Made by a program: the position numbers and the translations under genes. A stretch of DNA of 64,000 bases from Parvibaculum sedimenti (GTDB taxonomy: Bacteria; Pseudomonadota; Alphaproteobacteria; Parvibaculales; Parvibaculaceae), in the NCBI RefSeq assembly GCF_009184905.1, contig NZ_WESC01000002.1:124001-188000 (forward strand). The letters are read 5' to 3'. The notes beneath the pieces were generated by a model that was given only the letters and a program-made list of their open reading frames with translations, was not told where the DNA came from and did no database searches. This document shows, piece by piece, positions 1 through 64,000 of the stretch. Numbering within the stretch: the first letter of the stretch is position 1; each line of letters begins with the position of its first letter.

Positions 1-996
1 CCAGTCCCAGGCCGTCTGCACGATTGACGACAAATCACCGTATTGAGCGTTCCAGCCCAGAATTTTCCCGGCAAGGCTCGCATCGCCGACCAGCACCGCA
101 GGATCGCCCACACGACGCCGCGCCGAGCGATACCGGATCGGCACGCCGGTCACCGCTTCGCAGGTACGAATGACGTCCAGCACGCTGAACCCATTGCCAT
201 TGGCCAGATTGTAGAACTCCGCCGGACGGTCATGCTTCACCGCCCCACTCAACAATCGCTCGGCGGCGAGGAGATGAGCGCGGCAGAGATCGCTCACATG
301 AATGTAGTCGCGCACGCAGCTTCCATCCGGCGTGTCAAAGTCGGTGCCATACACTTCGAGCATCGTCGCCGCGGGGTTACCGCCCGTCTTCACGCGCAAG
401 GCTTCCGCCAGTACCAGCGGGATGAGATGCGTCTCCGGCTCATGTCGCTCGCCGGCACGGCCCTCCCTGTCGCACCCAGCCGCGTTGAAGTAGCGCAAGC
501 CAACGCTTTGCAGCCCATAGGCCTCGCCGAAATCGCGCAGAACCTGCTCCACCATGAGCTTGCTCCGCCCATAGGGATTGATAGGGTTTTGCGAGTGATC
601 TTCGGCAATCGGCACACTCTCCGGCTCGCCATAAGTGGCGCAGGTGGACGAAAAAACGAATTTCCCCACACCATGCTGACGCATGGCGGCAAGCAGGTTC
701 AACGTGCCGAGCACATTATTCTGATAATAGAGATCGGGCTGCACCACAGACTCGCCCACATAGGCGAGCGCGGCGAAATGCATGACAAGATCGAAGGATT
801 GCCCGGCGAAACAGTGGGCGAGCTCTTGCGGCGCGCGCAGATCGCCGACCACAAGGCGCGCGCCGTTCACCGCATCCGCATGACCTCGCGACAGATTGTC
901 GAAGACCACGACCTCGTGCCCCTCATCCTGCAGCGCCAGCACCATGTGCGAGCCGATATAACCGGCGCCGCCAACGACGAGGATTTTTTTCTTCAT
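1..996 (-). CDS. galE: UDP-glucose 4-epimerase (3' end runs off the window)
   Basis: Interconverts UDP-glucose and UDP-galactose in the cytoplasm and so supplies the substrate of the mutase encoded just upstream. The first residues are MKKKILVVGGAGYIGSH, a Rossmann NAD-binding GxxGxxG motif. Further on there is FSSTCATYG with the catalytic Ser/Thr region and YGRSK with the Tyr-x3-Lys pair of short-chain dehydrogenases, then the sugar-binding region LRYFNAAG. All 332 codons in the window are open and the last ones (TAWDW) resemble the usual GalE C-terminus, so only a few residues are missing. The ATG overlaps the stop of the upstream mutase gene (ATGA at 993-996), indicating translational coupling in one operon. 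Confidence 0.93.
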   Translation of the reverse strand, partial: MKKKILVVGGAGYIGSHMVLALQDEGHEVVVFDNLSRGHADAVNGARLVVGDLRAPQELAHCFAGQSFDLVMHFAALAYVGESVVQPDLYYQNNVLGTLNLLAAMRQHGVGKFVFSSTCATYGEPESVPIAEDHSQNPINPYGRSKLMVEQVLRDFGEAYGLQSVGLRYFNAAGCDREGRAGERHEPETHLIPLVLAEALRVKTGGNPAATMLEVYGTDFDTPDGSCVRDYIHVSDLCRAHLLAAERLLSGAVKHDRPAEFYNLANGNGFSVLDVIRTCEAVTGVPIRYRSARRRVGDPAVLVGDASLAGKILGWNAQYGDLSSIVQTAWDW

Positions 997-2096
997 GATG
1001 CGCCCTCCACCGCCGCTTGCCCGATGAGACGCCGCGCCAGCAGACGCGCGCGCGCAATAGCCTGATCCATGTCGTAATAGCGATACTCGCCAAGACGTCC
1101 GCAGATCAACACATCCTTGAGCGCCGAAGCGCGCTCGCGATACCTCGCATAAAGCTCGCTATTGGCCTGATCGGGAAAGGGATACTCATATTCCGCCGGA
1201 TCATCAGGCGTGAAGGGTATTTCCCGTGTCAGCACGGTGCCGCGAATATGGCGCGCCGTTTCGGGCTCCATCATCTGCTTCCATTCGAGAGTACGGATAT
1301 GGTCGCCATTCAGCGGGTCGGGATTGTTCACCTGCCCGCAGGGTTGCAGCAGATCGGCGTCGACGAAATATTCATGCACGCGGCGCTGTCCGCGATAGAC
1401 GAGATGTCCCATGTCGAACCCGAAGAACTCGTCGATCGAGCCGGTGAAGACAAGACCCCTGCACGGCTTGAACGCGTCGCGCCGCCTCAGGTAATCCGTA
1501 TTGAGCTCAACCGGAATGCCATCGAGCATCGCCTCGACCATGCGCGTATAGCCTTCCACCGGAATGCCCTGATGAATGTGGCGCATGAGGCGCGGCTCAT
1601 CGTCTTCACGCACATCGAAACGCTTGACGAGCCCGGCTGAAAGCGCCGTCGCGGGGACGCCCCACTGCTTCTCCGTGTAGCCCTTCACGAACTTCTCATA
1701 GACCAGCCGCGGCATGAGGCCGAGTGCCGCCTCCTCGAAGTTCGCCGGATCGCCGGTGAATTCAGGCCGCCAATCCTTGCCGATCGTCCGCAGAATGTAG
1801 CTCCCGGCGATCGGCCAGTTCTCGTGTCGCTCATCGATCAGCGATTTTATGGCGGGCTCATACTTATAGAAGCGCGCGAAGCGATTGACGAATTTCCAGA
1901 GGTCGTCGTCATTGGTACGGAAGTAATGCGGCCCGTAAGTGTGGATGCTGATGCCGCTCGGGTGCAGATGATCGTGAACATTGCCAGCGACATGATCACG
2001 GCGGTCGAGCACCAGCACACGACACCCCGCATCGCGGAGCGCACGGGCTATCACCGCCCCGGTCAACCCTGCCCCCACTACAATGTAGTCGCTCAT
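993..2096 (-). CDS. glf: UDP-galactopyranose mutase
   Basis: A flavoenzyme of 367 residues that converts UDP-galactopyranose to UDP-galactofuranose, the donor for galactofuranose in surface polysaccharide. The N-terminus has the FAD-binding motif VVGAGLTGAVIA followed by the acidic strand end VLDRRDHVAGN. The YGPHYFRTND region, the WPI and EKQWG motifs and the C-terminal GRLGEYRYYDMDQAI segment are characteristic of Glf. Length matches the family (about 370-400). It sits immediately upstream of galE with a 4-base overlap, so epimerase and mutase are made together as a two-step UDP-Galf supply module. Confidence 0.95.
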   Translation of the reverse strand: MSDYIVVGAGLTGAVIARALRDAGCRVLVLDRRDHVAGNVHDHLHPSGISIHTYGPHYFRTNDDDLWKFVNRFARFYKYEPAIKSLIDERHENWPIAGSYILRTIGKDWRPEFTGDPANFEEAALGLMPRLVYEKFVKGYTEKQWGVPATALSAGLVKRFDVREDDEPRLMRHIHQGIPVEGYTRMVEAMLDGIPVELNTDYLRRRDAFKPCRGLVFTGSIDEFFGFDMGHLVYRGQRRVHEYFVDADLLQPCGQVNNPDPLNGDHIRTLEWKQMMEPETARHIRGTVLTREIPFTPDDPAEYEYPFPDQANSELYARYRERASALKDVLICGRLGEYRYYDMDQAIARARLLARRLIGQAAVEGAS

Positions 2097-2247
2097 GCCT
2101 GCTGGTCCCTGATCGAAGCCATGCCGAAGCGCGCGACCGCGCGCCTGAGACTATTCCCAGAGTCCGTCTGCCGACTTTCCGGAAACGCCGGACCCGCTCC
2201 AGAGTGATGCGATTCAATGGACATTATCTATCGGGATTCGCCAATGT

Positions 2248-2838
2248 CTAAACATCGCGGGAGCCGATCAGGGGCCAGTTTCTGATTTTCCGCGCCATAC
2301 GCCTTTTATAGTCCGCCGAACCCATCCACTCGACCCGCAGTCGCAAATATGGAAAACGAAGTGACGCGGTGAATCTCGAGAGCGCGGAACTTTTGGCCGC
2401 GACCTCCCTGCTTTCCTTCGCATCCGGGCCGGCTGACTTCTCAACATGCGAAAAGGCCCGCTCGACCGCATCGCGCAACCTGGCGTCGATCCAGGCCGCA
2501 TTGGCAACCTGTTCCAGATAGCCCTCCAGGAGGTCGGCTTTGTCGAGATAATCACGCTGCGAATAGAAAGCGAAAATGGCCTTCGGATCGACACAGCCGG
2601 CAAAGAACTCGCAGATGGAGAAGGCGCCATCGACAACCCCGCTGGGCTGTGGAACCAGTTTCACTTTCGGGATGCGGCCAAGTTCGTTCAGGAAAAGAAG
2701 ATCGCTCTGCTCTTCCGTGTTCATCCAGATCTGGTATTCGTCGACAATATCCTCAGAAAGAATCTGAGGAACCAGCAACCGCATATAACGGCGGCGGCCG
2801 GCAGGCGTAACACAAACGATACGAAATCCGTCCAGCAA
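2248..2838 (-). CDS. Small glycosyltransferase-like protein, possibly truncated
   Basis: A protein of about 196 residues. The N-terminus (FRIVCVTPAGRRRYM, then a segment with DEYQIWMNTEEQSD) resembles the start of bacterial glycosyltransferase-like proteins that open with a beta strand and a sugar-nucleotide-binding loop. The expected acidic DxD-type motif further on is not visible; the corresponding region reads AIFAFYSQRDYLDKAD. The C-terminus is basic and Arg-rich. I chose the TTG at 2838 because GGGAGG lies six bases upstream; the longer open frame to 2952 has no convincing ribosome site. It lies between an FkbM methyltransferase and glf in the same operon, so a role in surface-glycan assembly is inferred. 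It may be a decayed or shortened enzyme. Confidence 0.45.
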   Translation of the reverse strand: MLDGFRIVCVTPAGRRRYMRLLVPQILSEDIVDEYQIWMNTEEQSDLLFLNELGRIPKVKLVPQPSGVVDGAFSICEFFAGCVDPKAIFAFYSQRDYLDKADLLEGYLEQVANAAWIDARLRDAVERAFSHVEKSAGPDAKESREVAAKSSALSRFTASLRFPYLRLRVEWMGSADYKRRMARKIRNWPLIGSRDV

Positions 2839-3011
2839 CGAAAGCCTCCCCGACCGACAATGACGGCCGATCCACGCTGCATCTTGTAACGCGTCTACAT
2901 CGACGCAACAAGAACGCCATTCGGCATTGACCGGATTGAACTTTCCGACCAAAGGCGGTCAGCGGGAAAACCATATCACATCTTGGTACGGATAAATCGG
3001 ACATGAAAGGT

Positions 3012-3719
3012 CTATGCGCGTCGTTCGTAAACGGTATTCACGAACACCATTTCTTTCGCGTCATAAATCAGCTGCCTGGCCGGCCGGTATCCGATTGATC
3101 GCATATATTCATTATATCTCAGCGCCCTGTCATCGATCTCCAGAATAATCAGTGGAGAGCACCTCTCGATAAGTTGCGCAGCGCCATCGAGAATTCGGAA
3201 TTCATACCCTTCAGTATCGAGGTGTATGATCGAAAACTGATGGTCGGGGAAAAGGTCGTCCAGCCTGAAGACCTTACATTCCTGCGATTCTCCATTTGCA
3301 ATCGTCAGTTCGCAGGTTTCGGATCTGGGTCCGAGCGCAATCCCGTTTTCAAGCACCTTGACGTGTCTGGTCGTCGACACATCGCCCAGGCCGCAATTGC
3401 GAAGGTCCACATTCTTCAGATTATTGATTTCAACCGTCTTCCTGGCACAGAAATAATTTTCATTATTCGGCTCGAAGGTAAAGATCGTACCGGGGCACCC
3501 CCTCGATAGAGCCGGCAGGAAATCCCCGAACCCGGCGCCGGCATGGATGACATCCATGCCTTTATGATTGCCGATTATGAAATCTATCGTGCCCGGCTCA
3601 TGCACCCTCCCGGCCAGAATCGCCTGCGACGTGTAAGTGTATGATGAAGAAGTTGGAACGCAGAACTTCCCGTGCTCGTTATTCACCACTCGATACTCAT
3701 ATTCCTCTTCGATCATCAT
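3012..3719 (-). CDS. FkbM family SAM-dependent methyltransferase
   Basis: A 235-residue protein with the FkbM layout. A glycine-rich motif I (MDVIHAGAGFGDFLPAL, about residues 54-70) is followed by the acidic strand IFTFEPNNENY. Next come the NVDLRNCGLGD segment and IIHLDTEGYEFRILDGA, where the DTEG(Y/M)E signature is typical of FkbM proteins. These enzymes O-methylate sugars or other glycan decorations; the actual substrate cannot be read from sequence. ATGAGGAGG lies just upstream of the first ATG, a strong ribosome site. It starts 24 bases after the stop of the upstream AMP-ligase, so the two are almost certainly co-transcribed with glf and galE. Confidence 0.85.
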   Translation of the reverse strand: MMIEEEYEYRVVNNEHGKFCVPTSSSYTYTSQAILAGRVHEPGTIDFIIGNHKGMDVIHAGAGFGDFLPALSRGCPGTIFTFEPNNENYFCARKTVEINNLKNVDLRNCGLGDVSTTRHVKVLENGIALGPRSETCELTIANGESQECKVFRLDDLFPDHQFSIIHLDTEGYEFRILDGAAQLIERCSPLIILEIDDRALRYNEYMRSIGYRPARQLIYDAKEMVFVNTVYERRA

Positions 3720-3743
3720 AGGGCGGCCTCCTCATATTGGAAC

Positions 3744-5198
3744 CTATACCGTCTTGTCGCGGCCTTCCGACGACAAGATCTGGCGCCTGACCTCGTGGCG
3801 CAAAATTTTCCCCATCTCGTTTCGTGCAAGAGGCCGGAGGAAGTGAACCTTCACCCTGGAGAAGAACTTGCCAGTCCCGCGCAGCATCGAGGCGATCTTC
3901 GCTTGGTCGAACGCATGGTTCGACTCCAGAACGACGTGAAGTTCCTCCTCGCCACAATCTGAAAACATCGACAAGACGCAGACCGCCACGCCTAAGTAGT
4001 TCATCAATGGCTCCTCGAGCGACAAGGGCGATACCTTGAACCCCCCAACATTCAGAAGATCCGACACGCGGCCCTGCAGCACGAGGCGGCCGTCAGGTTT
4101 AATGAACGCCATATCTCCGGGATAGAAAAAGCCGTCTCTGAAGCATTCGATGGTCGCCGGCGCGTTATTGATATAGGCGTCCACCAGACCGCGGACACCG
4201 ACGCGCACCCGACCCGTGGTCCCTTGCGGCGCCGGCGCATCATGCTCGTCAACGATCTCAACCAAACGATCCGCAACAAGGCTGTGACTGCGCATATCCC
4301 CGATGTCGCGAATAGGAGTGTGTGCAATGACGCCGCCCTCGGTCGACGCAAGGAGGTTGAATAGTCGGGGCGTGATTCTGGCTTTGACCTGCTCGACCTG
4401 CTTGTCTGTCATCGCGCCACCGCCAACAGTCAACCGGAGTTGATCATTATACGGAAAGGAGCCCTCGGCTGCGCTGAGAACACTCGCCAACGTGGACGGA
4501 ACCATGACGGCATGTGTGAGACCCGGTTGCCCCAATGCCAGATGAATATCCCGGCGCTGTTCGAGCACCACCGTGCCACCGACGGTCCAAGGGCTCGCAG
4601 CCCAGCGATATCCCGCAGCCGTCCAGGCCGGGAAATCGAACGCGCACAGAACCGTCTCATGATTCATGCCGATGACCTCGGTCTTACGCCGCAAGAACAC
4701 AGCGTCGGCCTTCGCTGTCATCAGCACCAGCTTGTAATCGCCCGTCGTGCCGGAGGTGCGCAGCAAATGTCCCCCGGCGCCTGAAGTGGATGGCCCTTGA
4801 TCCAGATCTAGTGCCTCTCCGCCCGCAAGAACAACCTGGACAAGCTCAAGTCCTCTCTGCTCGCAGCGCGAGGCAAGGCTGGGCCACGTGCTGCCCGCGA
4901 AGCTGACGACAACGCGCCTGCCCTCCACCACGATCTCATCGAGAGCCGTCGGCCCTGGTACCTGGACCGTCGTCAGGCCGAGGCTGCGCAACGCAAGGCT
5001 GCTGATCCAGAACTCAAGCAGGTTTCCGGTCGCGATGATCGCATAGCCGTCTCCGACGCAATTGCGCCGGACGAAAAAATCGCGCGCAAGTGAAATAAGA
5101 AGACGGAATTCACCATAGGAAACAGCTCTGCCCCCGTGAACAATGGCCGGCTTATCTGGGCATTGCTTGGCCCAATGAAAAATCGCCTCGGCAATCAT
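3744..5198 (-). CDS. AMP-forming acyl/aryl-CoA ligase-like enzyme
   Basis: A member of the adenylate-forming (ANL) superfamily, 484 residues from the ATG at 5198. The P-loop-like core LLRTSGTTGDYK is present, with the usual Pro replaced by Tyr in GxxK. LLASTEGG is the A5-type motif, FYPGDMAFIKPDGRLVLQGR the A7/A8 motifs, and VSDLLNVGGFKVSP the hinge with the C-terminal domain. A lysine equivalent to the A10 catalytic Lys appears in RNEMGKILR near the C-terminus. Substrate is unknown. In a galactofuranose-glycan operon it may activate an acid for transfer to sugar, which is inference. A TTG at 5270 would add 24 residues that do not resemble the family, so the internal ATG is preferred. Confidence 0.8.
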   Translation of the reverse strand: MIAEAIFHWAKQCPDKPAIVHGGRAVSYGEFRLLISLARDFFVRRNCVGDGYAIIATGNLLEFWISSLALRSLGLTTVQVPGPTALDEIVVEGRRVVVSFAGSTWPSLASRCEQRGLELVQVVLAGGEALDLDQGPSTSGAGGHLLRTSGTTGDYKLVLMTAKADAVFLRRKTEVIGMNHETVLCAFDFPAWTAAGYRWAASPWTVGGTVVLEQRRDIHLALGQPGLTHAVMVPSTLASVLSAAEGSFPYNDQLRLTVGGGAMTDKQVEQVKARITPRLFNLLASTEGGVIAHTPIRDIGDMRSHSLVADRLVEIVDEHDAPAPQGTTGRVRVGVRGLVDAYINNAPATIECFRDGFFYPGDMAFIKPDGRLVLQGRVSDLLNVGGFKVSPLSLEEPLMNYLGVAVCVLSMFSDCGEEELHVVLESNHAFDQAKIASMLRGTGKFFSRVKVHFLRPLARNEMGKILRHEVRRQILSSEGRDKTV

Positions 5199-5756
5199 GA
5201 CGCATTCAAATTTTACCCGATAAAAACATGTCTCACTGAAGAACGACAGGCGGCGCTCACGCAAGGTCAATTGCTTCCATTTAGCACGAGTAAATAAACT
5301 CAGGCGCCAACGCCGCTATAACCAGGCGACAAGCGAAGCGGCCGACCTCCACGAATGGACGAACGAGAAATCCCTTTCCTCCGACGAAGACCTTCGGTCG
5401 GATAGCCTGGGTTCTCGCTTTCTGCTGGGGTTGGATGGGCGGGCTCGCGTCAACCGCTATGCGGTGGCCCTTCTACGGCCTGAGAGCCTTTGGTTCTACG
5501 GCATCGCTCGCCTGGTGTGGCGCGAAGGAGTCGCAACAAACCAACCAGCAAAAGCTGCTCTTTGGCCTTCTTGCCATAGCAGCATGGCGGTTGGTTCTGG
5601 TTCTGGCCAATATGTTCCTCTAGAGCCAATTGAGTCAGGCGCCTTGGTCGGCCTTCAAGGACACCCTTGGCCGCATTTCTTGAGCAGGATCAGTGACGCT
5701 CGACTCTCCTTTGTGAAGCATGGAAGTGCGCTACGCACACCTGAAGGGAGGAGACG
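5199..5756. other. Intergenic region with an orphan hydrophobic reading frame
   Basis: This gap separates the leftward glycan operon from the rightward cupin gene. It must hold the operon promoter, but I see no convincing boxes. A plus-strand frame is open from about 5294 to a stop at 5623. Its last 20 residues are strongly hydrophobic (LLFGLLAIAAWRLVLVLANM), like the end of a membrane protein. The first ATG in that frame is only at 5435 and has no clear ribosome site. It may be the tail of a lost membrane protein; I do not call it a gene. Confidence 0.35.
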
Positions 5757-6197
5757 ATGATGAGTTTTTTCACCCGTACCATTCCGCCCCTGATAATAGG
5801 CGGCATTGCACTTTGCGCCCTGGCCGCCCAAGCGGCCGATACGACAGGTATTGTCGCCTACAAGGGCAAGGTATTGCTCGATACGAATACCGACGTTCTG
5901 GGCAAGCCGGTAAAATACCCGGAAGGCAAGCCCCGGATCATTTCGGAGATGATTACTCTTCCGGTTGGCGCGACGAGCGAGCCCAACATCCATCAAACGC
6001 CAATGTATCTGCAGGTACTCGAAGGCGAACTGACCGTGGACTACGGGACATACGGCAAAAAGGTCTATCGGGCGGGCGAGGCCTTCATCGAGGCGCAAGG
6101 CGTGCCACATCACGGCCAGAACACCGGCTCGGGACCGTTAAAGTTCCTCGCCGTTTACATGGGGGCCGAAGGCATCGCCAACGAAGCGAAGCCCTGA
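5757..6197 (+). CDS. Exported single-domain cupin protein
   Basis: A 146-residue protein with a clear signal peptide: a short basic start, the hydrophobic core IPPLIIGGIALCALAAQA and an Ala-x-Ala type cleavage site near residue 27. The mature part is one cupin barrel. Cupin motif 1 reads around EPNIHQTPMYLQVLEGELTV and motif 2 around YRAGEAFIEAQGVPHHGQN. The two His and the Glu/Gln positions suggest a metal site, but the exact ligands are uncertain. The enzymatic role is unknown. GGAGGAG lies immediately upstream of two adjacent ATG codons (5757 and 5760). The next reading frame, at 6213, is in the same phase and separated only by this gene's TGA. Confidence 0.7.
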   Translation: MMSFFTRTIPPLIIGGIALCALAAQAADTTGIVAYKGKVLLDTNTDVLGKPVKYPEGKPRIISEMITLPVGATSEPNIHQTPMYLQVLEGELTVDYGTYGKKVYRAGEAFIEAQGVPHHGQNTGSGPLKFLAVYMGAEGIANEAKP

Positions 6198-6212
6198 ACG
6201 GCCCTTGGAAAC

Positions 6213-6620
6213 TTGCGACAGATCGAAGCCGGACTGCGATTTAGTGGCGAAGCGCAGGACGGCACCGCTCAGTTAATCCGCAAAGACGAGCAAATGGAAG
6301 TTGTCCGCAGCGGCACACGACATGGCCATACCTATCGATTGCTGTCCTACAGCAAGGGACGCAAAAAGACGCTTGAGCCATTCATGATCGAGATGGACAA
6401 GGCGGGCGACGTATACCCCCGGTTCCGCCACGAAGGAACCGAGTTCATTTATATGCTCTCCGGTTCAATGGAATACCGCTTCGGCGAAACAACCTACCTG
6501 CTGGAACCTGGAGACGCACTGACATTCTCGGCCCACATCGAACATGGTCCGCAGCGCCTGATGAACGATCGAATAAAATTTCTGTCGATCATTTTTTATG
6601 ACGAGAACATTGATATTTGA
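6213..6620 (+). pseudogene. C-terminal cupin half of an XRE-type regulator, DNA-binding domain missing
   Basis: The reading frame encodes the cupin sensor domain usually found behind an XRE helix-turn-helix in small transcription regulators. Its signature parts are RKDEQMEVVRSG, LEPFMIEM, YPRFRHEGTEFIYMLSG and YLLEPGDALTFSAHIEHGPQ. No helix-turn-helix precedes it: upstream, in the same phase, lies only the TGA of the exported cupin gene and about 27 residues that look like the linker of such regulators (RFSGEAQDGTAQLIRKDEQ). The only starts are a TTG at 6213 and an ATG at 6294. I read it as a headless remnant, though a stand-alone cupin starting at 6294 is possible. Confidence 0.55.
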
Positions 6621-6808
6621 CGCTGCAACCGAGACTCCCCTAGACGTCGCTCGCAGATTCCCCGCTGAAGGATCACGCTGCAGTCAACGCCGCATTCCTC
6701 GGTGCCTAATTCCCGACAAGATCGATTACGGAATGTGCGTTCATCTTCGCCGCTACCCGGCTTCGACCAAGTGCTAATCTGGCACCGGGCGTGTAGCGGA
6801 GGTCGCCC

Positions 6809-8440
6809 ATGGCTAAAGAGCCGGTGAAGCCTCAGCGCTGCGCGATCTACACCCGCAAGTCCTCCGAAGAAGGTCTCGAGCAGGAGTTCAATTCGCTCGA
6901 CGCCCAGCGCGAAGCGGGCGAGGCTTATATCAAGTCTCAGTCACATGAAGGCTGGAAGCTCATCAAGACCGCCTATGATGACGGCGGCTTCTCCGGTGGC
7001 AATGTCGAACGCCCGGGACTTCGACGCCTCACGGCCGATATCGAGGCGCGCAAGATCGATATCGTCGTTGTGTACAAAGTCGACCGGCTGACGCGATCAC
7101 TCTCGGACTTCGCCCGGTTGATCCAGGTCTTCGAACAGAACGACGTCTCCTTCGTTTCGGTAACCCAGCAATTCAACACGACGACCTCAATGGGCCGCCT
7201 GATGCTGAACGTGCTCCTCTCCTTCGCCCAGTTCGAGCGCGAGGTCACCGGCGAGCGCATCCGGGACAAGATTGCCGCTTCAAAGAAGAAGGGCATGTGG
7301 ATGGGAGGCACGGTCCCCATGGGCTACGAGGCCCGGGACAGGAAGCTGCTCATCAAGGAGAAAGACGCGGAAGTCGTTCGCCACATCTTCCGGCGCTACC
7401 TCGAACTTGGGAATGTCTCGAGCCTCATGCATGAGCTGAGAGCGCAGGGCACCAGGACGAGGGCCTATACAAGTGAAGCCGGACGCGCCTTTGGCGGACG
7501 CCTGTTCAGCCGGGGGCATCTCTACGCCATCCTGAACAACCGCCTCTACCTCGGCGAGATTGTCCATAAGGGTGTCTCTCATCCCGGCGAGCACGAAGCA
7601 GTTATCGATCAAACCCTCTGGGATGAGGTCCAGAAGACGCTCGCCTCAAACCGGCACTCTTTCAAAACTGATCTGCGGGTCGAAAGCCCATCCTTCCTGA
7701 AGGGGCTCCTCCAAGACTCGGTCGGTAACCGCATGAGCCCAAGCCACGGGCAGAAGAGGCATCACCGCTATCGTTATTATGTCAGCCGCGCCATCCTCGA
7801 AGATCGACCAGATGATGCCGGCGCCGTGTCGCGCATCCCCGCGCATGAGCTTGAGCGGCTTGTCGAACGAGAGGTTATGAGAGCCCTCGCCGAGACTGAA
7901 GCAACCAGGCTCCAGGCGGGTGAACTCAGCCGGCTTGAGGAAGGACCACGTCGGACTCAGCTGCGCGATCTCATGCGAAAAGTCGTCCTGCGGCACGATA
8001 CGATCCTCATCGAGATGCAACAGCTCGACGATGCTCAAACCGAAGGCGATCAAGGGCAGGAGCCGCTTATCCTCACCCTGCCATTCGTGCTGCAGAAGCG
8101 CGGCGGCAAGTCAAAGCTCGTTACGCACGGGAATGAGCCGGCCTTCATCGAGGGGCCGAGGCAGGTTCTAATCGACGCCATCGCCAAAGCCTGGGGCTGG
8201 CGACGCCGGCTTGAAGCCGGGTCAGTGGAATCCGTAACGGCAATTGCCAAAGAGGAAGGCGTCAAGCTCACCTATATCAGCCGCATGCTGCGCTTCGCCT
8301 ATCTCGCCCCGGACATCATCGAAGCGATCCTCGATGGAACGGCGCCGGACACCTTCAGCGGCATGGCACTGCGTATCCCCCTGCCCCTCGATTGGAACGA
8401 GCAGCGCCGCGCCTTCGGGTTTGAGCAAGTTCCTGCATAG
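6809..8440 (+). CDS. Large serine recombinase
   Basis: A 543-residue site-specific recombinase of the resolvase/invertase superfamily. The catalytic N-terminal domain opens with AIYTRKSSEEG, where the first Ser (residue 18) matches the nucleophile of the YxRxS motif. YDDGGFSGGNVERPGL and VYKVDRLTRSLSDFARL complete the active-site region. A recombinase domain (about residues 170-280, containing ILNNRLYLGEIVHKG) follows, then a long C-terminal part. The zinc-ribbon region seems reduced, with no clear paired cysteines. The start is supported by GGAGG eight bases upstream of the ATG. Such proteins mobilise phages and islands. I see no cognate core site next to it. Confidence 0.88.
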   Translation: MAKEPVKPQRCAIYTRKSSEEGLEQEFNSLDAQREAGEAYIKSQSHEGWKLIKTAYDDGGFSGGNVERPGLRRLTADIEARKIDIVVVYKVDRLTRSLSDFARLIQVFEQNDVSFVSVTQQFNTTTSMGRLMLNVLLSFAQFEREVTGERIRDKIAASKKKGMWMGGTVPMGYEARDRKLLIKEKDAEVVRHIFRRYLELGNVSSLMHELRAQGTRTRAYTSEAGRAFGGRLFSRGHLYAILNNRLYLGEIVHKGVSHPGEHEAVIDQTLWDEVQKTLASNRHSFKTDLRVESPSFLKGLLQDSVGNRMSPSHGQKRHHRYRYYVSRAILEDRPDDAGAVSRIPAHELERLVEREVMRALAETEATRLQAGELSRLEEGPRRTQLRDLMRKVVLRHDTILIEMQQLDDAQTEGDQGQEPLILTLPFVLQKRGGKSKLVTHGNEPAFIEGPRQVLIDAIAKAWGWRRRLEAGSVESVTAIAKEEGVKLTYISRMLRFAYLAPDIIEAILDGTAPDTFSGMALRIPLPLDWNEQRRAFGFEQVPA

Positions 8441-9068
8441 CGCACCGATGACACAGGGTGCAGCCAGTCGTCACGAGTAGATTGGCGAACAGCGGCGAGG
8501 AGCGCCTCGCTATGGTCCAGATCCCAGCTCCCGCGCTCGGGCCGTCCCCTTTTCAACTGAGAAAGCCTGATCGCAATCTAAGGACGAGCGCCGCGAGGAT
8601 CCGACTACATGCCCCGCGGAACGACAGCTCGAACCGGGCGTCAATTGAGCCCGGACTACGGTCCGGGCGAGCAGCAAGTCGGCAGCAGAGGGGCTCTCCG
8701 ACAGGGTTCAACTCAACCACCGGAATTGGCTCTGGAGAAACAGCGCATGAAATACCGTGGGCGCACCGATTTCTGCCTCTCTGCGGTCGCACGATCGGCA
8801 AAAGCACGAGCCAAGCCCCGGAAAGATCGGGGGAATTAGGATCGAGGAGAATTGGAGGGATTTCACACGGACTTAGTGGCGGAGAGGGAGTCCGCCATTT
8901 AGCTATCTCAATCAATCTCACGCCATCAAATTTCATCCTATATTTTCTTTTAAAAACATAATGTTATACGATTCCATCGATTCAACCCGTATCACTCGGC
9001 ATCGATAAATCTCACGTCTCGTGTGGGGCTGAGTGTGGGGCCGAGAGCTGAAATTTTCTGAGGAATCG
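8441..9068. other. Non-coding junction between two recombinase genes
   Basis: No plausible gene is visible on either strand; the open frames have unusual composition and no ribosome sites. The segment contains an imperfectly conserved att-like core at 8877-8890 within a 7-base inverted repeat (TGGCGGA at 8877-8883, TCCGCCA at 8891-8897). An AT-rich stretch follows at about 8932-8976, just before the integrase start. This organisation (core, AT-rich arm, integrase) is what an integrase attachment region looks like. Confidence 0.5.
8877..8890 (+). repeat. Putative attachment-site copy of the tRNA-Ser 3' end
   Basis: TGGCGGAGAGGGAG is identical, in direct orientation, to positions 33467-33480, which are the CCA end, discriminator and acceptor strand of tRNA-Ser(CGA). 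It lies 179 bases upstream of the ATG of the tyrosine integrase at 9069. Integrases of this type commonly use tRNA 3' ends as core sites. The match stops after 14 bases, so this is a short core and the call is inference. Confidence 0.55.
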
Positions 9069-10319
9069 ATGGCGCAACTGACCGACACAAAAGCCCGCAA
9101 CATCACCCCGGACACAAAGCCCCTCGCCGCCGGAGGCGTGTCCGGTCTTTACCTCTTCCCCTCTGCAACTCGGGGCAAGGGCAAATGGATTTTCCGTTTC
9201 ATTTCGCCCGCCACCGGCAAGCGAAGGGACATGGGACTTGGAACCTACCCGGAGGTTGGCATCGCCGCGGCCCGGAAGGCCGGGCTTGAGGCCCGTATGG
9301 TGATCCAGCAAGGAACCGATCCGCTTGAAGCACGGCGCGCCGAGGAAGCCGAAAGACGCGCCCGCTGGGAGATGCCCACCTTCGAGAAAGCCGCGAGGAA
9401 AGTTCACGCGGAAATCAAAGACGGCTTCCGCAACGCCAAGCACGCCGACCAATGGCTGAACACATTGGAGACGTACATCTTCCCAGTTCTGGGCGCCCGC
9501 CTCGTGAATGAGCTCAAGGCATCGGATTTTGCGGAGGCGTTGAAGCCGATCTGGCTTTCCAAACCTGAAACTGCCTCTCGTGTCCGGCAGAGATGCGACA
9601 CAGTGATGAAGTGGTGCGCGGCTCAGGACTTCATTGTGGCGAGCCCGGTGGGCGTCGTCGGCAAGCTGCTGGCCAAACAACCCGGCAAGCGGGAGAGGGT
9701 GACCCACCACCCTGCCGTCCCCTGGCGCGATCTGCCCTCGCTCGCCCTGCGTCTGTTCAGTAATGACCGGCCCAGCGCGGGCAAGTTGATGCTCGAACTG
9801 CTCATTCTGACCGCTACCCGCTCAGGAGAGGTTCGAGGCATGCAATGGGATGAGATCGACTTCAAAGGCGCGACTTGGACAATCCCGGCATCGCGAATGA
9901 AGGCGAAGCAATTTCACAGAGTGCCGCTCCCGTCTCGCGCAATCGAGATACTGAAGCGGCAGCGCAAAATGGTTGATGAAGAATGCCCGCTGGTCTTTCC
10001 CTCTCGCCGGAATACACCCCTCAGCGACATGACGCTGACGAAACTCCTGCGGGACGCAGAAGTGAGCAGCGACACGCTTGGCCGCGTGGCGACGGCCCAC
10101 GGGTTCAGATCCGCATTCAGGGATTGGGCGTCAGAGAACGGATATCCGCGGGACCTGGCTGAACGTGCCCTCGCCCACACTATCCGCAACTCGACAGAAG
10201 CCGCCTATCACCGCACCGATCTGCTCGAGCAGAGGCGGAAGATGATGGAGGATTGGGCACGGCTTTTGCTGAGCGAGAGTGTCACTGAATATAGAGAGCG
10301 AAGGAAATTGGCGATTTAG
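9069..10319 (+). CDS. P4-type tyrosine integrase with DUF4102-like arm-binding domain
   Basis: About 416 residues. The N-terminal domain (MAQLTDTKARNITPDTK to MGLGTYPEVGIAAAR) is the arm-binding fold typical of phage P4/CP4-57 integrases of genomic islands. The catalytic domain carries Arg in ATRSGEVRGMQWDEI, the HxxR box in HGFRSAFRDWA, and the C-terminal His and Tyr nucleophile region ALAHTIRNSTEAAYHR. All catalytic residues appear intact. I chose the ATG at 9069, with TGAGGA seven bases upstream, over a GTG at 9033. The gene sits just after an att-like copy of the tRNA-Ser end and is transcribed into the putative island. Confidence 0.9.
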   Translation: MAQLTDTKARNITPDTKPLAAGGVSGLYLFPSATRGKGKWIFRFISPATGKRRDMGLGTYPEVGIAAARKAGLEARMVIQQGTDPLEARRAEEAERRARWEMPTFEKAARKVHAEIKDGFRNAKHADQWLNTLETYIFPVLGARLVNELKASDFAEALKPIWLSKPETASRVRQRCDTVMKWCAAQDFIVASPVGVVGKLLAKQPGKRERVTHHPAVPWRDLPSLALRLFSNDRPSAGKLMLELLILTATRSGEVRGMQWDEIDFKGATWTIPASRMKAKQFHRVPLPSRAIEILKRQRKMVDEECPLVFPSRRNTPLSDMTLTKLLRDAEVSSDTLGRVATAHGFRSAFRDWASENGYPRDLAERALAHTIRNSTEAAYHRTDLLEQRRKMMEDWARLLLSESVTEYRERRKLAI

Positions 10320-10413
10320 CCCTTCAGGTTAGAAATCCTGCGGCATAAGGGCCGACCATCGAGCCCGACAGACGCCGAGCCAACGTGCAATTTGAATCAG
10401 TTGGTGGGGTCGG

Positions 10414-10526
10414 TCATTCAAGTCCGACGCGTAGGAGATCGGCGAACAAACGGGCAAGCACTGGATGGTTTGAACCTGCGTGTGGCCGAGCAGGTTGCCG
10501 ATCATCGGCAGTGTTACAACGCCCAT
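10414..10526 (-). pseudogene. Decayed C-terminal fragment of a tyrosine recombinase
   Basis: On the minus strand the frame ending upstream at 10526 reads TLPMIGNLLGHTQVQT, the conserved box just before the nucleophile Tyr of phage-type integrases. The sequence then shifts frame and continues as LARLFADLLRVGLE, which resembles the usual RYAHLFDDPLR continuation. Both catalytic-domain start and Tyr are lost. It lies between the intact integrase at 9069-10319 and hipA. It is best read as the tail of an older integrase on the opposite strand, evidence of more than one insertion here. Confidence 0.5.
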
Positions 10527-10546
10527 TTAAAGAACAGGCCAGTTCA

Positions 10547-11803
10547 TCATCCAAGAGTCGCTGCACATCGTGCGGCCCTATCAAGGGCAAGATTAGCAAA
10601 CCGACCAAGCGCAGCCTCATCAAGGCCCGGACTTGCCAGCGTCCCAGCGACCTCCTTCGCCGTAGCCGTTACCCGCTCACAAATCTCACCGACCCGCCGT
10701 CGGATAAATGGCAAGCCGAGGCCTGTGTCGGCCGCGAAGGCGGCCCAGCCTCTTGCATCAAGATCGGCAAGCGTCGCCCGCTTACCGATCTTCATCGCAA
10801 ATCTTGGTGACAGCTCGGGATATGCGACGGTCGCCAACAGATCATAGAGCGGAGCAAGACGAGCGCCTTCGGCTTCGTAGAGAAGCGAGAAGTTCTTGCC
10901 GTGCGCGTCCGCGTTCCCGACGATCACATTGAAGATCACGGCATCGAGCAGTTTCAACACATCGACCGCAGGCCTTGCAGCGACGCGGCGGAGAAGTCCG
11001 AAGCAATCCTGCAAGGTTGGACCGCCCTCGCTGGCATATTTGGTTTCCGGCGGCACGCCCAGCGCCTGGCAGAAATCCTCCTGGTGAATTCGGCGCACGA
11101 CCCCATCGTCACCGATGGCGCGGTCATATCTTCGAACCAGCAGGAATGTTCGATCCCTCACAACACGCGCTTCCACCGGCGCGACATCCAAGCCAACGGC
11201 AGCGGCAAGACGCATCACGAAGACCTCGTTCTCGGTCGTGGCCGACAAGCGCGCAATCGGGGGCTTGAGAATGTGAGTTGTGGGCTGGCCAGGCGCTGGC
11301 AGGGCGACTGCGCCATCCATCAGAACAACCGGCACTTTGGATTGCGCACCGGCGAGCGAGAGGCGCAACCCTTCCTCACCCGCGAGTAGCGGGCGAATGG
11401 GCAGCGCGTCCAGCACGCGGATCAAGCCTGCGTCGTCGAGCGGGATTGGCTGCTGATTCAGAGCGGGTGCGGTTGGCGCTTCGCCTGGCGGCAAAAGCTG
11501 GAGCGCGCCAGCAACGTCGCCGCCGAGTCGATCGAGAAGAGCAAAATCGTTTCCACGTGAAACGCCAAGCGCCTGAGCCGCCGCGTCGCGCTGGCTTTCC
11601 TCGGGCAGCAGACCACCGAAGAACGGACGGCACTCGCGACGGCTGAAGGGCTCTACCCGCTTCGGGAGCGACGCCGACAGAGAGTGTGCGTCGTCGTCAT
11701 TGAGCCAGTCCTGCGCATAGGCGAAGCCGAGTTCACCATGCTGATCTTGTGTCAGCCGCCCTACGAGACGCCCGTCCCACCAGACCTCAAGGGTGCGCGT
11801 CAT
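10547..11803 (-). CDS. hipA: HipA-family serine/threonine kinase toxin
   Basis: A 418-residue HipA-like protein. The N-terminal HipA_N-type domain begins TLEVWWDGRLVGRL. The kinase domain contains the activation/ATP-loop segment LRLSLAGAQSKVPV, ATP-lysine region THILKPP, catalytic loop NVIVGNADAHGKNFSLLY and metal-binding LAPLYDLLAT. In E. coli, HipA phosphorylates glutamyl-tRNA synthetase and causes persistence; the target here is not known. ATG at 11803 overlaps the stop of hipB by four bases (11800-11803), so antitoxin and toxin are translationally coupled in the order antitoxin then toxin. The catalytic Asp and Asn residues are all present, so the toxin is probably active. Confidence 0.88.
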   Translation of the reverse strand: MTRTLEVWWDGRLVGRLTQDQHGELGFAYAQDWLNDDDAHSLSASLPKRVEPFSRRECRPFFGGLLPEESQRDAAAQALGVSRGNDFALLDRLGGDVAGALQLLPPGEAPTAPALNQQPIPLDDAGLIRVLDALPIRPLLAGEEGLRLSLAGAQSKVPVVLMDGAVALPAPGQPTTHILKPPIARLSATTENEVFVMRLAAAVGLDVAPVEARVVRDRTFLLVRRYDRAIGDDGVVRRIHQEDFCQALGVPPETKYASEGGPTLQDCFGLLRRVAARPAVDVLKLLDAVIFNVIVGNADAHGKNFSLLYEAEGARLAPLYDLLATVAYPELSPRFAMKIGKRATLADLDARGWAAFAADTGLGLPFIRRRVGEICERVTATAKEVAGTLASPGLDEAALGRFANLALDRAARCAATLG

Positions 11804-12042
11804 GTCTTCCGCGTTCCTTTGGTTTCGGGTGGCGGCGTGACCTCCAGTGAGCACCCCAGTGCCGCCAAGACTTGAAGTGTCTTGCCGATTTGCGCGGTTG
11901 CCTTGCCTGCTTCGAGATCGACGACGAAGCGCAGGCCGACACCCGCCGCGCCCGCAAGTTCGTCCTGCCGCAGTCCAGCGGCTTTGCGGGTGGTTCGAAC
12001 GATGTTGCCGATTTCTGCAGGCGTGAGTGTTTTTCTGGCCAT
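11800..12042 (-). CDS. hipB: HipB-family XRE antitoxin
   Basis: An 80-residue helix-turn-helix protein, MARKTLTPAEIGNIVRTTRK at the start, with the recognition-helix region QDELAGAAGVGLRFVVDLEAG. A short beta-strand tail follows (CSLEVTPPP) like the dimerisation strand of HipB. It would neutralise the HipA kinase and repress its own operon. Three operator-like palindromes with TTCCCG/CGGGAA half sites lie upstream at about 50-base spacing, supporting autoregulation. The ATG at 12042 was chosen because the longer open frame upstream would read through those operators. Confidence 0.85.
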   Translation of the reverse strand: MARKTLTPAEIGNIVRTTRKAAGLRQDELAGAAGVGLRFVVDLEAGKATAQIGKTLQVLAALGCSLEVTPPPETKGTRKT

Positions 12043-12047
12043 GACAT

Positions 12048-12061
12048 TTACCGAACGGGAA
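12048..12061. promoter_or_regulatory. Operator-like palindrome 1 of hipBA
   Basis: TTACCGAACGGGAA lies five bases upstream of the hipB start codon. It differs at two positions from the perfect site at 12148-12161. Binding here would cover the ribosome site region and probably block transcription. Confidence 0.5.
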
Positions 12062-12096
12062 AATATCATGGATTTCTGACGGGTGTCTACAAAAAT

Positions 12097-12110
12097 TTCC
12101 CGCTCAGGAA
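12097..12110. promoter_or_regulatory. Operator-like palindrome 2 of hipBA
   Basis: TTCCCGCTCAGGAA, with flanking A/T giving ATTTCC-N6-GGAAAT at 12095-12112. It starts 49 bases from site 1 and 51 from site 3, about five helical turns each way, so dimers bound at the three sites would face the same side of the DNA. Confidence 0.5.
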
Positions 12111-12142
12111 ATATACCGTGACAAACCGGCTCCAATGCCCCC

Positions 12143-12164
12143 AATATTCCCGTACGGGAATATT
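12143..12164. promoter_or_regulatory. Operator-like palindrome 3 of hipBA (perfect)
   Basis: A perfect 22-base palindrome with centre TTCCCGTACGGGAA (12148-12161) flanked by AATA and its complement. It is the strongest of the three hipBA sites and the farthest from the hipB start. Its half site is longer than the TATCC half site of E. coli HipB. Confidence 0.6.
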
Positions 12165-12407
12165 TAATTCAGATCGACGCCCTTGAGCAAAGTCATCCAG
12201 AAATTCGGATGCGTCCGGCGTCACAGGGCCTGCGAGACAGAATTGACGCTCTAGTCAAAAGAAGATTTTGGTCTCATCACAGCGACTCTGCGTCGGATTG
12301 TGCATAGGTTGCAGCGGTCGGCATCAAAACGTTTTGCATCATTGCCGGGCACCGTATCCAGATGGTTAAACCCGTTTAGCAGGTGATTAGGTGGCACACG
12401 TCTACGA

Positions 12408-12482
12408 TGGAGCGGCTGGAGGGATTCGAACCCTCGACCCTCTGGATGGAAGCCAGATGCTCTACCTCTGAGCTACAGCCGC
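12408..12482 (-). tRNA. tRNA-Gly(TCC)
   Basis: On the minus strand the cloverleaf folds with acceptor GCGGCTG/CAGCCGC, D arm GCTCAGAGGTAGAGC, anticodon stem TCTGG/CCAGA with loop CTTCCAT (anticodon TCC), and T arm GAGGG-TTCGAAT-CCCTC. Discriminator T and an encoded CCA (12408-12410) follow. It reads GGA codons. It stands alone between hipBA and the leader-distal end of the CRISPR array. Confidence 0.95.
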
Positions 12483-12769
12483 ATATCGAACATTGGCGCT
12501 CTGTAGCGAGTTTTGCTCGCCCATCCGATCTCGACCGTCAATTTCTAGGCGATCCCTCAACGGAAGTCATTGTTGACAACACGGATCATCCGCAGCGGGA
12601 TGTTCCCACTGAACAATCTAGATCAAATTTTAACTTGGGTTCCGATATTGCGCTGACCATCCCTCACTGAGTGGTCCGGTTGGGATGTTAGTTCAGGGCC
12701 TGCTGTAGCACTATATCGTGAGTGCGCCGGAGCTGGTCCAGCTTGCGCAAGCGGAGACGGCAAGCGCGA
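12483..12769. other. Region between tRNA-Gly and the leader-distal end of the array
   Basis: No gene is visible. It would contain the tRNA-Gly promoter on the minus strand and the place where transcription of the CRISPR array ends. I see no strong intrinsic terminator. Confidence 0.4.
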
Positions 12770-15700
12770 GTTTCGATCCACGCCCCCGCGTGAGGGGCGA
12801 CGCGCGCTCGAGTGGCTCGTCGAGGACAAGATCGCGTTTCGATCCGCGCCCCCGCGTGAGGGGCGACCAGGACCGCGACAAGCTCGCCGCGTCTGGTGAC
12901 CAGTTTCGATCCGCGCCCCCGCGTGAGGGGCGACTTGGTGCGTCGGCTGAGGATCAGCCTAGCTGGGAGTTTCGATCCGCGCCCCCGCGTGAGGGGCGAC
13001 ACGTTGCCCGGCACATTGACGACGACAAGGAAAAGTTTCGATCCGCGCCCCCGCGTGAGGGGCGACCGCGCGTACCGGCGGCCGATAGCGTAGACAGTGA
13101 TGTTTCGATCCGCGCCCCCGCGTGAGGGGCGACTGGCTCGACCCGGGAGCCTGGACGGCGTACATGGAGTTTCGATCCGCGCCCCCGCGTGAGGGGCGAC
13201 TCGTTTCCTCAGCCGCCTTCTGGCAGGCTTCGTTGTTTCGATCCGCGCCCCCGCGTGAGGGGCGACCTCACGAAATCAAAGAGGGCGTCGTCATTACCGA
13301 GGTTTCGATCCGCGCCCCCGCGTGAGGGGCGACCCCTCGCCGCCTCCTATTCCGACTTCTTTCGGATGTTTCGATCCGCGCCCCCGCGTGAGGGGCGACC
13401 ATCGGCCATTTTTGCCCTCGATTTATCCAAGATGTTTCGATCCGCGCCCCCGCGTGAGGGGCGACACGTGAACCGCCTGCCCCAGCTCGACGATGACGCG
13501 TTTCGATCCGCGCCCCCGCGTGAGGGGCGACAAGACGCCGGCCTGCCCGCCAGCCTGATCTTCAAGTTTCGATCCGCGCCCCCGCGTGAGGGGCGACGCG
13601 CTGTTCGTTACTGCGGGCGTGGACGTGCAAGAGTTTCGATCCGCGCCCCCGCGTGAGGGGCGACGAGATCAGCGGCGATGCCTGGCGCTCATGGATCGTT
13701 TCGATCCGCGCCCCCGCGTGAGGGGCGACACGCATGCAAAGCTCACAACCATCCTCTGGATGGGTTTCGATCCGCGCCCCCGCGTGAGGGGCGACTCGTC
13801 GGAATCTTTGGTTCCATCCTCTTGGTGTGGTTTCGATCCGCGCCCCCGCGTGAGGGGCGACCACCCGCAAGACGGAATGGTACGGCACGAGCGGAGTTTC
13901 GATCCGCGCCCCCGCGTGAGGGGCGACCCTCGTTTTGAGAGAAAAATCATCATATACGATGTTTCGATCCGCGCCCCCGCGTGAGGGGCGACGATCGGCA
14001 TCGGCGGAATCGTTGAGGCCCTTGCTGTTTCGATCCGCGCCCCCGCGTGAGGGGCGACGCCATGCCTGAGCCGCAATTGCGGTATTGATTGGTTTCGATC
14101 CGCGCCCCCGCGTGAGGGGCGACTATCCCGCACCGCCGCCCTGGTCACCGGATTGGCTGTTTCGATCCGCGCCCCCGCGTGAGGGGCGACCGGCAGGAGG
14201 GCATGCACTAGCTCGGCCGGAAGAGTTTCGATCCGCGCCCCCGCGTGAGGGGCGACCCTGGCCGCGTGGTTCGGACATCGGTTCGGCGGTGTTTCGATCC
14301 GCGCCCCCGCGTGAGGGGCGACTCGCGGCCAGCGTGTCGACGCCATACTTCCGCATGTTTCGATCCGCGCCCCCGCGTGAGGGGCGACCCGCCCGCGCCG
14401 CACGATGGTCTCCATCATGCCGAGTTTCGATCCGCGCCCCCGCGTGAGGGGCGACCTTTCGGAACGTTCCCGGTCTATCTGCTTCAGCAGTTTCGATCCG
14501 CGCCCCCGCGTGAGGGGCGACTATTGGTCGAGGTCGGGGACGTGATATTGCTCGGTTTCGATCCGCGCCCCCGCGTGAGGGGCGACGTCTCGTCGGCCGA
14601 CGCCAACGACATCGCCAAGGTTTCGATCCGCGCCCCCGCGTGAGGGGCGACTATGTGCTCGGCGCGGCCGAGACGTGGCTTGAGGCGTTTCGATCCGCGC
14701 CCCCGCGTGAGGGGCGACAGTCCTGCGAGCACATGGCTCGCCTGCTCGGCGAGTTTCGATCCGCGCCCCCGCGTGAGGGGCGACGGCGGCGAGCAGCTTG
14801 TCCAGCGACGACGTGTCGTTTCGATCCGCGCCCCCGCGTGAGGGGCGACCAGCGAAAGTGACCGTCCCGAAGCCGTCCGAGGTTTCGATCCGCGCCCCCG
14901 CGTGAGGGGCGACCGGCGGCGAGCAAGGTCTATGACCTCTTCGTCTGGTTTCGATCCGCGCCCCCGCGTGAGGGGCGACGACGTTGCACGAAATCGGCCG
15001 GGCGATCTGGGATGTTTCGATCCGCGCCCCCGCGTGAGGGGCGACCATGTCTTTCGTCTTCCAACCTGCGTTGGAGGACGTTTCGATCCGCGCCCCCGCG
15101 TGAGGGGCGACTCCTCGGGCAGGCCCGCATCGTCGATCGCTTCGGCGTTTCGATCCGCGCCCCCGCGTGAGGGGCGACCCTCCGGCAGGCCCGCGTCGTC
15201 GATTGCTTCGGCGTTTCGATCCGCGCCCCCGCGTGAGGGGCGACCGTAGGTCTTGGTCGAGCGATACGTCAGCATCAGTTTCGATCCGCGCCCCCGCGTG
15301 AGGGGCGACGTCGGCGTCGGTCCCCAAAGCTCGCGGGTATAGCGTTTCGATCCGCGCCCCCGCGTGAGGGGCGACCGCGTCCATACGCCGATGGTGCTTT
15401 CGGTGCAGGTTTCGATCCGCGCCCCCGCGTGAGGGGCGACCATCGTGCCTACCGCGCTCCGCCCGCAGGATCAGGTTTCGATCCGCGCCCCCGCGTGAGG
15501 GGCGACCGGTTGACCCGGAGCGCGCCCGCGAAGCCGAGCAGGTTTCGATCCGCGCCCCCGCGTGAGGGGCGACTATACAAATCCATCCGCCTGACCAGTT
15601 CAGACTGTTTCGATCCGCGCCCCCGCGTGAGGGGCGACCTAGTCCGCCTACATTGGTCTGGACTTGTACCGTGTTTCGATCCGCGCCCCCGCGTGAGGGG

Positions 15701-18700
15701 CGACATTGGGGCAACGGAAGCCGAGTGACTCTTTTTGCCGTTTCGATCCGCGCCCCCGCGTGAGGGGCGACCGCATCGGCCTCAACCAGCAGCCGGGGGA
15801 ATGGTGGTTTCGATCCGCGCCCCCGCGTGAGGGGCGACCTCGCATTGCGGCGATAGGTGACGATGCGCGCCAGAGTTTCGATCCGCGCCCCCGCGTGAGG
15901 GGCGACAGCCTCGTCGACGCGCATCGTCTGCGTGCCATTGAGTTTCGATCCGCGCCCCCGCGTGAGGGGCGACAGCACTTCATACCCGTCTGTGGCATCA
16001 ATTACCGGTTTCGATCCGCGCCCCCGCGTGAGGGGCGACGCCCGGCTTCGGCCGGGCCTTTCCGAATGCCACGTTTCGATCCGCGCCCCCGCGTGAGGGG
16101 CGACGCGCTTATCGTCGAGATACGCCTCTTCGAGTTTGGCGTTTCGATCCGCGCCCCCGCGTGAGGGGCGACCCGCACAAGGTCAAGACCGCTACCGACC
16201 TCAAGGTGTTTCGATCCGCGCCCCCGCGTGAGGGGCGACGACCGAGCGCGTCGACGAGACTGCGCTCGTGGAGGTTTCGATCCGCGCCCCCGCGTGAGGG
16301 GCGACCTGTGGCAGACCTCGAAAAACTAAAGGTGGAAGTTTCGATCCGCGCCCCCGCGTGAGGGGCGACGCCGGTTGGCGCGTCATTGTTGCGCGTACAC
16401 CCGTTTCGATCCGCGCCCCCGCGTGAGGGGCGACCGGCGATCTGAGCCGCAAGCTGCGCCTCAACAGTGTTTCGATCCGCGCCCCCGCGTGAGGGGCGAC
16501 CCTGTGCGTAGTTGCGGGCATACCTATTGTTGATGTTTCGATCCGCGCCCCCGCGTGAGGGGCGACCCTTCTGGTCGATCACGTCGGCGAGCACCGACAA
16601 GTTTCGATCCGCGCCCCCGCGTGAGGGGCGACGTGCGCCGCCTCACGAAGCGCCATGCTTCGGAAAGTTTCGATCCGCGCCCCCGCGTGAGGGGCGACCA
16701 GCGAGCCGCGCGCGCAGCGCGAGGGTCTGGAAGTTTCGATCCGCGCCCCCGCGTGAGGGGCGACTGGTGTGGGGCGCATCTCAATGACCTCCTACGAAGT
16801 TTCGATCCGCGCCCCCGCGTGAGGGGCGACCGCCGCACGCTGCTTTTGATGCCCCGCTGGGGACAGTTTCGATCCGCGCCCCCGCGTGAGGGGCGACAAG
16901 GTGCAAGGCAAGCGCGCGATCCTTGCGAAGTTTCGATCCGCGCCCCCGCGTGAGGGGCGACCCCGTGCGACGGTTCATCACTTCGCCGTAGGCGGTGTTT
17001 CGATCCGCGCCCCCGCGTGAGGGGCGACACGGCGATCTGAGCCGCAAGCTGCGCCTCAGTAGTGTTTCGATCCGCGCCCCCGCGTGAGGGGCGACCAAGT
17101 CTTCCGGCGGTTTCGCTGGAACGTATGCCGTTTCGATCCGCGCCCCCGCGTGAGGGGCGACCTGCGCCGCGCGCACCGGCTTCACAGCCTTATTCGGTTT
17201 CGATCCGCGCCCCCGCGTGAGGGGCGACAGGTCGACAGAGAACGCATGTGCCAGCGACTTGAGGTTTCGATCCGCGCCCCCGCGTGAGGGGCGACAGCGA
17301 AGACCCGCGTGCCTTCCGCTGCTTCGAGGTGTTTCGATCCGCGCCCCCGCGTGAGGGGCGACCCACCGCCGGAGCCCGGTGGCGCACCACGATCACGTTT
17401 CGATCCGCGCCCCCGCGTGAGGGGCGACCGACCAACCTCGAAATGATCGTTTACGAGGCGAAGTTTCGATCCGCGCCCCCGCGTGAGGGGCGACCAGATA
17501 CTCGGTAGCCCATTGTCCTTTGGACCAGAGTTTCGATCCGCGCCCCCGCGTGAGGGGCGACCCGAAAAGACGCTGTATTATCTCGACCTCATCGCCGTTT
17601 CGATCCGCGCCCCCGCGTGAGGGGCGACGCCGCGAGAAGCTGGCCCACGGCGCGTGTCAGGCTGTTTCGATCCGCGCCCCCGCGTGAGGGGCGACATTGG
17701 CTCGTGGACATATGCGGACGCCTCTCGTGGGTTTCGATCCGCGCCCCCGCGTGAGGGGCGACCCGACGCGCGACGCATTTCCAAGCTTGTGCTGGTGTTT
17801 CGATCCGCGCCCCCGCGTGAGGGGCGACCGTAGCCATCAGTGCAGCGAGCTAAGCGTCCTGTTTCGATCCGCGCCCCCGCGTGAGGGGCGACTTGGCTCG
17901 TGGACATATGCGGACGCCTCTCATGGGTTTCGATCCGCGCCCCCGCGTGAGGGGCGACCAAGACGTGAGTTTCGTTCGGGCGCCAGCGGATGTTTCGATC
18001 CGCGCCCCCGCGTGAGGGGCGACGCGAGGAAATGCGGGGCGACATGATCGACCACAGGTTTCGATCCGCGCCCCCGCGTGAGGGGCGACCGACGCGCGAC
18101 GCATTTCCAAGCTTGTGCTGATGTTTCGATCTGCGCCCCCGCGTGAGGGGCGACTGGCCCATTTTGCTTTATCGGCGGGTTGATAGGCGTTTCGATCCGC
18201 GCCCCCGCGTGAGGGGCGACCTCGGCAAATATTTCCGACATTGAGCGGGGGCGGGGTTTCGATCCGCGCCCCCGCGTGAGGGGCGACGCCGACGCGCGAC
18301 GCATTTCCAAGCTTGTGCTGATGTTTCGATCCGCGCCCCCGCGTGAGGGGCGACGACCCACGACTACGACCCGCTTGACGGCTGAGCCGTTTCGATCCGC
18401 GCCCCCGCGTGAGGGGCGACGCTCCAACCATGGCCCCGATCGTCAACCAGAACAGCGTTTCGATCCGCGCCCCCGCGTGAGGGGCGACACCTCACCCGAG
18501 ACGTTCAGGTCCAGCTTGTCGGTTTCGATCCGCGCCCCCGCGTGAGGGGCGACTCTGCCGCTTTTGCCAGCGATGCGCGAAGCGCCCGGTTTCGATCCGC
18601 GCCCCCGCGTGAGGGGCGACAGCCGGGGCAACGAGGCATGGGCCGGTGGACATGGTTTCGATCCGCGCCCCCGCGTGAGGGGCGACAGGAGCTGCATGAG

Positions 18701-21700
18701 CGGCTTGCCGGCGTCATCATCGTTTCGATCCGCGCCCCCGCGTGAGGGGCGACCGGGCGTCCGTGAGGTCTTCAAGGGCTTCGAGATGTTTCGATCCGCG
18801 CCCCCGCGTGAGGGGCGACGTCGCAGGCGGAAAGAAGAGCATCACGCTGACGACGTTTCGATCCGCGCCCCCGCGTGAGGGGCGACAGTGCTTCGTCATA
18901 AAATCCGCCAGTCTGTGCGCTGTTTCGATCCGCGCCCCCGCGTGAGGGGCGACACCTCGCCGCGAGGCACGCTCGTGCGCCTCAGGAGTTTCGATCCGCG
19001 CCCCCGCGTGAGGGGCGACCTTCTTCGGCCGTGCGAGCGACGTACTCATCGCCGTTTCGATCCGCGCCCCCGCGTGAGGGGCGACCCGGGCGTCCGTGAG
19101 GTCTTCAAGGGCTTCGTGATGTTTCGATCCGCGCCCCCGCGTGAGGGGCGACGCTTTCGCATCTGGCGGCCGGTACCGATGGCAGGGTTTCGATCCGCGC
19201 CCCCGCGTGAGGGGCGACGATAGGGCCGTCTTGCCGCCGCCAGTAGGAAGCTGTTTCGATCCGCGCCCCCGCGTGAGGGGCGACCACAAGGAAGTTCGTG
19301 CCCGCTACTACGACAAGGTTTCGATCCGCGCCCCCGCGTGAGGGGCGACGACTGCCAGACTGACGGGCACTATCTCTGCGCGGTTTCGATCCGCGCCCCC
19401 GCGTGAGGGGCGACATTGGCTCGTGGACATATGCGGACGCCTCTCGTGGGTTTCGATCCGCGCCCCCGCGTGAGGGGCGACCATTGGCTCGTGGACATAT
19501 GCGGACGCCTCTCGTGGGTTTCGATCCGCGCCCCCGCGTGAGGGGCGACAACCACATGTTCGGGAGCGCGAAATGAGCAAGAGGTTTCGATCCGCGCCCC
19601 CGCGTGAGGGGCGACGCCTCCAGGAATGAGACGTTATAGGCATCGCGCACGTTTCGATCCGCGCCCCCGCGTGAGGGGCGACGCCGACGCGCGACGCATT
19701 TCCAAGCTCGTGCTGATGTTTCGATCCGCGCCCCCGCGTGAGGGGCGACCTCGACGCAGTGGGTGCCGAGGGCGAGCGATATGCGTTTCGATCCGCGCCC
19801 CCGCGTGAGGGGCGACCCCTTGCGCGCCATCGATGGTGCTAGGCCCTTCAAGTTTCGATCCGCGCCCCCGCGTGAGGGGCGACCAAGGGCCGTGACTGGC
19901 GTTCGTTCGGTGTGTGGTTTCGATCCGCGCCCCCGCGTGAGGGGCGACCAAGGGCATCGACGCGCTGTTTCCGAACGCGGATGTTTCGATCCGCGCCCCC
20001 GCGTGAGGGGCGACCGCTCCAACCATGGCCCCGATCGTCAACCCGAACAGCGTTTCGATCCGCGCCCCCGCGTGAGGGGCGACCCGACAACGCGACCGAC
20101 AACGCGACCGACAGTGCGGTTTCGATCCGCGCCCCCGCGTGAGGGGCGACGGCGCAGGTGCGCAAGATCGGTGATAAGACGAAGTTTCGATCCGCGCCCC
20201 CGCGTGAGGGGCGACGCCACCGCGCATGATGCGCTCGGCGAATGAGGCGTTTCGATCCGCGCCCCCGCGTGAGGGGCGACCGACGGCCACGTAGTACTCG
20301 CCGGCGGCGATCGGGTTTCGATCCGCGCCCCCGCGTGAGGGGCGACCAATCTCGGTCGCGGTCCGCACCGTGTCGAGCTGCGTTTCGATCCGCGCCCCCG
20401 CGTGAGGGGCGACAGCCGCGAAGCGTGCGCAGCAACATCAAGTGGATGTTTCGATCCGCGCCCCCGCGTGAGGGGCGACCACGATGTCGAGCGGTATCAG
20501 CTCATGGTTTCGGTTTCGATCCGCGCCCCCGCGTGAGGGGCGACGCCGCCGCGACGAATGACGGCTCGCCGATCGGGGGTTTCGATCCGCGCCCCCGCGT
20601 GAGGGGCGACGTGCACGCGCAAGTCCATCATCAACGAGTGCATGTTTCGATCCGCGCCCCCGCGTGAGGGGCGACTTGTCCGCCTGTGGTGCCCTTGGCG
20701 ATCTTACCCCCCGTTTCGATCCGCGCCCCCGCGTGAGGGGCGACCGCAGAACACGACGTTCTTGGTTTCGTTTTCGGTGTTTCGATCCGCGCCCCCGCGT
20801 GAGGGGCGACGCTCTACGCCATGTACCTGCTCGTCACGGCTCGAGTTTCGATCCGCGCCCCCGCGTGAGGGGCGACAACGGGCATAGCCCCCGCCATTCT
20901 CGCCCGTCGCGTTTCGATCCGCGCCCCCGCGTGAGGGGCGACCTCAGGGCGGGGCTCCCGGCTCACGTTGGTGGTGGGTTTCGATCCGCGCCCCCGCGTG
21001 AGGGGCGACGGCTCGAGGTCTACTGGGAATGGGGCTCGGGTCAGTTTCGATCCGCGCCCCCGCGTGAGGGGCGACCCGACGCGCGACGCATTTCCAAGCT
21101 CGTGCTGATGTTTCGATCCGCGCCCCCGCGTGAGGGGCGACAAGGCCCTCGGGGTGGACCTGATAGATCGGCTTGTTTCGATCCGCGCCCCCGCGTGAGG
21201 GGCGACTCGCTAACCCCTTATAATATATATCTTTTTAAAAGTTTCGATCCGCGCCCCCGCGTGAGGGGCGACCTTTTCATGATAGTTCCCTCGTTCTCGA
21301 TTGCCGGTTTCGATCCGCGCCCCCGCGTGAGGGGCGACAACGAAAAGAGCCCGTCGTTCACCGTGTCGGACGAGTTTCGATCCGCGCCCCCGCGTGAGGG
21401 GCGACTAGCGAGCGGGCGGCGGATGAGATCGCCTGCATGGTTTCGATCCGCGCCCCCGCGTGAGGGGCGACCACAACACTTGCTCGGCTTGCGGAGAACA
21501 ATGCGTTTCGATCCGCGCCCCCGCGTGAGGGGCGACGCCGCCGCGACGAATGACGGCTCGCCGATCGGGGGTTTCGATCCGCGCCCCCGCGTGAGGGGCG
21601 ACGGGGCGAGGACAGTGATTTCGTCCGCGTCCGCGTGTTTCGATCCGCGCCCCCGCGTGAGGGGCGACGCTCATGCCGTCACCTTTGCTGCCCGCGCCTC

Positions 21701-22465
21701 GATGTTTCGATCCGCGCCCCCGCGTGAGGGGCGACCGAGCCACGGCATGCCCTTGGGGCCGACGGCGTCGTTTCGATCCGCGCCCCCGCGTGAGGGGCGA
21801 CCCGGCAATGGTCAGGTGATCGTGGTCGAGGGCGAGTTTCGATCCGCGCCCCCGCGTGAGGGGCGACCCGGTACGGCTTCCCGGCGCACACCGCGCACCT
21901 GGTTTCGATCCGCGCCCCCGCGTGAGGGGCGACCAGCCACGTGTGCGCGGCCCATTCGTATCATGGTTGTTTCGATCCGCGCCCCCGCGTGAGGGGCGAC
22001 GTCAGGCTGCAATCGGTCGATGATGACGACGGGCGGTTTCGATCCGCGCCCCCGCGTGAGGGGCGACGGCTGGGGGTGCATCATGGCTGAGGTAATGCCG
22101 GTTTCGATCCGCGCCCCCGCGTGAGGGGCGACCGGAGAAAAGAGTGGAACGCGCGGCAAGGAAAGGGTTTCGATCCGCGCCCCCGCGTGAGGGGCGACCA
22201 GCGCCGAGAAGCCCAAGGCCGCTCGAGAGCAGAGTTTCGATCCGCGCCCCCGCGTGAGGGGCGACGGACGACTGCCCGAAGAGCGACGAAAGCCCGAACG
22301 GTTTCGATCCGCGCCCCCGCGTGAGGGGCGACCCCGACACGGCGGACGTTCAGACCGGCATCCAGAACGTTTCGATCCGCGCCCCCGCGTGAGGGGCGAC
22401 GGAAACACCTGCGGGCTTATCGTCCATCGGCAGGTTTCGATCCGCGCCCCCGCGTGAGGGGCGAC
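12770..22465 (-). CRISPR. Type I-C CRISPR array, 147 repeats and 146 spacers
   Basis: I located 147 copies of a 32-base repeat starting at 12770 and ending at 22465, with unit spacing of 64-69 bases and hence spacers of 32-37 bases. On the plus strand each repeat begins GTTTCGATC and ends GAGGGGCGAC. On the minus strand it begins GTCGCCCCTC and ends GGATCGAAAC, the orientation and 5' handle of type I-C crRNAs, with a stem CGCCCC/GGGGCG. The cas operon is transcribed leftward into the array, so the leader is at the right. Two repeats vary: the leader-distal one at 12770 (A instead of G at position 11) and an internal one at 18123 (T instead of C at position 10). Seven families of repeated or near-identical spacers are present. 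The many short reading frames across this stretch are artefacts of the repeat. Confidence 0.98.
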
Positions 22466-22681
22466 GGTAGATTTGTAACCTGATGACAGAGTTGAGAAAA
22501 TAGCGCCGATAGCGCGAATCTGCCCAAAGGTGAACAGCAGGCCTGCCCTCCTTCCATTGCCATCCAGAATTTGCTCACGATTTCAAAGAGCTGGTGCCAG
22601 TGCGAACCTGTCGGGAATCTCCGGCACCCTTGGGGTTCGCGCCGACTCGATCGGGAGACGCAAGTTGCTCACGCCTCACGC
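22466..22681 (-). promoter_or_regulatory. CRISPR leader between cas2 and the array
   Basis: The 216 bases between the cas2 stop and the first repeat should carry the array promoter and the integration signals read by Cas1-Cas2. The 50 bases next to the array are relatively AT-rich (for example GAGAAAATAG on the plus strand). Further in are two interleaved inverted repeats: GGTGCC at 22593-22598 with GGCACC at 22623-22628, and GCGAACC at 22602-22608 with GGTTCGC at 22634-22640. I cannot identify a promoter with confidence. Confidence 0.7.
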
Positions 22682-22972
22682 CTACACGATCAGCGTACCC
22701 CCTAGATCCTGAGCCGGCCTGGCGCCAACATGCTCCACCTTACGGCGCCAATTCGAACCCAGATAGTAGTAGCGCAGGCTGTCCGATTTCGGATTGATGA
22801 GTGCTTCCAGCTGTGCTTTCAGCATGGCCCACTGCGCCGGATCCACCTCGATCTCAAACACCGAATATTGTACGCGCTGACCGAAATCGCGGCAGGCTTT
22901 GGCCACAGCCCGCAGCCGGCCCGGCCCGCCCGCCTCCGAAGTGGCGACATCGTAGGTGACAAGCACAAGCAT
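22682..22972 (-). CDS. cas2: CRISPR-associated endonuclease Cas2
   Basis: A 96-residue ferredoxin-fold protein starting MLVLVTYDVAT, with the conserved Asp after the first beta strand. SVFEIEVDPAQW and the C-terminal strands complete the fold. With Cas1 it forms the integrase complex that inserts new spacers at the leader end. It is the last gene of the cas operon, six bases after cas1, and borders the leader. Length is normal for type I-C Cas2. Confidence 0.95.
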   Translation of the reverse strand: MLVLVTYDVATSEAGGPGRLRAVAKACRDFGQRVQYSVFEIEVDPAQWAMLKAQLEALINPKSDSLRYYYLGSNWRRKVEHVGARPAQDLGGTLIV

Positions 22973-22978
22973 GGCGGT

Positions 22979-24013
22979 CTATTTCCAGAACCAGGGAGGA
23001 TAAGCATCGAGATCGCCGCGAAGATGACGCGCAAGCATTTGCGCCTGCAGATACGGCACAAGCCCGAGTGGTGCTTTCTCCTCGAGGAAGAGGTGTTGTC
23101 GCTCTTCCTTCTTGCGGCTCTGCCAGGCGGCAAGAACCGTCTTGCGCGCCTCGTCGCGGAGCAGCACTGCGCCGCCTTCCCGCGTTTCGAAATCTCCGGC
23201 GCGAAGCTGGCGCCGGTTGATCAGCGACAGCGCCAGCCTGTCGGCAAGCACCGGACGAAGCTCCTCCATCAGGTCGAGCGCCAGACTTGGCCGGCCGGGA
23301 CGATCGCGATGCAAAAATCCAACCGACGGATCGAGACCGACGCTCTCGCAGGCGCTACGGCAATCATGCGTCAGAAGCGTGTAAAGAAACGACAGAAGGG
23401 CGTTAACGGGGTCCAGAGGAGGACGCCGGGAGCGCCCTGTCCAGCGCATCTCGGGGTCCGGCGTCCTGATCAACCGGTCGAAGACTGAAAAGTAGAGATT
23501 GGCCGCTTCTCCTTCTGAACCACGCAACTGATCCGTCCCTTCGTTCGACAGTTCCACCCTCCGCAGGATGTCGGCCATCCGCCCCACCACGCTTGATATT
23601 GTCGAGCGGCTGGCGGCATCGAACTCATCGCCATAGTCGCGCAGCGCGCGCATCAGCACCGAGCGTTGGTTGGCGACCTTGCCCACGACGATGGACCTGA
23701 CAATGGCCTCCGGAGTTTCCGATACGCGATATTGCGCGCGCCGCAGCAAAACATTGCCTGTTGTCGGGCCCTCCACGCGCGCCTGGAAGCGGCCGTTACG
23801 ATCCAGAAGGACGATGGAAATGCCGGCCGTCGCGCAAGCCGCCATCAATGCAGGGGAGACATATATCGGACCGAAAACCACCGCCGAAGCCAGCATGTGC
23901 AGAGGCACACGAGCTCGCTCCTCGCCCTCGACCTCTGCGACCAGATTCGCGCCGTCCTTGCGCAGCGTCGCGCCCTCCGTAGTGATGTAAACCGTGTTAA
24001 GCAGCTTTTTCAC
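22979..24013 (-). CDS. cas1: CRISPR-associated integrase Cas1 (type I-C)
   Basis: A 344-residue Cas1. The N-terminal beta domain begins KKLLNTVYITTEGATLRKDG. The helical catalytic domain holds the Glu in RGSEGEAANLYF, the His in VGFLHRDRPGRPS and the acidic pair in ALDLMEELRPV, the metal ligands of Cas1. Start is GTG at 24013, overlapping the cas4 stop (GTGA at 24010-24013), which indicates translational coupling. It integrates spacers together with Cas2; Cas4 of the same operon would trim prespacers and select the PAM. Confidence 0.96.
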   Translation of the reverse strand: MKKLLNTVYITTEGATLRKDGANLVAEVEGEERARVPLHMLASAVVFGPIYVSPALMAACATAGISIVLLDRNGRFQARVEGPTTGNVLLRRAQYRVSETPEAIVRSIVVGKVANQRSVLMRALRDYGDEFDAASRSTISSVVGRMADILRRVELSNEGTDQLRGSEGEAANLYFSVFDRLIRTPDPEMRWTGRSRRPPLDPVNALLSFLYTLLTHDCRSACESVGLDPSVGFLHRDRPGRPSLALDLMEELRPVLADRLALSLINRRQLRAGDFETREGGAVLLRDEARKTVLAAWQSRKKEERQHLFLEEKAPLGLVPYLQAQMLARHLRGDLDAYPPWFWK

Positions 24014-24684
24014 GATGTTGGCTTCTCAGCAATGAGGCGAGAGACCATTCTGGCTCGCCACTCGCGAACCGGCCGTGTCACCGCGTCCGGCCGGCAAAGT
24101 TCAAGTAGCGAACAGGCCCGGCATCGTGTCCGGAGGACGGTCGGAGGCGGCGTGACGCCAGACGCGAAGACATCCGCCACCGCTGCCACCGTATCTTCCG
24201 TCAACCGGCGCAGTTCTGCGTCGAAGGGCACGACAAGGCGGCGTTTGGTCTCGGCATAGAAAAGAGCGCCCTCCGGCACTGAAACCCGCATCATTTCTTC
24301 TAGACATAGTGCCTGCGCGCAGAGCTGCACTTCGTCTGCCCGGTGCAGCTTCGGTTTGCCGCGCTTGAATTCGACAGGATAGGGCACTTCGGCGCCGTCC
24401 ACGCCCCGGTGAAACTCGACGAGATCGGCGGTGCCCGCAATGTTGAGACGCCTGGAGGCCAGGGGCAGTGCCATCACGCGGCGTACGCCGCGCGCCCTGC
24501 GCGATCCCCCTTTGTCGGTAACAGAATGCAGAACCTGACCTTCCGCCGTAAAACGATTCTCGGCCCAAGCGCGTTCAATATGGATCAGCGCCGTTTGCCG
24601 CAAACAATAGACCGCATGCTGAAGAGCGGAGAGCGGGACAGGATCACTCTCTTCGGTGAAAGGTTCTCCCGTACCGTTCTCCAT
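24010..24684 (-). CDS. cas4: CRISPR-associated exonuclease Cas4
   Basis: A 224-residue RecB-like nuclease. The Fe-S cysteines are one in LQHAVYCLRQTAL near the N-terminus and three in CRACSLLELCRP near the C-terminus. The nuclease core includes GTADLVEFHR (Asp), YPVEFKRGKPK (Glu-x-Lys) and the QLCAQALCLEEM motif. ATG at 24684 is four bases after the cas7 stop; a longer open frame upstream only overlaps cas7. Its role is prespacer trimming and PAM definition. Confidence 0.94.
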   Translation of the reverse strand: MENGTGEPFTEESDPVPLSALQHAVYCLRQTALIHIERAWAENRFTAEGQVLHSVTDKGGSRRARGVRRVMALPLASRRLNIAGTADLVEFHRGVDGAEVPYPVEFKRGKPKLHRADEVQLCAQALCLEEMMRVSVPEGALFYAETKRRLVVPFDAELRRLTEDTVAAVADVFASGVTPPPTVLRTRCRACSLLELCRPDAVTRPVREWRARMVSRLIAEKPTS

Positions 24685-24688
24685 CGTT

Positions 24689-25642
24689 TCACAGCTTCTC
24701 CATGATTTCGATACCGGCCGGGAGGTTCCCCCGGTCAATCGAAACGATGTAATCCGCGAAGGTGCGGGCCGGTGCATAATTGCTGATTCGGCTGTCGACT
24801 TCGCGGAATTCGCCGTCGATGTTGCGGCCGACCTTTACGCGATCGAAGAGCGCATGAGCCGGCGTATTGCCCAGCGCGTTCTCGTGCTTGAACACAATGA
24901 GCTTGCGCGTCGACATTTCGCCGCGTGCAGCGGAGCGATCATGCTCGAACATGCTCGACAAGGCTTCGAACAAAAGTGTGAGATCGGAATCGGAAAAACC
25001 CGTGCGTTCGGCAAGTTTGGCCGAAATGAAGCCATGTGCCCGGTAAAGCGCGTAAGGTACGATATATTTGCGCCCCATGGTCCGGTTGTCGGTGCGGTCG
25101 TTTTCATCTTCACCGCCCTCCGCACGCTGTTTCTTCTCGGCTTCGTTTGTCGCCGCCATGCGCGTAATCGAAATTTCTTGTGGCACGATCGGCTCGATGG
25201 AACTCGCGAAGGTTATCTGCACCGGGCCGCGCACCTGCCCGGCATTGATGCCCGTCGACATGACGGCGCCGAAGGTGCGGACGTCGAAGAAGTTGCGGCA
25301 CATGAAGTCACGAAGCAGTATGGCTTCAGCGTCGTCCTTCGGATTGAGTTTGGGCTCCTTATCGACCTTTGGGTCGTTGGGACGAAGCGCCTTGTAGGCT
25401 TGCCGGTGCTTGTCGTTGAGAATGGCCGCCTCCTCGACATAGATGTGGTGACCCTCAGCAGCCCCCTTTGCAAGGTCGACATAGTTACGCACCTTCCGCT
25501 TGAGGCTTACATCCGAAACCAGGCCGTGGTTGGTTTCAGGGTCGAGCCGCGGCAGATTGCCGGCGTCGGGATCGCCGTTAGGGTTTCCCTTGGCGACGTC
25601 AAAGAGCAGAACAAAATCATAGCGGTTGGTAATCGCGGTCAT
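24689..25642 (-). CDS. cas7: Cas7 (Csd2), type I-C Cascade backbone
   Basis: A 317-residue RAMP protein that forms the crRNA-binding backbone of the type I-C effector. FVLLFDVAKGNPNGDPDAGNL near the N-terminus is the classical Cas7 signature. DVRTFGAVMSTGINAGQVRGP and YALYRAHGFISAKLAERTGF are also typical of Csd2. Its ATG shares one base with the TAA of cas8c (TAATG, 25642), so translation is coupled. Several copies assemble per crRNA, which fits its place as a highly conserved middle gene. Confidence 0.96.
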   Translation of the reverse strand: MTAITNRYDFVLLFDVAKGNPNGDPDAGNLPRLDPETNHGLVSDVSLKRKVRNYVDLAKGAAEGHHIYVEEAAILNDKHRQAYKALRPNDPKVDKEPKLNPKDDAEAILLRDFMCRNFFDVRTFGAVMSTGINAGQVRGPVQITFASSIEPIVPQEISITRMAATNEAEKKQRAEGGEDENDRTDNRTMGRKYIVPYALYRAHGFISAKLAERTGFSDSDLTLLFEALSSMFEHDRSAARGEMSTRKLIVFKHENALGNTPAHALFDRVKVGRNIDGEFREVDSRISNYAPARTFADYIVSIDRGNLPAGIEIMEKL

Positions 25643-27420
25643 TATGCGGCCTCCTCCGTGTCTGCCGTAGCACGTTTGCGGAAGAATTCTCCGCGCTGAT
25701 GGTAGTAGCCGAGCCCGAACATCGCCTGCTCGGCGGCGTTGAGCGAGGCCGGGAACGGATCGTCTTCCGGCGTCATCGCTTCCATGATCGCGCCGATCGC
25801 GCGTTCCAGATTGATGCGCTGGCCGGGACGCTTCTTGCCCACCTTCGCAAGATGGTTGGCCGATCCGCGATCGAGCAGGGCAAAAACATTTCGTGGCGTT
25901 GCCGAGGCCGAGCCGTAGAATTTATCCTTGATGGTCGCGTTGACATTACGGCCGAGCGCCGCAGTCTGCGCCTGCTCATAGACGGCGAAGAGTCGCCCGA
26001 GCAGATAGCCTTTGTTCCTGTTTTCCGGATCAAGTGCCACAGGCACCTCCCTGCGTTTGTCGCCACTATTCGGCTTCATTCCAAAGTTTCGGACGAGTAC
26101 CGCCCGCAGAATGCTCGCGCGCAGCGCATTGATCTCTCCATCGGCGCGAATGCGCGCCAGCACGGTCGAAAGCAGCGTCAGCGGATAGCGGGTTCCGCTC
26201 AGGATCGACCGCATCCACTCGCCGGCGAGATTGGGCGGCACGTTTTCGCTTTTGCCCAATAGTGCCAATTCCCGCAGATGCCGCCAAAGCGACGGATACG
26301 GCTCGCGCCAGGCCGGTTCGACGCGCATGTCGTCGACGAAACGCCGATAGTTTTCCGCCAACACGCCAAAATCGTTTTCAAAATAAAACCGGATCGACAG
26401 ACGCGCGGCGTTGGGCGCGAGGCCGAGTACATAGAACCGCACGCCTTTCGACAGCTTTGCGTCGAGCGCCTCGATCGGTTCGCCCTTGCGCAGCCTTTCC
26501 AGCAGAATGGCTATCTTCTTCGCTGCCGCCTCATCTGACGCCGCGTCATCCGGGTCGCTGAACATTGCGTAGAATGTGCCTTCCGCGAGCTCAGCTGATT
26601 CCTCGTCGGAGGTGTCGGCCCAGAATACGGTCGAGGCATCGCCGATCTGGATTCGGTGTTTGCTGTCCCGTTCGAGGAAGCGATTAAGGGCGGCTGTGTA
26701 GGCGAAAGCCGCGACTTCCGAGACCGGCGCGTTGTCGCCTTGCTTGTGCTCGTAGGACTCGAATGCGTCGAGGTTGAACGAAACGATCGACCCGCCAGAG
26801 GATTGTCCGCCCCAGACGCCTTTTATGGCGGGATGCAACCTCGCGACGGGCCCCCGATTTCCCGTCACAAGGCAGACCTGGGCGTCGGTGGTGTTCTCCC
26901 CGCCGATATGGGTCCACAGAGCCTTAGCTGCCGGCCGGGCGTGGAGCCAGAGGCTCTGTGGCCGGTCCGCCTCCAGAACAAAGATCACGTTCTGGTCTTT
27001 GAGTTCGTCCGACCAGAGAGGTTCGGCAAATTGTTCGGGTGTCCATCGCCTTAAAAACAAAAGCAACGCTTTCAGCCCAGCATCGGCAGTGCCGCCTAGC
27101 TCCCTTTCGTGTCGCTCCTTGAACGCGGCGTGTTCTTGCGCCGTACGCTTTCCCTCCCCGGCTGTCACGCCAAGCACGTAAGAGGTCTTATCCCACAAGA
27201 AGCTCGGAGCAATGCCGGCTGTGCGTTTCGCAGGCTGCGGCACCGCCATGGGACGCGGCTTGCGCTTTCGACCTTCGCCGTCTCGCCAATCGATAACATT
27301 CGCAACCGAGCCATCCTCGTTCAGGCTGACGATCACGCCGATATTCTGCATCGAATAGCCGAAGGGCGGCGCATCTGGCAGGCGGTCATAGGCGCGGACG
27401 AGCGAGGCGAGGATGCTCAT
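25642..27420 (-). CDS. cas8c: Cas8c (Csd1), type I-C large subunit
   Basis: A 592-residue large subunit that recognises the PAM and recruits Cas3. It starts MSILASLVRAYDRLPDAPPFG and contains IVSLNEDGSVANVIDWR, the FLWDKTSYVLGVTAG segment and VFWADTSDEE, all characteristic of Csd1 proteins. The ATG at 27420 overlaps the cas5c stop (ATGA, 27417-27420); the longer open frame upstream is only cas5c read in another phase. In type I-C an internal start in this gene produces the small subunit Cas11c. Met codons are present in the C-terminal part, but I cannot fix the site. Confidence 0.95.
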   Translation of the reverse strand: MSILASLVRAYDRLPDAPPFGYSMQNIGVIVSLNEDGSVANVIDWRDGEGRKRKPRPMAVPQPAKRTAGIAPSFLWDKTSYVLGVTAGEGKRTAQEHAAFKERHERELGGTADAGLKALLLFLRRWTPEQFAEPLWSDELKDQNVIFVLEADRPQSLWLHARPAAKALWTHIGGENTTDAQVCLVTGNRGPVARLHPAIKGVWGGQSSGGSIVSFNLDAFESYEHKQGDNAPVSEVAAFAYTAALNRFLERDSKHRIQIGDASTVFWADTSDEESAELAEGTFYAMFSDPDDAASDEAAAKKIAILLERLRKGEPIEALDAKLSKGVRFYVLGLAPNAARLSIRFYFENDFGVLAENYRRFVDDMRVEPAWREPYPSLWRHLRELALLGKSENVPPNLAGEWMRSILSGTRYPLTLLSTVLARIRADGEINALRASILRAVLVRNFGMKPNSGDKRREVPVALDPENRNKGYLLGRLFAVYEQAQTAALGRNVNATIKDKFYGSASATPRNVFALLDRGSANHLAKVGKKRPGQRINLERAIGAIMEAMTPEDDPFPASLNAAEQAMFGLGYYHQRGEFFRKRATADTEEAA

Positions 27421-28109
27421 TTGCGAATCTCCGCCGAACCGGGCTGGGGCACCTTCATCACGCCGTCTTCGAGGACGGCGCGGAAGAACATCGACGGCTT
27501 GCCCTTTGCCCCATGGTCGATGTCCCACAGCATGAAGCCGAGATCGCGGGGTGCGCCAAAACCGAGATCCCTCGTCTTCTCCAGCGGTTCGGGCATAGGC
27601 GCGTCCGGTTCGATCAGCTCGAAGCAGGCGGCAAATTCCCGCGTGCCGAGGCAGGGCTGGTGAAAGCACTGGCCGCGCCGCGCCCGGCGGCTGAAGATGT
27701 CGAGATGCTTGCCTTCGTTGTCCTCCGCGTCGGCGCGGGGCGTCAGCTCGAAATGCGCCTCGATCACATAGGCGGGCTTGACCAGAACCGTGGAGGCGCG
27801 CTGTTGGCGGTCTTCGTCGACGAGGAGTTGCAGTCCTTCCAGATCGCCACGCTTCATCGCGCTCTTGATCTTGCTGGCAGGTGCCTTGCTGCCGACCTCA
27901 TTTCGCCGAATCGACTGGAACCGGGGTGTCTCCAGGACGTGGATTGCATCGATCGCCCAGCGGATGGCGGGCTTCCAGTGGATCGCTTCAAGGATGCCAC
28001 GCGCGGCGGAGGGCGTCATCACGTCGTAGCTGACGCGCTCGACTTTCATTTCGGGGCGCGTAAAGCAGCCATGGTCGCCCCATACCTTTAATCGGATGCC
28101 AAATGCCAT
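27417..28109 (-). CDS. cas5c: Cas5c (Cas5d), crRNA-processing endonuclease
   Basis: A 230-residue RAMP protein. In type I-C, which lacks Cas6, Cas5 itself cuts pre-crRNA at the base of the repeat stem and stays on the 5' handle. The start MAFGIRLKVWGDHGCFTRPEM and the segment VMTPSAARGILEAIHWKPA are hallmark Cas5d sequences. TLVKPAYVIEAHFEL-like and HLDIFSRRARRGQCFHQPCLG segments follow. GAGGGGAAG lies directly before the ATG at 28109. No cas6 is present in the window, consistent with Cas5c doing the processing. Confidence 0.95.
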   Translation of the reverse strand: MAFGIRLKVWGDHGCFTRPEMKVERVSYDVMTPSAARGILEAIHWKPAIRWAIDAIHVLETPRFQSIRRNEVGSKAPASKIKSAMKRGDLEGLQLLVDEDRQQRASTVLVKPAYVIEAHFELTPRADAEDNEGKHLDIFSRRARRGQCFHQPCLGTREFAACFELIEPDAPMPEPLEKTRDLGFGAPRDLGFMLWDIDHGAKGKPSMFFRAVLEDGVMKVPQPGSAEIRK

Positions 28110-28164
28110 CTTCCCCTCGCCGCTTAAAATGGCCACCACTGTCAGGCTTCTGACTCATCCTTGA

Positions 28165-30417
28165 TCAAATTATTGAATTCTCTGTCGTCAGATATTCAGC
28201 ATCTTCCCACAATAGCCCAATCTCGTCCTTATACAAATCTTCGCTTTTCAGGACAGCAAACTGATCGCCACGCAAATCCGGCCTTACGAAGGTCACATGT
28301 CCGCTGCGAATCAACAAGGCCCGAGCTCGCGGGGGCACCTGCACGACATAACTCTGCAACTTTCGCGCAAGACTGCCGGACGACAGTTGTTCGATGGAGA
28401 GTTCCGCGACAGCCTTCCTTGCCCGATCATCGAACTGAATGATCACGGGCTCCATCCTGCTTTCGATCATGCGGAACTTTTCAGCAACCGTGCGGAAGGC
28501 GAAGTCCGCACCATCCCGATTGATGACGAAATCCTTGAAAATTCCTCTTTCGTCGAGCTTTGACCCGGCCCGCCAATAGACTTCGCCGAAATAATTTTCA
28601 ATTGCGTCGAGCGATAGCAGATCGTCGTGCCGGTCGACCATACGGCTCATGTCGCCGATCAGGCCGGCAATCTCGCGGGGCGGCTTGTAGTCCGGCGTGG
28701 AAAAGACGGTGACCACGCTCTCCTGCCATGGATTCCGGCCTTCCCGATTGCAGCGTCCCGCAGCCTGGACGATGCTGTCGAGTCCCGCCTCCGCGCGCCA
28801 GACCTTCGGAAAGTCGACATCCACGCCTGCCTCTATCAAGCTCGTCGCAATGACACGGCAAGTTCGTCCGTCTTTCAGTCGCTTACGTACGCCAGTGAGA
28901 ATCTCACGCCGATGCGCCGCGCACTGCCGCGTTGTCAGATGCACCAACCCGTCAAGCCCTGCCTCTCCGCCTTCCCTGTAGAGCTCCAGCGCATGCTTGC
29001 GGCTGTTGACGATGACCAGCGCCTGCGGCTCCCTGCCGATGGCCCCTATCAAGGCGTGGTTATCCATCTCGCCGACGCGCTCGATGCGGGCGCGGCGCAG
29101 CCGGAGAGCGAGATCATGCGGGTCCGGCGCCAATTCACGGTCCTTCTGAAGATCGAGTCCCTCGGGAAAGCCTGGCGCGCCGAGCGCCGGCTGTGTGGCG
29201 GTACACAGAACGATCGTACAGCCGAAGAGGCACGCCAGCGTATCCAGCATGCGAACGCAAGGGATGAGCAAGTGCCGTGGAATCGTCTGCGCCTCATCAA
29301 GTATGATGATTGACCCTGCGATGTTGTGCAACTTGCGCGCCTTCGACGTCCTTGTGGCGAAGAGGCTTTCGAAGAGCTGAACATTCGTGGTTATGACAAT
29401 CGGCGCCGCCCAGTCTTCCATGGCGAGCTTCAGGCGGTCGCGGCTGGTTGGTCTCCGTTTCGTGTCCGGATGCTCCTCGTCGATCGCCGAGTGATGTTCG
29501 AGAATGTGTTCGCTGCTCAGAACGTCGCGGAAGATATCCGCAGTCTGATCGACGATGGATGTGAAAGGTATCGTATAGATGATCCGGCGATGTCCGTGCG
29601 CCTTGGCGTGGTCCAGCGCAAAGCCGAGCGAAGCCAGGGTCTTGCCTCCGCCTGTCGGGACCGTCAATGTGAAGAGGCCGGGAGACATCCCGGCCTTGCC
29701 GCGCACATGGGTCAGAATGTAACCGCGCAGTTGGTTGATATCCCCGTCACCGCGCTTCCCGGTCATATAGGCGTTAAAACGGACCAGAAATTCCGGCAGC
29801 ATGTCCTGAAGCGAAGCCCAATGCCGGTCGGGCTGCCGTCCATCCAACGTCGAATAGAAGCGCTCGGTATCCTTGAAATCCGCATCCACTAGGCAGGAAA
29901 AGAGAAAGCGCACGACGACCGAAAAGTCGAAACCTGCATAGGCCTTTCGTTTACCTATCGCCTCCATGAGTCGATTCGGCATCAGGCGCGCCAGATCGAA
30001 GGCAAGTTCGTCGCGCCAGACAGGGTCGAGCTTGTCCTCATAACGCTCGATCCTGCGTTCAAAGCATCCGATTTCGTCCGTATTCCGATCAGGCAGACCG
30101 GCATGGTGTCCCAGAATCCCGTAGGCAATGAATTCCACCATGGCGCCATCGGCGCTATCTGCCGCGACGAGTTTTTTCAGCAGGGCGGCCCCGGCAGTCG
30201 AATGATCGACGCGAATGTTCTGGCCTTCAAGCCTTCGTTGAAAATCCGGATTGTATTTGCCGAGATCATGGAAGAGGCCTGCTAGATATGCGGCCTTATC
30301 CAAACCGATGTGCTCAGCAAGGTCGGAAGCCAATTTGGCTACGGCCAACAAGTGCTCTTGGAGCGGTTGCCAATCGCTTTTATCTCGAGAGGTGCCGGAA
30401 TGAGCAAAATACGGCAT
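28165..30417 (-). CDS. cas3: Cas3 nuclease-helicase (type I-C)
   Basis: A 750-residue fusion of HD nuclease and SF2 helicase. HD motifs: His22 in QEHLL, HD at 50-51 in LFHDLGKY, His72 in VDHST and the GHH at about 104-106. Helicase motifs: Walker A PTGGGKT at 254-260, DEAQ at 374-377 (the family usually has DExH), the SLIEAGVDVDFP motif at 526-537 and QAAGRCNREGR at 551-561. It degrades DNA bound by Cascade. It is the first gene of the operon; a 55-base gap separates it from cas5c. All catalytic motifs look intact, so interference should work. Confidence 0.96.
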   Translation of the reverse strand: MPYFAHSGTSRDKSDWQPLQEHLLAVAKLASDLAEHIGLDKAAYLAGLFHDLGKYNPDFQRRLEGQNIRVDHSTAGAALLKKLVAADSADGAMVEFIAYGILGHHAGLPDRNTDEIGCFERRIERYEDKLDPVWRDELAFDLARLMPNRLMEAIGKRKAYAGFDFSVVVRFLFSCLVDADFKDTERFYSTLDGRQPDRHWASLQDMLPEFLVRFNAYMTGKRGDGDINQLRGYILTHVRGKAGMSPGLFTLTVPTGGGKTLASLGFALDHAKAHGHRRIIYTIPFTSIVDQTADIFRDVLSSEHILEHHSAIDEEHPDTKRRPTSRDRLKLAMEDWAAPIVITTNVQLFESLFATRTSKARKLHNIAGSIIILDEAQTIPRHLLIPCVRMLDTLACLFGCTIVLCTATQPALGAPGFPEGLDLQKDRELAPDPHDLALRLRRARIERVGEMDNHALIGAIGREPQALVIVNSRKHALELYREGGEAGLDGLVHLTTRQCAAHRREILTGVRKRLKDGRTCRVIATSLIEAGVDVDFPKVWRAEAGLDSIVQAAGRCNREGRNPWQESVVTVFSTPDYKPPREIAGLIGDMSRMVDRHDDLLSLDAIENYFGEVYWRAGSKLDERGIFKDFVINRDGADFAFRTVAEKFRMIESRMEPVIIQFDDRARKAVAELSIEQLSSGSLARKLQSYVVQVPPRARALLIRSGHVTFVRPDLRGDQFAVLKSEDLYKDEIGLLWEDAEYLTTENSII

Positions 30418-30949
30418 ATGACCGCTGACCTGCCGGATATTTTGTACTAGATTAATAAAGAGTATTGCACAGTTGATGTCTCTTCTAGAAGGGACATTAG
30501 CGGCTTAAACGTTTGCGGTGCTGTCGCAACCCGCATCTCAGCGACTTCACTTTCTCGTCTGAACTCGGTCCGTTACCAGTTTGAGGCGAGGGCTCTGCAA
30601 TCCTGAGATCGCTTTCCGATTGGAGTCGAAGGTTTTCCTGATCCTCGCTCGACAAATCGCTCATCGCCAAGCCGATCAGCCTGCTCAGATACATGCTGAG
30701 GAGATTGGCAGCGCCATCGTGTCGTCCGCGGAAAGGGGCAACTTGTCGGCCATCCTCAACTCTGGCACGCCTACGCGCTTGAATGAAGGCTTCATACGTC
30801 AGCACCCACCGTTCGGGTGACCTGAGCGCCAAGGTCGATATGGAGGCAATTCGCCGTTAGTGTCAGGCAATCCTCAACGACAGATGGTGTACGACTAACC
30901 CTCTGATTTCCTCGACAAGAGGTTCCTTCAAGCTCGTCGAGACACGGAA
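30418..30949. other. Upstream region of cas3 and junction with the recombinase module
   Basis: The first 80 bases before cas3 are AT-rich and must include the cas promoter, but no clear boxes stand out. The remainder is mostly covered by a weak minus-strand frame at 30497-30832. Nothing else recognisable. Confidence 0.4.
30497..30832 (-). CDS. Hypothetical small protein, doubtful
   Basis: A 111-residue open frame starting at a TTG with no good ribosome site. The sequence (PERWVLTYEAFIQARRRARVEDGRQ cannot be assigned as a whole) is charged and Arg-rich, and the C-terminal third looks disordered (PSPQTGNGPSSDEK). I recognise no family. It lies between cas3 and the tyrosine recombinase, in the same orientation as both. 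It may be real, or a remnant left by the insertion of the neighbouring module. Confidence 0.25.
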   Translation of the reverse strand: MALRSPERWVLTYEAFIQARRRARVEDGRQVAPFRGRHDGAANLLSMYLSRLIGLAMSDLSSEDQENLRLQSESDLRIAEPSPQTGNGPSSDEKVKSLRCGLRQHRKRLSR

Positions 30950-32062
30950 CTATTCAGCCGACCTCTCTTGCCGTGCAAAGATTCTGGCTGCTTGCGCCAA
31001 GGCGGGATTGGCTCTGAACAAGGACAGAAAAGCCACGGTCCCCTCGTCCATAGTTTCGTCCATCGACCGGCCCAGCGCGCCAAGCACGTGCCGACGACGC
31101 TCATCTGACGGCACGCCATAGTGCTGAAGGGTTGTATTGAGCGAGTTGTGACCGAGATTGAGCGACCAGGCCCACAGCTCTTCCACCGTATCGCACATTC
31201 CGAGCCCCAAGCGGGTCAGCGTCTTTCGGAATGCGTGAGGCGTGTAGTAGCTGATGCCCGCATCCTCAAATGCGCGTTTGAATATCCGTCTTATGGGTGC
31301 GGAGTTAGACCAGCATTCGCGCGCAATCTCGCTATCGCCGTTGGCACCCAGCTCACCGTTCCGAGGAAAGAGCGGATCGTCGGGTGAATAGCCGCGCTGG
31401 CAGAGCTCCAGCGCCCAGTCCGCAACCATCTGCTCGATATCATTGCCAACAGGAAAGAATGACGTCACCTGGCTCTTCGAGAATTTGACGCGAACGACGC
31501 CTGCATCCTGAAAGACCGTCCTTGAGACCATATCGAGATGCCTGAGATGCAATGAGGCAACCGCGTTGACCCTGATCCCCGTCAAATACATGAAAGCAAC
31601 AATTGCCCTGTCCCGGCGAGCATGAAGCGTTTCTCCGGGCATGGTCGAGAGGATGCGGCGGACCTCGTCCGGCGTCGGAACCGGTTTGGGAGGCAGCGTA
31701 CGTGCCAGCATGACCTCACGACGCGGCGGCGCAAAATAATCCACCTCGGTCGCATTCATGCTGCGATAGCCCCTCTGCTCGACGAGCCAGGCAAAGAATG
31801 CGCGACAGTGTCCGAGCGTATGAATGATCGTAGAGGCGCTGAGGGGCTGGCCATCGGCGCGGCTCGCGCGAGTCATCAGATGGTCCTTGAAGCCGATGAT
31901 CTGCTCGCGATGAAGCAGCCTGAAGTCACGATGACGCGTAAAGACCTCAAATTCGGTCAATGCTGACAGCGCCGCATCCATGCTCTTCTCACTGAGCCCT
32001 TTGGCATGCCGGAGATGCGCCTGATACGCCAGACGGCGGCGATCATTTTTCGGGTTCGACAT
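30950..32062 (-). CDS. Tyrosine recombinase (phage-type integrase)
   Basis: A 370-residue recombinase. A SAM-like core-binding domain (about residues 15-110, with SEKSMDAALSALTEFEVFTRH) is followed by the catalytic domain. Catalytic residues visible: Arg in YLTGIRVNAVASLHL, HxxR in PHAFRKTLTRLG, His in LGHNSLNTT and the nucleophile Tyr in LQHYGV. It lacks the DUF4102-type arm domain of the integrase at 9069, so it belongs to another lineage. ATG at 32062 gives the usual family start; the longer frame upstream has a low-complexity start. It is followed upstream by two small DNA-binding proteins and tRNA-Ser. Confidence 0.87.
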   Translation of the reverse strand: MSNPKNDRRRLAYQAHLRHAKGLSEKSMDAALSALTEFEVFTRHRDFRLLHREQIIGFKDHLMTRASRADGQPLSASTIIHTLGHCRAFFAWLVEQRGYRSMNATEVDYFAPPRREVMLARTLPPKPVPTPDEVRRILSTMPGETLHARRDRAIVAFMYLTGIRVNAVASLHLRHLDMVSRTVFQDAGVVRVKFSKSQVTSFFPVGNDIEQMVADWALELCQRGYSPDDPLFPRNGELGANGDSEIARECWSNSAPIRRIFKRAFEDAGISYYTPHAFRKTLTRLGLGMCDTVEELWAWSLNLGHNSLNTTLQHYGVPSDERRRHVLGALGRSMDETMDEGTVAFLSLFRANPALAQAARIFARQERSAE

Positions 32063-32123
32063 TTCGACAATCCTGAATTGCTCAATGCACAACAACAGCG
32101 AGAACAGGGTCCTCACACTAGTG

Positions 32124-32543
32124 TCATTTCTCGTCTCTGCTCTTGACCGCATATTTTTCGAAGAATGCGGACGTCCCCTGCGGGCCCACAAACCGAAAGA
32201 CTGCGCCACGGCAATCCGGGCACACGCCCGTGATACGAGCTGCGCCTTTGCGGGATGGGATCGCCTCAATCTCGCCGTCAAGCGGCAGCTTGGGACGCTT
32301 GCACCCGACACAGAAGAATTCATGCGGCTCCAACCGACATCGCAGATTCTGCCTTCGCTGCAGATGAAAGCGATTGAGCTCGTCGCCGCGGAACGCCACC
32401 GGCTTCTGATCGTCGATTGGGTGAAGCCCCTGCTTGATCCAGTTCAGGGGGGTGTTTCTGCTGACGTCATAGAGCGAACGGGTCGCCTTGAGGTCATAGA
32501 CCCAATTTGATTTAGCCTTGTTGGGATGGTGACGGCGGCGCAT
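32124..32543 (-). CDS. Small HTH protein with a zinc ribbon, recombinase-associated
   Basis: A 139-residue protein. The N-terminal part (SLYDVSRNTPLNWIKQGLHP) resembles an excisionase/MerR-like winged helix-turn-helix. It is followed by two Cys pairs, CVGC and CPDC, that could form a zinc ribbon. Such proteins are often found next to phage-type recombinases and may act as directionality or regulatory factors; this role is inferred from position. It starts at an ATG 61 bases upstream of the recombinase start and is in the same orientation, so probably the same operon. Confidence 0.6.
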   Translation of the reverse strand: MRRRHHPNKAKSNWVYDLKATRSLYDVSRNTPLNWIKQGLHPIDDQKPVAFRGDELNRFHLQRRQNLRCRLEPHEFFCVGCKRPKLPLDGEIEAIPSRKGAARITGVCPDCRGAVFRFVGPQGTSAFFEKYAVKSRDEK

Positions 32544-32628
32544 CAGCAGCCTCCCTCACGGCCGATTGAAATCTCGACGTGGAGAGATGGCTGAGAAACG
32601 CCGTACCAGGCAGGCACAAGGAAGGCCA

Positions 32629-33129
32629 TCATTTGCCCGCCCTCCTTGCGATTTCGAAGCGCAACAGGTCAGTCTCGCACCAGCGTGTGGTCCCCTTTGA
32701 AAGACGAACAGGCTCCGGAAATCCGTCCTGCTCCTTGACCCAGCGCCAGACCGTCGCAATGCCGACGCGATAGCGTGTGGCCACCTGCCTCACTGTGAAA
32801 TAGCGCTCCAGCAAGTCGGCGGGCATCTGAGAGGACGGAAGAAGGGCTGCGCCCTCCATTTTGTTCGCAGACGAGACTGATTTTTCAGATGTGGTCTTGC
32901 GCGAGCTTGCGCTCTCACACCCGGCCTTCCGCCGCTTCCTGCGCACAGGCACCGCATCAGCGGGTTCAGCAGGACGCATCTCATCCGCCGCGCCGGCTTT
33001 ATTAGAGGGCGCCGGAGATCGTGCCGGGGCAGGAGCCGCAACACCTTGTTCCTGCCTGTGAGGTACGGGCAGGTCGAGCTGACCGAACAGACCGGGCTGC
33101 GAATGAAGATCGTCTGGAGGAATTGGCAT
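32629..33129 (-). CDS. AlpA-like DNA-binding protein
   Basis: A 166-residue protein whose C-terminal 60 residues match the AlpA/MerR-like winged helix family (RYFTVRQVATRYRVGIATVW, then PEPVRLSKGTTRWCETDLL). The N-terminal 100 residues are Pro/Ala/Lys-rich and probably disordered, longer than usual for AlpA proteins (about 70 residues). AlpA proteins activate integrase genes and promote excision of prophage-like elements. It stands upstream of the zinc-ribbon HTH and recombinase genes, so it may control that module. Confidence 0.7.
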   Translation of the reverse strand: MPIPPDDLHSQPGLFGQLDLPVPHRQEQGVAAPAPARSPAPSNKAGAADEMRPAEPADAVPVRRKRRKAGCESASSRKTTSEKSVSSANKMEGAALLPSSQMPADLLERYFTVRQVATRYRVGIATVWRWVKEQDGFPEPVRLSKGTTRWCETDLLRFEIARRAGK

Positions 33130-33466
33130 ACGCGTCCTTCTCCCCGCTTTGCGGGCTGATGAAGGCGCGTCATGCGCTCAAACTGAAAATGCAGTCAGGC
33201 TGGCAGAGGTAAGGAAGTCCCCGATCTCGTCTGACCTAAGGAAAGGCTGAACCGATTCGGCCAATGCAGCAACTACTCGTCGCACCTCATCCCGCAGCCG
33301 GGCAACAAATCCCAACGAGGTTTTTTCAGGCGCTCCTCACCTCAAATTCGGACAAATCCCGGATCAGGCAAGCCACGCTGGCATTAATGGGATGTGGGGC
33401 TGGATGATGGGCCAGAGTATGCCGCATCATAAATATTTATATATTTCAATAGGTTGCAATGATTTT
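33130..33466. other. Non-coding end of the putative island next to tRNA-Ser
   Basis: No gene is visible. The last 40 bases (about 33427-33466) are very AT-rich (AAATATTTATATATTTCAAT) and touch the 3' end of tRNA-Ser. An AT-rich arm next to a tRNA 3' core is what an attachment region looks like. Confidence 0.45.
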
Positions 33467-33556
33467 TGGCGGAGAGGGAGGGATTCGAACCCCCGATAGA
33501 GTCACCCCTATGCCGCATTTCGAGTGCGGTGCTTTCAACCACTCAGCCACCTCTCC
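33467..33556 (-). tRNA. tRNA-Ser(CGA)
   Basis: On the minus strand the gene has acceptor GGAGAGG/CCTCTCC, anticodon loop CTCGAAA (anticodon CGA), the long variable arm of serine tRNAs, T arm GGGGG-TTCGAAT-CCCTC with a wobble, discriminator G and an encoded CCA at 33467-33469. It reads UCG. Its 3' end TGGCGGAGAGGGAG (plus strand, 33467-33480) is repeated at 8877, suggesting it is an integration target. Confidence 0.94.
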
Positions 33557-33726
33557 GCGAGGTATGGGGCCGGCGGCGAAGCGCCCGGCTGCCATGTGGA
33601 AGCGGCGCGGAATGTAGACCGAGGCATTGCGCGGGCACAAGTGCCTGATCGGCCATAAATCTCTCCTTTTTACGCCCAGGCGCAGAAAGGGCGTTTTGGC
33701 GAGCCCGATCCTGCTAAACTTTCGTT

Positions 33727-34494
33727 ATGAGCGATGCACGCACAGAGCAGAAACCATCGAGGCCCGGAGCGGAACGGCTACGCCCGCGCGTCTTCGCGGC
33801 CTGGGCTGTCCATGCCTTCACGGCGTCGGGGGCTGTGGTCGGGCTTCTCGCCATTTCGGCCCTGATTGCCGGGGACCTGCGCCTCGTGCTGCTCTGGCTG
33901 GGCGCGGCGCTCCTGATCGACGGGTTCGACGGACCCATGGCGCGCAAGGTCCGGGTCACGGAATTCGCGCCCCGCTTCGACGGCGCAATCCTCGACCACA
34001 TCATCGACTACCTGAATTACACGGTGATTCCGGCCCTCATTGTCTACCGCTTCGGCATGGTCCCGCCGGGCTTCGAGATCCCCGCCGCCGCCTATATCAT
34101 GACGACATCGCTCTATTGCTTCGGCAACAAGGACATGAAGACGACGGACAATTATTTCTCGGGCTTCCCGGCCGTCTGGAACCTCGTCATCCTCTATTTC
34201 TACCTGACGACGAGCGGCCCCTGGGTGAACCTGACGGCCATCGCGGTGCTGGGGGCGCTGACCTTCGTTCCCCTCAAATTCATCCATCCCTTCCGTGTCC
34301 GGGCGCTCAGGTCACTAAATCTTCTCATGACGGGCGCCTGGGGGGCGCTTACCTTCACCCTCGTCCTCGCAAGTGGGCCAAGCCTTACCCCGGCGAAAGC
34401 CATGCCGGTGGCCTATGGGGCTTTCTTGCTGGTATCTGTCTATTTCCTCGGAGTCTGCCTCTGGCGGTCGTTCCGACGGCCCGAAAGGGTCTGA
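33727..34494 (+). CDS. pcs: Phosphatidylcholine synthase
   Basis: An inner-membrane CDP-alcohol phosphotransferase of 255 residues that condenses CDP-diacylglycerol with choline to phosphatidylcholine. The signature DGPMAR with the downstream DGAILDHIIDY aspartates is visible at about residues 63-90. The spacing between AR and the next Gly-Asp group is longer than in PssA/PgsA and fits Pcs. The DNYFSGFPAVWN motif supports Pcs rather than a phosphatidylserine synthase. Seven to eight hydrophobic segments are predicted by eye. Presence of this lipid enzyme fits alphaproteobacteria that take up choline. Confidence 0.85.
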   Translation: MSDARTEQKPSRPGAERLRPRVFAAWAVHAFTASGAVVGLLAISALIAGDLRLVLLWLGAALLIDGFDGPMARKVRVTEFAPRFDGAILDHIIDYLNYTVIPALIVYRFGMVPPGFEIPAAAYIMTTSLYCFGNKDMKTTDNYFSGFPAVWNLVILYFYLTTSGPWVNLTAIAVLGALTFVPLKFIHPFRVRALRSLNLLMTGAWGALTFTLVLASGPSLTPAKAMPVAYGAFLLVSVYFLGVCLWRSFRRPERV

Positions 34495-34522
34495 AAGGGC
34501 CGGTTCCCAAGGCCTTCTCGCC

Positions 34523-34550
34523 TTGACAGGCAGTCTTCCCCCTGTATATT
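34523..34550 (+). promoter_or_regulatory. Sigma-70-type promoter of rplU-rpmA
   Basis: TTGACA at 34523-34528 and TATATT at 34545-34550 are separated by 16 bases, placed 72 bases upstream of the rplU start. The match to consensus is close, as expected for a ribosomal protein operon. Confidence 0.65.
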
Positions 34551-34567
34551 CCCCCCCAATTCGGCCC

Positions 34568-34601
34568 GGGCCGCGGCACTTCCGCCGCGCCTGGCCCTTT
34601 T
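34568..34601 (+). promoter_or_regulatory. Terminator-like hairpin in the rplU leader
   Basis: GGGCC (34568-34572) and GCGGC (34573-34577) pair with GCCGC (34584-34588) and GGCCC (34593-34597), leaving a small bulge and followed by TTTT. It lies between the promoter and the start of rplU. It could attenuate the operon, perhaps by binding L21, as leaders do in other bacteria; this is inference. Confidence 0.4.
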
Positions 34602-34621
34602 CCGTTATATGGTGGTTTCCC

Positions 34622-34933
34622 ATGTTCGCAGTCATCCGGACCGGCGGCAAGCAGTACAAAGTCGCTAAAGACGAACTCCTTGAAGTCGAGCGCGTCGAAG
34701 CGAACGCCGGCGACAAGATCGACCTTCCGGTCCTGATGATCGGTGGCGAAGGCAGCGCGACGAAGATCGGCGCGCCGCTCGTCGAAGGCGCGAGCGTGAA
34801 GGCCGAGGTCATCGAAATGACCCGCGGTCCGAAGCTCACCGTCTTCAAGAAGCGTCGTCGTCAGAATTATCGCCGCAAGAACGGCCATCGCCAGGATCTG
34901 ATGCTCGTCAAGATCGTCGAGATCGCAGGCTGA
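34622..34933 (+). CDS. rplU: 50S ribosomal protein L21
   Basis: A 103-residue L21 that binds 23S rRNA in the large subunit. The sequence starts MFAVIRTGGKQYKVAKDELL, a diagnostic L21 start, and ends with a basic stretch KKRRRQNYRRKNGHRQDL. Length is standard. The ATG at 34622 was preferred over an upstream in-frame extension because it matches the family start. rpmA (L27) follows after 17 bases, the universal rplU-rpmA pair, with obgE and a ribosome-related set further down. Confidence 0.97.
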   Translation: MFAVIRTGGKQYKVAKDELLEVERVEANAGDKIDLPVLMIGGEGSATKIGAPLVEGASVKAEVIEMTRGPKLTVFKKRRRQNYRRKNGHRQDLMLVKIVEIAG

Positions 34934-34950
34934 GGCAGGAGTAGAGACAA

Positions 34951-35229
<279 letters not shown>

Positions 35230-35277
35230 AGACGCGAGGTTTCGCCACCTCGCAGGTGGCGACCATCGAAATCGAGA

Positions 35278-35305
35278 GGGAGATGGGCCGCCATCTCCCT
35301 TTTTT
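35278..35305 (+). terminator. Intrinsic terminator of rplU-rpmA
   Basis: GGGAGATGG (35278-35286), loop GCCG, CCATCTCCC (35291-35299) and six T. A perfect nine-base stem with a T run, 48 bases after the rpmA stop. Confidence 0.9.
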
Positions 35306-35434
35306 AATGTCCTCCCTGTGCCCTTCGCAGATATCGCGGCGAGGCGCGGGAGGGCTGCGAAGGGCACTGCTCCCTCTCTGTTTTTGGCCGCGTGCCCGTT
35401 CTGCGAACGGCACTCCGGTCCGGGAGAGCACCCG

Positions 35435-37041
<1,607 letters not shown>

Positions 37042-37072
37042 CCGGACAAGGAGTTCGCCGCGAGGTCATGAA

Positions 37073-38191
37073 ATGATCGCGCGTCTCAGCAATGCCCAGC
37101 GCGTCGTCGTCAAGATCGGCTCGGCCCTTCTGACCGACAAGGAAACCGGCAAGCTCAACCGCACATGGCTCCACGCATTCGTGGAAGACGTGGCGACGAT
37201 GCGCGCACGTGGGCAGGAAATGCTGATCGTGTCCTCCGGCTCCATCGCGCTCGGCCGCCGCGCGCTCGGCCTTCCCTCCGGCAAGCTGAAGCTTGAGGAG
37301 AGCCAGGCGGCGGCCGCCGTCGGCCAGATCAGCCTCGCCCATGCCTATCAGGAAATCCTCAGCGCCTATGGCCGCAATTGCGCCCAGATCCTGCTGACGC
37401 TCGACGACACGGAAGAACGGCGACGCTATCTCAATGCGCGCTCGACGCTGAACACGCTGCTGCGCTTTGGCGCCGTGCCCGTCATCAATGAGAACGACAC
37501 GGTGGCGACGAGCGAAATCCGCTACGGCGACAATGATCGCCTTGCCGCCCGCGTGGCGAGCATGATCTCGGCGGATTGTCTTGTGCTGCTCTCCGATGTG
37601 GACGGCCTCTATACCGCGCCTCCCTCCGAGCCCGGCGCGACGCATATTCCCGAAGTCGCCGACATCACGCCCGAGATCATGGGTATGGCGGGCGACGCCG
37701 CGAGCGAAATGAGCCGCGGCGGCATGAAGACGAAAGTCGCCGCCGCCCGCATCGCGACCGATGGCGGCTGCAACATGGCGATCGCCAATGGCCGGACGCT
37801 GCACCCGCTTCGCGCGCTGGAAGAAGGCGCGCGCTGCACATGGTTCACGGCGCGCACCACGCCTGTCGCCTCGCGCAAGCGCTGGATTTCCGGCAGCCTC
37901 AAGACCATGGGTTCGATCACCGTCGACGATGGCGCGGTCAATGCGCTGCGCCATGGGCGGAGCCTTCTCCCGGCAGGCATCACCACCGTCGAGGGTCGCT
38001 TCGAGCGCGGTGACGCGCTGAGCATCCTCGACGAACAGGGTGTCGAGATCGCGCGCGGGCTGTCAGCCTATTCGAGCGAGGATGCCCAGCGTATCAAGGG
38101 CCATAACAGCAGCGAGATCGAGGAGCTTCTGGGTTTCGCGGGCCGCGCCGAAATGGTGCACCGCGATGACCTGGTGATGACGAAGGCCTGA
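37073..38191 (+). CDS. proB: Glutamate 5-kinase
   Basis: First step of proline synthesis: phosphorylates glutamate to glutamyl-5-phosphate. 372 residues: amino-acid kinase domain ([20 protein letters not shown], then [31 protein letters not shown]) followed by a C-terminal PUA domain (about 280-372). ATG at 37073 was chosen because the family N-terminus starts here; a longer open frame upstream overlaps obgE. The gene follows obgE by 31 bases, and proA follows in the same direction, as in many alphaproteobacteria. Confidence 0.95.
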
Positions 38192-38298
38192 GACAAAGCC
38201 CGTGCCGGCCACACGTCCTTCCGGTAGCCCGGCTGTGGCCCTTGCGGTAGGGTCGACGGCGCTACACATGAGAGAACGAGCAGAAAACAGGTGGCCTC

Positions 38299-39588
38299 GT
38301 GAGCATTGTGAAAATCGACGCAGACCGGAACAGCGTTGCCGCCATCATGACGGAGATGGGCAAGCATGCCCGCGCCGCCGCCGAAAAGCTCAGCATGGCG
38401 CCGACCAAGCAGAAGGATGCGGGCCTCATCGGCGCCGCCATGGTCATCCGCGCCAATGTCGACGACATCCTCGCGGCCAATGCGAAGGATCTCGCCGCCG
38501 CGAAGGAGAAGGGTCTTTCCGGCGCGATGCTCGATCGCCTGCTGCTTGATGAGAAGCGCATCGAAGCCATGGCCAAGGGGCTTGAGGATATCGCCGCCCT
38601 GCCCGATCCCGTTGGCTCGAAGATCGCCGAATGGGACCGTCCGAACGGCCTCCACATCGAGCGCATCCGTGTGCCGCTCGGCGTCATCGGCATCATCTAT
38701 GAAAGCCGCCCCAATGTGACGGCGGACGCGGGCGCGCTTTGCCTCAAGTCGGGCAATGCCGCGATCCTGCGCGGCGGCTCGGAGAGCAGCCATTCGAGCC
38801 GCATCATCCATGAATCGCTCGTCGAAGGCTTCATGGCCGCCAACCTGCCCGAACATGCGATCCAACTCGTTCCGACGACAGATCGCGCCGCTGTCGGCGA
38901 AATGCTGGCAGGCCTCAATGGCAATATCGACGTCATCGTGCCCCGCGGCGGCAAGAGCCTTGTCGCCCGCGTGCAGGCGGAGGCGCGTGTGCCTGTCTTC
39001 GCCCATCTTGAAGGCATCTGCCACGTCTATGTGGACAAGGACGCCGACCTCGAAATGGCGCGCAAGATCGTGATGAACGCGAAACTGCGGCGCACCGGCG
39101 TTTGCGGTTCGGCGGAAACGCTGCTCGTCGATGAAGCCTGCGCCGCGACGCATCTTCCCGTTCTGGTGAAAGACCTCATCGACGCGGGCTGCGAAGTGCG
39201 CGGCGACGAGCGCACCCGCGCGGTCGACGCCCGGGTGAAGCCAGCGACCGAAGCCGACTGGAGCACCGAATATCTCGACGCGATCATTTCCGTCCGCGTC
39301 GTGAACGGCATCGAGGAAGCCATGCGCCACATCGCGCACTATGGCTCGCACCATACGGAGTCGATCGTCACCGCGAACCAGAAGACTGCCGATCGCTTCC
39401 TCGCCACTGTGGACAGCGCCATCGTGCTTCACAACGCCTCGACGCAATTCGCCGATGGCGGCGAATTCGGCATGGGCGCGGAAATCGGCATCGCCACCGG
39501 CAAGTTCCATGCGCGCGGGCCCGTCGGCGTCGAGCAGCTGACGAGCTTCAAATATGTGGTGCGCGGCACCGGCCAGATCAGGCCGTGA
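38299..39588 (+). CDS. proA: Glutamate-5-semialdehyde dehydrogenase
   Basis: Second step of proline synthesis: NADPH-dependent reduction of glutamyl-5-phosphate. 429 residues with the aldehyde-dehydrogenase fold. The segment [21 protein letters not shown] and the catalytic Cys region [16 protein letters not shown] are diagnostic, as is the ending [20 protein letters not shown]. Start is GTG at 38299; an ATG at 38347 is the alternative but would remove part of the first helix. proB lies 107 bases upstream, and nadD follows by 16 bases. Confidence 0.95.
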
Positions 39589-39604
39589 CGGGCGGGCGCC
39601 TCTC

Positions 39605-40213
39605 ATGAAACGCAACGAAGCGCTGGCACCGGGCATGACGGTCGGGTTGCTCGGCGGCTCGTTCAATCCCGCGCATGAAGGCCATCTGCACCTCACGCGC
39701 ATGTGCCTGAGGGCGCTCGCGCTTGACCGCATCTGGTGGCTCGTTTCGCCCCAAAACCCGCTCAAAAGCGCATCCGGCATGGCGCCGCAGGCGGCCCGCG
39801 TGAAGGCGGCGGAAGAACTCGTCGCAAAGTCGGGCGAACCGGGCATCGTCGTCACGGACATTGAAACACGGCTCCGTACGCGTTTCACCATCGACACCGT
39901 GCGCGCGCTGAAGGCACGCCACCACGATATCCGTTTCGTCTGGCTGATGGGCGCCGACAATCTGTTGCAACTTCCGCGCTGGGCGAAATGGCGCGAGCTC
40001 ACCCGCGAAGTCCCGATAGCCGTCTATCCGCGGCCCGATTTCACGTTGAAGGCGCGGCTTTCGCCCGCCGCGACGATGCTGAAATCCGCAACGCTCGATC
40101 AGAGCGACGCCGCCCTTCTCGCCCACGTCGCCCCGCCCGCCCTCGTCTTTCTCGAGGGGCCTGAACATCCCGCCTCCGCGACCTCTATACGTGCAGCGCG
40201 CGGAGAGTCATAA
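39605..40213 (+). CDS. nadD: Nicotinate-nucleotide adenylyltransferase
   Basis: Adenylates nicotinate mononucleotide to deamido-NAD in NAD synthesis. 202 residues. The nucleotidyltransferase motif VGLLGGSFNPAHEGHLHL includes the (T/H)xGH-type HEGH, and WLMGADNLLQLPRWAKW and the SATSIRA box near the C-terminus (ISTR/SSTxIR class) close the family signature. The 16-base gap to proA and the downstream rsfS and rlmH make this the conserved proA-nadD-rsfS-rlmH order. The ATG at 39605 was preferred over a longer open frame. Confidence 0.94.
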   Translation: MKRNEALAPGMTVGLLGGSFNPAHEGHLHLTRMCLRALALDRIWWLVSPQNPLKSASGMAPQAARVKAAEELVAKSGEPGIVVTDIETRLRTRFTIDTVRALKARHHDIRFVWLMGADNLLQLPRWAKWRELTREVPIAVYPRPDFTLKARLSPAATMLKSATLDQSDAALLAHVAPPALVFLEGPEHPASATSIRAARGES

Positions 40214-40331
40214 AGGCGTTCGATTCAACGGATAGATTGAACTCGGAGCGTCCCGCCCCTAATCTTGGGGTAGCCGAATCCGCTTCGGCGGTCGGCTTCG
40301 ATCCTCGAGTCAGGACAGAAGGAGCCATTAC

Positions 40332-41018
40332 CTGAGCAGCCCCAAGAAGGACCCCAAGGTCCAGCGCAAGCCCGCAAGCGCGTCGAAGGCAGCCGCCAAG
40401 ACCACGAAGCGGCCCGCAACCAAGACGGCAGCGACGGCAAAGAAAACCGCCTCGGCACCGAAGAAGGAAGCGGCCCCCAGGAAGACCGCTGCTCCGAAGA
40501 AAGCGGTAACGCCGAAGAAGGCAACGGCGCCGAAGGCAAAGGCCGCAGAAAAGGCTCCGGCAAAAAAGCCCGCCGCCAAAAAGGCGGCAGCCACGAAAGT
40601 AGCGGCCCCAAAAGCCGCGACGAAAAAACCCACCGCGAAAAAGGCCTCAAAAAAGACCGATGCCGCGCAGTCGAAGGCTGCCGCCCACCTCGCAATGGTT
40701 CTCAAGAGCCTCGATGAGGACAAAGCCGCGGATATCGTTTCCATCGACCTCGCCGGGAAGACTCCGATCGCCGACTACATGGTCGTCGCGAGCGGCACGT
40801 CGGCGCGTCATGTGGCTGCCGTCGCCGAGCATCTCATTCGCCGCCTGAAGGAAGGCGGCTATGGCGCGGCGCATGTCGAAGGCCTGCGGCAGGGCGACTG
40901 GGTGCTCATCGACAGCGGAGACGTGTTGATCCACATCTTCCGCCCCGAGGTACGCGACTTCTACAAGCTGGAAAAAATGTGGTCGGCCAACATTCCGGCC
41001 GAACAAGCCGCCGTCTAA
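40332..41018 (+). CDS. rsfS: Ribosome silencing factor with a Lys/Ala-rich N-terminal extension; start codon uncertain
   Basis: The C-terminal 110 residues are RsfS, which binds L14 and blocks subunit joining (DIVSIDLAGKTPIADYMVVA, GTSARHVAAVAEHL, GDWVLIDSGDVLIHIF). The only ATG in this frame is at 40695, and using it would cut off the first helix of the domain. Upstream, the frame stays open to 40260 and encodes about 120 residues of Lys/Ala/Pro repeats (PKKATAPKAK, KKPAAKKAAA), like histone-H1-type tails. No ATG, GTG or TTG lies in this extension. A CTG at 40332 has GAAGGAG seven bases upstream and is my preferred start (228 residues). A function in nucleic-acid or ribosome binding for the tail is inference. 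Confidence 0.7.
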   Translation: MSSPKKDPKVQRKPASASKAAAKTTKRPATKTAATAKKTASAPKKEAAPRKTAAPKKAVTPKKATAPKAKAAEKAPAKKPAAKKAAATKVAAPKAATKKPTAKKASKKTDAAQSKAAAHLAMVLKSLDEDKAADIVSIDLAGKTPIADYMVVASGTSARHVAAVAEHLIRRLKEGGYGAAHVEGLRQGDWVLIDSGDVLIHIFRPEVRDFYKLEKMWSANIPAEQAAV

Positions 41019-41102
41019 AGGCGGCCCGCATTTCCGGCTACTGCGCGACAAGGCACAGCGGACAACCGCTGTGCCGCTTGCGCGCCCGATGAAAGGCCCC
41101 TC

Positions 41103-41585
41103 ATGCGCATCGACATCTGCGCCGTCGGCAAGCTTCGCGCCGGACCCGAGAAAGCGCTTCTCGATGATTATGTCTCTCGCACTGAAGCCGCCGGTCGCGG
41201 TATCGGCATAACCGCGCTCAATCTGAAAGAGGTCGAGGAAAAGCGCCGGCTCGAACCAGCGCCCCTCAAGGAGAGTGAAGCGGCGCTGCTGCGCGCGGCG
41301 CTCCCTCGCGGCGCCATTCTCGTGGCGCTGGACGAGCGCGGCCGCGCCGAGCCGAGCGAAGCCTTTGCCAAGCGCCTCGGCCGGTGGCGGGACGAAGGGC
41401 AATCCGACATCGCCTTCATCATCGGTGGCGCGGCGGGCCTCGCGCCGGCGTTGCGCGAGGAAGCTGCCCATGTCCTCGCCTTCGGCCCCATGACCTGGCC
41501 GCACATGCTCGTGCGCGTGATGCTGGCCGAGCAGATCTACCGCGCCGTGACCATCCTCGCCGGACATCCCTATCATCGCGCCTGA
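41103..41585 (+). CDS. rlmH: 23S rRNA pseudouridine-1915 N3-methyltransferase
   Basis: A 160-residue SPOUT methyltransferase acting on helix 69 of 23S rRNA in assembled ribosomes. The SAM-binding knot motifs [10 protein letters not shown] and [20 protein letters not shown] are clear, and the protein ends GHPYHRA, the conserved C-terminus carrying substrate-contacting Tyr/His/Arg. The N-terminus [17 protein letters not shown] is canonical. It lies directly downstream of rsfS, its usual neighbour, and upstream of the iPGM-like gene. Confidence 0.95.
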
Positions 41586-41732
41586 TCGCCAGACTGCAGT
41601 GCGCACGGAATGATCAATATGACTGCGATGGCGCATCGTGGTCATGGACAGGATTCACACCTTGGAATAGTTTCAGTTGTACTGCGTGGCGAACATGCAG
41701 ACATTGAGTCGGGGCTGATTAATTCAAGAACT

Positions 41733-43286
41733 ATGAGCGGATTTGTCGGCGTCAGACCTCTGGTACTCGTCCTTCTGGACGGCTGGGGCATTCGCGCGGA
41801 GCGCGAGGGAAATGCGCTTGCGATGGCGCGTACGCCGATCTATGACCGATTGGCCGCCGCTTCCGCGCAGACGCTTCTTTCCGCTTCGGGCGAGGATGTG
41901 GGCCTCGCGCCTGGAAAGCCCGGCAACGCCAAGGCGGGCTATCTGACGCTCGGCGCGGGCCGCCCGGTGGAACAATCGATCCTCCGCATCAACCGCGCCA
42001 TTCAGCAGGACGATGCCCGCGCCATCAGCACCAATCCCGCGCTCACCAGGCTCATCCAGCGCGCAAGGTCGCGCGGCGGCGCTATTCATCTGATCGGCAT
42101 GGTGTCGCCGGGCGGCATCGCCGGGCATCAGCATCACCTTGCGGTTCTGGCGGCGTTGCTCAGCCATGAAGGCGTGCAGGTCTGGGTCCATGCGGTCATG
42201 GACGGGCAGGACTCGGCGCGACAGGGCGGCGTCGACTATCTTGCCGAATTTTTCGACGACATCTCGGGGGCCGAACATGCGAGCCTCGGAACCATCATGG
42301 GCCGCGCCTATGCCTTCGATGAACCGAGCGAGGGCGATCTTCTGAAATCGGCGCTGAAAGCGATCCTCACCGCGGAAGCACCGCGTACGGAATATCCAGC
42401 GGCCTATCTCAACGACGCCTACAAGAAGGGCTTTGCCGACGATCGTGTGCCCCCCGCGGTCTCCGCGAAATACAGGGGCATCCGTCAGGACGACGCGGTT
42501 CTGCTCGTCAATCTGCAGCCGGACCTCGGCCGCACGCTTATCGAAGCTCTGCTCGACGGCCCTGCTGCCGGATTGCTCTCAGGCATGGCTTCGCTTTGCG
42601 AACTCGAAGGCCGCACAAAACCGCATGTCGATCCGCTCTTCGTCCTGCCACCGGTCGCGCCGACGCTCAGTGAAACCATCGCGCGCGCCGGGTGCTCGCA
42701 GCTTCTGCTGACGGAAACCATCGCCGAAACGAACCTCTCGCTTTTCATGCGTGGCGGCATCGGCGAAATCTATGACGGCGAGACGATCGGCGTCGCCGAG
42801 AGCCCCCCCTTCGCCAAGCTCGAAAAACGCCCCGATCTCGCCTCCGCCGACCTCGTCGCCGAAGCGATCGATGCGGTGCGCAAGGGCGATCGCGATTTTG
42901 TCGGGCTGCATTTGCCGAACGTCGGCATCCTTGGGCGCACCGGGAATCTGCGTGCGACGGTTGAGGCCGCCGAAGCCATCGACAAGCATCTGGGCAGGCT
43001 CGCGGCGCAGGTCGAGAAGCGGGGCGCCGTCATGGTCGTGACGAGCGCTTTCGGCAAGGGAGAGGTCATGGTGGACCCGGCGACGGGGGCGCCCTGGCGA
43101 GGGCCGACCTCTTCACGCACCCCCTTTATCCTGAACGGCACGGAGAAACACTCCACGCTTCGCCCCGGCACGCTGGCCGATGTCGCGCCGACTCTGCTCG
43201 GCCTGATGGGCCTTGAGGTTCCGGCGGGCATGACGGGACGCTCGCTCCTTGCGGGCGCAGAACAGGCCGTCCGTGTCACGGCCTGA
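41733..43286 (+). CDS. gpmI: iPGM-fold protein lacking catalytic Ser and metal ligands (probable pseudoenzyme)
   Basis: 517 residues aligning over full length with cofactor-independent phosphoglycerate mutase, which interconverts 3- and 2-phosphoglycerate with two Mn ions and a phosphoserine. The start VLVLLDGWGIR keeps the first Asp. The GNSEVGH motif with the catalytic Ser reads GNAKAGY here (residues 64-70): Ser is Ala, His is Tyr. Elsewhere TADHGNAE is TSAFGKGE (both ligands lost), NxDMVGHTG is NVGILGRTG, the ETEKYAH motif is ETIAETN and the FRADR arginines are missing. Mutase activity is therefore unlikely. ATG at 41733 matches the family start. The 3' end overlaps the EnvC-like gene by 14 bases, the same neighbour as gpmI in E. 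coli, so a cell-wall-linked role is possible but inferred. Confidence 0.85.
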   Translation: MSGFVGVRPLVLVLLDGWGIRAEREGNALAMARTPIYDRLAAASAQTLLSASGEDVGLAPGKPGNAKAGYLTLGAGRPVEQSILRINRAIQQDDARAISTNPALTRLIQRARSRGGAIHLIGMVSPGGIAGHQHHLAVLAALLSHEGVQVWVHAVMDGQDSARQGGVDYLAEFFDDISGAEHASLGTIMGRAYAFDEPSEGDLLKSALKAILTAEAPRTEYPAAYLNDAYKKGFADDRVPPAVSAKYRGIRQDDAVLLVNLQPDLGRTLIEALLDGPAAGLLSGMASLCELEGRTKPHVDPLFVLPPVAPTLSETIARAGCSQLLLTETIAETNLSLFMRGGIGEIYDGETIGVAESPPFAKLEKRPDLASADLVAEAIDAVRKGDRDFVGLHLPNVGILGRTGNLRATVEAAEAIDKHLGRLAAQVEKRGAVMVVTSAFGKGEVMVDPATGAPWRGPTSSRTPFILNGTEKHSTLRPGTLADVAPTLLGLMGLEVPAGMTGRSLLAGAEQAVRVTA

Positions 43287-44652
43287 AACCATAGCCTCGC
43301 TCGCGCTGGCCGCAATGCTAGCCCAGACGATCACCGCGCCCTGGCTCAATCCCGCGCGGGCCGAAGTCGCGGATCCCTCGACGCTTGAAAACCTGAAGCA
43401 CGAACTCGACACCAGCGTCGAGCGCAAGAAGGCGCTTGAGGCGCAGTCGGAAGACGCCCGCAAGGAAATTGCCGAAATCCGCTCGCGCCTCATCGAAACG
43501 GCGGCGAATGTCCAGGCGCGCGAGAAGGATGTCTCGGCCTCCGAGGACCGGCTGACCGCGCTGAAGGCCGCCGAGGCGGCCCTGCTTCTCCGGCTCGAAC
43601 ATCGCCGCAGCGAGATGGCGGATCTGCTCGCAGCCCTTACCCGCCTCGACCGCCACCCCCCGCCCGCCCTCGCCGTCCGCCCCGACGACGCGCTGGGCGC
43701 GATCCGCAGCGCCATCCTGCTCGGCTCCGCAGTGCCGGAACTTCGCGCCGAAGCGCTGGCGCTGAAGGCAAAGCTCGAGGAATTGTCGCGGCTCAGAGCC
43801 AGCATCATGGCCGAGCGGAAGACCCTGGCCGATGCCCAGGCATCGCTAGAGCGCGACAGGGCGAGGCTCGAGACCCTGTTGAACAAGAAGGTCGCCCGCC
43901 AGCAGAAGCTTGTCGCAGCGGCAGAAACCGAGCAAAGCCGGGCCGAACGGCTTTCCCGTCAGGCAACCGACCTTACCGACCTGATCAGCCGGCTGGAGGC
44001 CACCGCCGCCCAGCGCATCCCCATGCCTCGACCCGACCCCGCCCGTATGAGGCCCGTGGCCACGCCCGAGCCGGTTGTCGCGGCCGGAGGGCAACCCACC
44101 TCCGCCGAGGGCGAACAGGTGGCCGCCCTGAGCCCGCCCCGCAGCGAGGGCACTTTGCCTTCATCACGCCTTTTTTCGGAGGCAAAAGGACTTGTTCGCC
44201 TGCCGGTAACCGGGCCTGTGCTAAGAGAATTTGGTGCACCCAACGGTCTTGGCGGGCGGATGCAGGGCCTCCAGATTGCAACCCGGCCCGATGCACAGGT
44301 TGTGGCGCCTTTCGACGGCAAGATCGTCTTCGCGGGCCCCTTTCGTCGCTATGGGCAACTCTTGATAATATCGGTGGGCGAGGGCTACCATGTGCTGTTG
44401 GCGGGCATGAGCAGAATCAACGGAACGGCGGGCCAGACCGTTCTTGCTGGCGAGCCCGTCGGCACCATGGGCCCGTCTCTCTCACCAGACAGTTTGGCTG
44501 AAGACGGCGGGGCAGCCGGACGGGACGGCGGCTCCGACGGAAACACGAAAGCGGGCCAAAGGCCGATGCTTTATATCGAATTCCGGAAAGATGGCGACCC
44601 GATCAATCCCCGCCCGTGGCTGATGATGAGTGACAAGAAGGCTCGTGGATAA
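43273..44652 (+). CDS. EnvC-like murein hydrolase activator with degenerate LytM domain
   Basis: About 459 residues, secreted: a short hydrophobic start (IASLALAAMLAQTITAPWL) with an Ala-rich cleavage region. Residues about 35-240 form long coiled coils (Glu/Lys/Leu-rich, with ERKKALEAQSEDARKEI). The C-terminal LytM/M23 domain (VTGPVLREFGAPNG, then VVAPFDGKIVFAGPF) lacks the zinc-binding His and Asp residues, as in E. coli EnvC, which activates amidases rather than cutting peptidoglycan. GTG at 43273 is used as start; a TTG at 43249 is possible. It is directly followed by ctpA with no gap. Confidence 0.85.
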   Translation: MSRPETIASLALAAMLAQTITAPWLNPARAEVADPSTLENLKHELDTSVERKKALEAQSEDARKEIAEIRSRLIETAANVQAREKDVSASEDRLTALKAAEAALLLRLEHRRSEMADLLAALTRLDRHPPPALAVRPDDALGAIRSAILLGSAVPELRAEALALKAKLEELSRLRASIMAERKTLADAQASLERDRARLETLLNKKVARQQKLVAAAETEQSRAERLSRQATDLTDLISRLEATAAQRIPMPRPDPARMRPVATPEPVVAAGGQPTSAEGEQVAALSPPRSEGTLPSSRLFSEAKGLVRLPVTGPVLREFGAPNGLGGRMQGLQIATRPDAQVVAPFDGKIVFAGPFRRYGQLLIISVGEGYHVLLAGMSRINGTAGQTVLAGEPVGTMGPSLSPDSLAEDGGAAGRDGGSDGNTKAGQRPMLYIEFRKDGDPINPRPWLMMSDKKARG

Positions 44653-45978
44653 ATGAACAAGTCTGTGATCGGCGGTTTTGCGATTGGCACGATCGTCTCG
44701 GCCCTCACCGTATTTGCGTTGCAGCCGGGGAACCTCAACAGCATTGCCGAAGCGGCGGATAGCGACACCTATCGCCAGCTCAATCTTTTCGGTGACGTTT
44801 TCGAACGTGTCCGCGCCGACTATGTCGAGCCGACGGACGACGCGAAACTTGTCGAATCCGCGATCAACGGCATGTTGACCTCGCTCGATCCGCATTCGAG
44901 CTACATGAACCCCAAGAGCTTCCGCGACATGCAGGTGCAGACGCGCGGCGAGTTCGGCGGTCTCGGCATTGAGGTCACCATGGAGAATGGCGTCGTGAAG
45001 GTCGTGACGCCGATCGACGAGACGCCGGCGAGTCGCGCCGGCCTTCGCCCCAATGACTACATCACCCATATCGACGGCAAGCCGATCCTTGGCATGACGC
45101 TGAGCGATGCGGTCGACAAGATGCGTGGGCCGGTCAATACCGCGGTCACGCTGACGATCGTGCGCAAGGGCGCCGACGAACCCTTCGACGTGAAGCTCAC
45201 GCGCGACATCATCACCATCAAGTCGGTGAAGTACCATCGCGAGGGTGACATCGCCTATCTGCGCATCACATCGTTCAACGAGCAGACCGGCGAACTGCTG
45301 GAAGAAGCGATCCAGACACTGAAGAAGCAGATTGGGCCTGCGAAGGTGAAGGGCTATGTCCTCGACCTGCGCAACAATCCCGGCGGCCTTCTCGAGCAGG
45401 CGATCGCCGTCAGCAGCGACTTCGTCAGCGAGGGCGAGATCGTCTCGACGCGCGGGCGCCATGCGGAAGACACGCAGCGCTACAATGCGCGGGGCGGCGA
45501 TCTGACCGGCGGCAAGCCCGTGATTGTCCTCGTCAATGGCGGCTCCGCCTCGGCGTCCGAAATTGTCGCGGGCGCGCTGCAGGATCATCGCCGCGCGGTG
45601 ATCCTCGGCACACGCTCCTTCGGCAAGGGTTCCGTGCAGACCATCATTCCGCTCGGCTCGGACGGCGCGCTGCGCCTGACCACGGCGCGCTACTTCACGC
45701 CTTCGGGACATTCGATCCAGGCCAAGGGCATCGTGCCGGATATTCAGGTTGAGCAGAACACCGACCCTAAGCTGAAGAAGCGCACGCTCGTCACCGGCGA
45801 AGCCGAGCTCCCCGGCCACCTTGCCGCCGAAGACGGCGCCAAGGAAATCGCAGGCTCGGATTCCTTCGTGCCCACCGACAAGAAGGATGACAAGCAGCTT
45901 CTCTATGCGATCGACCTGCTGAATGGCGTCCGCAAGGATGCCGCTTTCAAGAGCGCGTCCTCGGCGAGCGCAAACTGA
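44653..45978 (+). CDS. ctpA: Carboxy-terminal processing protease, S41 family
   Basis: A 441-residue periplasmic serine protease. The N-terminal signal anchor is followed by a PDZ domain (about 90-170; GGLGIEVTMENGVVKVV, AGLRPNDYITHIDGKPI) and the S41 protease domain with the Ser/Lys dyad: VLVNGGSASASEIVAGAL (Ser) and GTRSFGKGSVQTI (Lys). These enzymes trim lipoproteins and peptidoglycan enzymes. The ATG follows the EnvC-like stop directly, so both are translated together; the next gene is a polysaccharide-deacetylase-like protein. Confidence 0.94.
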   Translation: MNKSVIGGFAIGTIVSALTVFALQPGNLNSIAEAADSDTYRQLNLFGDVFERVRADYVEPTDDAKLVESAINGMLTSLDPHSSYMNPKSFRDMQVQTRGEFGGLGIEVTMENGVVKVVTPIDETPASRAGLRPNDYITHIDGKPILGMTLSDAVDKMRGPVNTAVTLTIVRKGADEPFDVKLTRDIITIKSVKYHREGDIAYLRITSFNEQTGELLEEAIQTLKKQIGPAKVKGYVLDLRNNPGGLLEQAIAVSSDFVSEGEIVSTRGRHAEDTQRYNARGGDLTGGKPVIVLVNGGSASASEIVAGALQDHRRAVILGTRSFGKGSVQTIIPLGSDGALRLTTARYFTPSGHSIQAKGIVPDIQVEQNTDPKLKKRTLVTGEAELPGHLAAEDGAKEIAGSDSFVPTDKKDDKQLLYAIDLLNGVRKDAAFKSASSASAN

Positions 45979-46078
45979 CGGGACGCGAGCTGAGCGAGTA
46001 AAGGGCACCAGGGGGGCGAAGGCGTGATGGCGTCGGCTGAGACACGGCTCGGGCAGGCCATGCAGCAGGACATCCGCA

Positions 46079-47302
46079 ATGCCGCGTGATGCGTTGTCTG
46101 CCATGAATGCGGACGAGCCACGCCGCCCGGGGCTGCTCGCCATCGCGACGATCGTCGTCGCGCTTGTCTATGGCGGCACGTTGGGCTGGCTGCTCCTCTC
46201 CGACAACAGGCTCGCGGGTGAGCCGGTGGTGCGCCTCGCCGTCGCGCCTGAGCCGGCGCCGCCGCCCGCAACGCCTGCCGAGCTTCGCCCCGGCAACCCC
46301 GATGAAGAGCCGACCACGCCGAAGCCAACGACGACGCTCCCGGACACCGACCAGCCGAGCGCCGACGAGCAGGCCCTTCTTGAAGCCGCCAAGCGCGTCG
46401 AGCAGGGCGACGAGGCCGCGCCGGCCGACGGCGTCAGGATCGTCGGCGCCGAATCGACCTCAAGCGACGACACCGCGCCCACAGCCGATACCATCGGACC
46501 GCTCCGGCACGTGCCAGATCCCGCGCTCGTCGCCAATAGCGCGCAGGGGCCGTTGCCGGTCATCGCCAAGGACGGACGGCAGGCATGGAAAGTCTATGCG
46601 CGTCCGCTCCCGAAAGGCCTGGCCGAAGGCCCCCGCGTCGCCATCGTGGTCAGCGGCATGGGCATCAGCGAGAGCGCGACGGCCCATGCAATCGAGACCC
46701 TGCCGCCGGAGGTGACACTCTCCTTTGCGCCCTATGGAGCGAAGCTTCAGGACTGGATCGACAAGGCGCGCGCGGCTGGCCACGAGGTTCTGCTCGAACT
46801 GCCAATGGAGCCCTTCGGCTATCCGCAGAATGATCCGGGGCCCTATACGCTGCTCACCAATCTGCAGCCACCCGAAAATATTTCGCGCCTCGAGTGGCAG
46901 ATGAGCCGCTTCACCGGCTATGCAGGCGTCATGAACTATCAGGGCGCGCGCTTCACGAGCACGGCGGCCGCCCTTTCTCCCATCCTCTCCGCCCTCAAGG
47001 GGCGCGGCCTGATGTATGTCGACAATGGCACCTCGCAGCGCAGCCTCGTGCCGAAGCTCGGTGGCGAAATCGGTCTGCCCGTCGCTCAAGGTACGCGCAT
47101 GGTCGATCCAGTGCAGAACCCCGACGTGGTCAAGCAGTCGCTCTCCATGCTCGAGGACGGCGCGAAGCAATCCGGCCTCGCGGTCGGCATCGCATCGGCC
47201 TTCCCCGTCACCGTCGATGAAGTGGCGCATTGGGCAAAAGGACTGAAGGCCAAGGGCGTCGTGCTGGTTCCCGTGACGGCGACCGTCGGCGGACCCAAAT
47301 AA
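46079..47302 (+). CDS. Divergent polysaccharide deacetylase (YibQ/DUF610 family)
   Basis: A 407-residue protein with one N-terminal membrane segment ([21 protein letters not shown]) and a Pro/Glu-rich linker (about 45-130). The deacetylase-like barrel begins [20 protein letters not shown], where the usual catalytic Asp (D in DDxG) is Ser, and contains [14 protein letters not shown] and the ending [12 protein letters not shown]. In E. coli the yibQ gene lies in the same operon as gpmI and envC. The enzymatic activity of this family is not established. RppH follows by 16 bases in the same direction. Confidence 0.88.
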
Positions 47303-47318
47303 CGGGAGTGAGAGTGAA

Positions 47319-47837
47319 ATGGTGAAGCGCGACGAGCGGAAGACCGTCGATCCCGAGAGTCTTCCCTATCGGCCCTGTGTCGGCATCATGCTCATCAACA
47401 AGGATGGCCTCGTCTGGGCGGGCAACCGCATCCAGGAAGTCGACACGGGCTCGCCCCTCACCTGGCAGATGCCGCAGGGCGGCGTCGACAAGGGAGAGGA
47501 GCCGCGCGACGCAGCCCTCCGCGAGCTGAAGGAAGAGACCGGCGTCGACAATGCCGAGATCATCGGCGAAACCTCGGACTGGCTCACCTACGACCTGCCG
47601 CCCCATCTCATCGGCCACGCGCTTAAAGGCAAATATCGCGGCCAGAAGCAGAAATGGTATGCGATGCGCTATCTGGGCCGCGATGAGGATTTCGACCTCA
47701 CCGCCGATGCACATCAGGAGTTCAGCGAGTGGGCCTGGGTGCCGGTGAGCGAGCTCGTCGAACTGATCGTCCCCTTCAAGCGCGGCGTCTATGAACAGAT
47801 CGTCCGCGAACTCGGGCCGCTCGCAAAACCTCTCTAG
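47319..47837 (+). CDS. rppH: RNA pyrophosphohydrolase
   Basis: A 172-residue Nudix hydrolase that removes pyrophosphate from 5' ends of RNA and starts mRNA decay. The Nudix box [22 protein letters not shown] is complete, including the REL-EE metal-binding Glu residues. The N-terminus [19 protein letters not shown] and the [16 protein letters not shown] region match RppH of alphaproteobacteria. The 3' end overlaps the convergent gene by four bases (47834-47837). It probably belongs to the operon of the cell-wall cluster by position alone. Confidence 0.93.
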
Positions 47838-48925
47838 CTGCCCGCCCCCCATTCCCCAAGCGTCACCGAGATTTTCGCCGATAGCGGCAAGACCTTCTGC
47901 CTGAAGACGTAGTCCGCATAATCCCAGCGCGACGTCCGCTTGAGCGCGAATATCTGCTGAAGGTTTTTGTCGGTCGACTGGATCAGCTCCGCCAGCCGAT
48001 CGAACTTCGCCTGATCGCCCGGTCTGGCCTTGGCGCGCAGCCCGGCAAGGACACCGCCCGAGGTCTGGAAAGACTCATAGGCCGCCTCGACCTCGATCGG
48101 CATCGTCATCACTCGCGAGCGTAGAAAGAGAGCCAGCCCTGCCCGCATGGTCCGCACATCGCCACGCAGCCGCGCCAGCGCATCGACACTCGATGCACTA
48201 TCGGATCCGTTCGAGGTCATGATCGATTGCAGCATCAGGTCGCAGAGCCTCAGAGCTTCATCGAAGGCGGGGGCGACCTCCTCATCATAGAGCCTCAATC
48301 CGGGAAAGCGGTTGGGTGTGCCGACAAAGCTTGCCAGCGTCCGCTCCTCCGCGAGAAGCTCCTCGGAAGTTCTTCGAAATTCCGTAAGCTGAAGAAGCTG
48401 GCGGCCATCTGTCCAGCCGCGCGAATTCTTGACGATTGCGTTCTGCGACGCCTCGAAGAGCTGCACGCTGCGCTGCCATTCTGTTTTGAAGCCCACGCTG
48501 CCCGTGAGAACATATCCCCGCAGTGCAATCAGGCTCGCCTCATTCGCGGCCGCGTTGTCAGCAAGCAGCGCATCATGTCCGCGTGATGCAAAAAGCCTCG
48601 CAAGGTTCCCTTCCGGATCGACATCGAACGCGGCGGTCTGCGGCGCTGATGTATCTCTGCCCTGCGCGTTCCGCATGTAGTCGGCAAGCACCAAGCCGCC
48701 GCCGACGGCCCATACTGCCGCGAAAAGAACAATCCCCAGCTTGAGAAGAGAACCCCGCCTCAAGACCGCCGAGCTGAGGAGCCACGCTGCACCGGGACCG
48801 AATGTCGCAGCGCTCGCCTGCCGCTTGCGCCACCGGCGCTGACGGGGCCGGCGCAGCCTTGCAGGTGCGCGTTCATCAGGGCGCGGCGGAAGCCCGTAGC
48901 GGTCGCGCCAGTATTGCTCGCTCAT
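47834..48925 (-). CDS. Membrane protein with a large helical periplasmic/sensor domain
   Basis: About 363 residues from the ATG at 48925. The N-terminus is basic and Arg-rich ([20 protein letters not shown]), followed by one membrane segment [21 protein letters not shown] at about residues 60-80. The rest is predominantly helical, with heptad-like Leu/Ala patterns ([16 protein letters not shown]), like four-helix sensor domains of chemoreceptors, but I see no signalling or kinase domain. Function unknown. Upstream in-frame ATG/GTG codons at 48946 and beyond are possible starts without clear ribosome sites. It is convergent with rppH and divergent from the next gene. Confidence 0.6.
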
Positions 48926-49221
48926 ATTCGTGGATCGACTGCGCATTCTGCTTTCGCCGTTCCCTTTCACGCCCCCTTCTACTAACGAGGTATGACCCGG
49001 AAAGTGCCGCGGGAAGGCAGAACGTCTCTTCCAGATTGATCGCCAGAAGCGAGCCCGAAGGCGAGCCCGAAGGCGAGCAATGTGCAAAAGGAGATGAAAA
49101 CGCGATCACGCTGAGAGTATTGCCTTCGGTGGAACAAAAACGGCGGCCATGCGCTCTTTCCTCAAGAAGGATTTTTGTTCGGGGTAAGGATGGACCGTGT
49201 TCAGACCACCGTAGCGTTGTC

Positions 49222-50040
49222 ATGAGCATACTGCGGCACGTCGCGAATGTTTGCCTTGGTGCCGCCTGCCTCATGGGGCTCGGCTTCAGCCTCGATCTCG
49301 ATGAAGTACGCGTTTTACTTACATCGATATCGGGTGACGAAGTGCCCGCGCCCAACCTTGGCGATTGCCTGCACAATGTCGACAGGTCGTACTGGCCGCG
49401 CACCTATGCGGCAATCTGCAAGGATATTCGCGCAGGAATTGCTGCCGAACTGACGCCGGTCCCCGCGGCGGCCACACCGCTGACGAGGCCAGCCACGCAC
49501 GAGCCGCCCGTGTTGGCGCCTGCCAGGTCGGCGCCAGTTGCGCGGAATTCGACGGCGGCGAATGTCGAGCCCGCAGCCCCCCGGCAAAACACCGAACCGC
49601 ATTCATGCAACATCGGCGAGACCGGTATGCTGACGCTCCGGCAGGGAGACGCGATCCGGCGCCGGTCGGCGCATTTTCCCGGAGTCACGCCGACGGCGCA
49701 AAACACAGGCGGCCTCGCCCTTGGTGTGCCGCCCTACTGCGATCTCGAAAGCCCGGTCGCCGGACAAGTCCTCTTCGCAGGCGAGTTCAAGGGCTACAAG
49801 AGTGTGCTCATTATCGGCCTTGCAGGTGGGCACAGGCTCGTGATCGCAGGCCTCGGGACGCTCGCCGTCAAACGGGGCGAGGCTATCGCGCGGGGGCAAA
49901 TCCTCGCCGCAAGTTCAGCCGACCCCGCGCCTGCGCTCGCAACGGCCTTTGGGGGCGAGGCAGCGTCGCTCATCTATTTCGATATGAGAAATCGCGAGGG
50001 AGGCGCCGAACCGTTGCCCTGGCTCTCCGCCGCGAGCTGA
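49222..50040 (+). CDS. Small secreted protein with a degenerate LytM (M23) domain
   Basis: 272 residues from the ATG at 49222: an N-terminal hydrophobic segment (VANVCLGAACLMGLGFSL), a Pro/Ala linker with disordered composition, and a C-terminal LytM-like beta domain (CDLESPVAGQVLFAGEFKGY, then GHRLVIAGLGTLAVKRGEAI). The zinc-binding His residues of active M23 peptidases are missing, as in EnvC-like activators. It is a second degenerate LytM protein within about 6 kb of the EnvC-like gene. Codons upstream to 48802 form an open frame but have no family similarity. Confidence 0.6.
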   Translation: MSILRHVANVCLGAACLMGLGFSLDLDEVRVLLTSISGDEVPAPNLGDCLHNVDRSYWPRTYAAICKDIRAGIAAELTPVPAAATPLTRPATHEPPVLAPARSAPVARNSTAANVEPAAPRQNTEPHSCNIGETGMLTLRQGDAIRRRSAHFPGVTPTAQNTGGLALGVPPYCDLESPVAGQVLFAGEFKGYKSVLIIGLAGGHRLVIAGLGTLAVKRGEAIARGQILAASSADPAPALATAFGGEAASLIYFDMRNREGGAEPLPWLSAAS

Positions 50041-50042
50041 CG

Positions 50043-50867
50043 TCAGAGCGAAGCGCTTGCCAACCGCCTCGCACGGAGGCTCCAGAAAGCCCAGACGGCC
50101 GAGCCGACGACGCGCATGACGAAGCCATGCGGCTTCAACCCGGCCGCTTTACCAACCATGGAGACAAGCCTGTCGACATGCTGGCGTCGATAAAGCCCGA
50201 GCGCGCGCTTTTCATAGGCCTTCGCAAAACGCACCCGCTCATAGGGAACGCTTCCGTCGGACGGCGTGTTGGCGGAGTAATAGGCGCAGGCCAGTTCGTC
50301 GTCATCGGCCTCCGAGACGCGTCCGATTGCGATGCGCGCGCGGGCCAGAACCGAAGGCTGGTCTTCGCCGAGCGCGTTGAACTGATCATAGAAAAGCTTG
50401 TAGTGGCGGAACTCATCCGCCGCGACATTCGCGGCGATCTGCTTCAACACCGGTTCGTCCGTCGCATCCTTGATCGCCGTGTAATAGGACGAGGTACCGC
50501 TTTCCACGACACAGCGTGCAACCAGCTCGCCGGCACGACTACCGCGCACCGACTGGATCGCGTCTGTCGGAATCTTGTAGCCGTCGCGGAAGCGTTTGAA
50601 GGCGGCCTCGAAACTGAAGCTCGGATCGGCGAGCTCGGCCCAACGGGCGAGCGCCGCACCGTGCTGCACTTCTTCCTCGCCCCAGCGATGGATGATTTCC
50701 TTCACATCCGGACGGTCGGAGAAGATATTGCAGAGATAGGTGACGTAGTCGGGCGCATTGTACTCGACCATGGCCGCGGCCTTCACCGCGCGCAGAATAT
50801 CCTGATCGACCTTGGACGCATCGAAATCCGCCCATTTGATATCGTCGAGTGTCCAGTGACGGCTCAT
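50043..50867 (-). CDS. Ferritin-like diiron domain protein
   Basis: 274 residues. The first 160 form a four-helix ferritin-like domain with carboxylate/His motifs spaced as ExxH: EEEVQHGAAL (about 63-71) and AADEFRHYKLF (about 148-157), with Glu pairs in the intervening helices, such as VESGTSSYYTAI. The C-terminal 60 residues contain a hydrophobic segment (FVMRVVGSAVWAFWSL), perhaps membrane attachment. It might be an oxygenase or desaturase-like enzyme; I cannot name a substrate. It is convergent with the LytM-like gene (two-base gap) and precedes a terminator and the atp operon. Confidence 0.65.
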   Translation of the reverse strand: MSRHWTLDDIKWADFDASKVDQDILRAVKAAAMVEYNAPDYVTYLCNIFSDRPDVKEIIHRWGEEEVQHGAALARWAELADPSFSFEAAFKRFRDGYKIPTDAIQSVRGSRAGELVARCVVESGTSSYYTAIKDATDEPVLKQIAANVAADEFRHYKLFYDQFNALGEDQPSVLARARIAIGRVSEADDDELACAYYSANTPSDGSVPYERVRFAKAYEKRALGLYRRQHVDRLVSMVGKAAGLKPHGFVMRVVGSAVWAFWSLRARRLASASL

Positions 50868-51011
50868 CTTTCGATCCAGCTCTTCTGCGTTCCGCTTCCC
50901 AGCCCCCTACCAAGCACTATTGGAAACCATATCGCAATGGTACCAATGGGTTAAGGCCGCAACACGCGCCAAAAAACCGCAGCCCGCCCCAACCAAGAAG
51001 CTGCGGCGCCC

Positions 51012-51044
51012 AAAACAAAAGGGCGGCGCCACGGCACCGCCCTT
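51012..51044 (-). terminator. Intrinsic terminator of the atp operon
   Basis: Read on the minus strand: AAGGGCGG stem half (complement of 51037-51044), a ten-base loop region that can pair further, CCGCCCTT (complement of 51019-51026) and a T-rich tail TTGTTTT. It lies about 22 bases beyond the atpC stop. Confidence 0.85.
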
Positions 51045-51065
51045 CGGTATGGATTATGGCCTCTT

Positions 51066-51464
51066 TCAGAGGGCGTGACGCATCTGCTTCAGATGGTCGA
51101 GCTTCTCCTGGGCCATCAGACGCGCATCGTCGCTCTTCGCGTCGGCAACATCTTCCTCGGCATAGCCAATCTCGAGATCGAGCCTCGCCTGATCGAGTTC
51201 CTCGACCGGAATCGTGTACTCGGCCAGGACCGTGAGGCCGGACGGCGTCACTTCGGCGAACCCGCCCCGCACGAAAATGCGGCGCTGCGGCTTGCCGGCC
51301 TCGTCGACGTTGATCACGCCCGGACGAAGCGTCGTCATCATGGGCGAATGACCGGCCAGAACGCCGAAGTCGCCTTCCTTGCCGGGCACGGTCACCATGT
51401 CGACATTCTCCGAGAGGAGAAGCCGTTCCGGGGACACGAGGTCGAAATGCAGCTTATCGGCCAT
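51066..51464 (-). CDS. atpC: ATP synthase F1 epsilon subunit
   Basis: 132 residues. The N-terminal beta sandwich reads LHFDLVSPERLLLSENVDMV and VPGKEGDFGVLAGHSPMMTTLRPG, typical of epsilon, and the C-terminal helical hairpin is present (QARLDLEIGYAEEDVADAK). It couples the central stalk to the c-ring and can inhibit ATP hydrolysis. Last gene of the atpHAGDC operon, 25 bases after atpD, followed by a terminator. Confidence 0.96.
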   Translation of the reverse strand: MADKLHFDLVSPERLLLSENVDMVTVPGKEGDFGVLAGHSPMMTTLRPGVINVDEAGKPQRRIFVRGGFAEVTPSGLTVLAEYTIPVEELDQARLDLEIGYAEEDVADAKSDDARLMAQEKLDHLKQMRHAL

Positions 51465-51489
51465 GAGGCTCGTTCCGTCCTAGATCTGC

Positions 51490-52935
<1,446 letters not shown>

Positions 52936-52961
52936 TTAATCTTCCCGTCAGGGGCAAGTCT

Positions 52962-53846
52962 TTAGAGGGCTTCGGCGCCCGAAATGATTTCGATCAGTTC
53001 TTTGGTGATCATCGCCTGACGCGAGCGGTTGTAGGTGATCTGGAGCTTCTTGATCATCTCGCCCGCATTGCGCGTCGCGTTGTCCATCGCAGACATCTTG
53101 GCACCGAACTCGCCCGCGACATTCTCGAGGAGCGCCTTGAAAATCTGCACCGCGAGATTGCGCGGAAGCAGGTCCTTCAGAATTTCGGCTTCGTCCGGTT
53201 CATAGTCGTAAACAGCGCCGCCAAGGTCGACACCGCCCTGGCCTGCGGCCGGCACGCTCGCCGGGATGAGCTGCTGCGCCGTCGGCACCTGGGTCACCAC
53301 GTTGACGAACTTCGAGAAGAAGATCGTCGCGACGTCGAACTCGCCGGCCTCGAACATGCCGAGCACCGCCTGAGCGATTTCCTCAGCTTGTGCAAAGCCG
53401 ATCGAGCGAATTCCGGTGAACTCGTAGCTCTTCACGATCTTGTCGCCGAAAAGGCGCTTCAGCGCATCGCGGCCCTTGCGCCCGACGGTGACGATCTTCA
53501 CCGTCTTGCCGTCACGCTGGAGCTTGTAGATGTGCTCGCGCGCGAGGCGCGAGATCGACGAGTTGAAACCACCGCAGAGACCGCGATCGGCGGTCGCCAC
53601 GATCACGAGATGGACCAGATCGTTGCCCGTGCCCGCGAGGAGCTTCGGAGCGTCGTCACGGCCCGCCATTCCCGCAGCGAGATTGGCAAGCACATTGTCC
53701 ATGCGCGTCGCATAGGGACGCGCCGCTTCCGCAGCTTCCTGCGCGCGACGAAGCTTCGCGGCGGCGACCATCTGCATCGCCTTCGTGATCTTCTGCGTCG
53801 CCTTTACGCTCGCGATGCGGTTTCTTAGGTCTTTGAGGCTCGCCAT
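52962..53846 (-). CDS. atpG: ATP synthase F1 gamma subunit
   Basis: 294 residues. The N-terminal helix [20 protein letters not shown] and the C-terminal helix with [19 protein letters not shown] form the coiled-coil shaft. The central Rossmann-like part includes [13 protein letters not shown], the conserved segment of gamma. It rotates inside the alpha-beta ring. It begins 22 bases after the atpA stop. Length is within the normal range for alphaproteobacteria. Confidence 0.97.
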
Positions 53847-53868
53847 GAGGCCTTACCCGGTTCTTAGA

Positions 53869-55397
<1,529 letters not shown>

Positions 55398-55398
<1 letters not shown>

Positions 55399-55955
55399 CA
55401 GGAGGCCTCTTTCATGGCAAGCTTGAGAGAATTGAGCTTGGTCTTGAGAGACGAATCGATCATCCGGCTCCCGACCTTGACGATGAGCCCACCGAGGAGC
55501 CCCTCATCGACGCGTGTATTGATAAGAACGTCGCGCCCCGTCGCAGCCTTGAGCGCCGTCTTGAGGCTCGAAAGCTGTGCGTCGGAGAGCGGATGGGCGG
55601 AAGTCACATCGGCCGAAACTTCGCCGCGCTTGGCCGCCAGAAGACGGTCAAAACCCGTGATCATGTCCGGCAGCGCAAAGAGGCGCCGGCGCTTGACCAC
55701 GAGACCAACGAAATTTGCAACGAGCCCCTTGATGCCGGCGCGATCGAGAATGGCCGCGAAGGCGCGGCCCTGCTCGTCGGCGCCAAGCACGGGGCTCAGC
55801 ACGACACTTTTGAGATCGGCGCTGCCGTCGATCAGCGACCGAATACGGCCGAGATCAGCCGCAACCGCATCGAGCGAGCCTTCGCTCTCGGCGAGTTCGA
55901 ACAGTGCCGTTGCGTAACGGCCGGCCATGCCGGAAACGATGTGTTCAGATGCCAC
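55398..55955 (-). CDS. atpH: ATP synthase F1 delta subunit
   Basis: 185 residues, peripheral-stalk subunit. N-terminal helical domain with [20 protein letters not shown], central Leu/Ala-rich helices and the C-terminal beta domain ([20 protein letters not shown]), which is the delta signature. It is the first gene of the operon, which has no F0 genes here; alphaproteobacteria usually keep F0 in a separate locus. It begins 266 bases from the FkbM domain gene, a space in which the atp promoter must lie. Confidence 0.96.
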
Positions 55956-56221
55956 TTGGCGCGCTCGCCCGTAGGTTCTTGGCGATCAGTGCACCGGCTG
56001 CGGAGCGGCACACCAACCAATTGAATTCACTAGCTTATTTTTGCCAAGGGATGAGAGAGGTTCCGCTGCCCCCAAGGCCGCGCGTTTGGTAACATAAGCC
56101 CCGCGCATGTGCAACATCCCGGCCTGCAAATGGTGGAGTGCGACATTCTGGACAGGTGAGACGGCAAAACGCCGCCATCCGGGGCGGACAGCGGCGCTCT
56201 ATAGGTGCCCCGAAAGCAGGA

Positions 56222-56992
56222 TCAGGCGGCAACGGCCAGAAAATTGACCGCATGCACGCAGTGGAAGCGGTTCTTGATCCTGTAGCCATGGTCCCGGCAC
56301 CAGGTCTCGAAGTCCGGAATCTTGTCCCGGAACACCTCGACCATGAGAACCGGCCGATTTTGGCCGATGATCCGCGCCGCCCCCTCCAGGACGTCAAATT
56401 CCATGCCTTCGACATCGATTTTTATGAAATCGACGGCCTCGCCCTTGAGCCGCTCGTCCAGCGGGTAGACTTCGAGCTGCCCCTCGCCGCTTTTCGCGAG
56501 CCGAGCCGCGCCGAGATTATTGTCATAGGGAAGCTCGACCGAAAAAGTTCCGTAGCTGGCGCCCGCACCTATGCCGATACCGCGTGGGTCGACAACCGCA
56601 TCGAGACCATTGGCTTCGATGTTCCGGCGCAGCAGGTCGATTGCGGCGGGGTTCGGCTCGAAGGGGAAGATTTTTTTCGAGTCCATGTGATGGGCGTAGA
56701 AGGCGAGATGATTACCGATATTCGCGCCCACCTCGACGATGGTCTTGCCGGAGCCAACCACGTCGCGCACCACTTTCAGTTCCTCAATCTCGAAGAATTG
56801 CCCCTGCAGGTGATGTTGCTGAATGATGTCGGAGGGATTGTCGATGGCGAAGCGCGTTGCCTTGCCGTCGAAATTCACGTCGCAGGAAAAGTTCAGCGCC
56901 TTGCAGTAATCGTGAACGACGGCTTGCACGGCGCGATTCCACTCCCTGCCGACTGCGGACCGCGGACCGCGGACCCGTGGAATGATAACCAC
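56222..56992 (-). pseudogene. FkbM methyltransferase half of a split glycosyltransferase-FkbM gene
   Basis: This 256-residue frame is an FkbM domain: IVEVGANIGNHLAFYAHHM (motif I), IFPFEPNPAAIDLLRRNIEA, and DFIKIDVEGMEFDVLEGA (the DxEGME motif). Its nominal start at GTG 56992 is unconvincing: the first 15 residues only copy the reading of a tandem 7-base repeat. With one repeat unit fewer the glycosyltransferase frame would continue straight into this domain (TGPRSAVGREW). The domain itself looks intact, so it may still be made at low level from an internal start. Substrate is unknown. Confidence 0.7.
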
Positions 56993-57551
56993 GGCGATTG
57001 ATGAAGAAGATTTCCGGCACCTTGGCGCAGCGATATTTGCTCCAGAGACCGAGATAGAATTTGAAGTCCTCGCCCGTATCCATCTCCGTGTCGAACTTCA
57101 CAGCTGCGGCGCATTCGGTGCGAACGAAAAGACCCATCTGCAGCGTCAGGAACGGCGGCGTCGAAAGAATGTCCGCCACACTCTCGGTGGCGACAAGCTG
57201 CCCTTCACGCAGCTTGAGCTGGTCGGTTCCGAAGATGTTCTCGCAGATGTTGCCCCAGACGGCATCGTAGCGGTCATAATATTTTCCGAATGCGGCGAAT
57301 GCACCGACATTGAAAAGATCATCCGCATCGAGAAAGAAGAGCCAGTCGCAGCCAAGCGCCGCCGCCTCGTCAATGCCCGCATTGCGACGTGCGGACCGGC
57401 CATGCTGCCCCTCGAGATCCCACATGGGCAGAATCTCCAGTGCCTTGAAGGGCCCCTGCCCATGCTCCCATGCCGCCTCGATCGAACGGCGGCAGGTCTC
57501 GTAGGTCTCCTTATGCCCCGGACCGACCGGGGTAATGACGGCGCATTTCAT
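56784..57551 (-). pseudogene. Glycosyltransferase half of the split gene
   Basis: The frame starts MKCAVITPVGPGHKETYETC and contains CDWLFFLDADDLFNVGAF, a GT-A type DxD motif (DADD) where the sugar nucleotide and metal bind, and EMDTGEDFKFYLGLW, the typical acidic acceptor region. After residue about 195 (NRRGYHSTGPRSA) it leaves the family sequence and continues as an Arg-rich readthrough of the FkbM region in another phase. Three copies of the 7-base unit GCGGACC (plus strand, 56955-56975) mark the spot. With two or five copies the two halves would form one protein of about 440 residues. Confidence 0.7.
56955..56975. repeat. Three tandem copies of GCGGACC inside a coding junction
   Basis: Perfect head-to-tail copies at 56955-56961, 56962-56968 and 56969-56975. 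The unit length is not a multiple of three, so each gain or loss changes the reading frame between the glycosyltransferase and FkbM parts. Confidence 0.9.
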
Positions 57552-57632
57552 ATGGATCTCACGGGCTGATGTTCACGTCCCGTAAACCATACGAACGAAT
57601 GCTTAATGAAATGCTTTCAGCAGGCGGATGGC

Positions 57633-59810
57633 CTAGAGAAAGCTGTAAGGGTCGATATCGACCGAGACCCGGATTGCCGCAGGCACCTTCATCTCGCCAA
57701 GCCATGCCTGCATATAGGCCTGGATATTGACGTTGCGCGTTGCCTTGACGAGGAAGCGAAGGCGCGTGCGCCCCCGGAGCAGCGCGAGTGGCGCGGGCGC
57801 GGGCCCCAGCACCGATACATCCTCCGCCCGAGGCGCATGCCGCGCCATCTCGCGTGCGAATTTCTGCGCAAGCGCCGCATTCTCCGACGAGACGACAATG
57901 CCGACGAGCCGTCCGAAAGGCGGGAGACCCACGCGCTCCCGCGCCTCGGCCTCGCGCCGCAAGAACGCATCGCGCTTGCCCGCAACAAGCGCGCGCATGA
58001 CGGCATGTTCGGGCATATATGTCTGAAGAAAGACGCGGCCCGGCCGCTCGGCTCGGCCCGCTCGCCCGGCTACCTGTTGCAAGAGCTGAAATGTGCGCTC
58101 GGCCGCGCGCAGGTCGCCATTCTCCAGCCCCAGATCGGCATCGACGACGCCGACCACCGTAAGCCAGGGGAAGTGGTGTCCCTTCGCGACGATCTGTGTG
58201 CCGACGATGATATCGACCTCTCGCGCCTCGATCGCGCGGAACATCTCCTCGTGCGATTGCGGACCCCGGAGATTGTCGCTCGACAGAACGGCGAGCCGCG
58301 CCTCGGGAAAGCGCTCGGCCACTTCCTCGGCGATGCGCTCGACTCCCGGACCGCACGCAATGAGCGAATCCTCCGCCCCGCATGATGGGCAGGCCTTGGG
58401 GACGGGTGCCGAATAACCGCAATGATGGCAGACGAGTTCGCGGCGAAAACGATGCTCCACGAGCCATGACGAACATTGCGGACATTCGATGCGATGTCCG
58501 CAGGTCCGGCAGAGCGTCAGCGGGGCATAACCGCGCCGGTTGAGAAAGAGCATTGCCTGCTCACCGGCGGCGAGCGCATTCGCGATCTCGTTGACCAGAA
58601 GCGGCGCGAGCCAGCGTCCGCGCTCGGGCGGCTCGGCGCGCATGTCGATCGCGGTGATCGAGGGTAGCTCCGCAACGCCATGCCGTTCCGGCAGCACGAT
58701 GCGTTCATAACGCCCCTGCTCCGCATTGACCGAGCTTTCGAGCGAAGGAGTCGCGGAGCTGAGGATGATCGGGAACTGTCCAAGCGAGGCGCGCACCACC
58801 GCCATGTCGCGCGCATGATAAGTGACGCCCTCTTCCTGCTTGAAGGCGGCTTCATGCTCTTCGTCAACGACAATGAGGCCGAGTTCGGGAAAAGGAAGAA
58901 AGAGCGCCGAGCGCGCGCCGACGACGACACGAGCGCGGCCCTCCGCAACACCGCGCCAGACGCGCGTGCGCTCGCGGCTCGAAAGTTCCGAATGCCACTC
59001 GGCGGGGCGGCAATGAAAGCGCCCCTCGAAGCGATCGAGAAACTGGCTCGTCAGCGCGATTTCCGGCAAGAGGATCAGCACCTGCCGCCCTTGCGCCAAT
59101 GCCTCGGCCACCGCCTCGAAATAAACTTCCGTCTTGCCAGATCCCGTCACGCCGTCGAGAAGAATCGCAGCGAAGCGGTTCTCGTCGACGCGTTTGCGAA
59201 GCGTCTCTGCGGCCACCAGCTGTTCAGGTGAGAGCGACTTCGAAACGGCCCCGATGTCCGGCACAGGGAACGGCGCCTCGGTTGGCAGATCGACAGGCAC
59301 CAACGCCCCGGCATCGACAAGGCCGCGCACAACGCCATCGGAAACGCCCGCCTCTTCGGCGAGCTCGCGTGTGGTGCGCGCAAACTGATCCATTGCTGTG
59401 TCGACAACGCGCTGCCGCGCGGGCGTCATGCGCGCGGGGCGCTTGTCTACAAGACGGTAGGCAGTCCGCATGCGCTGCGGCTCAAGCGCGCCGGGCGCGC
59501 GAATGGCGAGGCGAAGCACGGAACCGCGCGGATTGAGCGTATAGGCCGCAAGCCAATCCACAAATCGCCGCAACACCCCCGGCATGGGCGGCACGTCGAG
59601 CACTTCGAGGATTGGCTTCAACCGTTTCGGATCGACCTCGCCCGTCCCCTCGCCCCACACGACGCCGAGAATCTGCTGCGCGCCCAAGGGCACAATCACA
59701 TAGGCGCCCGGCTCCGCGATTAACCCGTCAGGAACCTCATAGTCGTAAGGTGCTGGCAGGGCGAGCGGCATGAGAACGCTGACGCTTTTCGGCAATGTCT
59801 TAACGGGCAT
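57633..59810 (-). CDS. priA: Primosomal protein N' (replication restart helicase PriA)
   Basis: 725 residues. The N-terminal DNA-binding domain starts SVLMPLALPAPYDYEVP. Helicase motifs: Walker A DGVTGSGKTEVYF, DEEH in IVVDEEHEAAFKQEEGVTYH and the motif VI region QVAGRAGRAERPGR. Between them lies the zinc-binding cluster of eight Cys (CRTCGHRIECPQC and CHHCGYSAPVPKACPSC). PriA reloads the replisome at stalled forks. It is transcribed leftward, divergent from the transaldolase gene. Confidence 0.96.
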   Translation of the reverse strand: MPVKTLPKSVSVLMPLALPAPYDYEVPDGLIAEPGAYVIVPLGAQQILGVVWGEGTGEVDPKRLKPILEVLDVPPMPGVLRRFVDWLAAYTLNPRGSVLRLAIRAPGALEPQRMRTAYRLVDKRPARMTPARQRVVDTAMDQFARTTRELAEEAGVSDGVVRGLVDAGALVPVDLPTEAPFPVPDIGAVSKSLSPEQLVAAETLRKRVDENRFAAILLDGVTGSGKTEVYFEAVAEALAQGRQVLILLPEIALTSQFLDRFEGRFHCRPAEWHSELSSRERTRVWRGVAEGRARVVVGARSALFLPFPELGLIVVDEEHEAAFKQEEGVTYHARDMAVVRASLGQFPIILSSATPSLESSVNAEQGRYERIVLPERHGVAELPSITAIDMRAEPPERGRWLAPLLVNEIANALAAGEQAMLFLNRRGYAPLTLCRTCGHRIECPQCSSWLVEHRFRRELVCHHCGYSAPVPKACPSCGAEDSLIACGPGVERIAEEVAERFPEARLAVLSSDNLRGPQSHEEMFRAIEAREVDIIVGTQIVAKGHHFPWLTVVGVVDADLGLENGDLRAAERTFQLLQQVAGRAGRAERPGRVFLQTYMPEHAVMRALVAGKRDAFLRREAEARERVGLPPFGRLVGIVVSSENAALAQKFAREMARHAPRAEDVSVLGPAPAPLALLRGRTRLRFLVKATRNVNIQAYMQAWLGEMKVPAAIRVSVDIDPYSFL

Positions 59811-59994
59811 CCGCTCTACTTCGGGGAGAAAAGTTCAAAGGCGACGCGACAGTGTAATACCTGATAAAGCAAGCGGAATGTCGCCGCTTGCACCTGAAGC
59901 CCCGATGGGCAAAAAAAGAAAAAAAGACGGTTGCGCCGCGACCTCTACTGGACTGACATAAGCGGCTGACACCGCATCAAGAGCAAAGCCCCAA

Positions 59995-60648
59995 ATGAAG
60001 TTTTTTGTCGACACTGCCGATATCGCCGAAATCAAGGACCTGGCTGCCACCGGCCTCCTCGACGGCGTGACCACCAACCCCTCCCTGATCGCCAAATCCG
60101 GCCGCAACTTCCTCGAAGTGGTCGAGGAAATCTGCGGGATCGTCGACGGGCCGGTCAGCGCCGAGGTGACGGCTCTCGAAGCCGACGAAATGCTCAAGGA
60201 AGGGCGCTTCCTCGCCAAGATCGCCAAAAACATCGCCGTGAAAGTGCCGCTCACCTGGGCGGGCCTCAAGACCTGCAAGACGCTGACCGGCGAAGGCACG
60301 ATGGTGAATGTCACCCTCTGCTTCTCTGCGAATCAGGCGCTGCTGGCGGCCAAGGCCGGTGCAACCTTCATTTCACCATTTATCGGGCGTCTCGACGACA
60401 TCAACCTCGATGGCATGGAACTCATCGAAGAGATCCGGACCATCTACGACAATTACGATTTCAAGACCCAGATTCTCGCCGCTTCGATCCGCACCGCGAA
60501 CCATGTGAAGGACGCGGCTCTGGTCGGTGCCGACGTCGCGACGGTTCCGCCGGCAGTCCTGCGCGGCCTCGCGGCCCATCCGCTCACCGACAAGGGGCTC
60601 GAGCAGTTCCTCGCCGACTGGAAGAAGACGGGGCAGAAGATTCTCTGA
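59995..60648 (+). CDS. Transaldolase / fructose-6-phosphate aldolase family enzyme
   Basis: 217 residues, the short transaldolase form. [15 protein letters not shown] and [13 protein letters not shown] are the canonical start, with the Schiff-base lysine at residue 83 in NIAVKVPLT. The C-terminus contains [28 protein letters not shown], the conserved end. It transfers dihydroxyacetone units in the pentose phosphate pathway; sequence alone does not separate transaldolase from fructose-6-phosphate aldolase. Transcribed away from priA. Confidence 0.9.
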
Positions 60649-60726
60649 GACCTCCGGGGCACTTTGGGCACGGGCTTGCCCCGGAACACGACAAACAGAC
60701 AAGCCAGATGAAGGTAGTCCGACGCC

Positions 60727-61467
60727 ATGAGCCACTATAACGACCGCAACGAAGCCGAGCAGCGCATCAGGCGTTCCGAGCCGAGCCTTTCCGTGGCTCA
60801 GGTGCGGGACTACCTGCTGGCGCATCCCGACTTTCTGGCCAACGATCCGGAGCTGGTTGCGGCTCTCGCGCCGTCGCGCATGGAAGGCCACAACGTGGTC
60901 GACATGCAGCAGTTCATCATCGGCAAGCTTCAGAATCAGGTCCGCACACTGCGCGACATCCAGTCGGACCTGATCGAGGCCTCGTCGCTGAACAGCCTTG
61001 CCCGCGAACAGGTGCATCAGGCCGCGCTCGCCCTTCTCGATGCGCGCGACTTCGAGCACCTGATCGACTTCATCACCGCGCCCGACGGTCTCGCGCGCGT
61101 CCTCGGCTCGCGCGCCTGCGCTATCTGCATTGAAACGACGAATGGCGTCTCCGCCATCGGCGTGCGCAGCGTGCGTGTGCTCGAGCCGGGCGGCGTCGCC
61201 CGCATGATGGGTGGCGTGGTCCCCTATCGTCTCGTCGCCAATGTGTGCGGCAGCCGCGGCCTCTACAATCACCTCGCCGACGAAGTGCAGTCGGAAGCCC
61301 TTGTCAGGCTCGAATTCTCGCGCGTCTCGCCGCCCGGCCTGCTCGCGCTTGGCGGTTTCGAGCCGGAACAGTTCCATCCCGATCAGGCGGCAGACCTTCT
61401 CGAATTCCTGGGCCGCGTCGTGGAACGCTGCGTGCGTCGATGGCTCGAGCTGCCGCCGGACCTCTGA
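60727..61467 (+). CDS. DUF484 family protein
   Basis: 246 residues with the DUF484 layout: an N-terminal helical part (LSVAQVRDYLLAHPDFLAND) followed by a coiled segment (LQNQVRTLRDIQSDL) and a GAF-like domain. The family is found next to xerC in proteobacteria, as here, where its 3' end overlaps xerC by 28 bases. The function of DUF484 is not known. Starts 78 bases after the transaldolase stop. Confidence 0.85.
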   Translation: MSHYNDRNEAEQRIRRSEPSLSVAQVRDYLLAHPDFLANDPELVAALAPSRMEGHNVVDMQQFIIGKLQNQVRTLRDIQSDLIEASSLNSLAREQVHQAALALLDARDFEHLIDFITAPDGLARVLGSRACAICIETTNGVSAIGVRSVRVLEPGGVARMMGGVVPYRLVANVCGSRGLYNHLADEVQSEALVRLEFSRVSPPGLLALGGFEPEQFHPDQAADLLEFLGRVVERCVRRWLELPPDL

Positions 61468-62432
61468 CGGGCGCTCACGCGCCCACGCCCGACGAGGCGG
61501 CCGCATCGATCGCCGCCGCTTCGGACCTGCGCCTCGAATTTCGATCCTGGTATTCGCATCTGATGGCGGAGCGCCGCGCAAGTCCGGCAACGCTCGTTTC
61601 CTATCTGCGCGACCTCACCCGCTTCTTTGAATTTCTCACCGACCACCTCGGCGGTCCCGCCGATCTCGATGCGCTGCGGAAACTCGAACTGCGCGACTTT
61701 CGCGCCTTCCTGACGCTTCGCCGCAACGAGGGCCTGCAAAGCCGGAGCCTCGCCCGCGCCCTGTCGAGCATCCGCTCCTTTTTCCGCTTCCTCGACCGCG
61801 GGGGCATCGTTTCCAATGCCGCGCTCACGGCGCTTCGTTCGCCGAAAATCCCGCATGCGATTCCGAAACCCCTGACGCCCGATGCCGCCCTCACTCTCAT
61901 CGACGAGGCGAGCGAGCGCGACGGCACGCCCTGGATCGCCGCGCGCGACGCAGCCATTCTCACGCTGCTTTATGGGTGTGGGCTCCGCATCGCGGAAGCG
62001 CTTTCTCTCAACAAGAGCGACGCGCCGCTCCGCGATACGCTGCGCGTCATCGGCAAGGGCCGGAAGGAACGCATGGTTCCCGTGCTCGCTGTCGCGCGCG
62101 AAGCCGTCGACGATTATCTGCGCCTATGCCCCTTCGGCCTCATGCCCGACGATCCATTGTTCGTCGGTGCGCGCGGTAAGCGCGTCGATCAGCGCATCGT
62201 GCGCGAGGTGGTTATTCAGCTCCGCCGCAGGCTCGGCCTCGCAGATACGGTGACGCCGCACGCGCTGCGCCACAGCTTCGCGACGCACCTCCTCGCGGGC
62301 GGCGGCGATCTTCGGACCATTCAGGAATTGCTGGGCCATGCCAGCCTGTCGACCACGCAGATGTATACCGAAGTCGACAGTCAGCGGCTTCTCGACGTCT
62401 ACGACAAGGCGCATCCGAGAGCCGGGCACTGA
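61440..62432 (+). CDS. xerC: Tyrosine recombinase XerC
   Basis: 330 residues, chromosome dimer resolution at dif. The core-binding domain begins LEFRSWYSHLMAERRASPAT. The catalytic domain has the residues Arg in CGLRIAEALSL, Lys in GKGRKERMVPV, HxxR in HALRHSFATHLLAGG, His in LLGHASLSTTQMY and the nucleophile Tyr of MYTEV. The ATG at 61440 lies inside the DUF484 gene; a longer frame upstream is only DUF484 in another phase. The overlap shows coupled translation. Confidence 0.93.
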   Translation: MARAAAGPLTGAHAPTPDEAAASIAAASDLRLEFRSWYSHLMAERRASPATLVSYLRDLTRFFEFLTDHLGGPADLDALRKLELRDFRAFLTLRRNEGLQSRSLARALSSIRSFFRFLDRGGIVSNAALTALRSPKIPHAIPKPLTPDAALTLIDEASERDGTPWIAARDAAILTLLYGCGLRIAEALSLNKSDAPLRDTLRVIGKGRKERMVPVLAVAREAVDDYLRLCPFGLMPDDPLFVGARGKRVDQRIVREVVIQLRRRLGLADTVTPHALRHSFATHLLAGGGDLRTIQELLGHASLSTTQMYTEVDSQRLLDVYDKAHPRAGH

Positions 62433-62447
62433 GGCCCCGCGCGCCGA

Positions 62448-63839
62448 TCACATATGGATCGGCACACCCGTCACCGCCAGCGCAGCTTCCTTCACCGCTT
62501 CCGACAGCGTCGGATGAGCGAAGCACATGCGCGCGATGTCCTCGGAGCTGCCCGAGAACTCCATCGCCACGACGGCCTCCTGGATGAGCTCGCCCGCATT
62601 GGCGCCGATGATGTGAACACCGAGGATACGGTCGGTCGCCTTGTCCGCGAGGATCTTTACAAAGCCTTCGGTCGTCTTGTTCGCCTTGGCGCGGCCATTG
62701 GCCGTGAAGGGAAACTTGCCGGCATTATATTCGACGCCGTCGGCCTTGAGCTGCTCTTCGGTCTTGCCGACCGAGGCGACTTCCGGCGCGGTATAGACGA
62801 CGCCCGGGATGACGTCGTAATTCACATGGCCCCAATGGCCGGCGAGCTGCTCGGCGAGCGCAACGCCTTCTTCCATGGCCTTGTGAGCAAGCATGGGGCC
62901 CACGATCACATCGCCAATGGCATAGATGCCATCGACATTCGTCTTGAAATGCTGATCGACCTCGACGCGGCCGCGCTTGTCCGTCGTCACGCCGACATTC
63001 TCAAGGCCGAGCCCGCCCGTATAGGCGACACGTCCGATCGCAACCAGCACAACATCGGCTTCGAGAATCTGCGTCTCGCCGCCCGCCGCGGGCTCCACCG
63101 AAACCTTGAGGCCGGACTTCGTCTTCTCGACCTTCGTCACCTTCGAGCCGAGCTTGAACTCGAAGCCCTGCTTCTTGAGGATGCGCGTGAAATTCTTGAC
63201 GACCTCGCCATCCATGCCCGGCAGGATATCGGGGAGGAATTCGACCACCGTCACCTTGGCGCCGAGACGGCCCCAGACGGAACCGAGCTCAAGCCCGATG
63301 ACGCCGCCGCCGACGACCAGCAGCCGGCCCGGCACCTTGTCGAGCTTCAGGGCACCGGTCGAGGAAACGACCGTCTTCTCGTCGATCTCGATACCCGGAA
63401 GCCGCGCAACGTCGGAGCCCGTGGCGATGACGATGTTCTTTGTCTCAAGCAAGCGGTCGCCGACCTGAACCTTGCCCGGCGCCTTGATGACGCCCTCGCC
63501 CTTCACCCATTCGATCTTGTTCTTCTTGAAGAGGAACTCGATGCCCTTGGTGTTGCCGTCGACAGCCTCGTCCTTGAAGGCGATGAGCTTCTTCACATCG
63601 ATCTTCGGCGTTCCGACGTCGATGCCCATGCCCGGAAAGGCGTGTTGCGCCTCGGCGAAAAGCTCAGAGGCATGAAGAAGCGCCTTGGACGGGATGCAGC
63701 CGACATTGAGGCAGGTGCCGCCCAGAGCGTCGCGCTTCTCGACGCAGGCGACCTTGAGGCCGAGCTGCGCCGCCTTGATCGCGCATTCATATCCGCCGGG
63801 TCCCGCACCGATGACAACGAGATCGAAACTGTCAGCCAT
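62448..63839 (-). CDS. lpdA: Dihydrolipoyl dehydrogenase (E3)
   Basis: 463 residues, FAD and NAD-binding disulfide reductase that reoxidises lipoyl groups in the 2-oxoacid dehydrogenase complexes. [19 protein letters not shown] is the FAD site and [15 protein letters not shown] holds the redox disulfide Cys43-Cys48. The NAD site [19 protein letters not shown] and the C-terminal [13 protein letters not shown] box with the catalytic His-Glu are present. It follows the E2 tail at 63876 by 36 bases in the same orientation, so it is the E3 of the 2-oxoglutarate complex operon. Confidence 0.97.
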
Positions 63840-63875
63840 GGCAGGAACCTTTCATACCGGACGTGAAACGGACAA

Positions 63876-64000
63876 TCAGAGATCGAGGAGAAGGCGCTGC
63901 GGATCTTCGAGCGCTTCCTTGACACGCACGAGGAAGGTCACCGCTTCCTTGCCATCGACGATGCGGTGATCGTAGGAGAGCGCCAGATACATCATCGGAC
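63876..64000 (-). CDS. odhB: C-terminal tail of dihydrolipoamide succinyltransferase (E2), runs off the window
   Basis: The last 41 codons are open to the window edge and encode [20 protein letters not shown] followed by [20 protein letters not shown] and a TGA. DHRIVDG is the catalytic HxxxDG motif of E2 acyltransferases, and the context favours the succinyl type (odhB/sucB). Its stop lies 36 bases before the lpdA start, the standard E2-E3 arrangement of the 2-oxoglutarate dehydrogenase operon. Confidence 0.88.

Follow-up and report, generated by a model that had tools for sequence, protein, structure and literature searches.

The closest described case is the type I-C system of Legionella pneumophila Toronto-2005, where, in the portions of Rao et al. 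2016 (PMC5071653) considered here, two spacer pairs lie on overlapping target regions of LME-1. In these pairs, the older spacer is mismatched in PAM or seed while the newer one matches perfectly, and naturally primed acquisition after escape is offered as one interpretation. In a passage assay of the same study, one protospacer gave two independent spacers. How such spacers are cut is described for the type I-C Cas4-Cas1-Cas2 proteins of Bacillus halodurans: in the sections of PMC6519985 used here, these proteins process the PAM end specifically and precisely, and Cas4 does not cleave strongly where there is no PAM, which predicts spacers with one fixed and one loose edge. For the SIRV viruses of Sulfolobus islandicus, the part of PMC6452263 drawn on here reports that mutations in sites targeted by natural CRISPR arrays fall preferentially in the seed.

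Here, we analysed a window of 64,000 nucleotides from Parvibaculum sedimenti, whose type I-C array, as in Legionella, contains older and newer spacers that probably share a target region. Unlike the two Legionella pairs with their known target (as given in the portions cited), it holds seven families with up to five copies in exact PAM-edge register and no exact target, and our count extends over 72 arrays. The kind of event is already known from those two pairs (Rao et al. 2016, PMC5071653), a precedent absent from the first-pass annotation of this DNA. The seed enrichment of changes is shared with SIRV, although that study, as far as its cited part goes, compares spacers with virus genomes, whereas we compare older with newer spacers of one array. 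Likewise, the cited Bacillus halodurans work is protein biochemistry, whereas here processing is read from natural arrays.

The CRISPR-Cas locus

The locus is a complete type I-C CRISPR-Cas system with the operon cas3-cas5c-cas8c-cas7-cas4-cas1-cas2 (positions are those of the window):

12770..22465, minus strand: type I-C CRISPR array, 147 repeats and 146 spacers; the repeat ends in GAAAC in the minus sense, and cas2 lies beyond 22465
22466..22681, minus strand: presumed leader between cas2 and the array, by position only
22682..22972, minus strand: cas2 (NCBIfam TIGR01573)
22979..24013, minus strand: cas1, Cas1c (TIGR03640, 515 bits against a cut-off of 385)
24010..24777, minus strand: cas4 (TIGR00372)
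24689..25642, minus strand: cas7, Csd2 (TIGR02589)
25642..27669, minus strand: cas8c, Csd1 (TIGR01863 covers residues 86-668)
27417..28139, minus strand: cas5c (TIGR01876)
28165..30417, minus strand: cas3, HD and helicase (TIGR01596, TIGR01587)

In the profile search, Csd1, Csd2, Cas5c and Cas1c scored above their model cut-offs, as did the domain models of Cas2, Cas4 and Cas3. The called cas8c frame (25642..27669) overlaps cas5c, and the actual start probably lies further inside it. The repeats are 32 bases long and of the GTCGC...GAAAC type, as in type I-C, with changes in only 2 of 147; 140 of the 146 spacers measure 33-36 bases. The crRNA sense of the array is the minus strand, its leader end is at 22465 and cas2 and the other cas genes follow to the right, also on the minus strand, so that the spacer edge beside GTTTC is the 5', leader-facing end.

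Seven spacer families with one fixed edge

Parsing the array anew returned every start and length that the first-pass annotation had assigned to families A to G:

17763..17796, minus strand: family A copy 1 (s71, oldest), 34 bases
18090..18122, minus strand: family A copy 2 (s66), 33 bases, position 2 changed from copy 1
18288..18322, minus strand: family A copy 3 (s63), 35 bases, equal to copy 2 over 33 bases
19683..19717, minus strand: family A copy 4 (s42), 35 bases, additional change at position 9
21076..21109, minus strand: family A copy 5 (s21, newest), 34 bases, sequence as copy 4
17696..17730, minus strand: family B copy 1 (s72), 35 bases
17893..17926, minus strand: family B copy 2 (s69), 34 bases, position 4 changed
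19415..19449, minus strand: family B copy 3 (s46), 35 bases
19482..19517, minus strand: family B copy 4 (s45), 36 bases, adjoins copy 3
18421..18456, minus strand: family C copy 1 (s61), 36 bases
20015..20051, minus strand: family C copy 2 (s37), 37 bases, position 8 changed
18754..18787, minus strand: family D copy 1 (s56), 34 bases, with a homologue of its target in a phage DNA adenine methylase gene
19086..19120, minus strand: family D copy 2 (s51), 35 bases, position 4 changed
20545..20578, minus strand: family E copy 1 (s29)
21537..21570, minus strand: family E copy 2 (s14), identical to copy 1
15112..15146, minus strand: family F copy 1 (s111)
15179..15212, minus strand: family F copy 2 (s110)
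16435..16468, minus strand: family G copy 1 (s91)
17029..17063, minus strand: family G copy 2 (s82), positions 4 and 5 changed

All 146 spacers were compared pairwise on both strands at offsets from -20 to +20. The 21 clearly similar pairs all fell on the same strand at offset 0, which bears out the earlier observation that copies line up at the PAM-proximal edge; the sole further listed pair was a weak antisense match of 18/22. Identity anchored over 30 bases was bimodal, at least 27 in the 21 pairs and at most 18/30 in all others, and a reverse-complement control likewise topped out at 18. By contrast with this fixed edge, the distal edge differed by 0 (4 pairs), 1 (14) or 2 bases (3), within the two bases noted before for families other than E. 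Lengths were unequal in 17 of the 21 pairs, always distally, and where copies of A, or of B, run longer, their additional distal bases agree, as they should if these come from the flank of the target.

Flanking spacers were duplicated in none of the families, again as the first reading had it, and no block of at least two spacers recurs among the 146. Copies of a family are clustered in array order (P = 0.0001), and when 146 spacers were drawn uniformly, a family of at least five arose in about 0.5% of simulations even with just 500 target sites. Since their neighbours are not co-duplicated, six families, all except the identical E, are best read as independent re-acquisitions of one protospacer each. 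Family E, with identical copies of equal length, is indistinguishable from duplication. The proposal that copies were acquired independently at a single PAM, from targets that were diverging, is thus supported: the PAM edge is fixed and the distal edge loose, neighbours are unduplicated, copies cluster in array time, and the changes either have codon spacing or fall in the seed.

We then have a survey of 72 arrays, the focal one and 71 others, mostly though not all proven I-C (the Nitrospira and L082 repeats are 37 bases long). L145 (47 spacers, ambiguous orientation) was excluded and L001, L002, L010 and L091 were removed as repeats of the focal array; L116, L148 and L152 were retained after re-orienting or re-bounding by hand, and the low-complexity pair L115 81/86 stayed in the counts. 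With six tandem identical pairs set aside, the 72 arrays gave 63 family pairs with an exact common PAM edge and 6 more off by one; distal edges were equal in 23 of these 69. No spacer is common to the focal array and any of the 71 others. A sister strain was also sought among 26 congeners, but their only matches to the cas1-cas7 DNA were short and of the kind expected by chance.

Changes between copies concentrate in the seed

Point differences between copies had been noted before; their bias towards the seed is new here. We counted positions 1-8 as seed and took families differing by 1-2 bases as a low-change class. In the focal array, 6 of 7 changed sites in this class lie at positions 1-8 (expected 1.65, P 0.001), and all five such families carry a seed change (P 0.002). 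The 71 other arrays agree, with 10/17 changed sites (expected 4.0, P 0.002) and a seed change in 10 of 14 low-change families against 3.9 expected (P = 0.0009); the four without are in L064, L073, L084 (one family) and L115. Because the class was defined after 38 of the 71 had been listed, the remaining 33 were tested apart: 5 of their 6 low-change families have a seed change (P = 0.009).

Lifting the 1-2 base restriction in the other arrays still left 24 of 56 sites at positions 1-8 (expected 13.3, P 0.001). Families with at least three changes have 14/42 sites there (expected 10.0, P 0.10), 14/39 when focal family F is left out (P 0.06) and 10/24 in the 33 later arrays (P 0.04), so that this contrast class is not a clean counterpart. 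Control arrays of other types were few in informative pairs. Twelve type I-E arrays (520 spacers) contained five pairs differing by 1-2 bases, with the changes at positions 32; 2, 23; 25; 2, 5; and 3. Of these 7 sites, 4 lie at positions 1-8, the same direction in numbers too small to judge. The intended mirror control, 25 type II arrays (433 spacers) of assumed orientation, gave just two informative pairs, one each way.

Probable escape and recapture, and other explanations

The array resembles a chronicle of viral escape and recapture: up to five versions of one piece of virus appear to have been captured separately, most of them differing in the few letters on which recognition depends most. 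We consider it probable, and the best reading, that phages escaped by seed changes and were then recaptured, probably by priming, at the same PAM. Each family would represent one protospacer of a recurring phage lineage, captured repeatedly by the type I-C adaptation machinery. Its PAM-proximal edge would stay constant because Cas4-Cas1-Cas2 cuts exactly at the PAM, an enzyme step taken from published work to which our arrays add the edges, and lengths would differ by 0-2 bases because the other end is set loosely. In most families with 1-2 differences, the phage may have been altered in the seed, so that the older spacer interfered less well; its crRNA, although mismatched, would still have recruited the complex and probably primed a new capture, by which the altered form of the site was acquired at the same PAM. 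The older spacer would then be mismatched to the target of the newer one, as the seed differences in 5/5 focal low-change families may indicate. Primed adaptation, in which uptake would require Cascade and Cas3 on the mismatched site, is likely behind the recaptures. Family F differs: its three changes, at 9, 18 and 30, are all synonymous in one frame and would record a diverged relative and not a point escape.

Seed escape leaves unchanged recaptures unexplained, and there are several: two pairs within A, three B copies and seven other families of unequal length. These would suit another account, in which certain PAM sites are intrinsically hot and a standing, diverse phage population is sampled there by naive or interference-driven capture; seed differences would then be ordinary phage variation, with escape playing no part. 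Exact re-use also speaks for such sites: leaving tandem pairs out, 43 families supply 63 exact pairs, compared with 11 that are shifted or antisense, when equal site use at the TTC density of fetched phage loci predicts about 1.15 shifted per exact coincidence; moreover, the D change falls in a codon that varies naturally between phages. Hot sites could yield repeat captures, but nothing in this account predicts that changes should concentrate in the seed, as they do even in arrays that played no part in framing the idea, and we regard it as rather unlikely. That array units were duplicated or recombined and then mutated in place is very improbable: identical E, the six tandem identical pairs elsewhere and a two-spacer block repeated in one I-E array (L161) speak for it, whereas the focal families have unduplicated flanks, 17 of 21 pairs of unequal length, always distally, changes with codon spacing or a leaning towards the seed, and only 2 changed repeats in 147. 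Recombination of arrays is reported from other species, yet that strains exchanged blocks of spacers between their sibling arrays is scarcely credible here, as the focal array contains no recurring run of two or more spacers.

The escape-and-recapture reading has practical sides. A fixed PAM edge with a loose far edge can serve to distinguish true recapture from duplication within an array, and where no phage has been identified, seed escapes could be sought from arrays alone. Since the seed bias also appears in arrays that did not inspire the hypothesis, the cycle of escape and update put forward for two Legionella pairs may be common in type I-C hosts. We also envision, tentatively and with more doubt than belief, that type I arrays form a general log of escape and update, in which a target mutated in its seed directs the adaptation complex to return to the same PAM site and the spacer is in effect reissued instead of just being joined by neighbours. 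If so, its signature would be an excess of exact-site over neighbouring-site captures together with seed bias across arrays, and it could measure escape without any phage sequence.

Targets and PAM

Family D and one neighbouring spacer match an adenine methylase gene of alphaproteobacterial phages, which identifies their target in part; a third spacer matches it weakly:

18687..18721, minus strand: s57, adjoins family D copy 1, matches the methylase gene of D
18954..18987, minus strand: s53, weak opposite-strand match to the same gene

The sites of s57 and D lie 224 bases apart on one strand of this gene. The suggested TTC PAM at the common edge held in part: TTC stands at both the s57 and D edges in L209 and L210, while of two equally close D homologues L209 has TTC and L337, a prophage, has TTG. 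Overall, the D edge reads TTC in 2/9 IMG/VR loci (these two identical over the site) and 0/2 prophage homologues, and among 41 IMG/VR loci that match s57, the PAM position has TTC in 18 and CTC in the other 23; these loci are not exact protospacers. An exact protospacer was found for none of the families.

Wider searches returned little. Exact A and B cores are absent from IMG/VR, where degenerate peptides of A, B and F had no match and a shorter B peptide hit two contigs, both in chance frames. Eight kb of the array (leader side) gave just two weak matches in phage records, and matches among 50 viral records besides s57 and D (E 0.0008 to 0.05) were taken as chance without individual checks. 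The same 8 kb matched 19 plasmid records, which were taken as other arrays or chance, with arrays in 8 of 10 fetched. Spacer s84, which in the genome comparison below resembled a conserved host gene, could not be aligned without gaps to any of the fetched stretches of its own genome. Three of eleven large sibling arrays were tried against phage records: L142 and L084 had no match, and L140 had one gut-phage record, probably via repeats. Among 46 genomes, its own and relatives, the array had weak matches, one of which (G018 contig 15) is the family D homologue. Overlapping spacers within sibling arrays have TTC at 6 of 14 distinct sites. The match of s53 to the methylase gene is perhaps slipped by 2 bases from a TTC.

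Organization of the locus

A complete type I-C locus lies within the window on the minus strand, ordered cas3, cas5c, cas8c, cas7, cas4, cas1, cas2 and then the array, and each of the seven cas genes exceeds at least one family-model cut-off. The features used below are:

12770-22465, minus strand: CRISPR array, 147 repeats and 146 spacers
22401-22433: spacer 1, leader-adjacent
30950-32323: tyrosine integrase beside cas3
33467-33556: tRNA-Ser (cga), on the cas3 side

A tRNA-Gly lies beside the array at its other end. Given the integrase and the tRNA-Ser alongside, the I-C locus may have its home in a tRNA-linked island. Of 26 congeners compared, none showed more than short stretches of similarity to the DNA from cas1 to cas7. 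Outside the array, at 10547-11854, we also observed a HipA-like toxin kinase, N-terminal domain included.

Recurrent spacers were probably captured independently

The first base of a spacer in crRNA sense is the plus-strand edge adjoining GTTTC, and spacers are numbered from the leader (s1). Parsing the array confirmed all the starts and lengths that the first-pass annotation had given for seven families of like spacers, A to G. When all spacers were compared on both strands at offsets of -20 to +20, all 21 clearly similar pairs proved to be same-strand matches at offset 0, sharing the PAM-proximal edge, and no pair anchored at that edge fell in the range of 19-26 matches per 30 bases. The distal edge is loose, differing by 0, 1 and 2 bases in 4, 14 and 3 pairs, and flanking spacers are never duplicated along with a copy. 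Copying of array units would keep length and tend to bring neighbours; neither is observed, which argues for independent capture. Longer copies within A, and likewise within B, carry extra distal bases that agree with one another and thus appear to be target flank. The annotation's reading, repeated capture at one PAM from diverging targets, possibly primed or at hotspots, is supported; priming within it is inferred, and its PAM part is shown incompletely. A study of the type I-C Cas4-Cas1-Cas2 complex describes precise processing of the PAM end and reports that Cas4 does not cleave strongly where the PAM is absent (PMC6519985), from which one exact and one loose edge would be predicted.

Family copies also lie nearer to each other than under random placement (mean distance 13.7 spacers, P 0.0001), and A and B alternate in array order: s72 (B), s71 (A), s69 (B), s66 and s63 (A), s46 and s45 (B), s42 and s21 (A). 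Clustering is weaker in other arrays (P 0.02; 36 families, adjacent pairs excluded).

We surveyed 72 arrays with 2798 spacers, namely the focal array and 71 from fetched loci (L numbers), and found 49 families spread over 23 loci. With six tandem identical pairs excluded from the edge counts, the PAM edge is exactly common to 63 family pairs and off by one base in six more, all in other arrays (L046, L140, L142, L150); distal edges are equal in 23 of these 69. Four other same-strand pairs overlap 15-18 bases out of register and seven pairs are antisense; all eleven represent separate sites. The edge pattern thus holds generally in these systems and is not special to the focal array.

Changes concentrate in the seed

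Counted from the PAM side, with positions 1-8 as the seed window, copies in the focal array differ at 2 and 9 (A), 4 (B), 8 (C), 4 (D), 4 and 5 (G) and 9, 18 and 30 (F). The seed idea arose from this array and was then tested on the other 71. The class of families with one or two changes was set after viewing the listing of 38 of these 71, so the 33 later arrays were counted apart.

Changes falling at positions 1-8
Focal array, families with 1-2 changes: 6 of 7 sites (expected 1.65, P 0.001)
Other 71 arrays, all families: 24 of 56 sites (expected 13.3, P 0.001)
Other 71 arrays, families with 1-2 changes: 10 of 17 sites (expected 4.0, P 0.002)
Same, by family: 10 of 14 families (expected 3.85, P 0.0009)
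33 later arrays, 1-2 changes: 5 of 6 families (P 0.009); 5 of 8 sites (P 0.02)
Families with at least 3 changes: 14 of 42 sites (expected 10.0, P 0.10)
Same, focal F removed: 14 of 39 sites (P 0.06)
Same class, 33 later arrays: 10 of 24 sites (P 0.04)

Omitting position 1, where processing noise is possible, places 14 of 22 sites of the full set at 2-8 (P 0.00002); the last eight positions hold 3 of 24. Changes outside the seed occur in L064 (24), L073 (12), one L084 family (35) and one L115 family (24, 33). Our literature search turned up no study that tests recurrent spacers for seed bias array-wide; subscription papers were mostly beyond its reach, and we claim no priority.

In families with at least three changes, seven of the ten seed sites from the later arrays belong to two families whose changes fall within a single run or close to it (L140 68/72 and L116 19/21). 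All changes share a single codon phase in 5 of the 11 families of this class (F, L060, two in L084, one in L142), as expected if coding sequence had diverged in the phage. Recaptures thus seem to be of two kinds, with some overlap: diverged relatives, and near-identical phages changed in the seed. Several recaptures are wholly unchanged and, like the families changed outside the seed, speak against the seed-escape reading. In A, s66 and s63 (33 and 35 bases long) are identical over 33 bases, and s42 and s21 (35 and 34 bases) also agree; three copies agree in B, and seven other survey families combine unequal lengths with unchanged sequence. These may reflect interference-driven capture, escape through the PAM or an anti-CRISPR, or hot sites.

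Targets and PAM

No exact protospacer turned up for any family. A back-translated family D peptide (GVREVFKGF) led to three IMG/VR phage contigs (L209-L211). The D spacers, s51 and s56, match 29/35 and 28/34 in L209 and L210, with TTC exactly at the common edge, in a phage DNA adenine methylase gene (PHROG 56). In both contigs the neighbouring spacer s57, which played no role in their selection, matches this gene at 28/35, 224 bases from D on the same strand, with TTC before it. We extended the comparison to 83 related phage loci (963 kb: L209-L211 and the best 80 of a longer list). Among those listed, s57 reaches 31/35, reversed-spacer decoys always having at least nine mismatches, and all 41 sites within nine mismatches follow TTC (18) or CTC (23), owing to a conserved glutamate codon there. 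On the other strand, s53 (18954-18987) matches the methylase gene weakly (26/34, barely above decoys), beginning two bases inside TTC in several homologues; it may be a spacer that slipped by two bases. Judged by these matches, s57, s56, s51 and perhaps s53 derive from about 560 bases of one gene, the pattern expected of primed uptake; s52, s54 and s55, which complete the run s51-s57, have no match in it.

The TTC-type PAM proposed for the common edge thus stands for D in L209 and L210, but other triplets occupy the remaining D homologues. Two of nine IMG/VR loci listed, a pair identical over the site, have TTC (the rest TTG, TCG, TCC, ACC, AGC), as do 0 of 2 prophage homologues. One of these two prophage homologues, the phage adenine methylase on a congener contig (L337:1827-2651), is as close to D as L209 but carries TTG; its site differs at positions 4 and 5 and is identical over 6-26. 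The codon at 4-5 varies by phage: the two spacers have Glu and Val there, homologues Ala, Gln and Lys. Ordinary variation may thus explain the D change. In sibling arrays, where a spacer overlapping another's start within one array gives the three preceding bases, 14 distinct sites read TTC 6, TTT 2, TCC 1, CTC 1 and others 4. The last (GCA twice, TCG, AAA) all come from low-complexity spacers; clean TTC sites number four of the six, since one comes from a low-complexity spacer and two represent a single site in variant form.

Probable escape and recapture

At the TTC density of the phage loci (0.0146 per strand position), equal site use would give about 1.15 shifted or antisense overlaps per exact-site coincidence; the survey holds 11 such overlaps against the 63 exact pairs (43 families, tandem pairs excluded). 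Capture thus favours the exact site, either because such sites are intrinsically hot or because a changed target is captured anew. PAM sites that are simply hot, with no escape involved, could account for this excess. The seed bias favours renewed capture for low-change families, and we regard hot sites alone as rather unlikely, a little less so because the many-change class is not a clean contrast, which also lowers our confidence in seed escape. We therefore think it likely that phages escaped by seed changes and were recaptured at the same PAM, probably by priming.

Rao et al. (2016) describe two pairs of I-C spacers in Legionella in which the older spacer has a mismatch in PAM or seed and the newer one matches perfectly, and they suggest primed capture after escape (PMC5071653). 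A review remarks that the same spacer might conceivably be acquired twice, on a second encounter (PMC8047081). The focal array is a rich further instance of a process already known, to which the seed statistics add a scalable test.

Other observations

Only two repeats are variant, by one base each: 18123-18154, adjoining the family A copy s66, and the terminal repeat at 12770-12801. Spacer s19 (21207-21240) is very AT-rich (8/34 G+C) within a G+C-rich array and perhaps came from an unlike element. Spacer s97 (16040-16072) contains a perfect 7-base G+C hairpin resembling an intrinsic terminator, and its crRNA may fold on itself. A Rhizobiaceae MAG array (L084:11544-21030) includes several recurrent families as well as spacers that overlap on both strands, with TTC before some spacers readable from inside the array, and makes a good second case.
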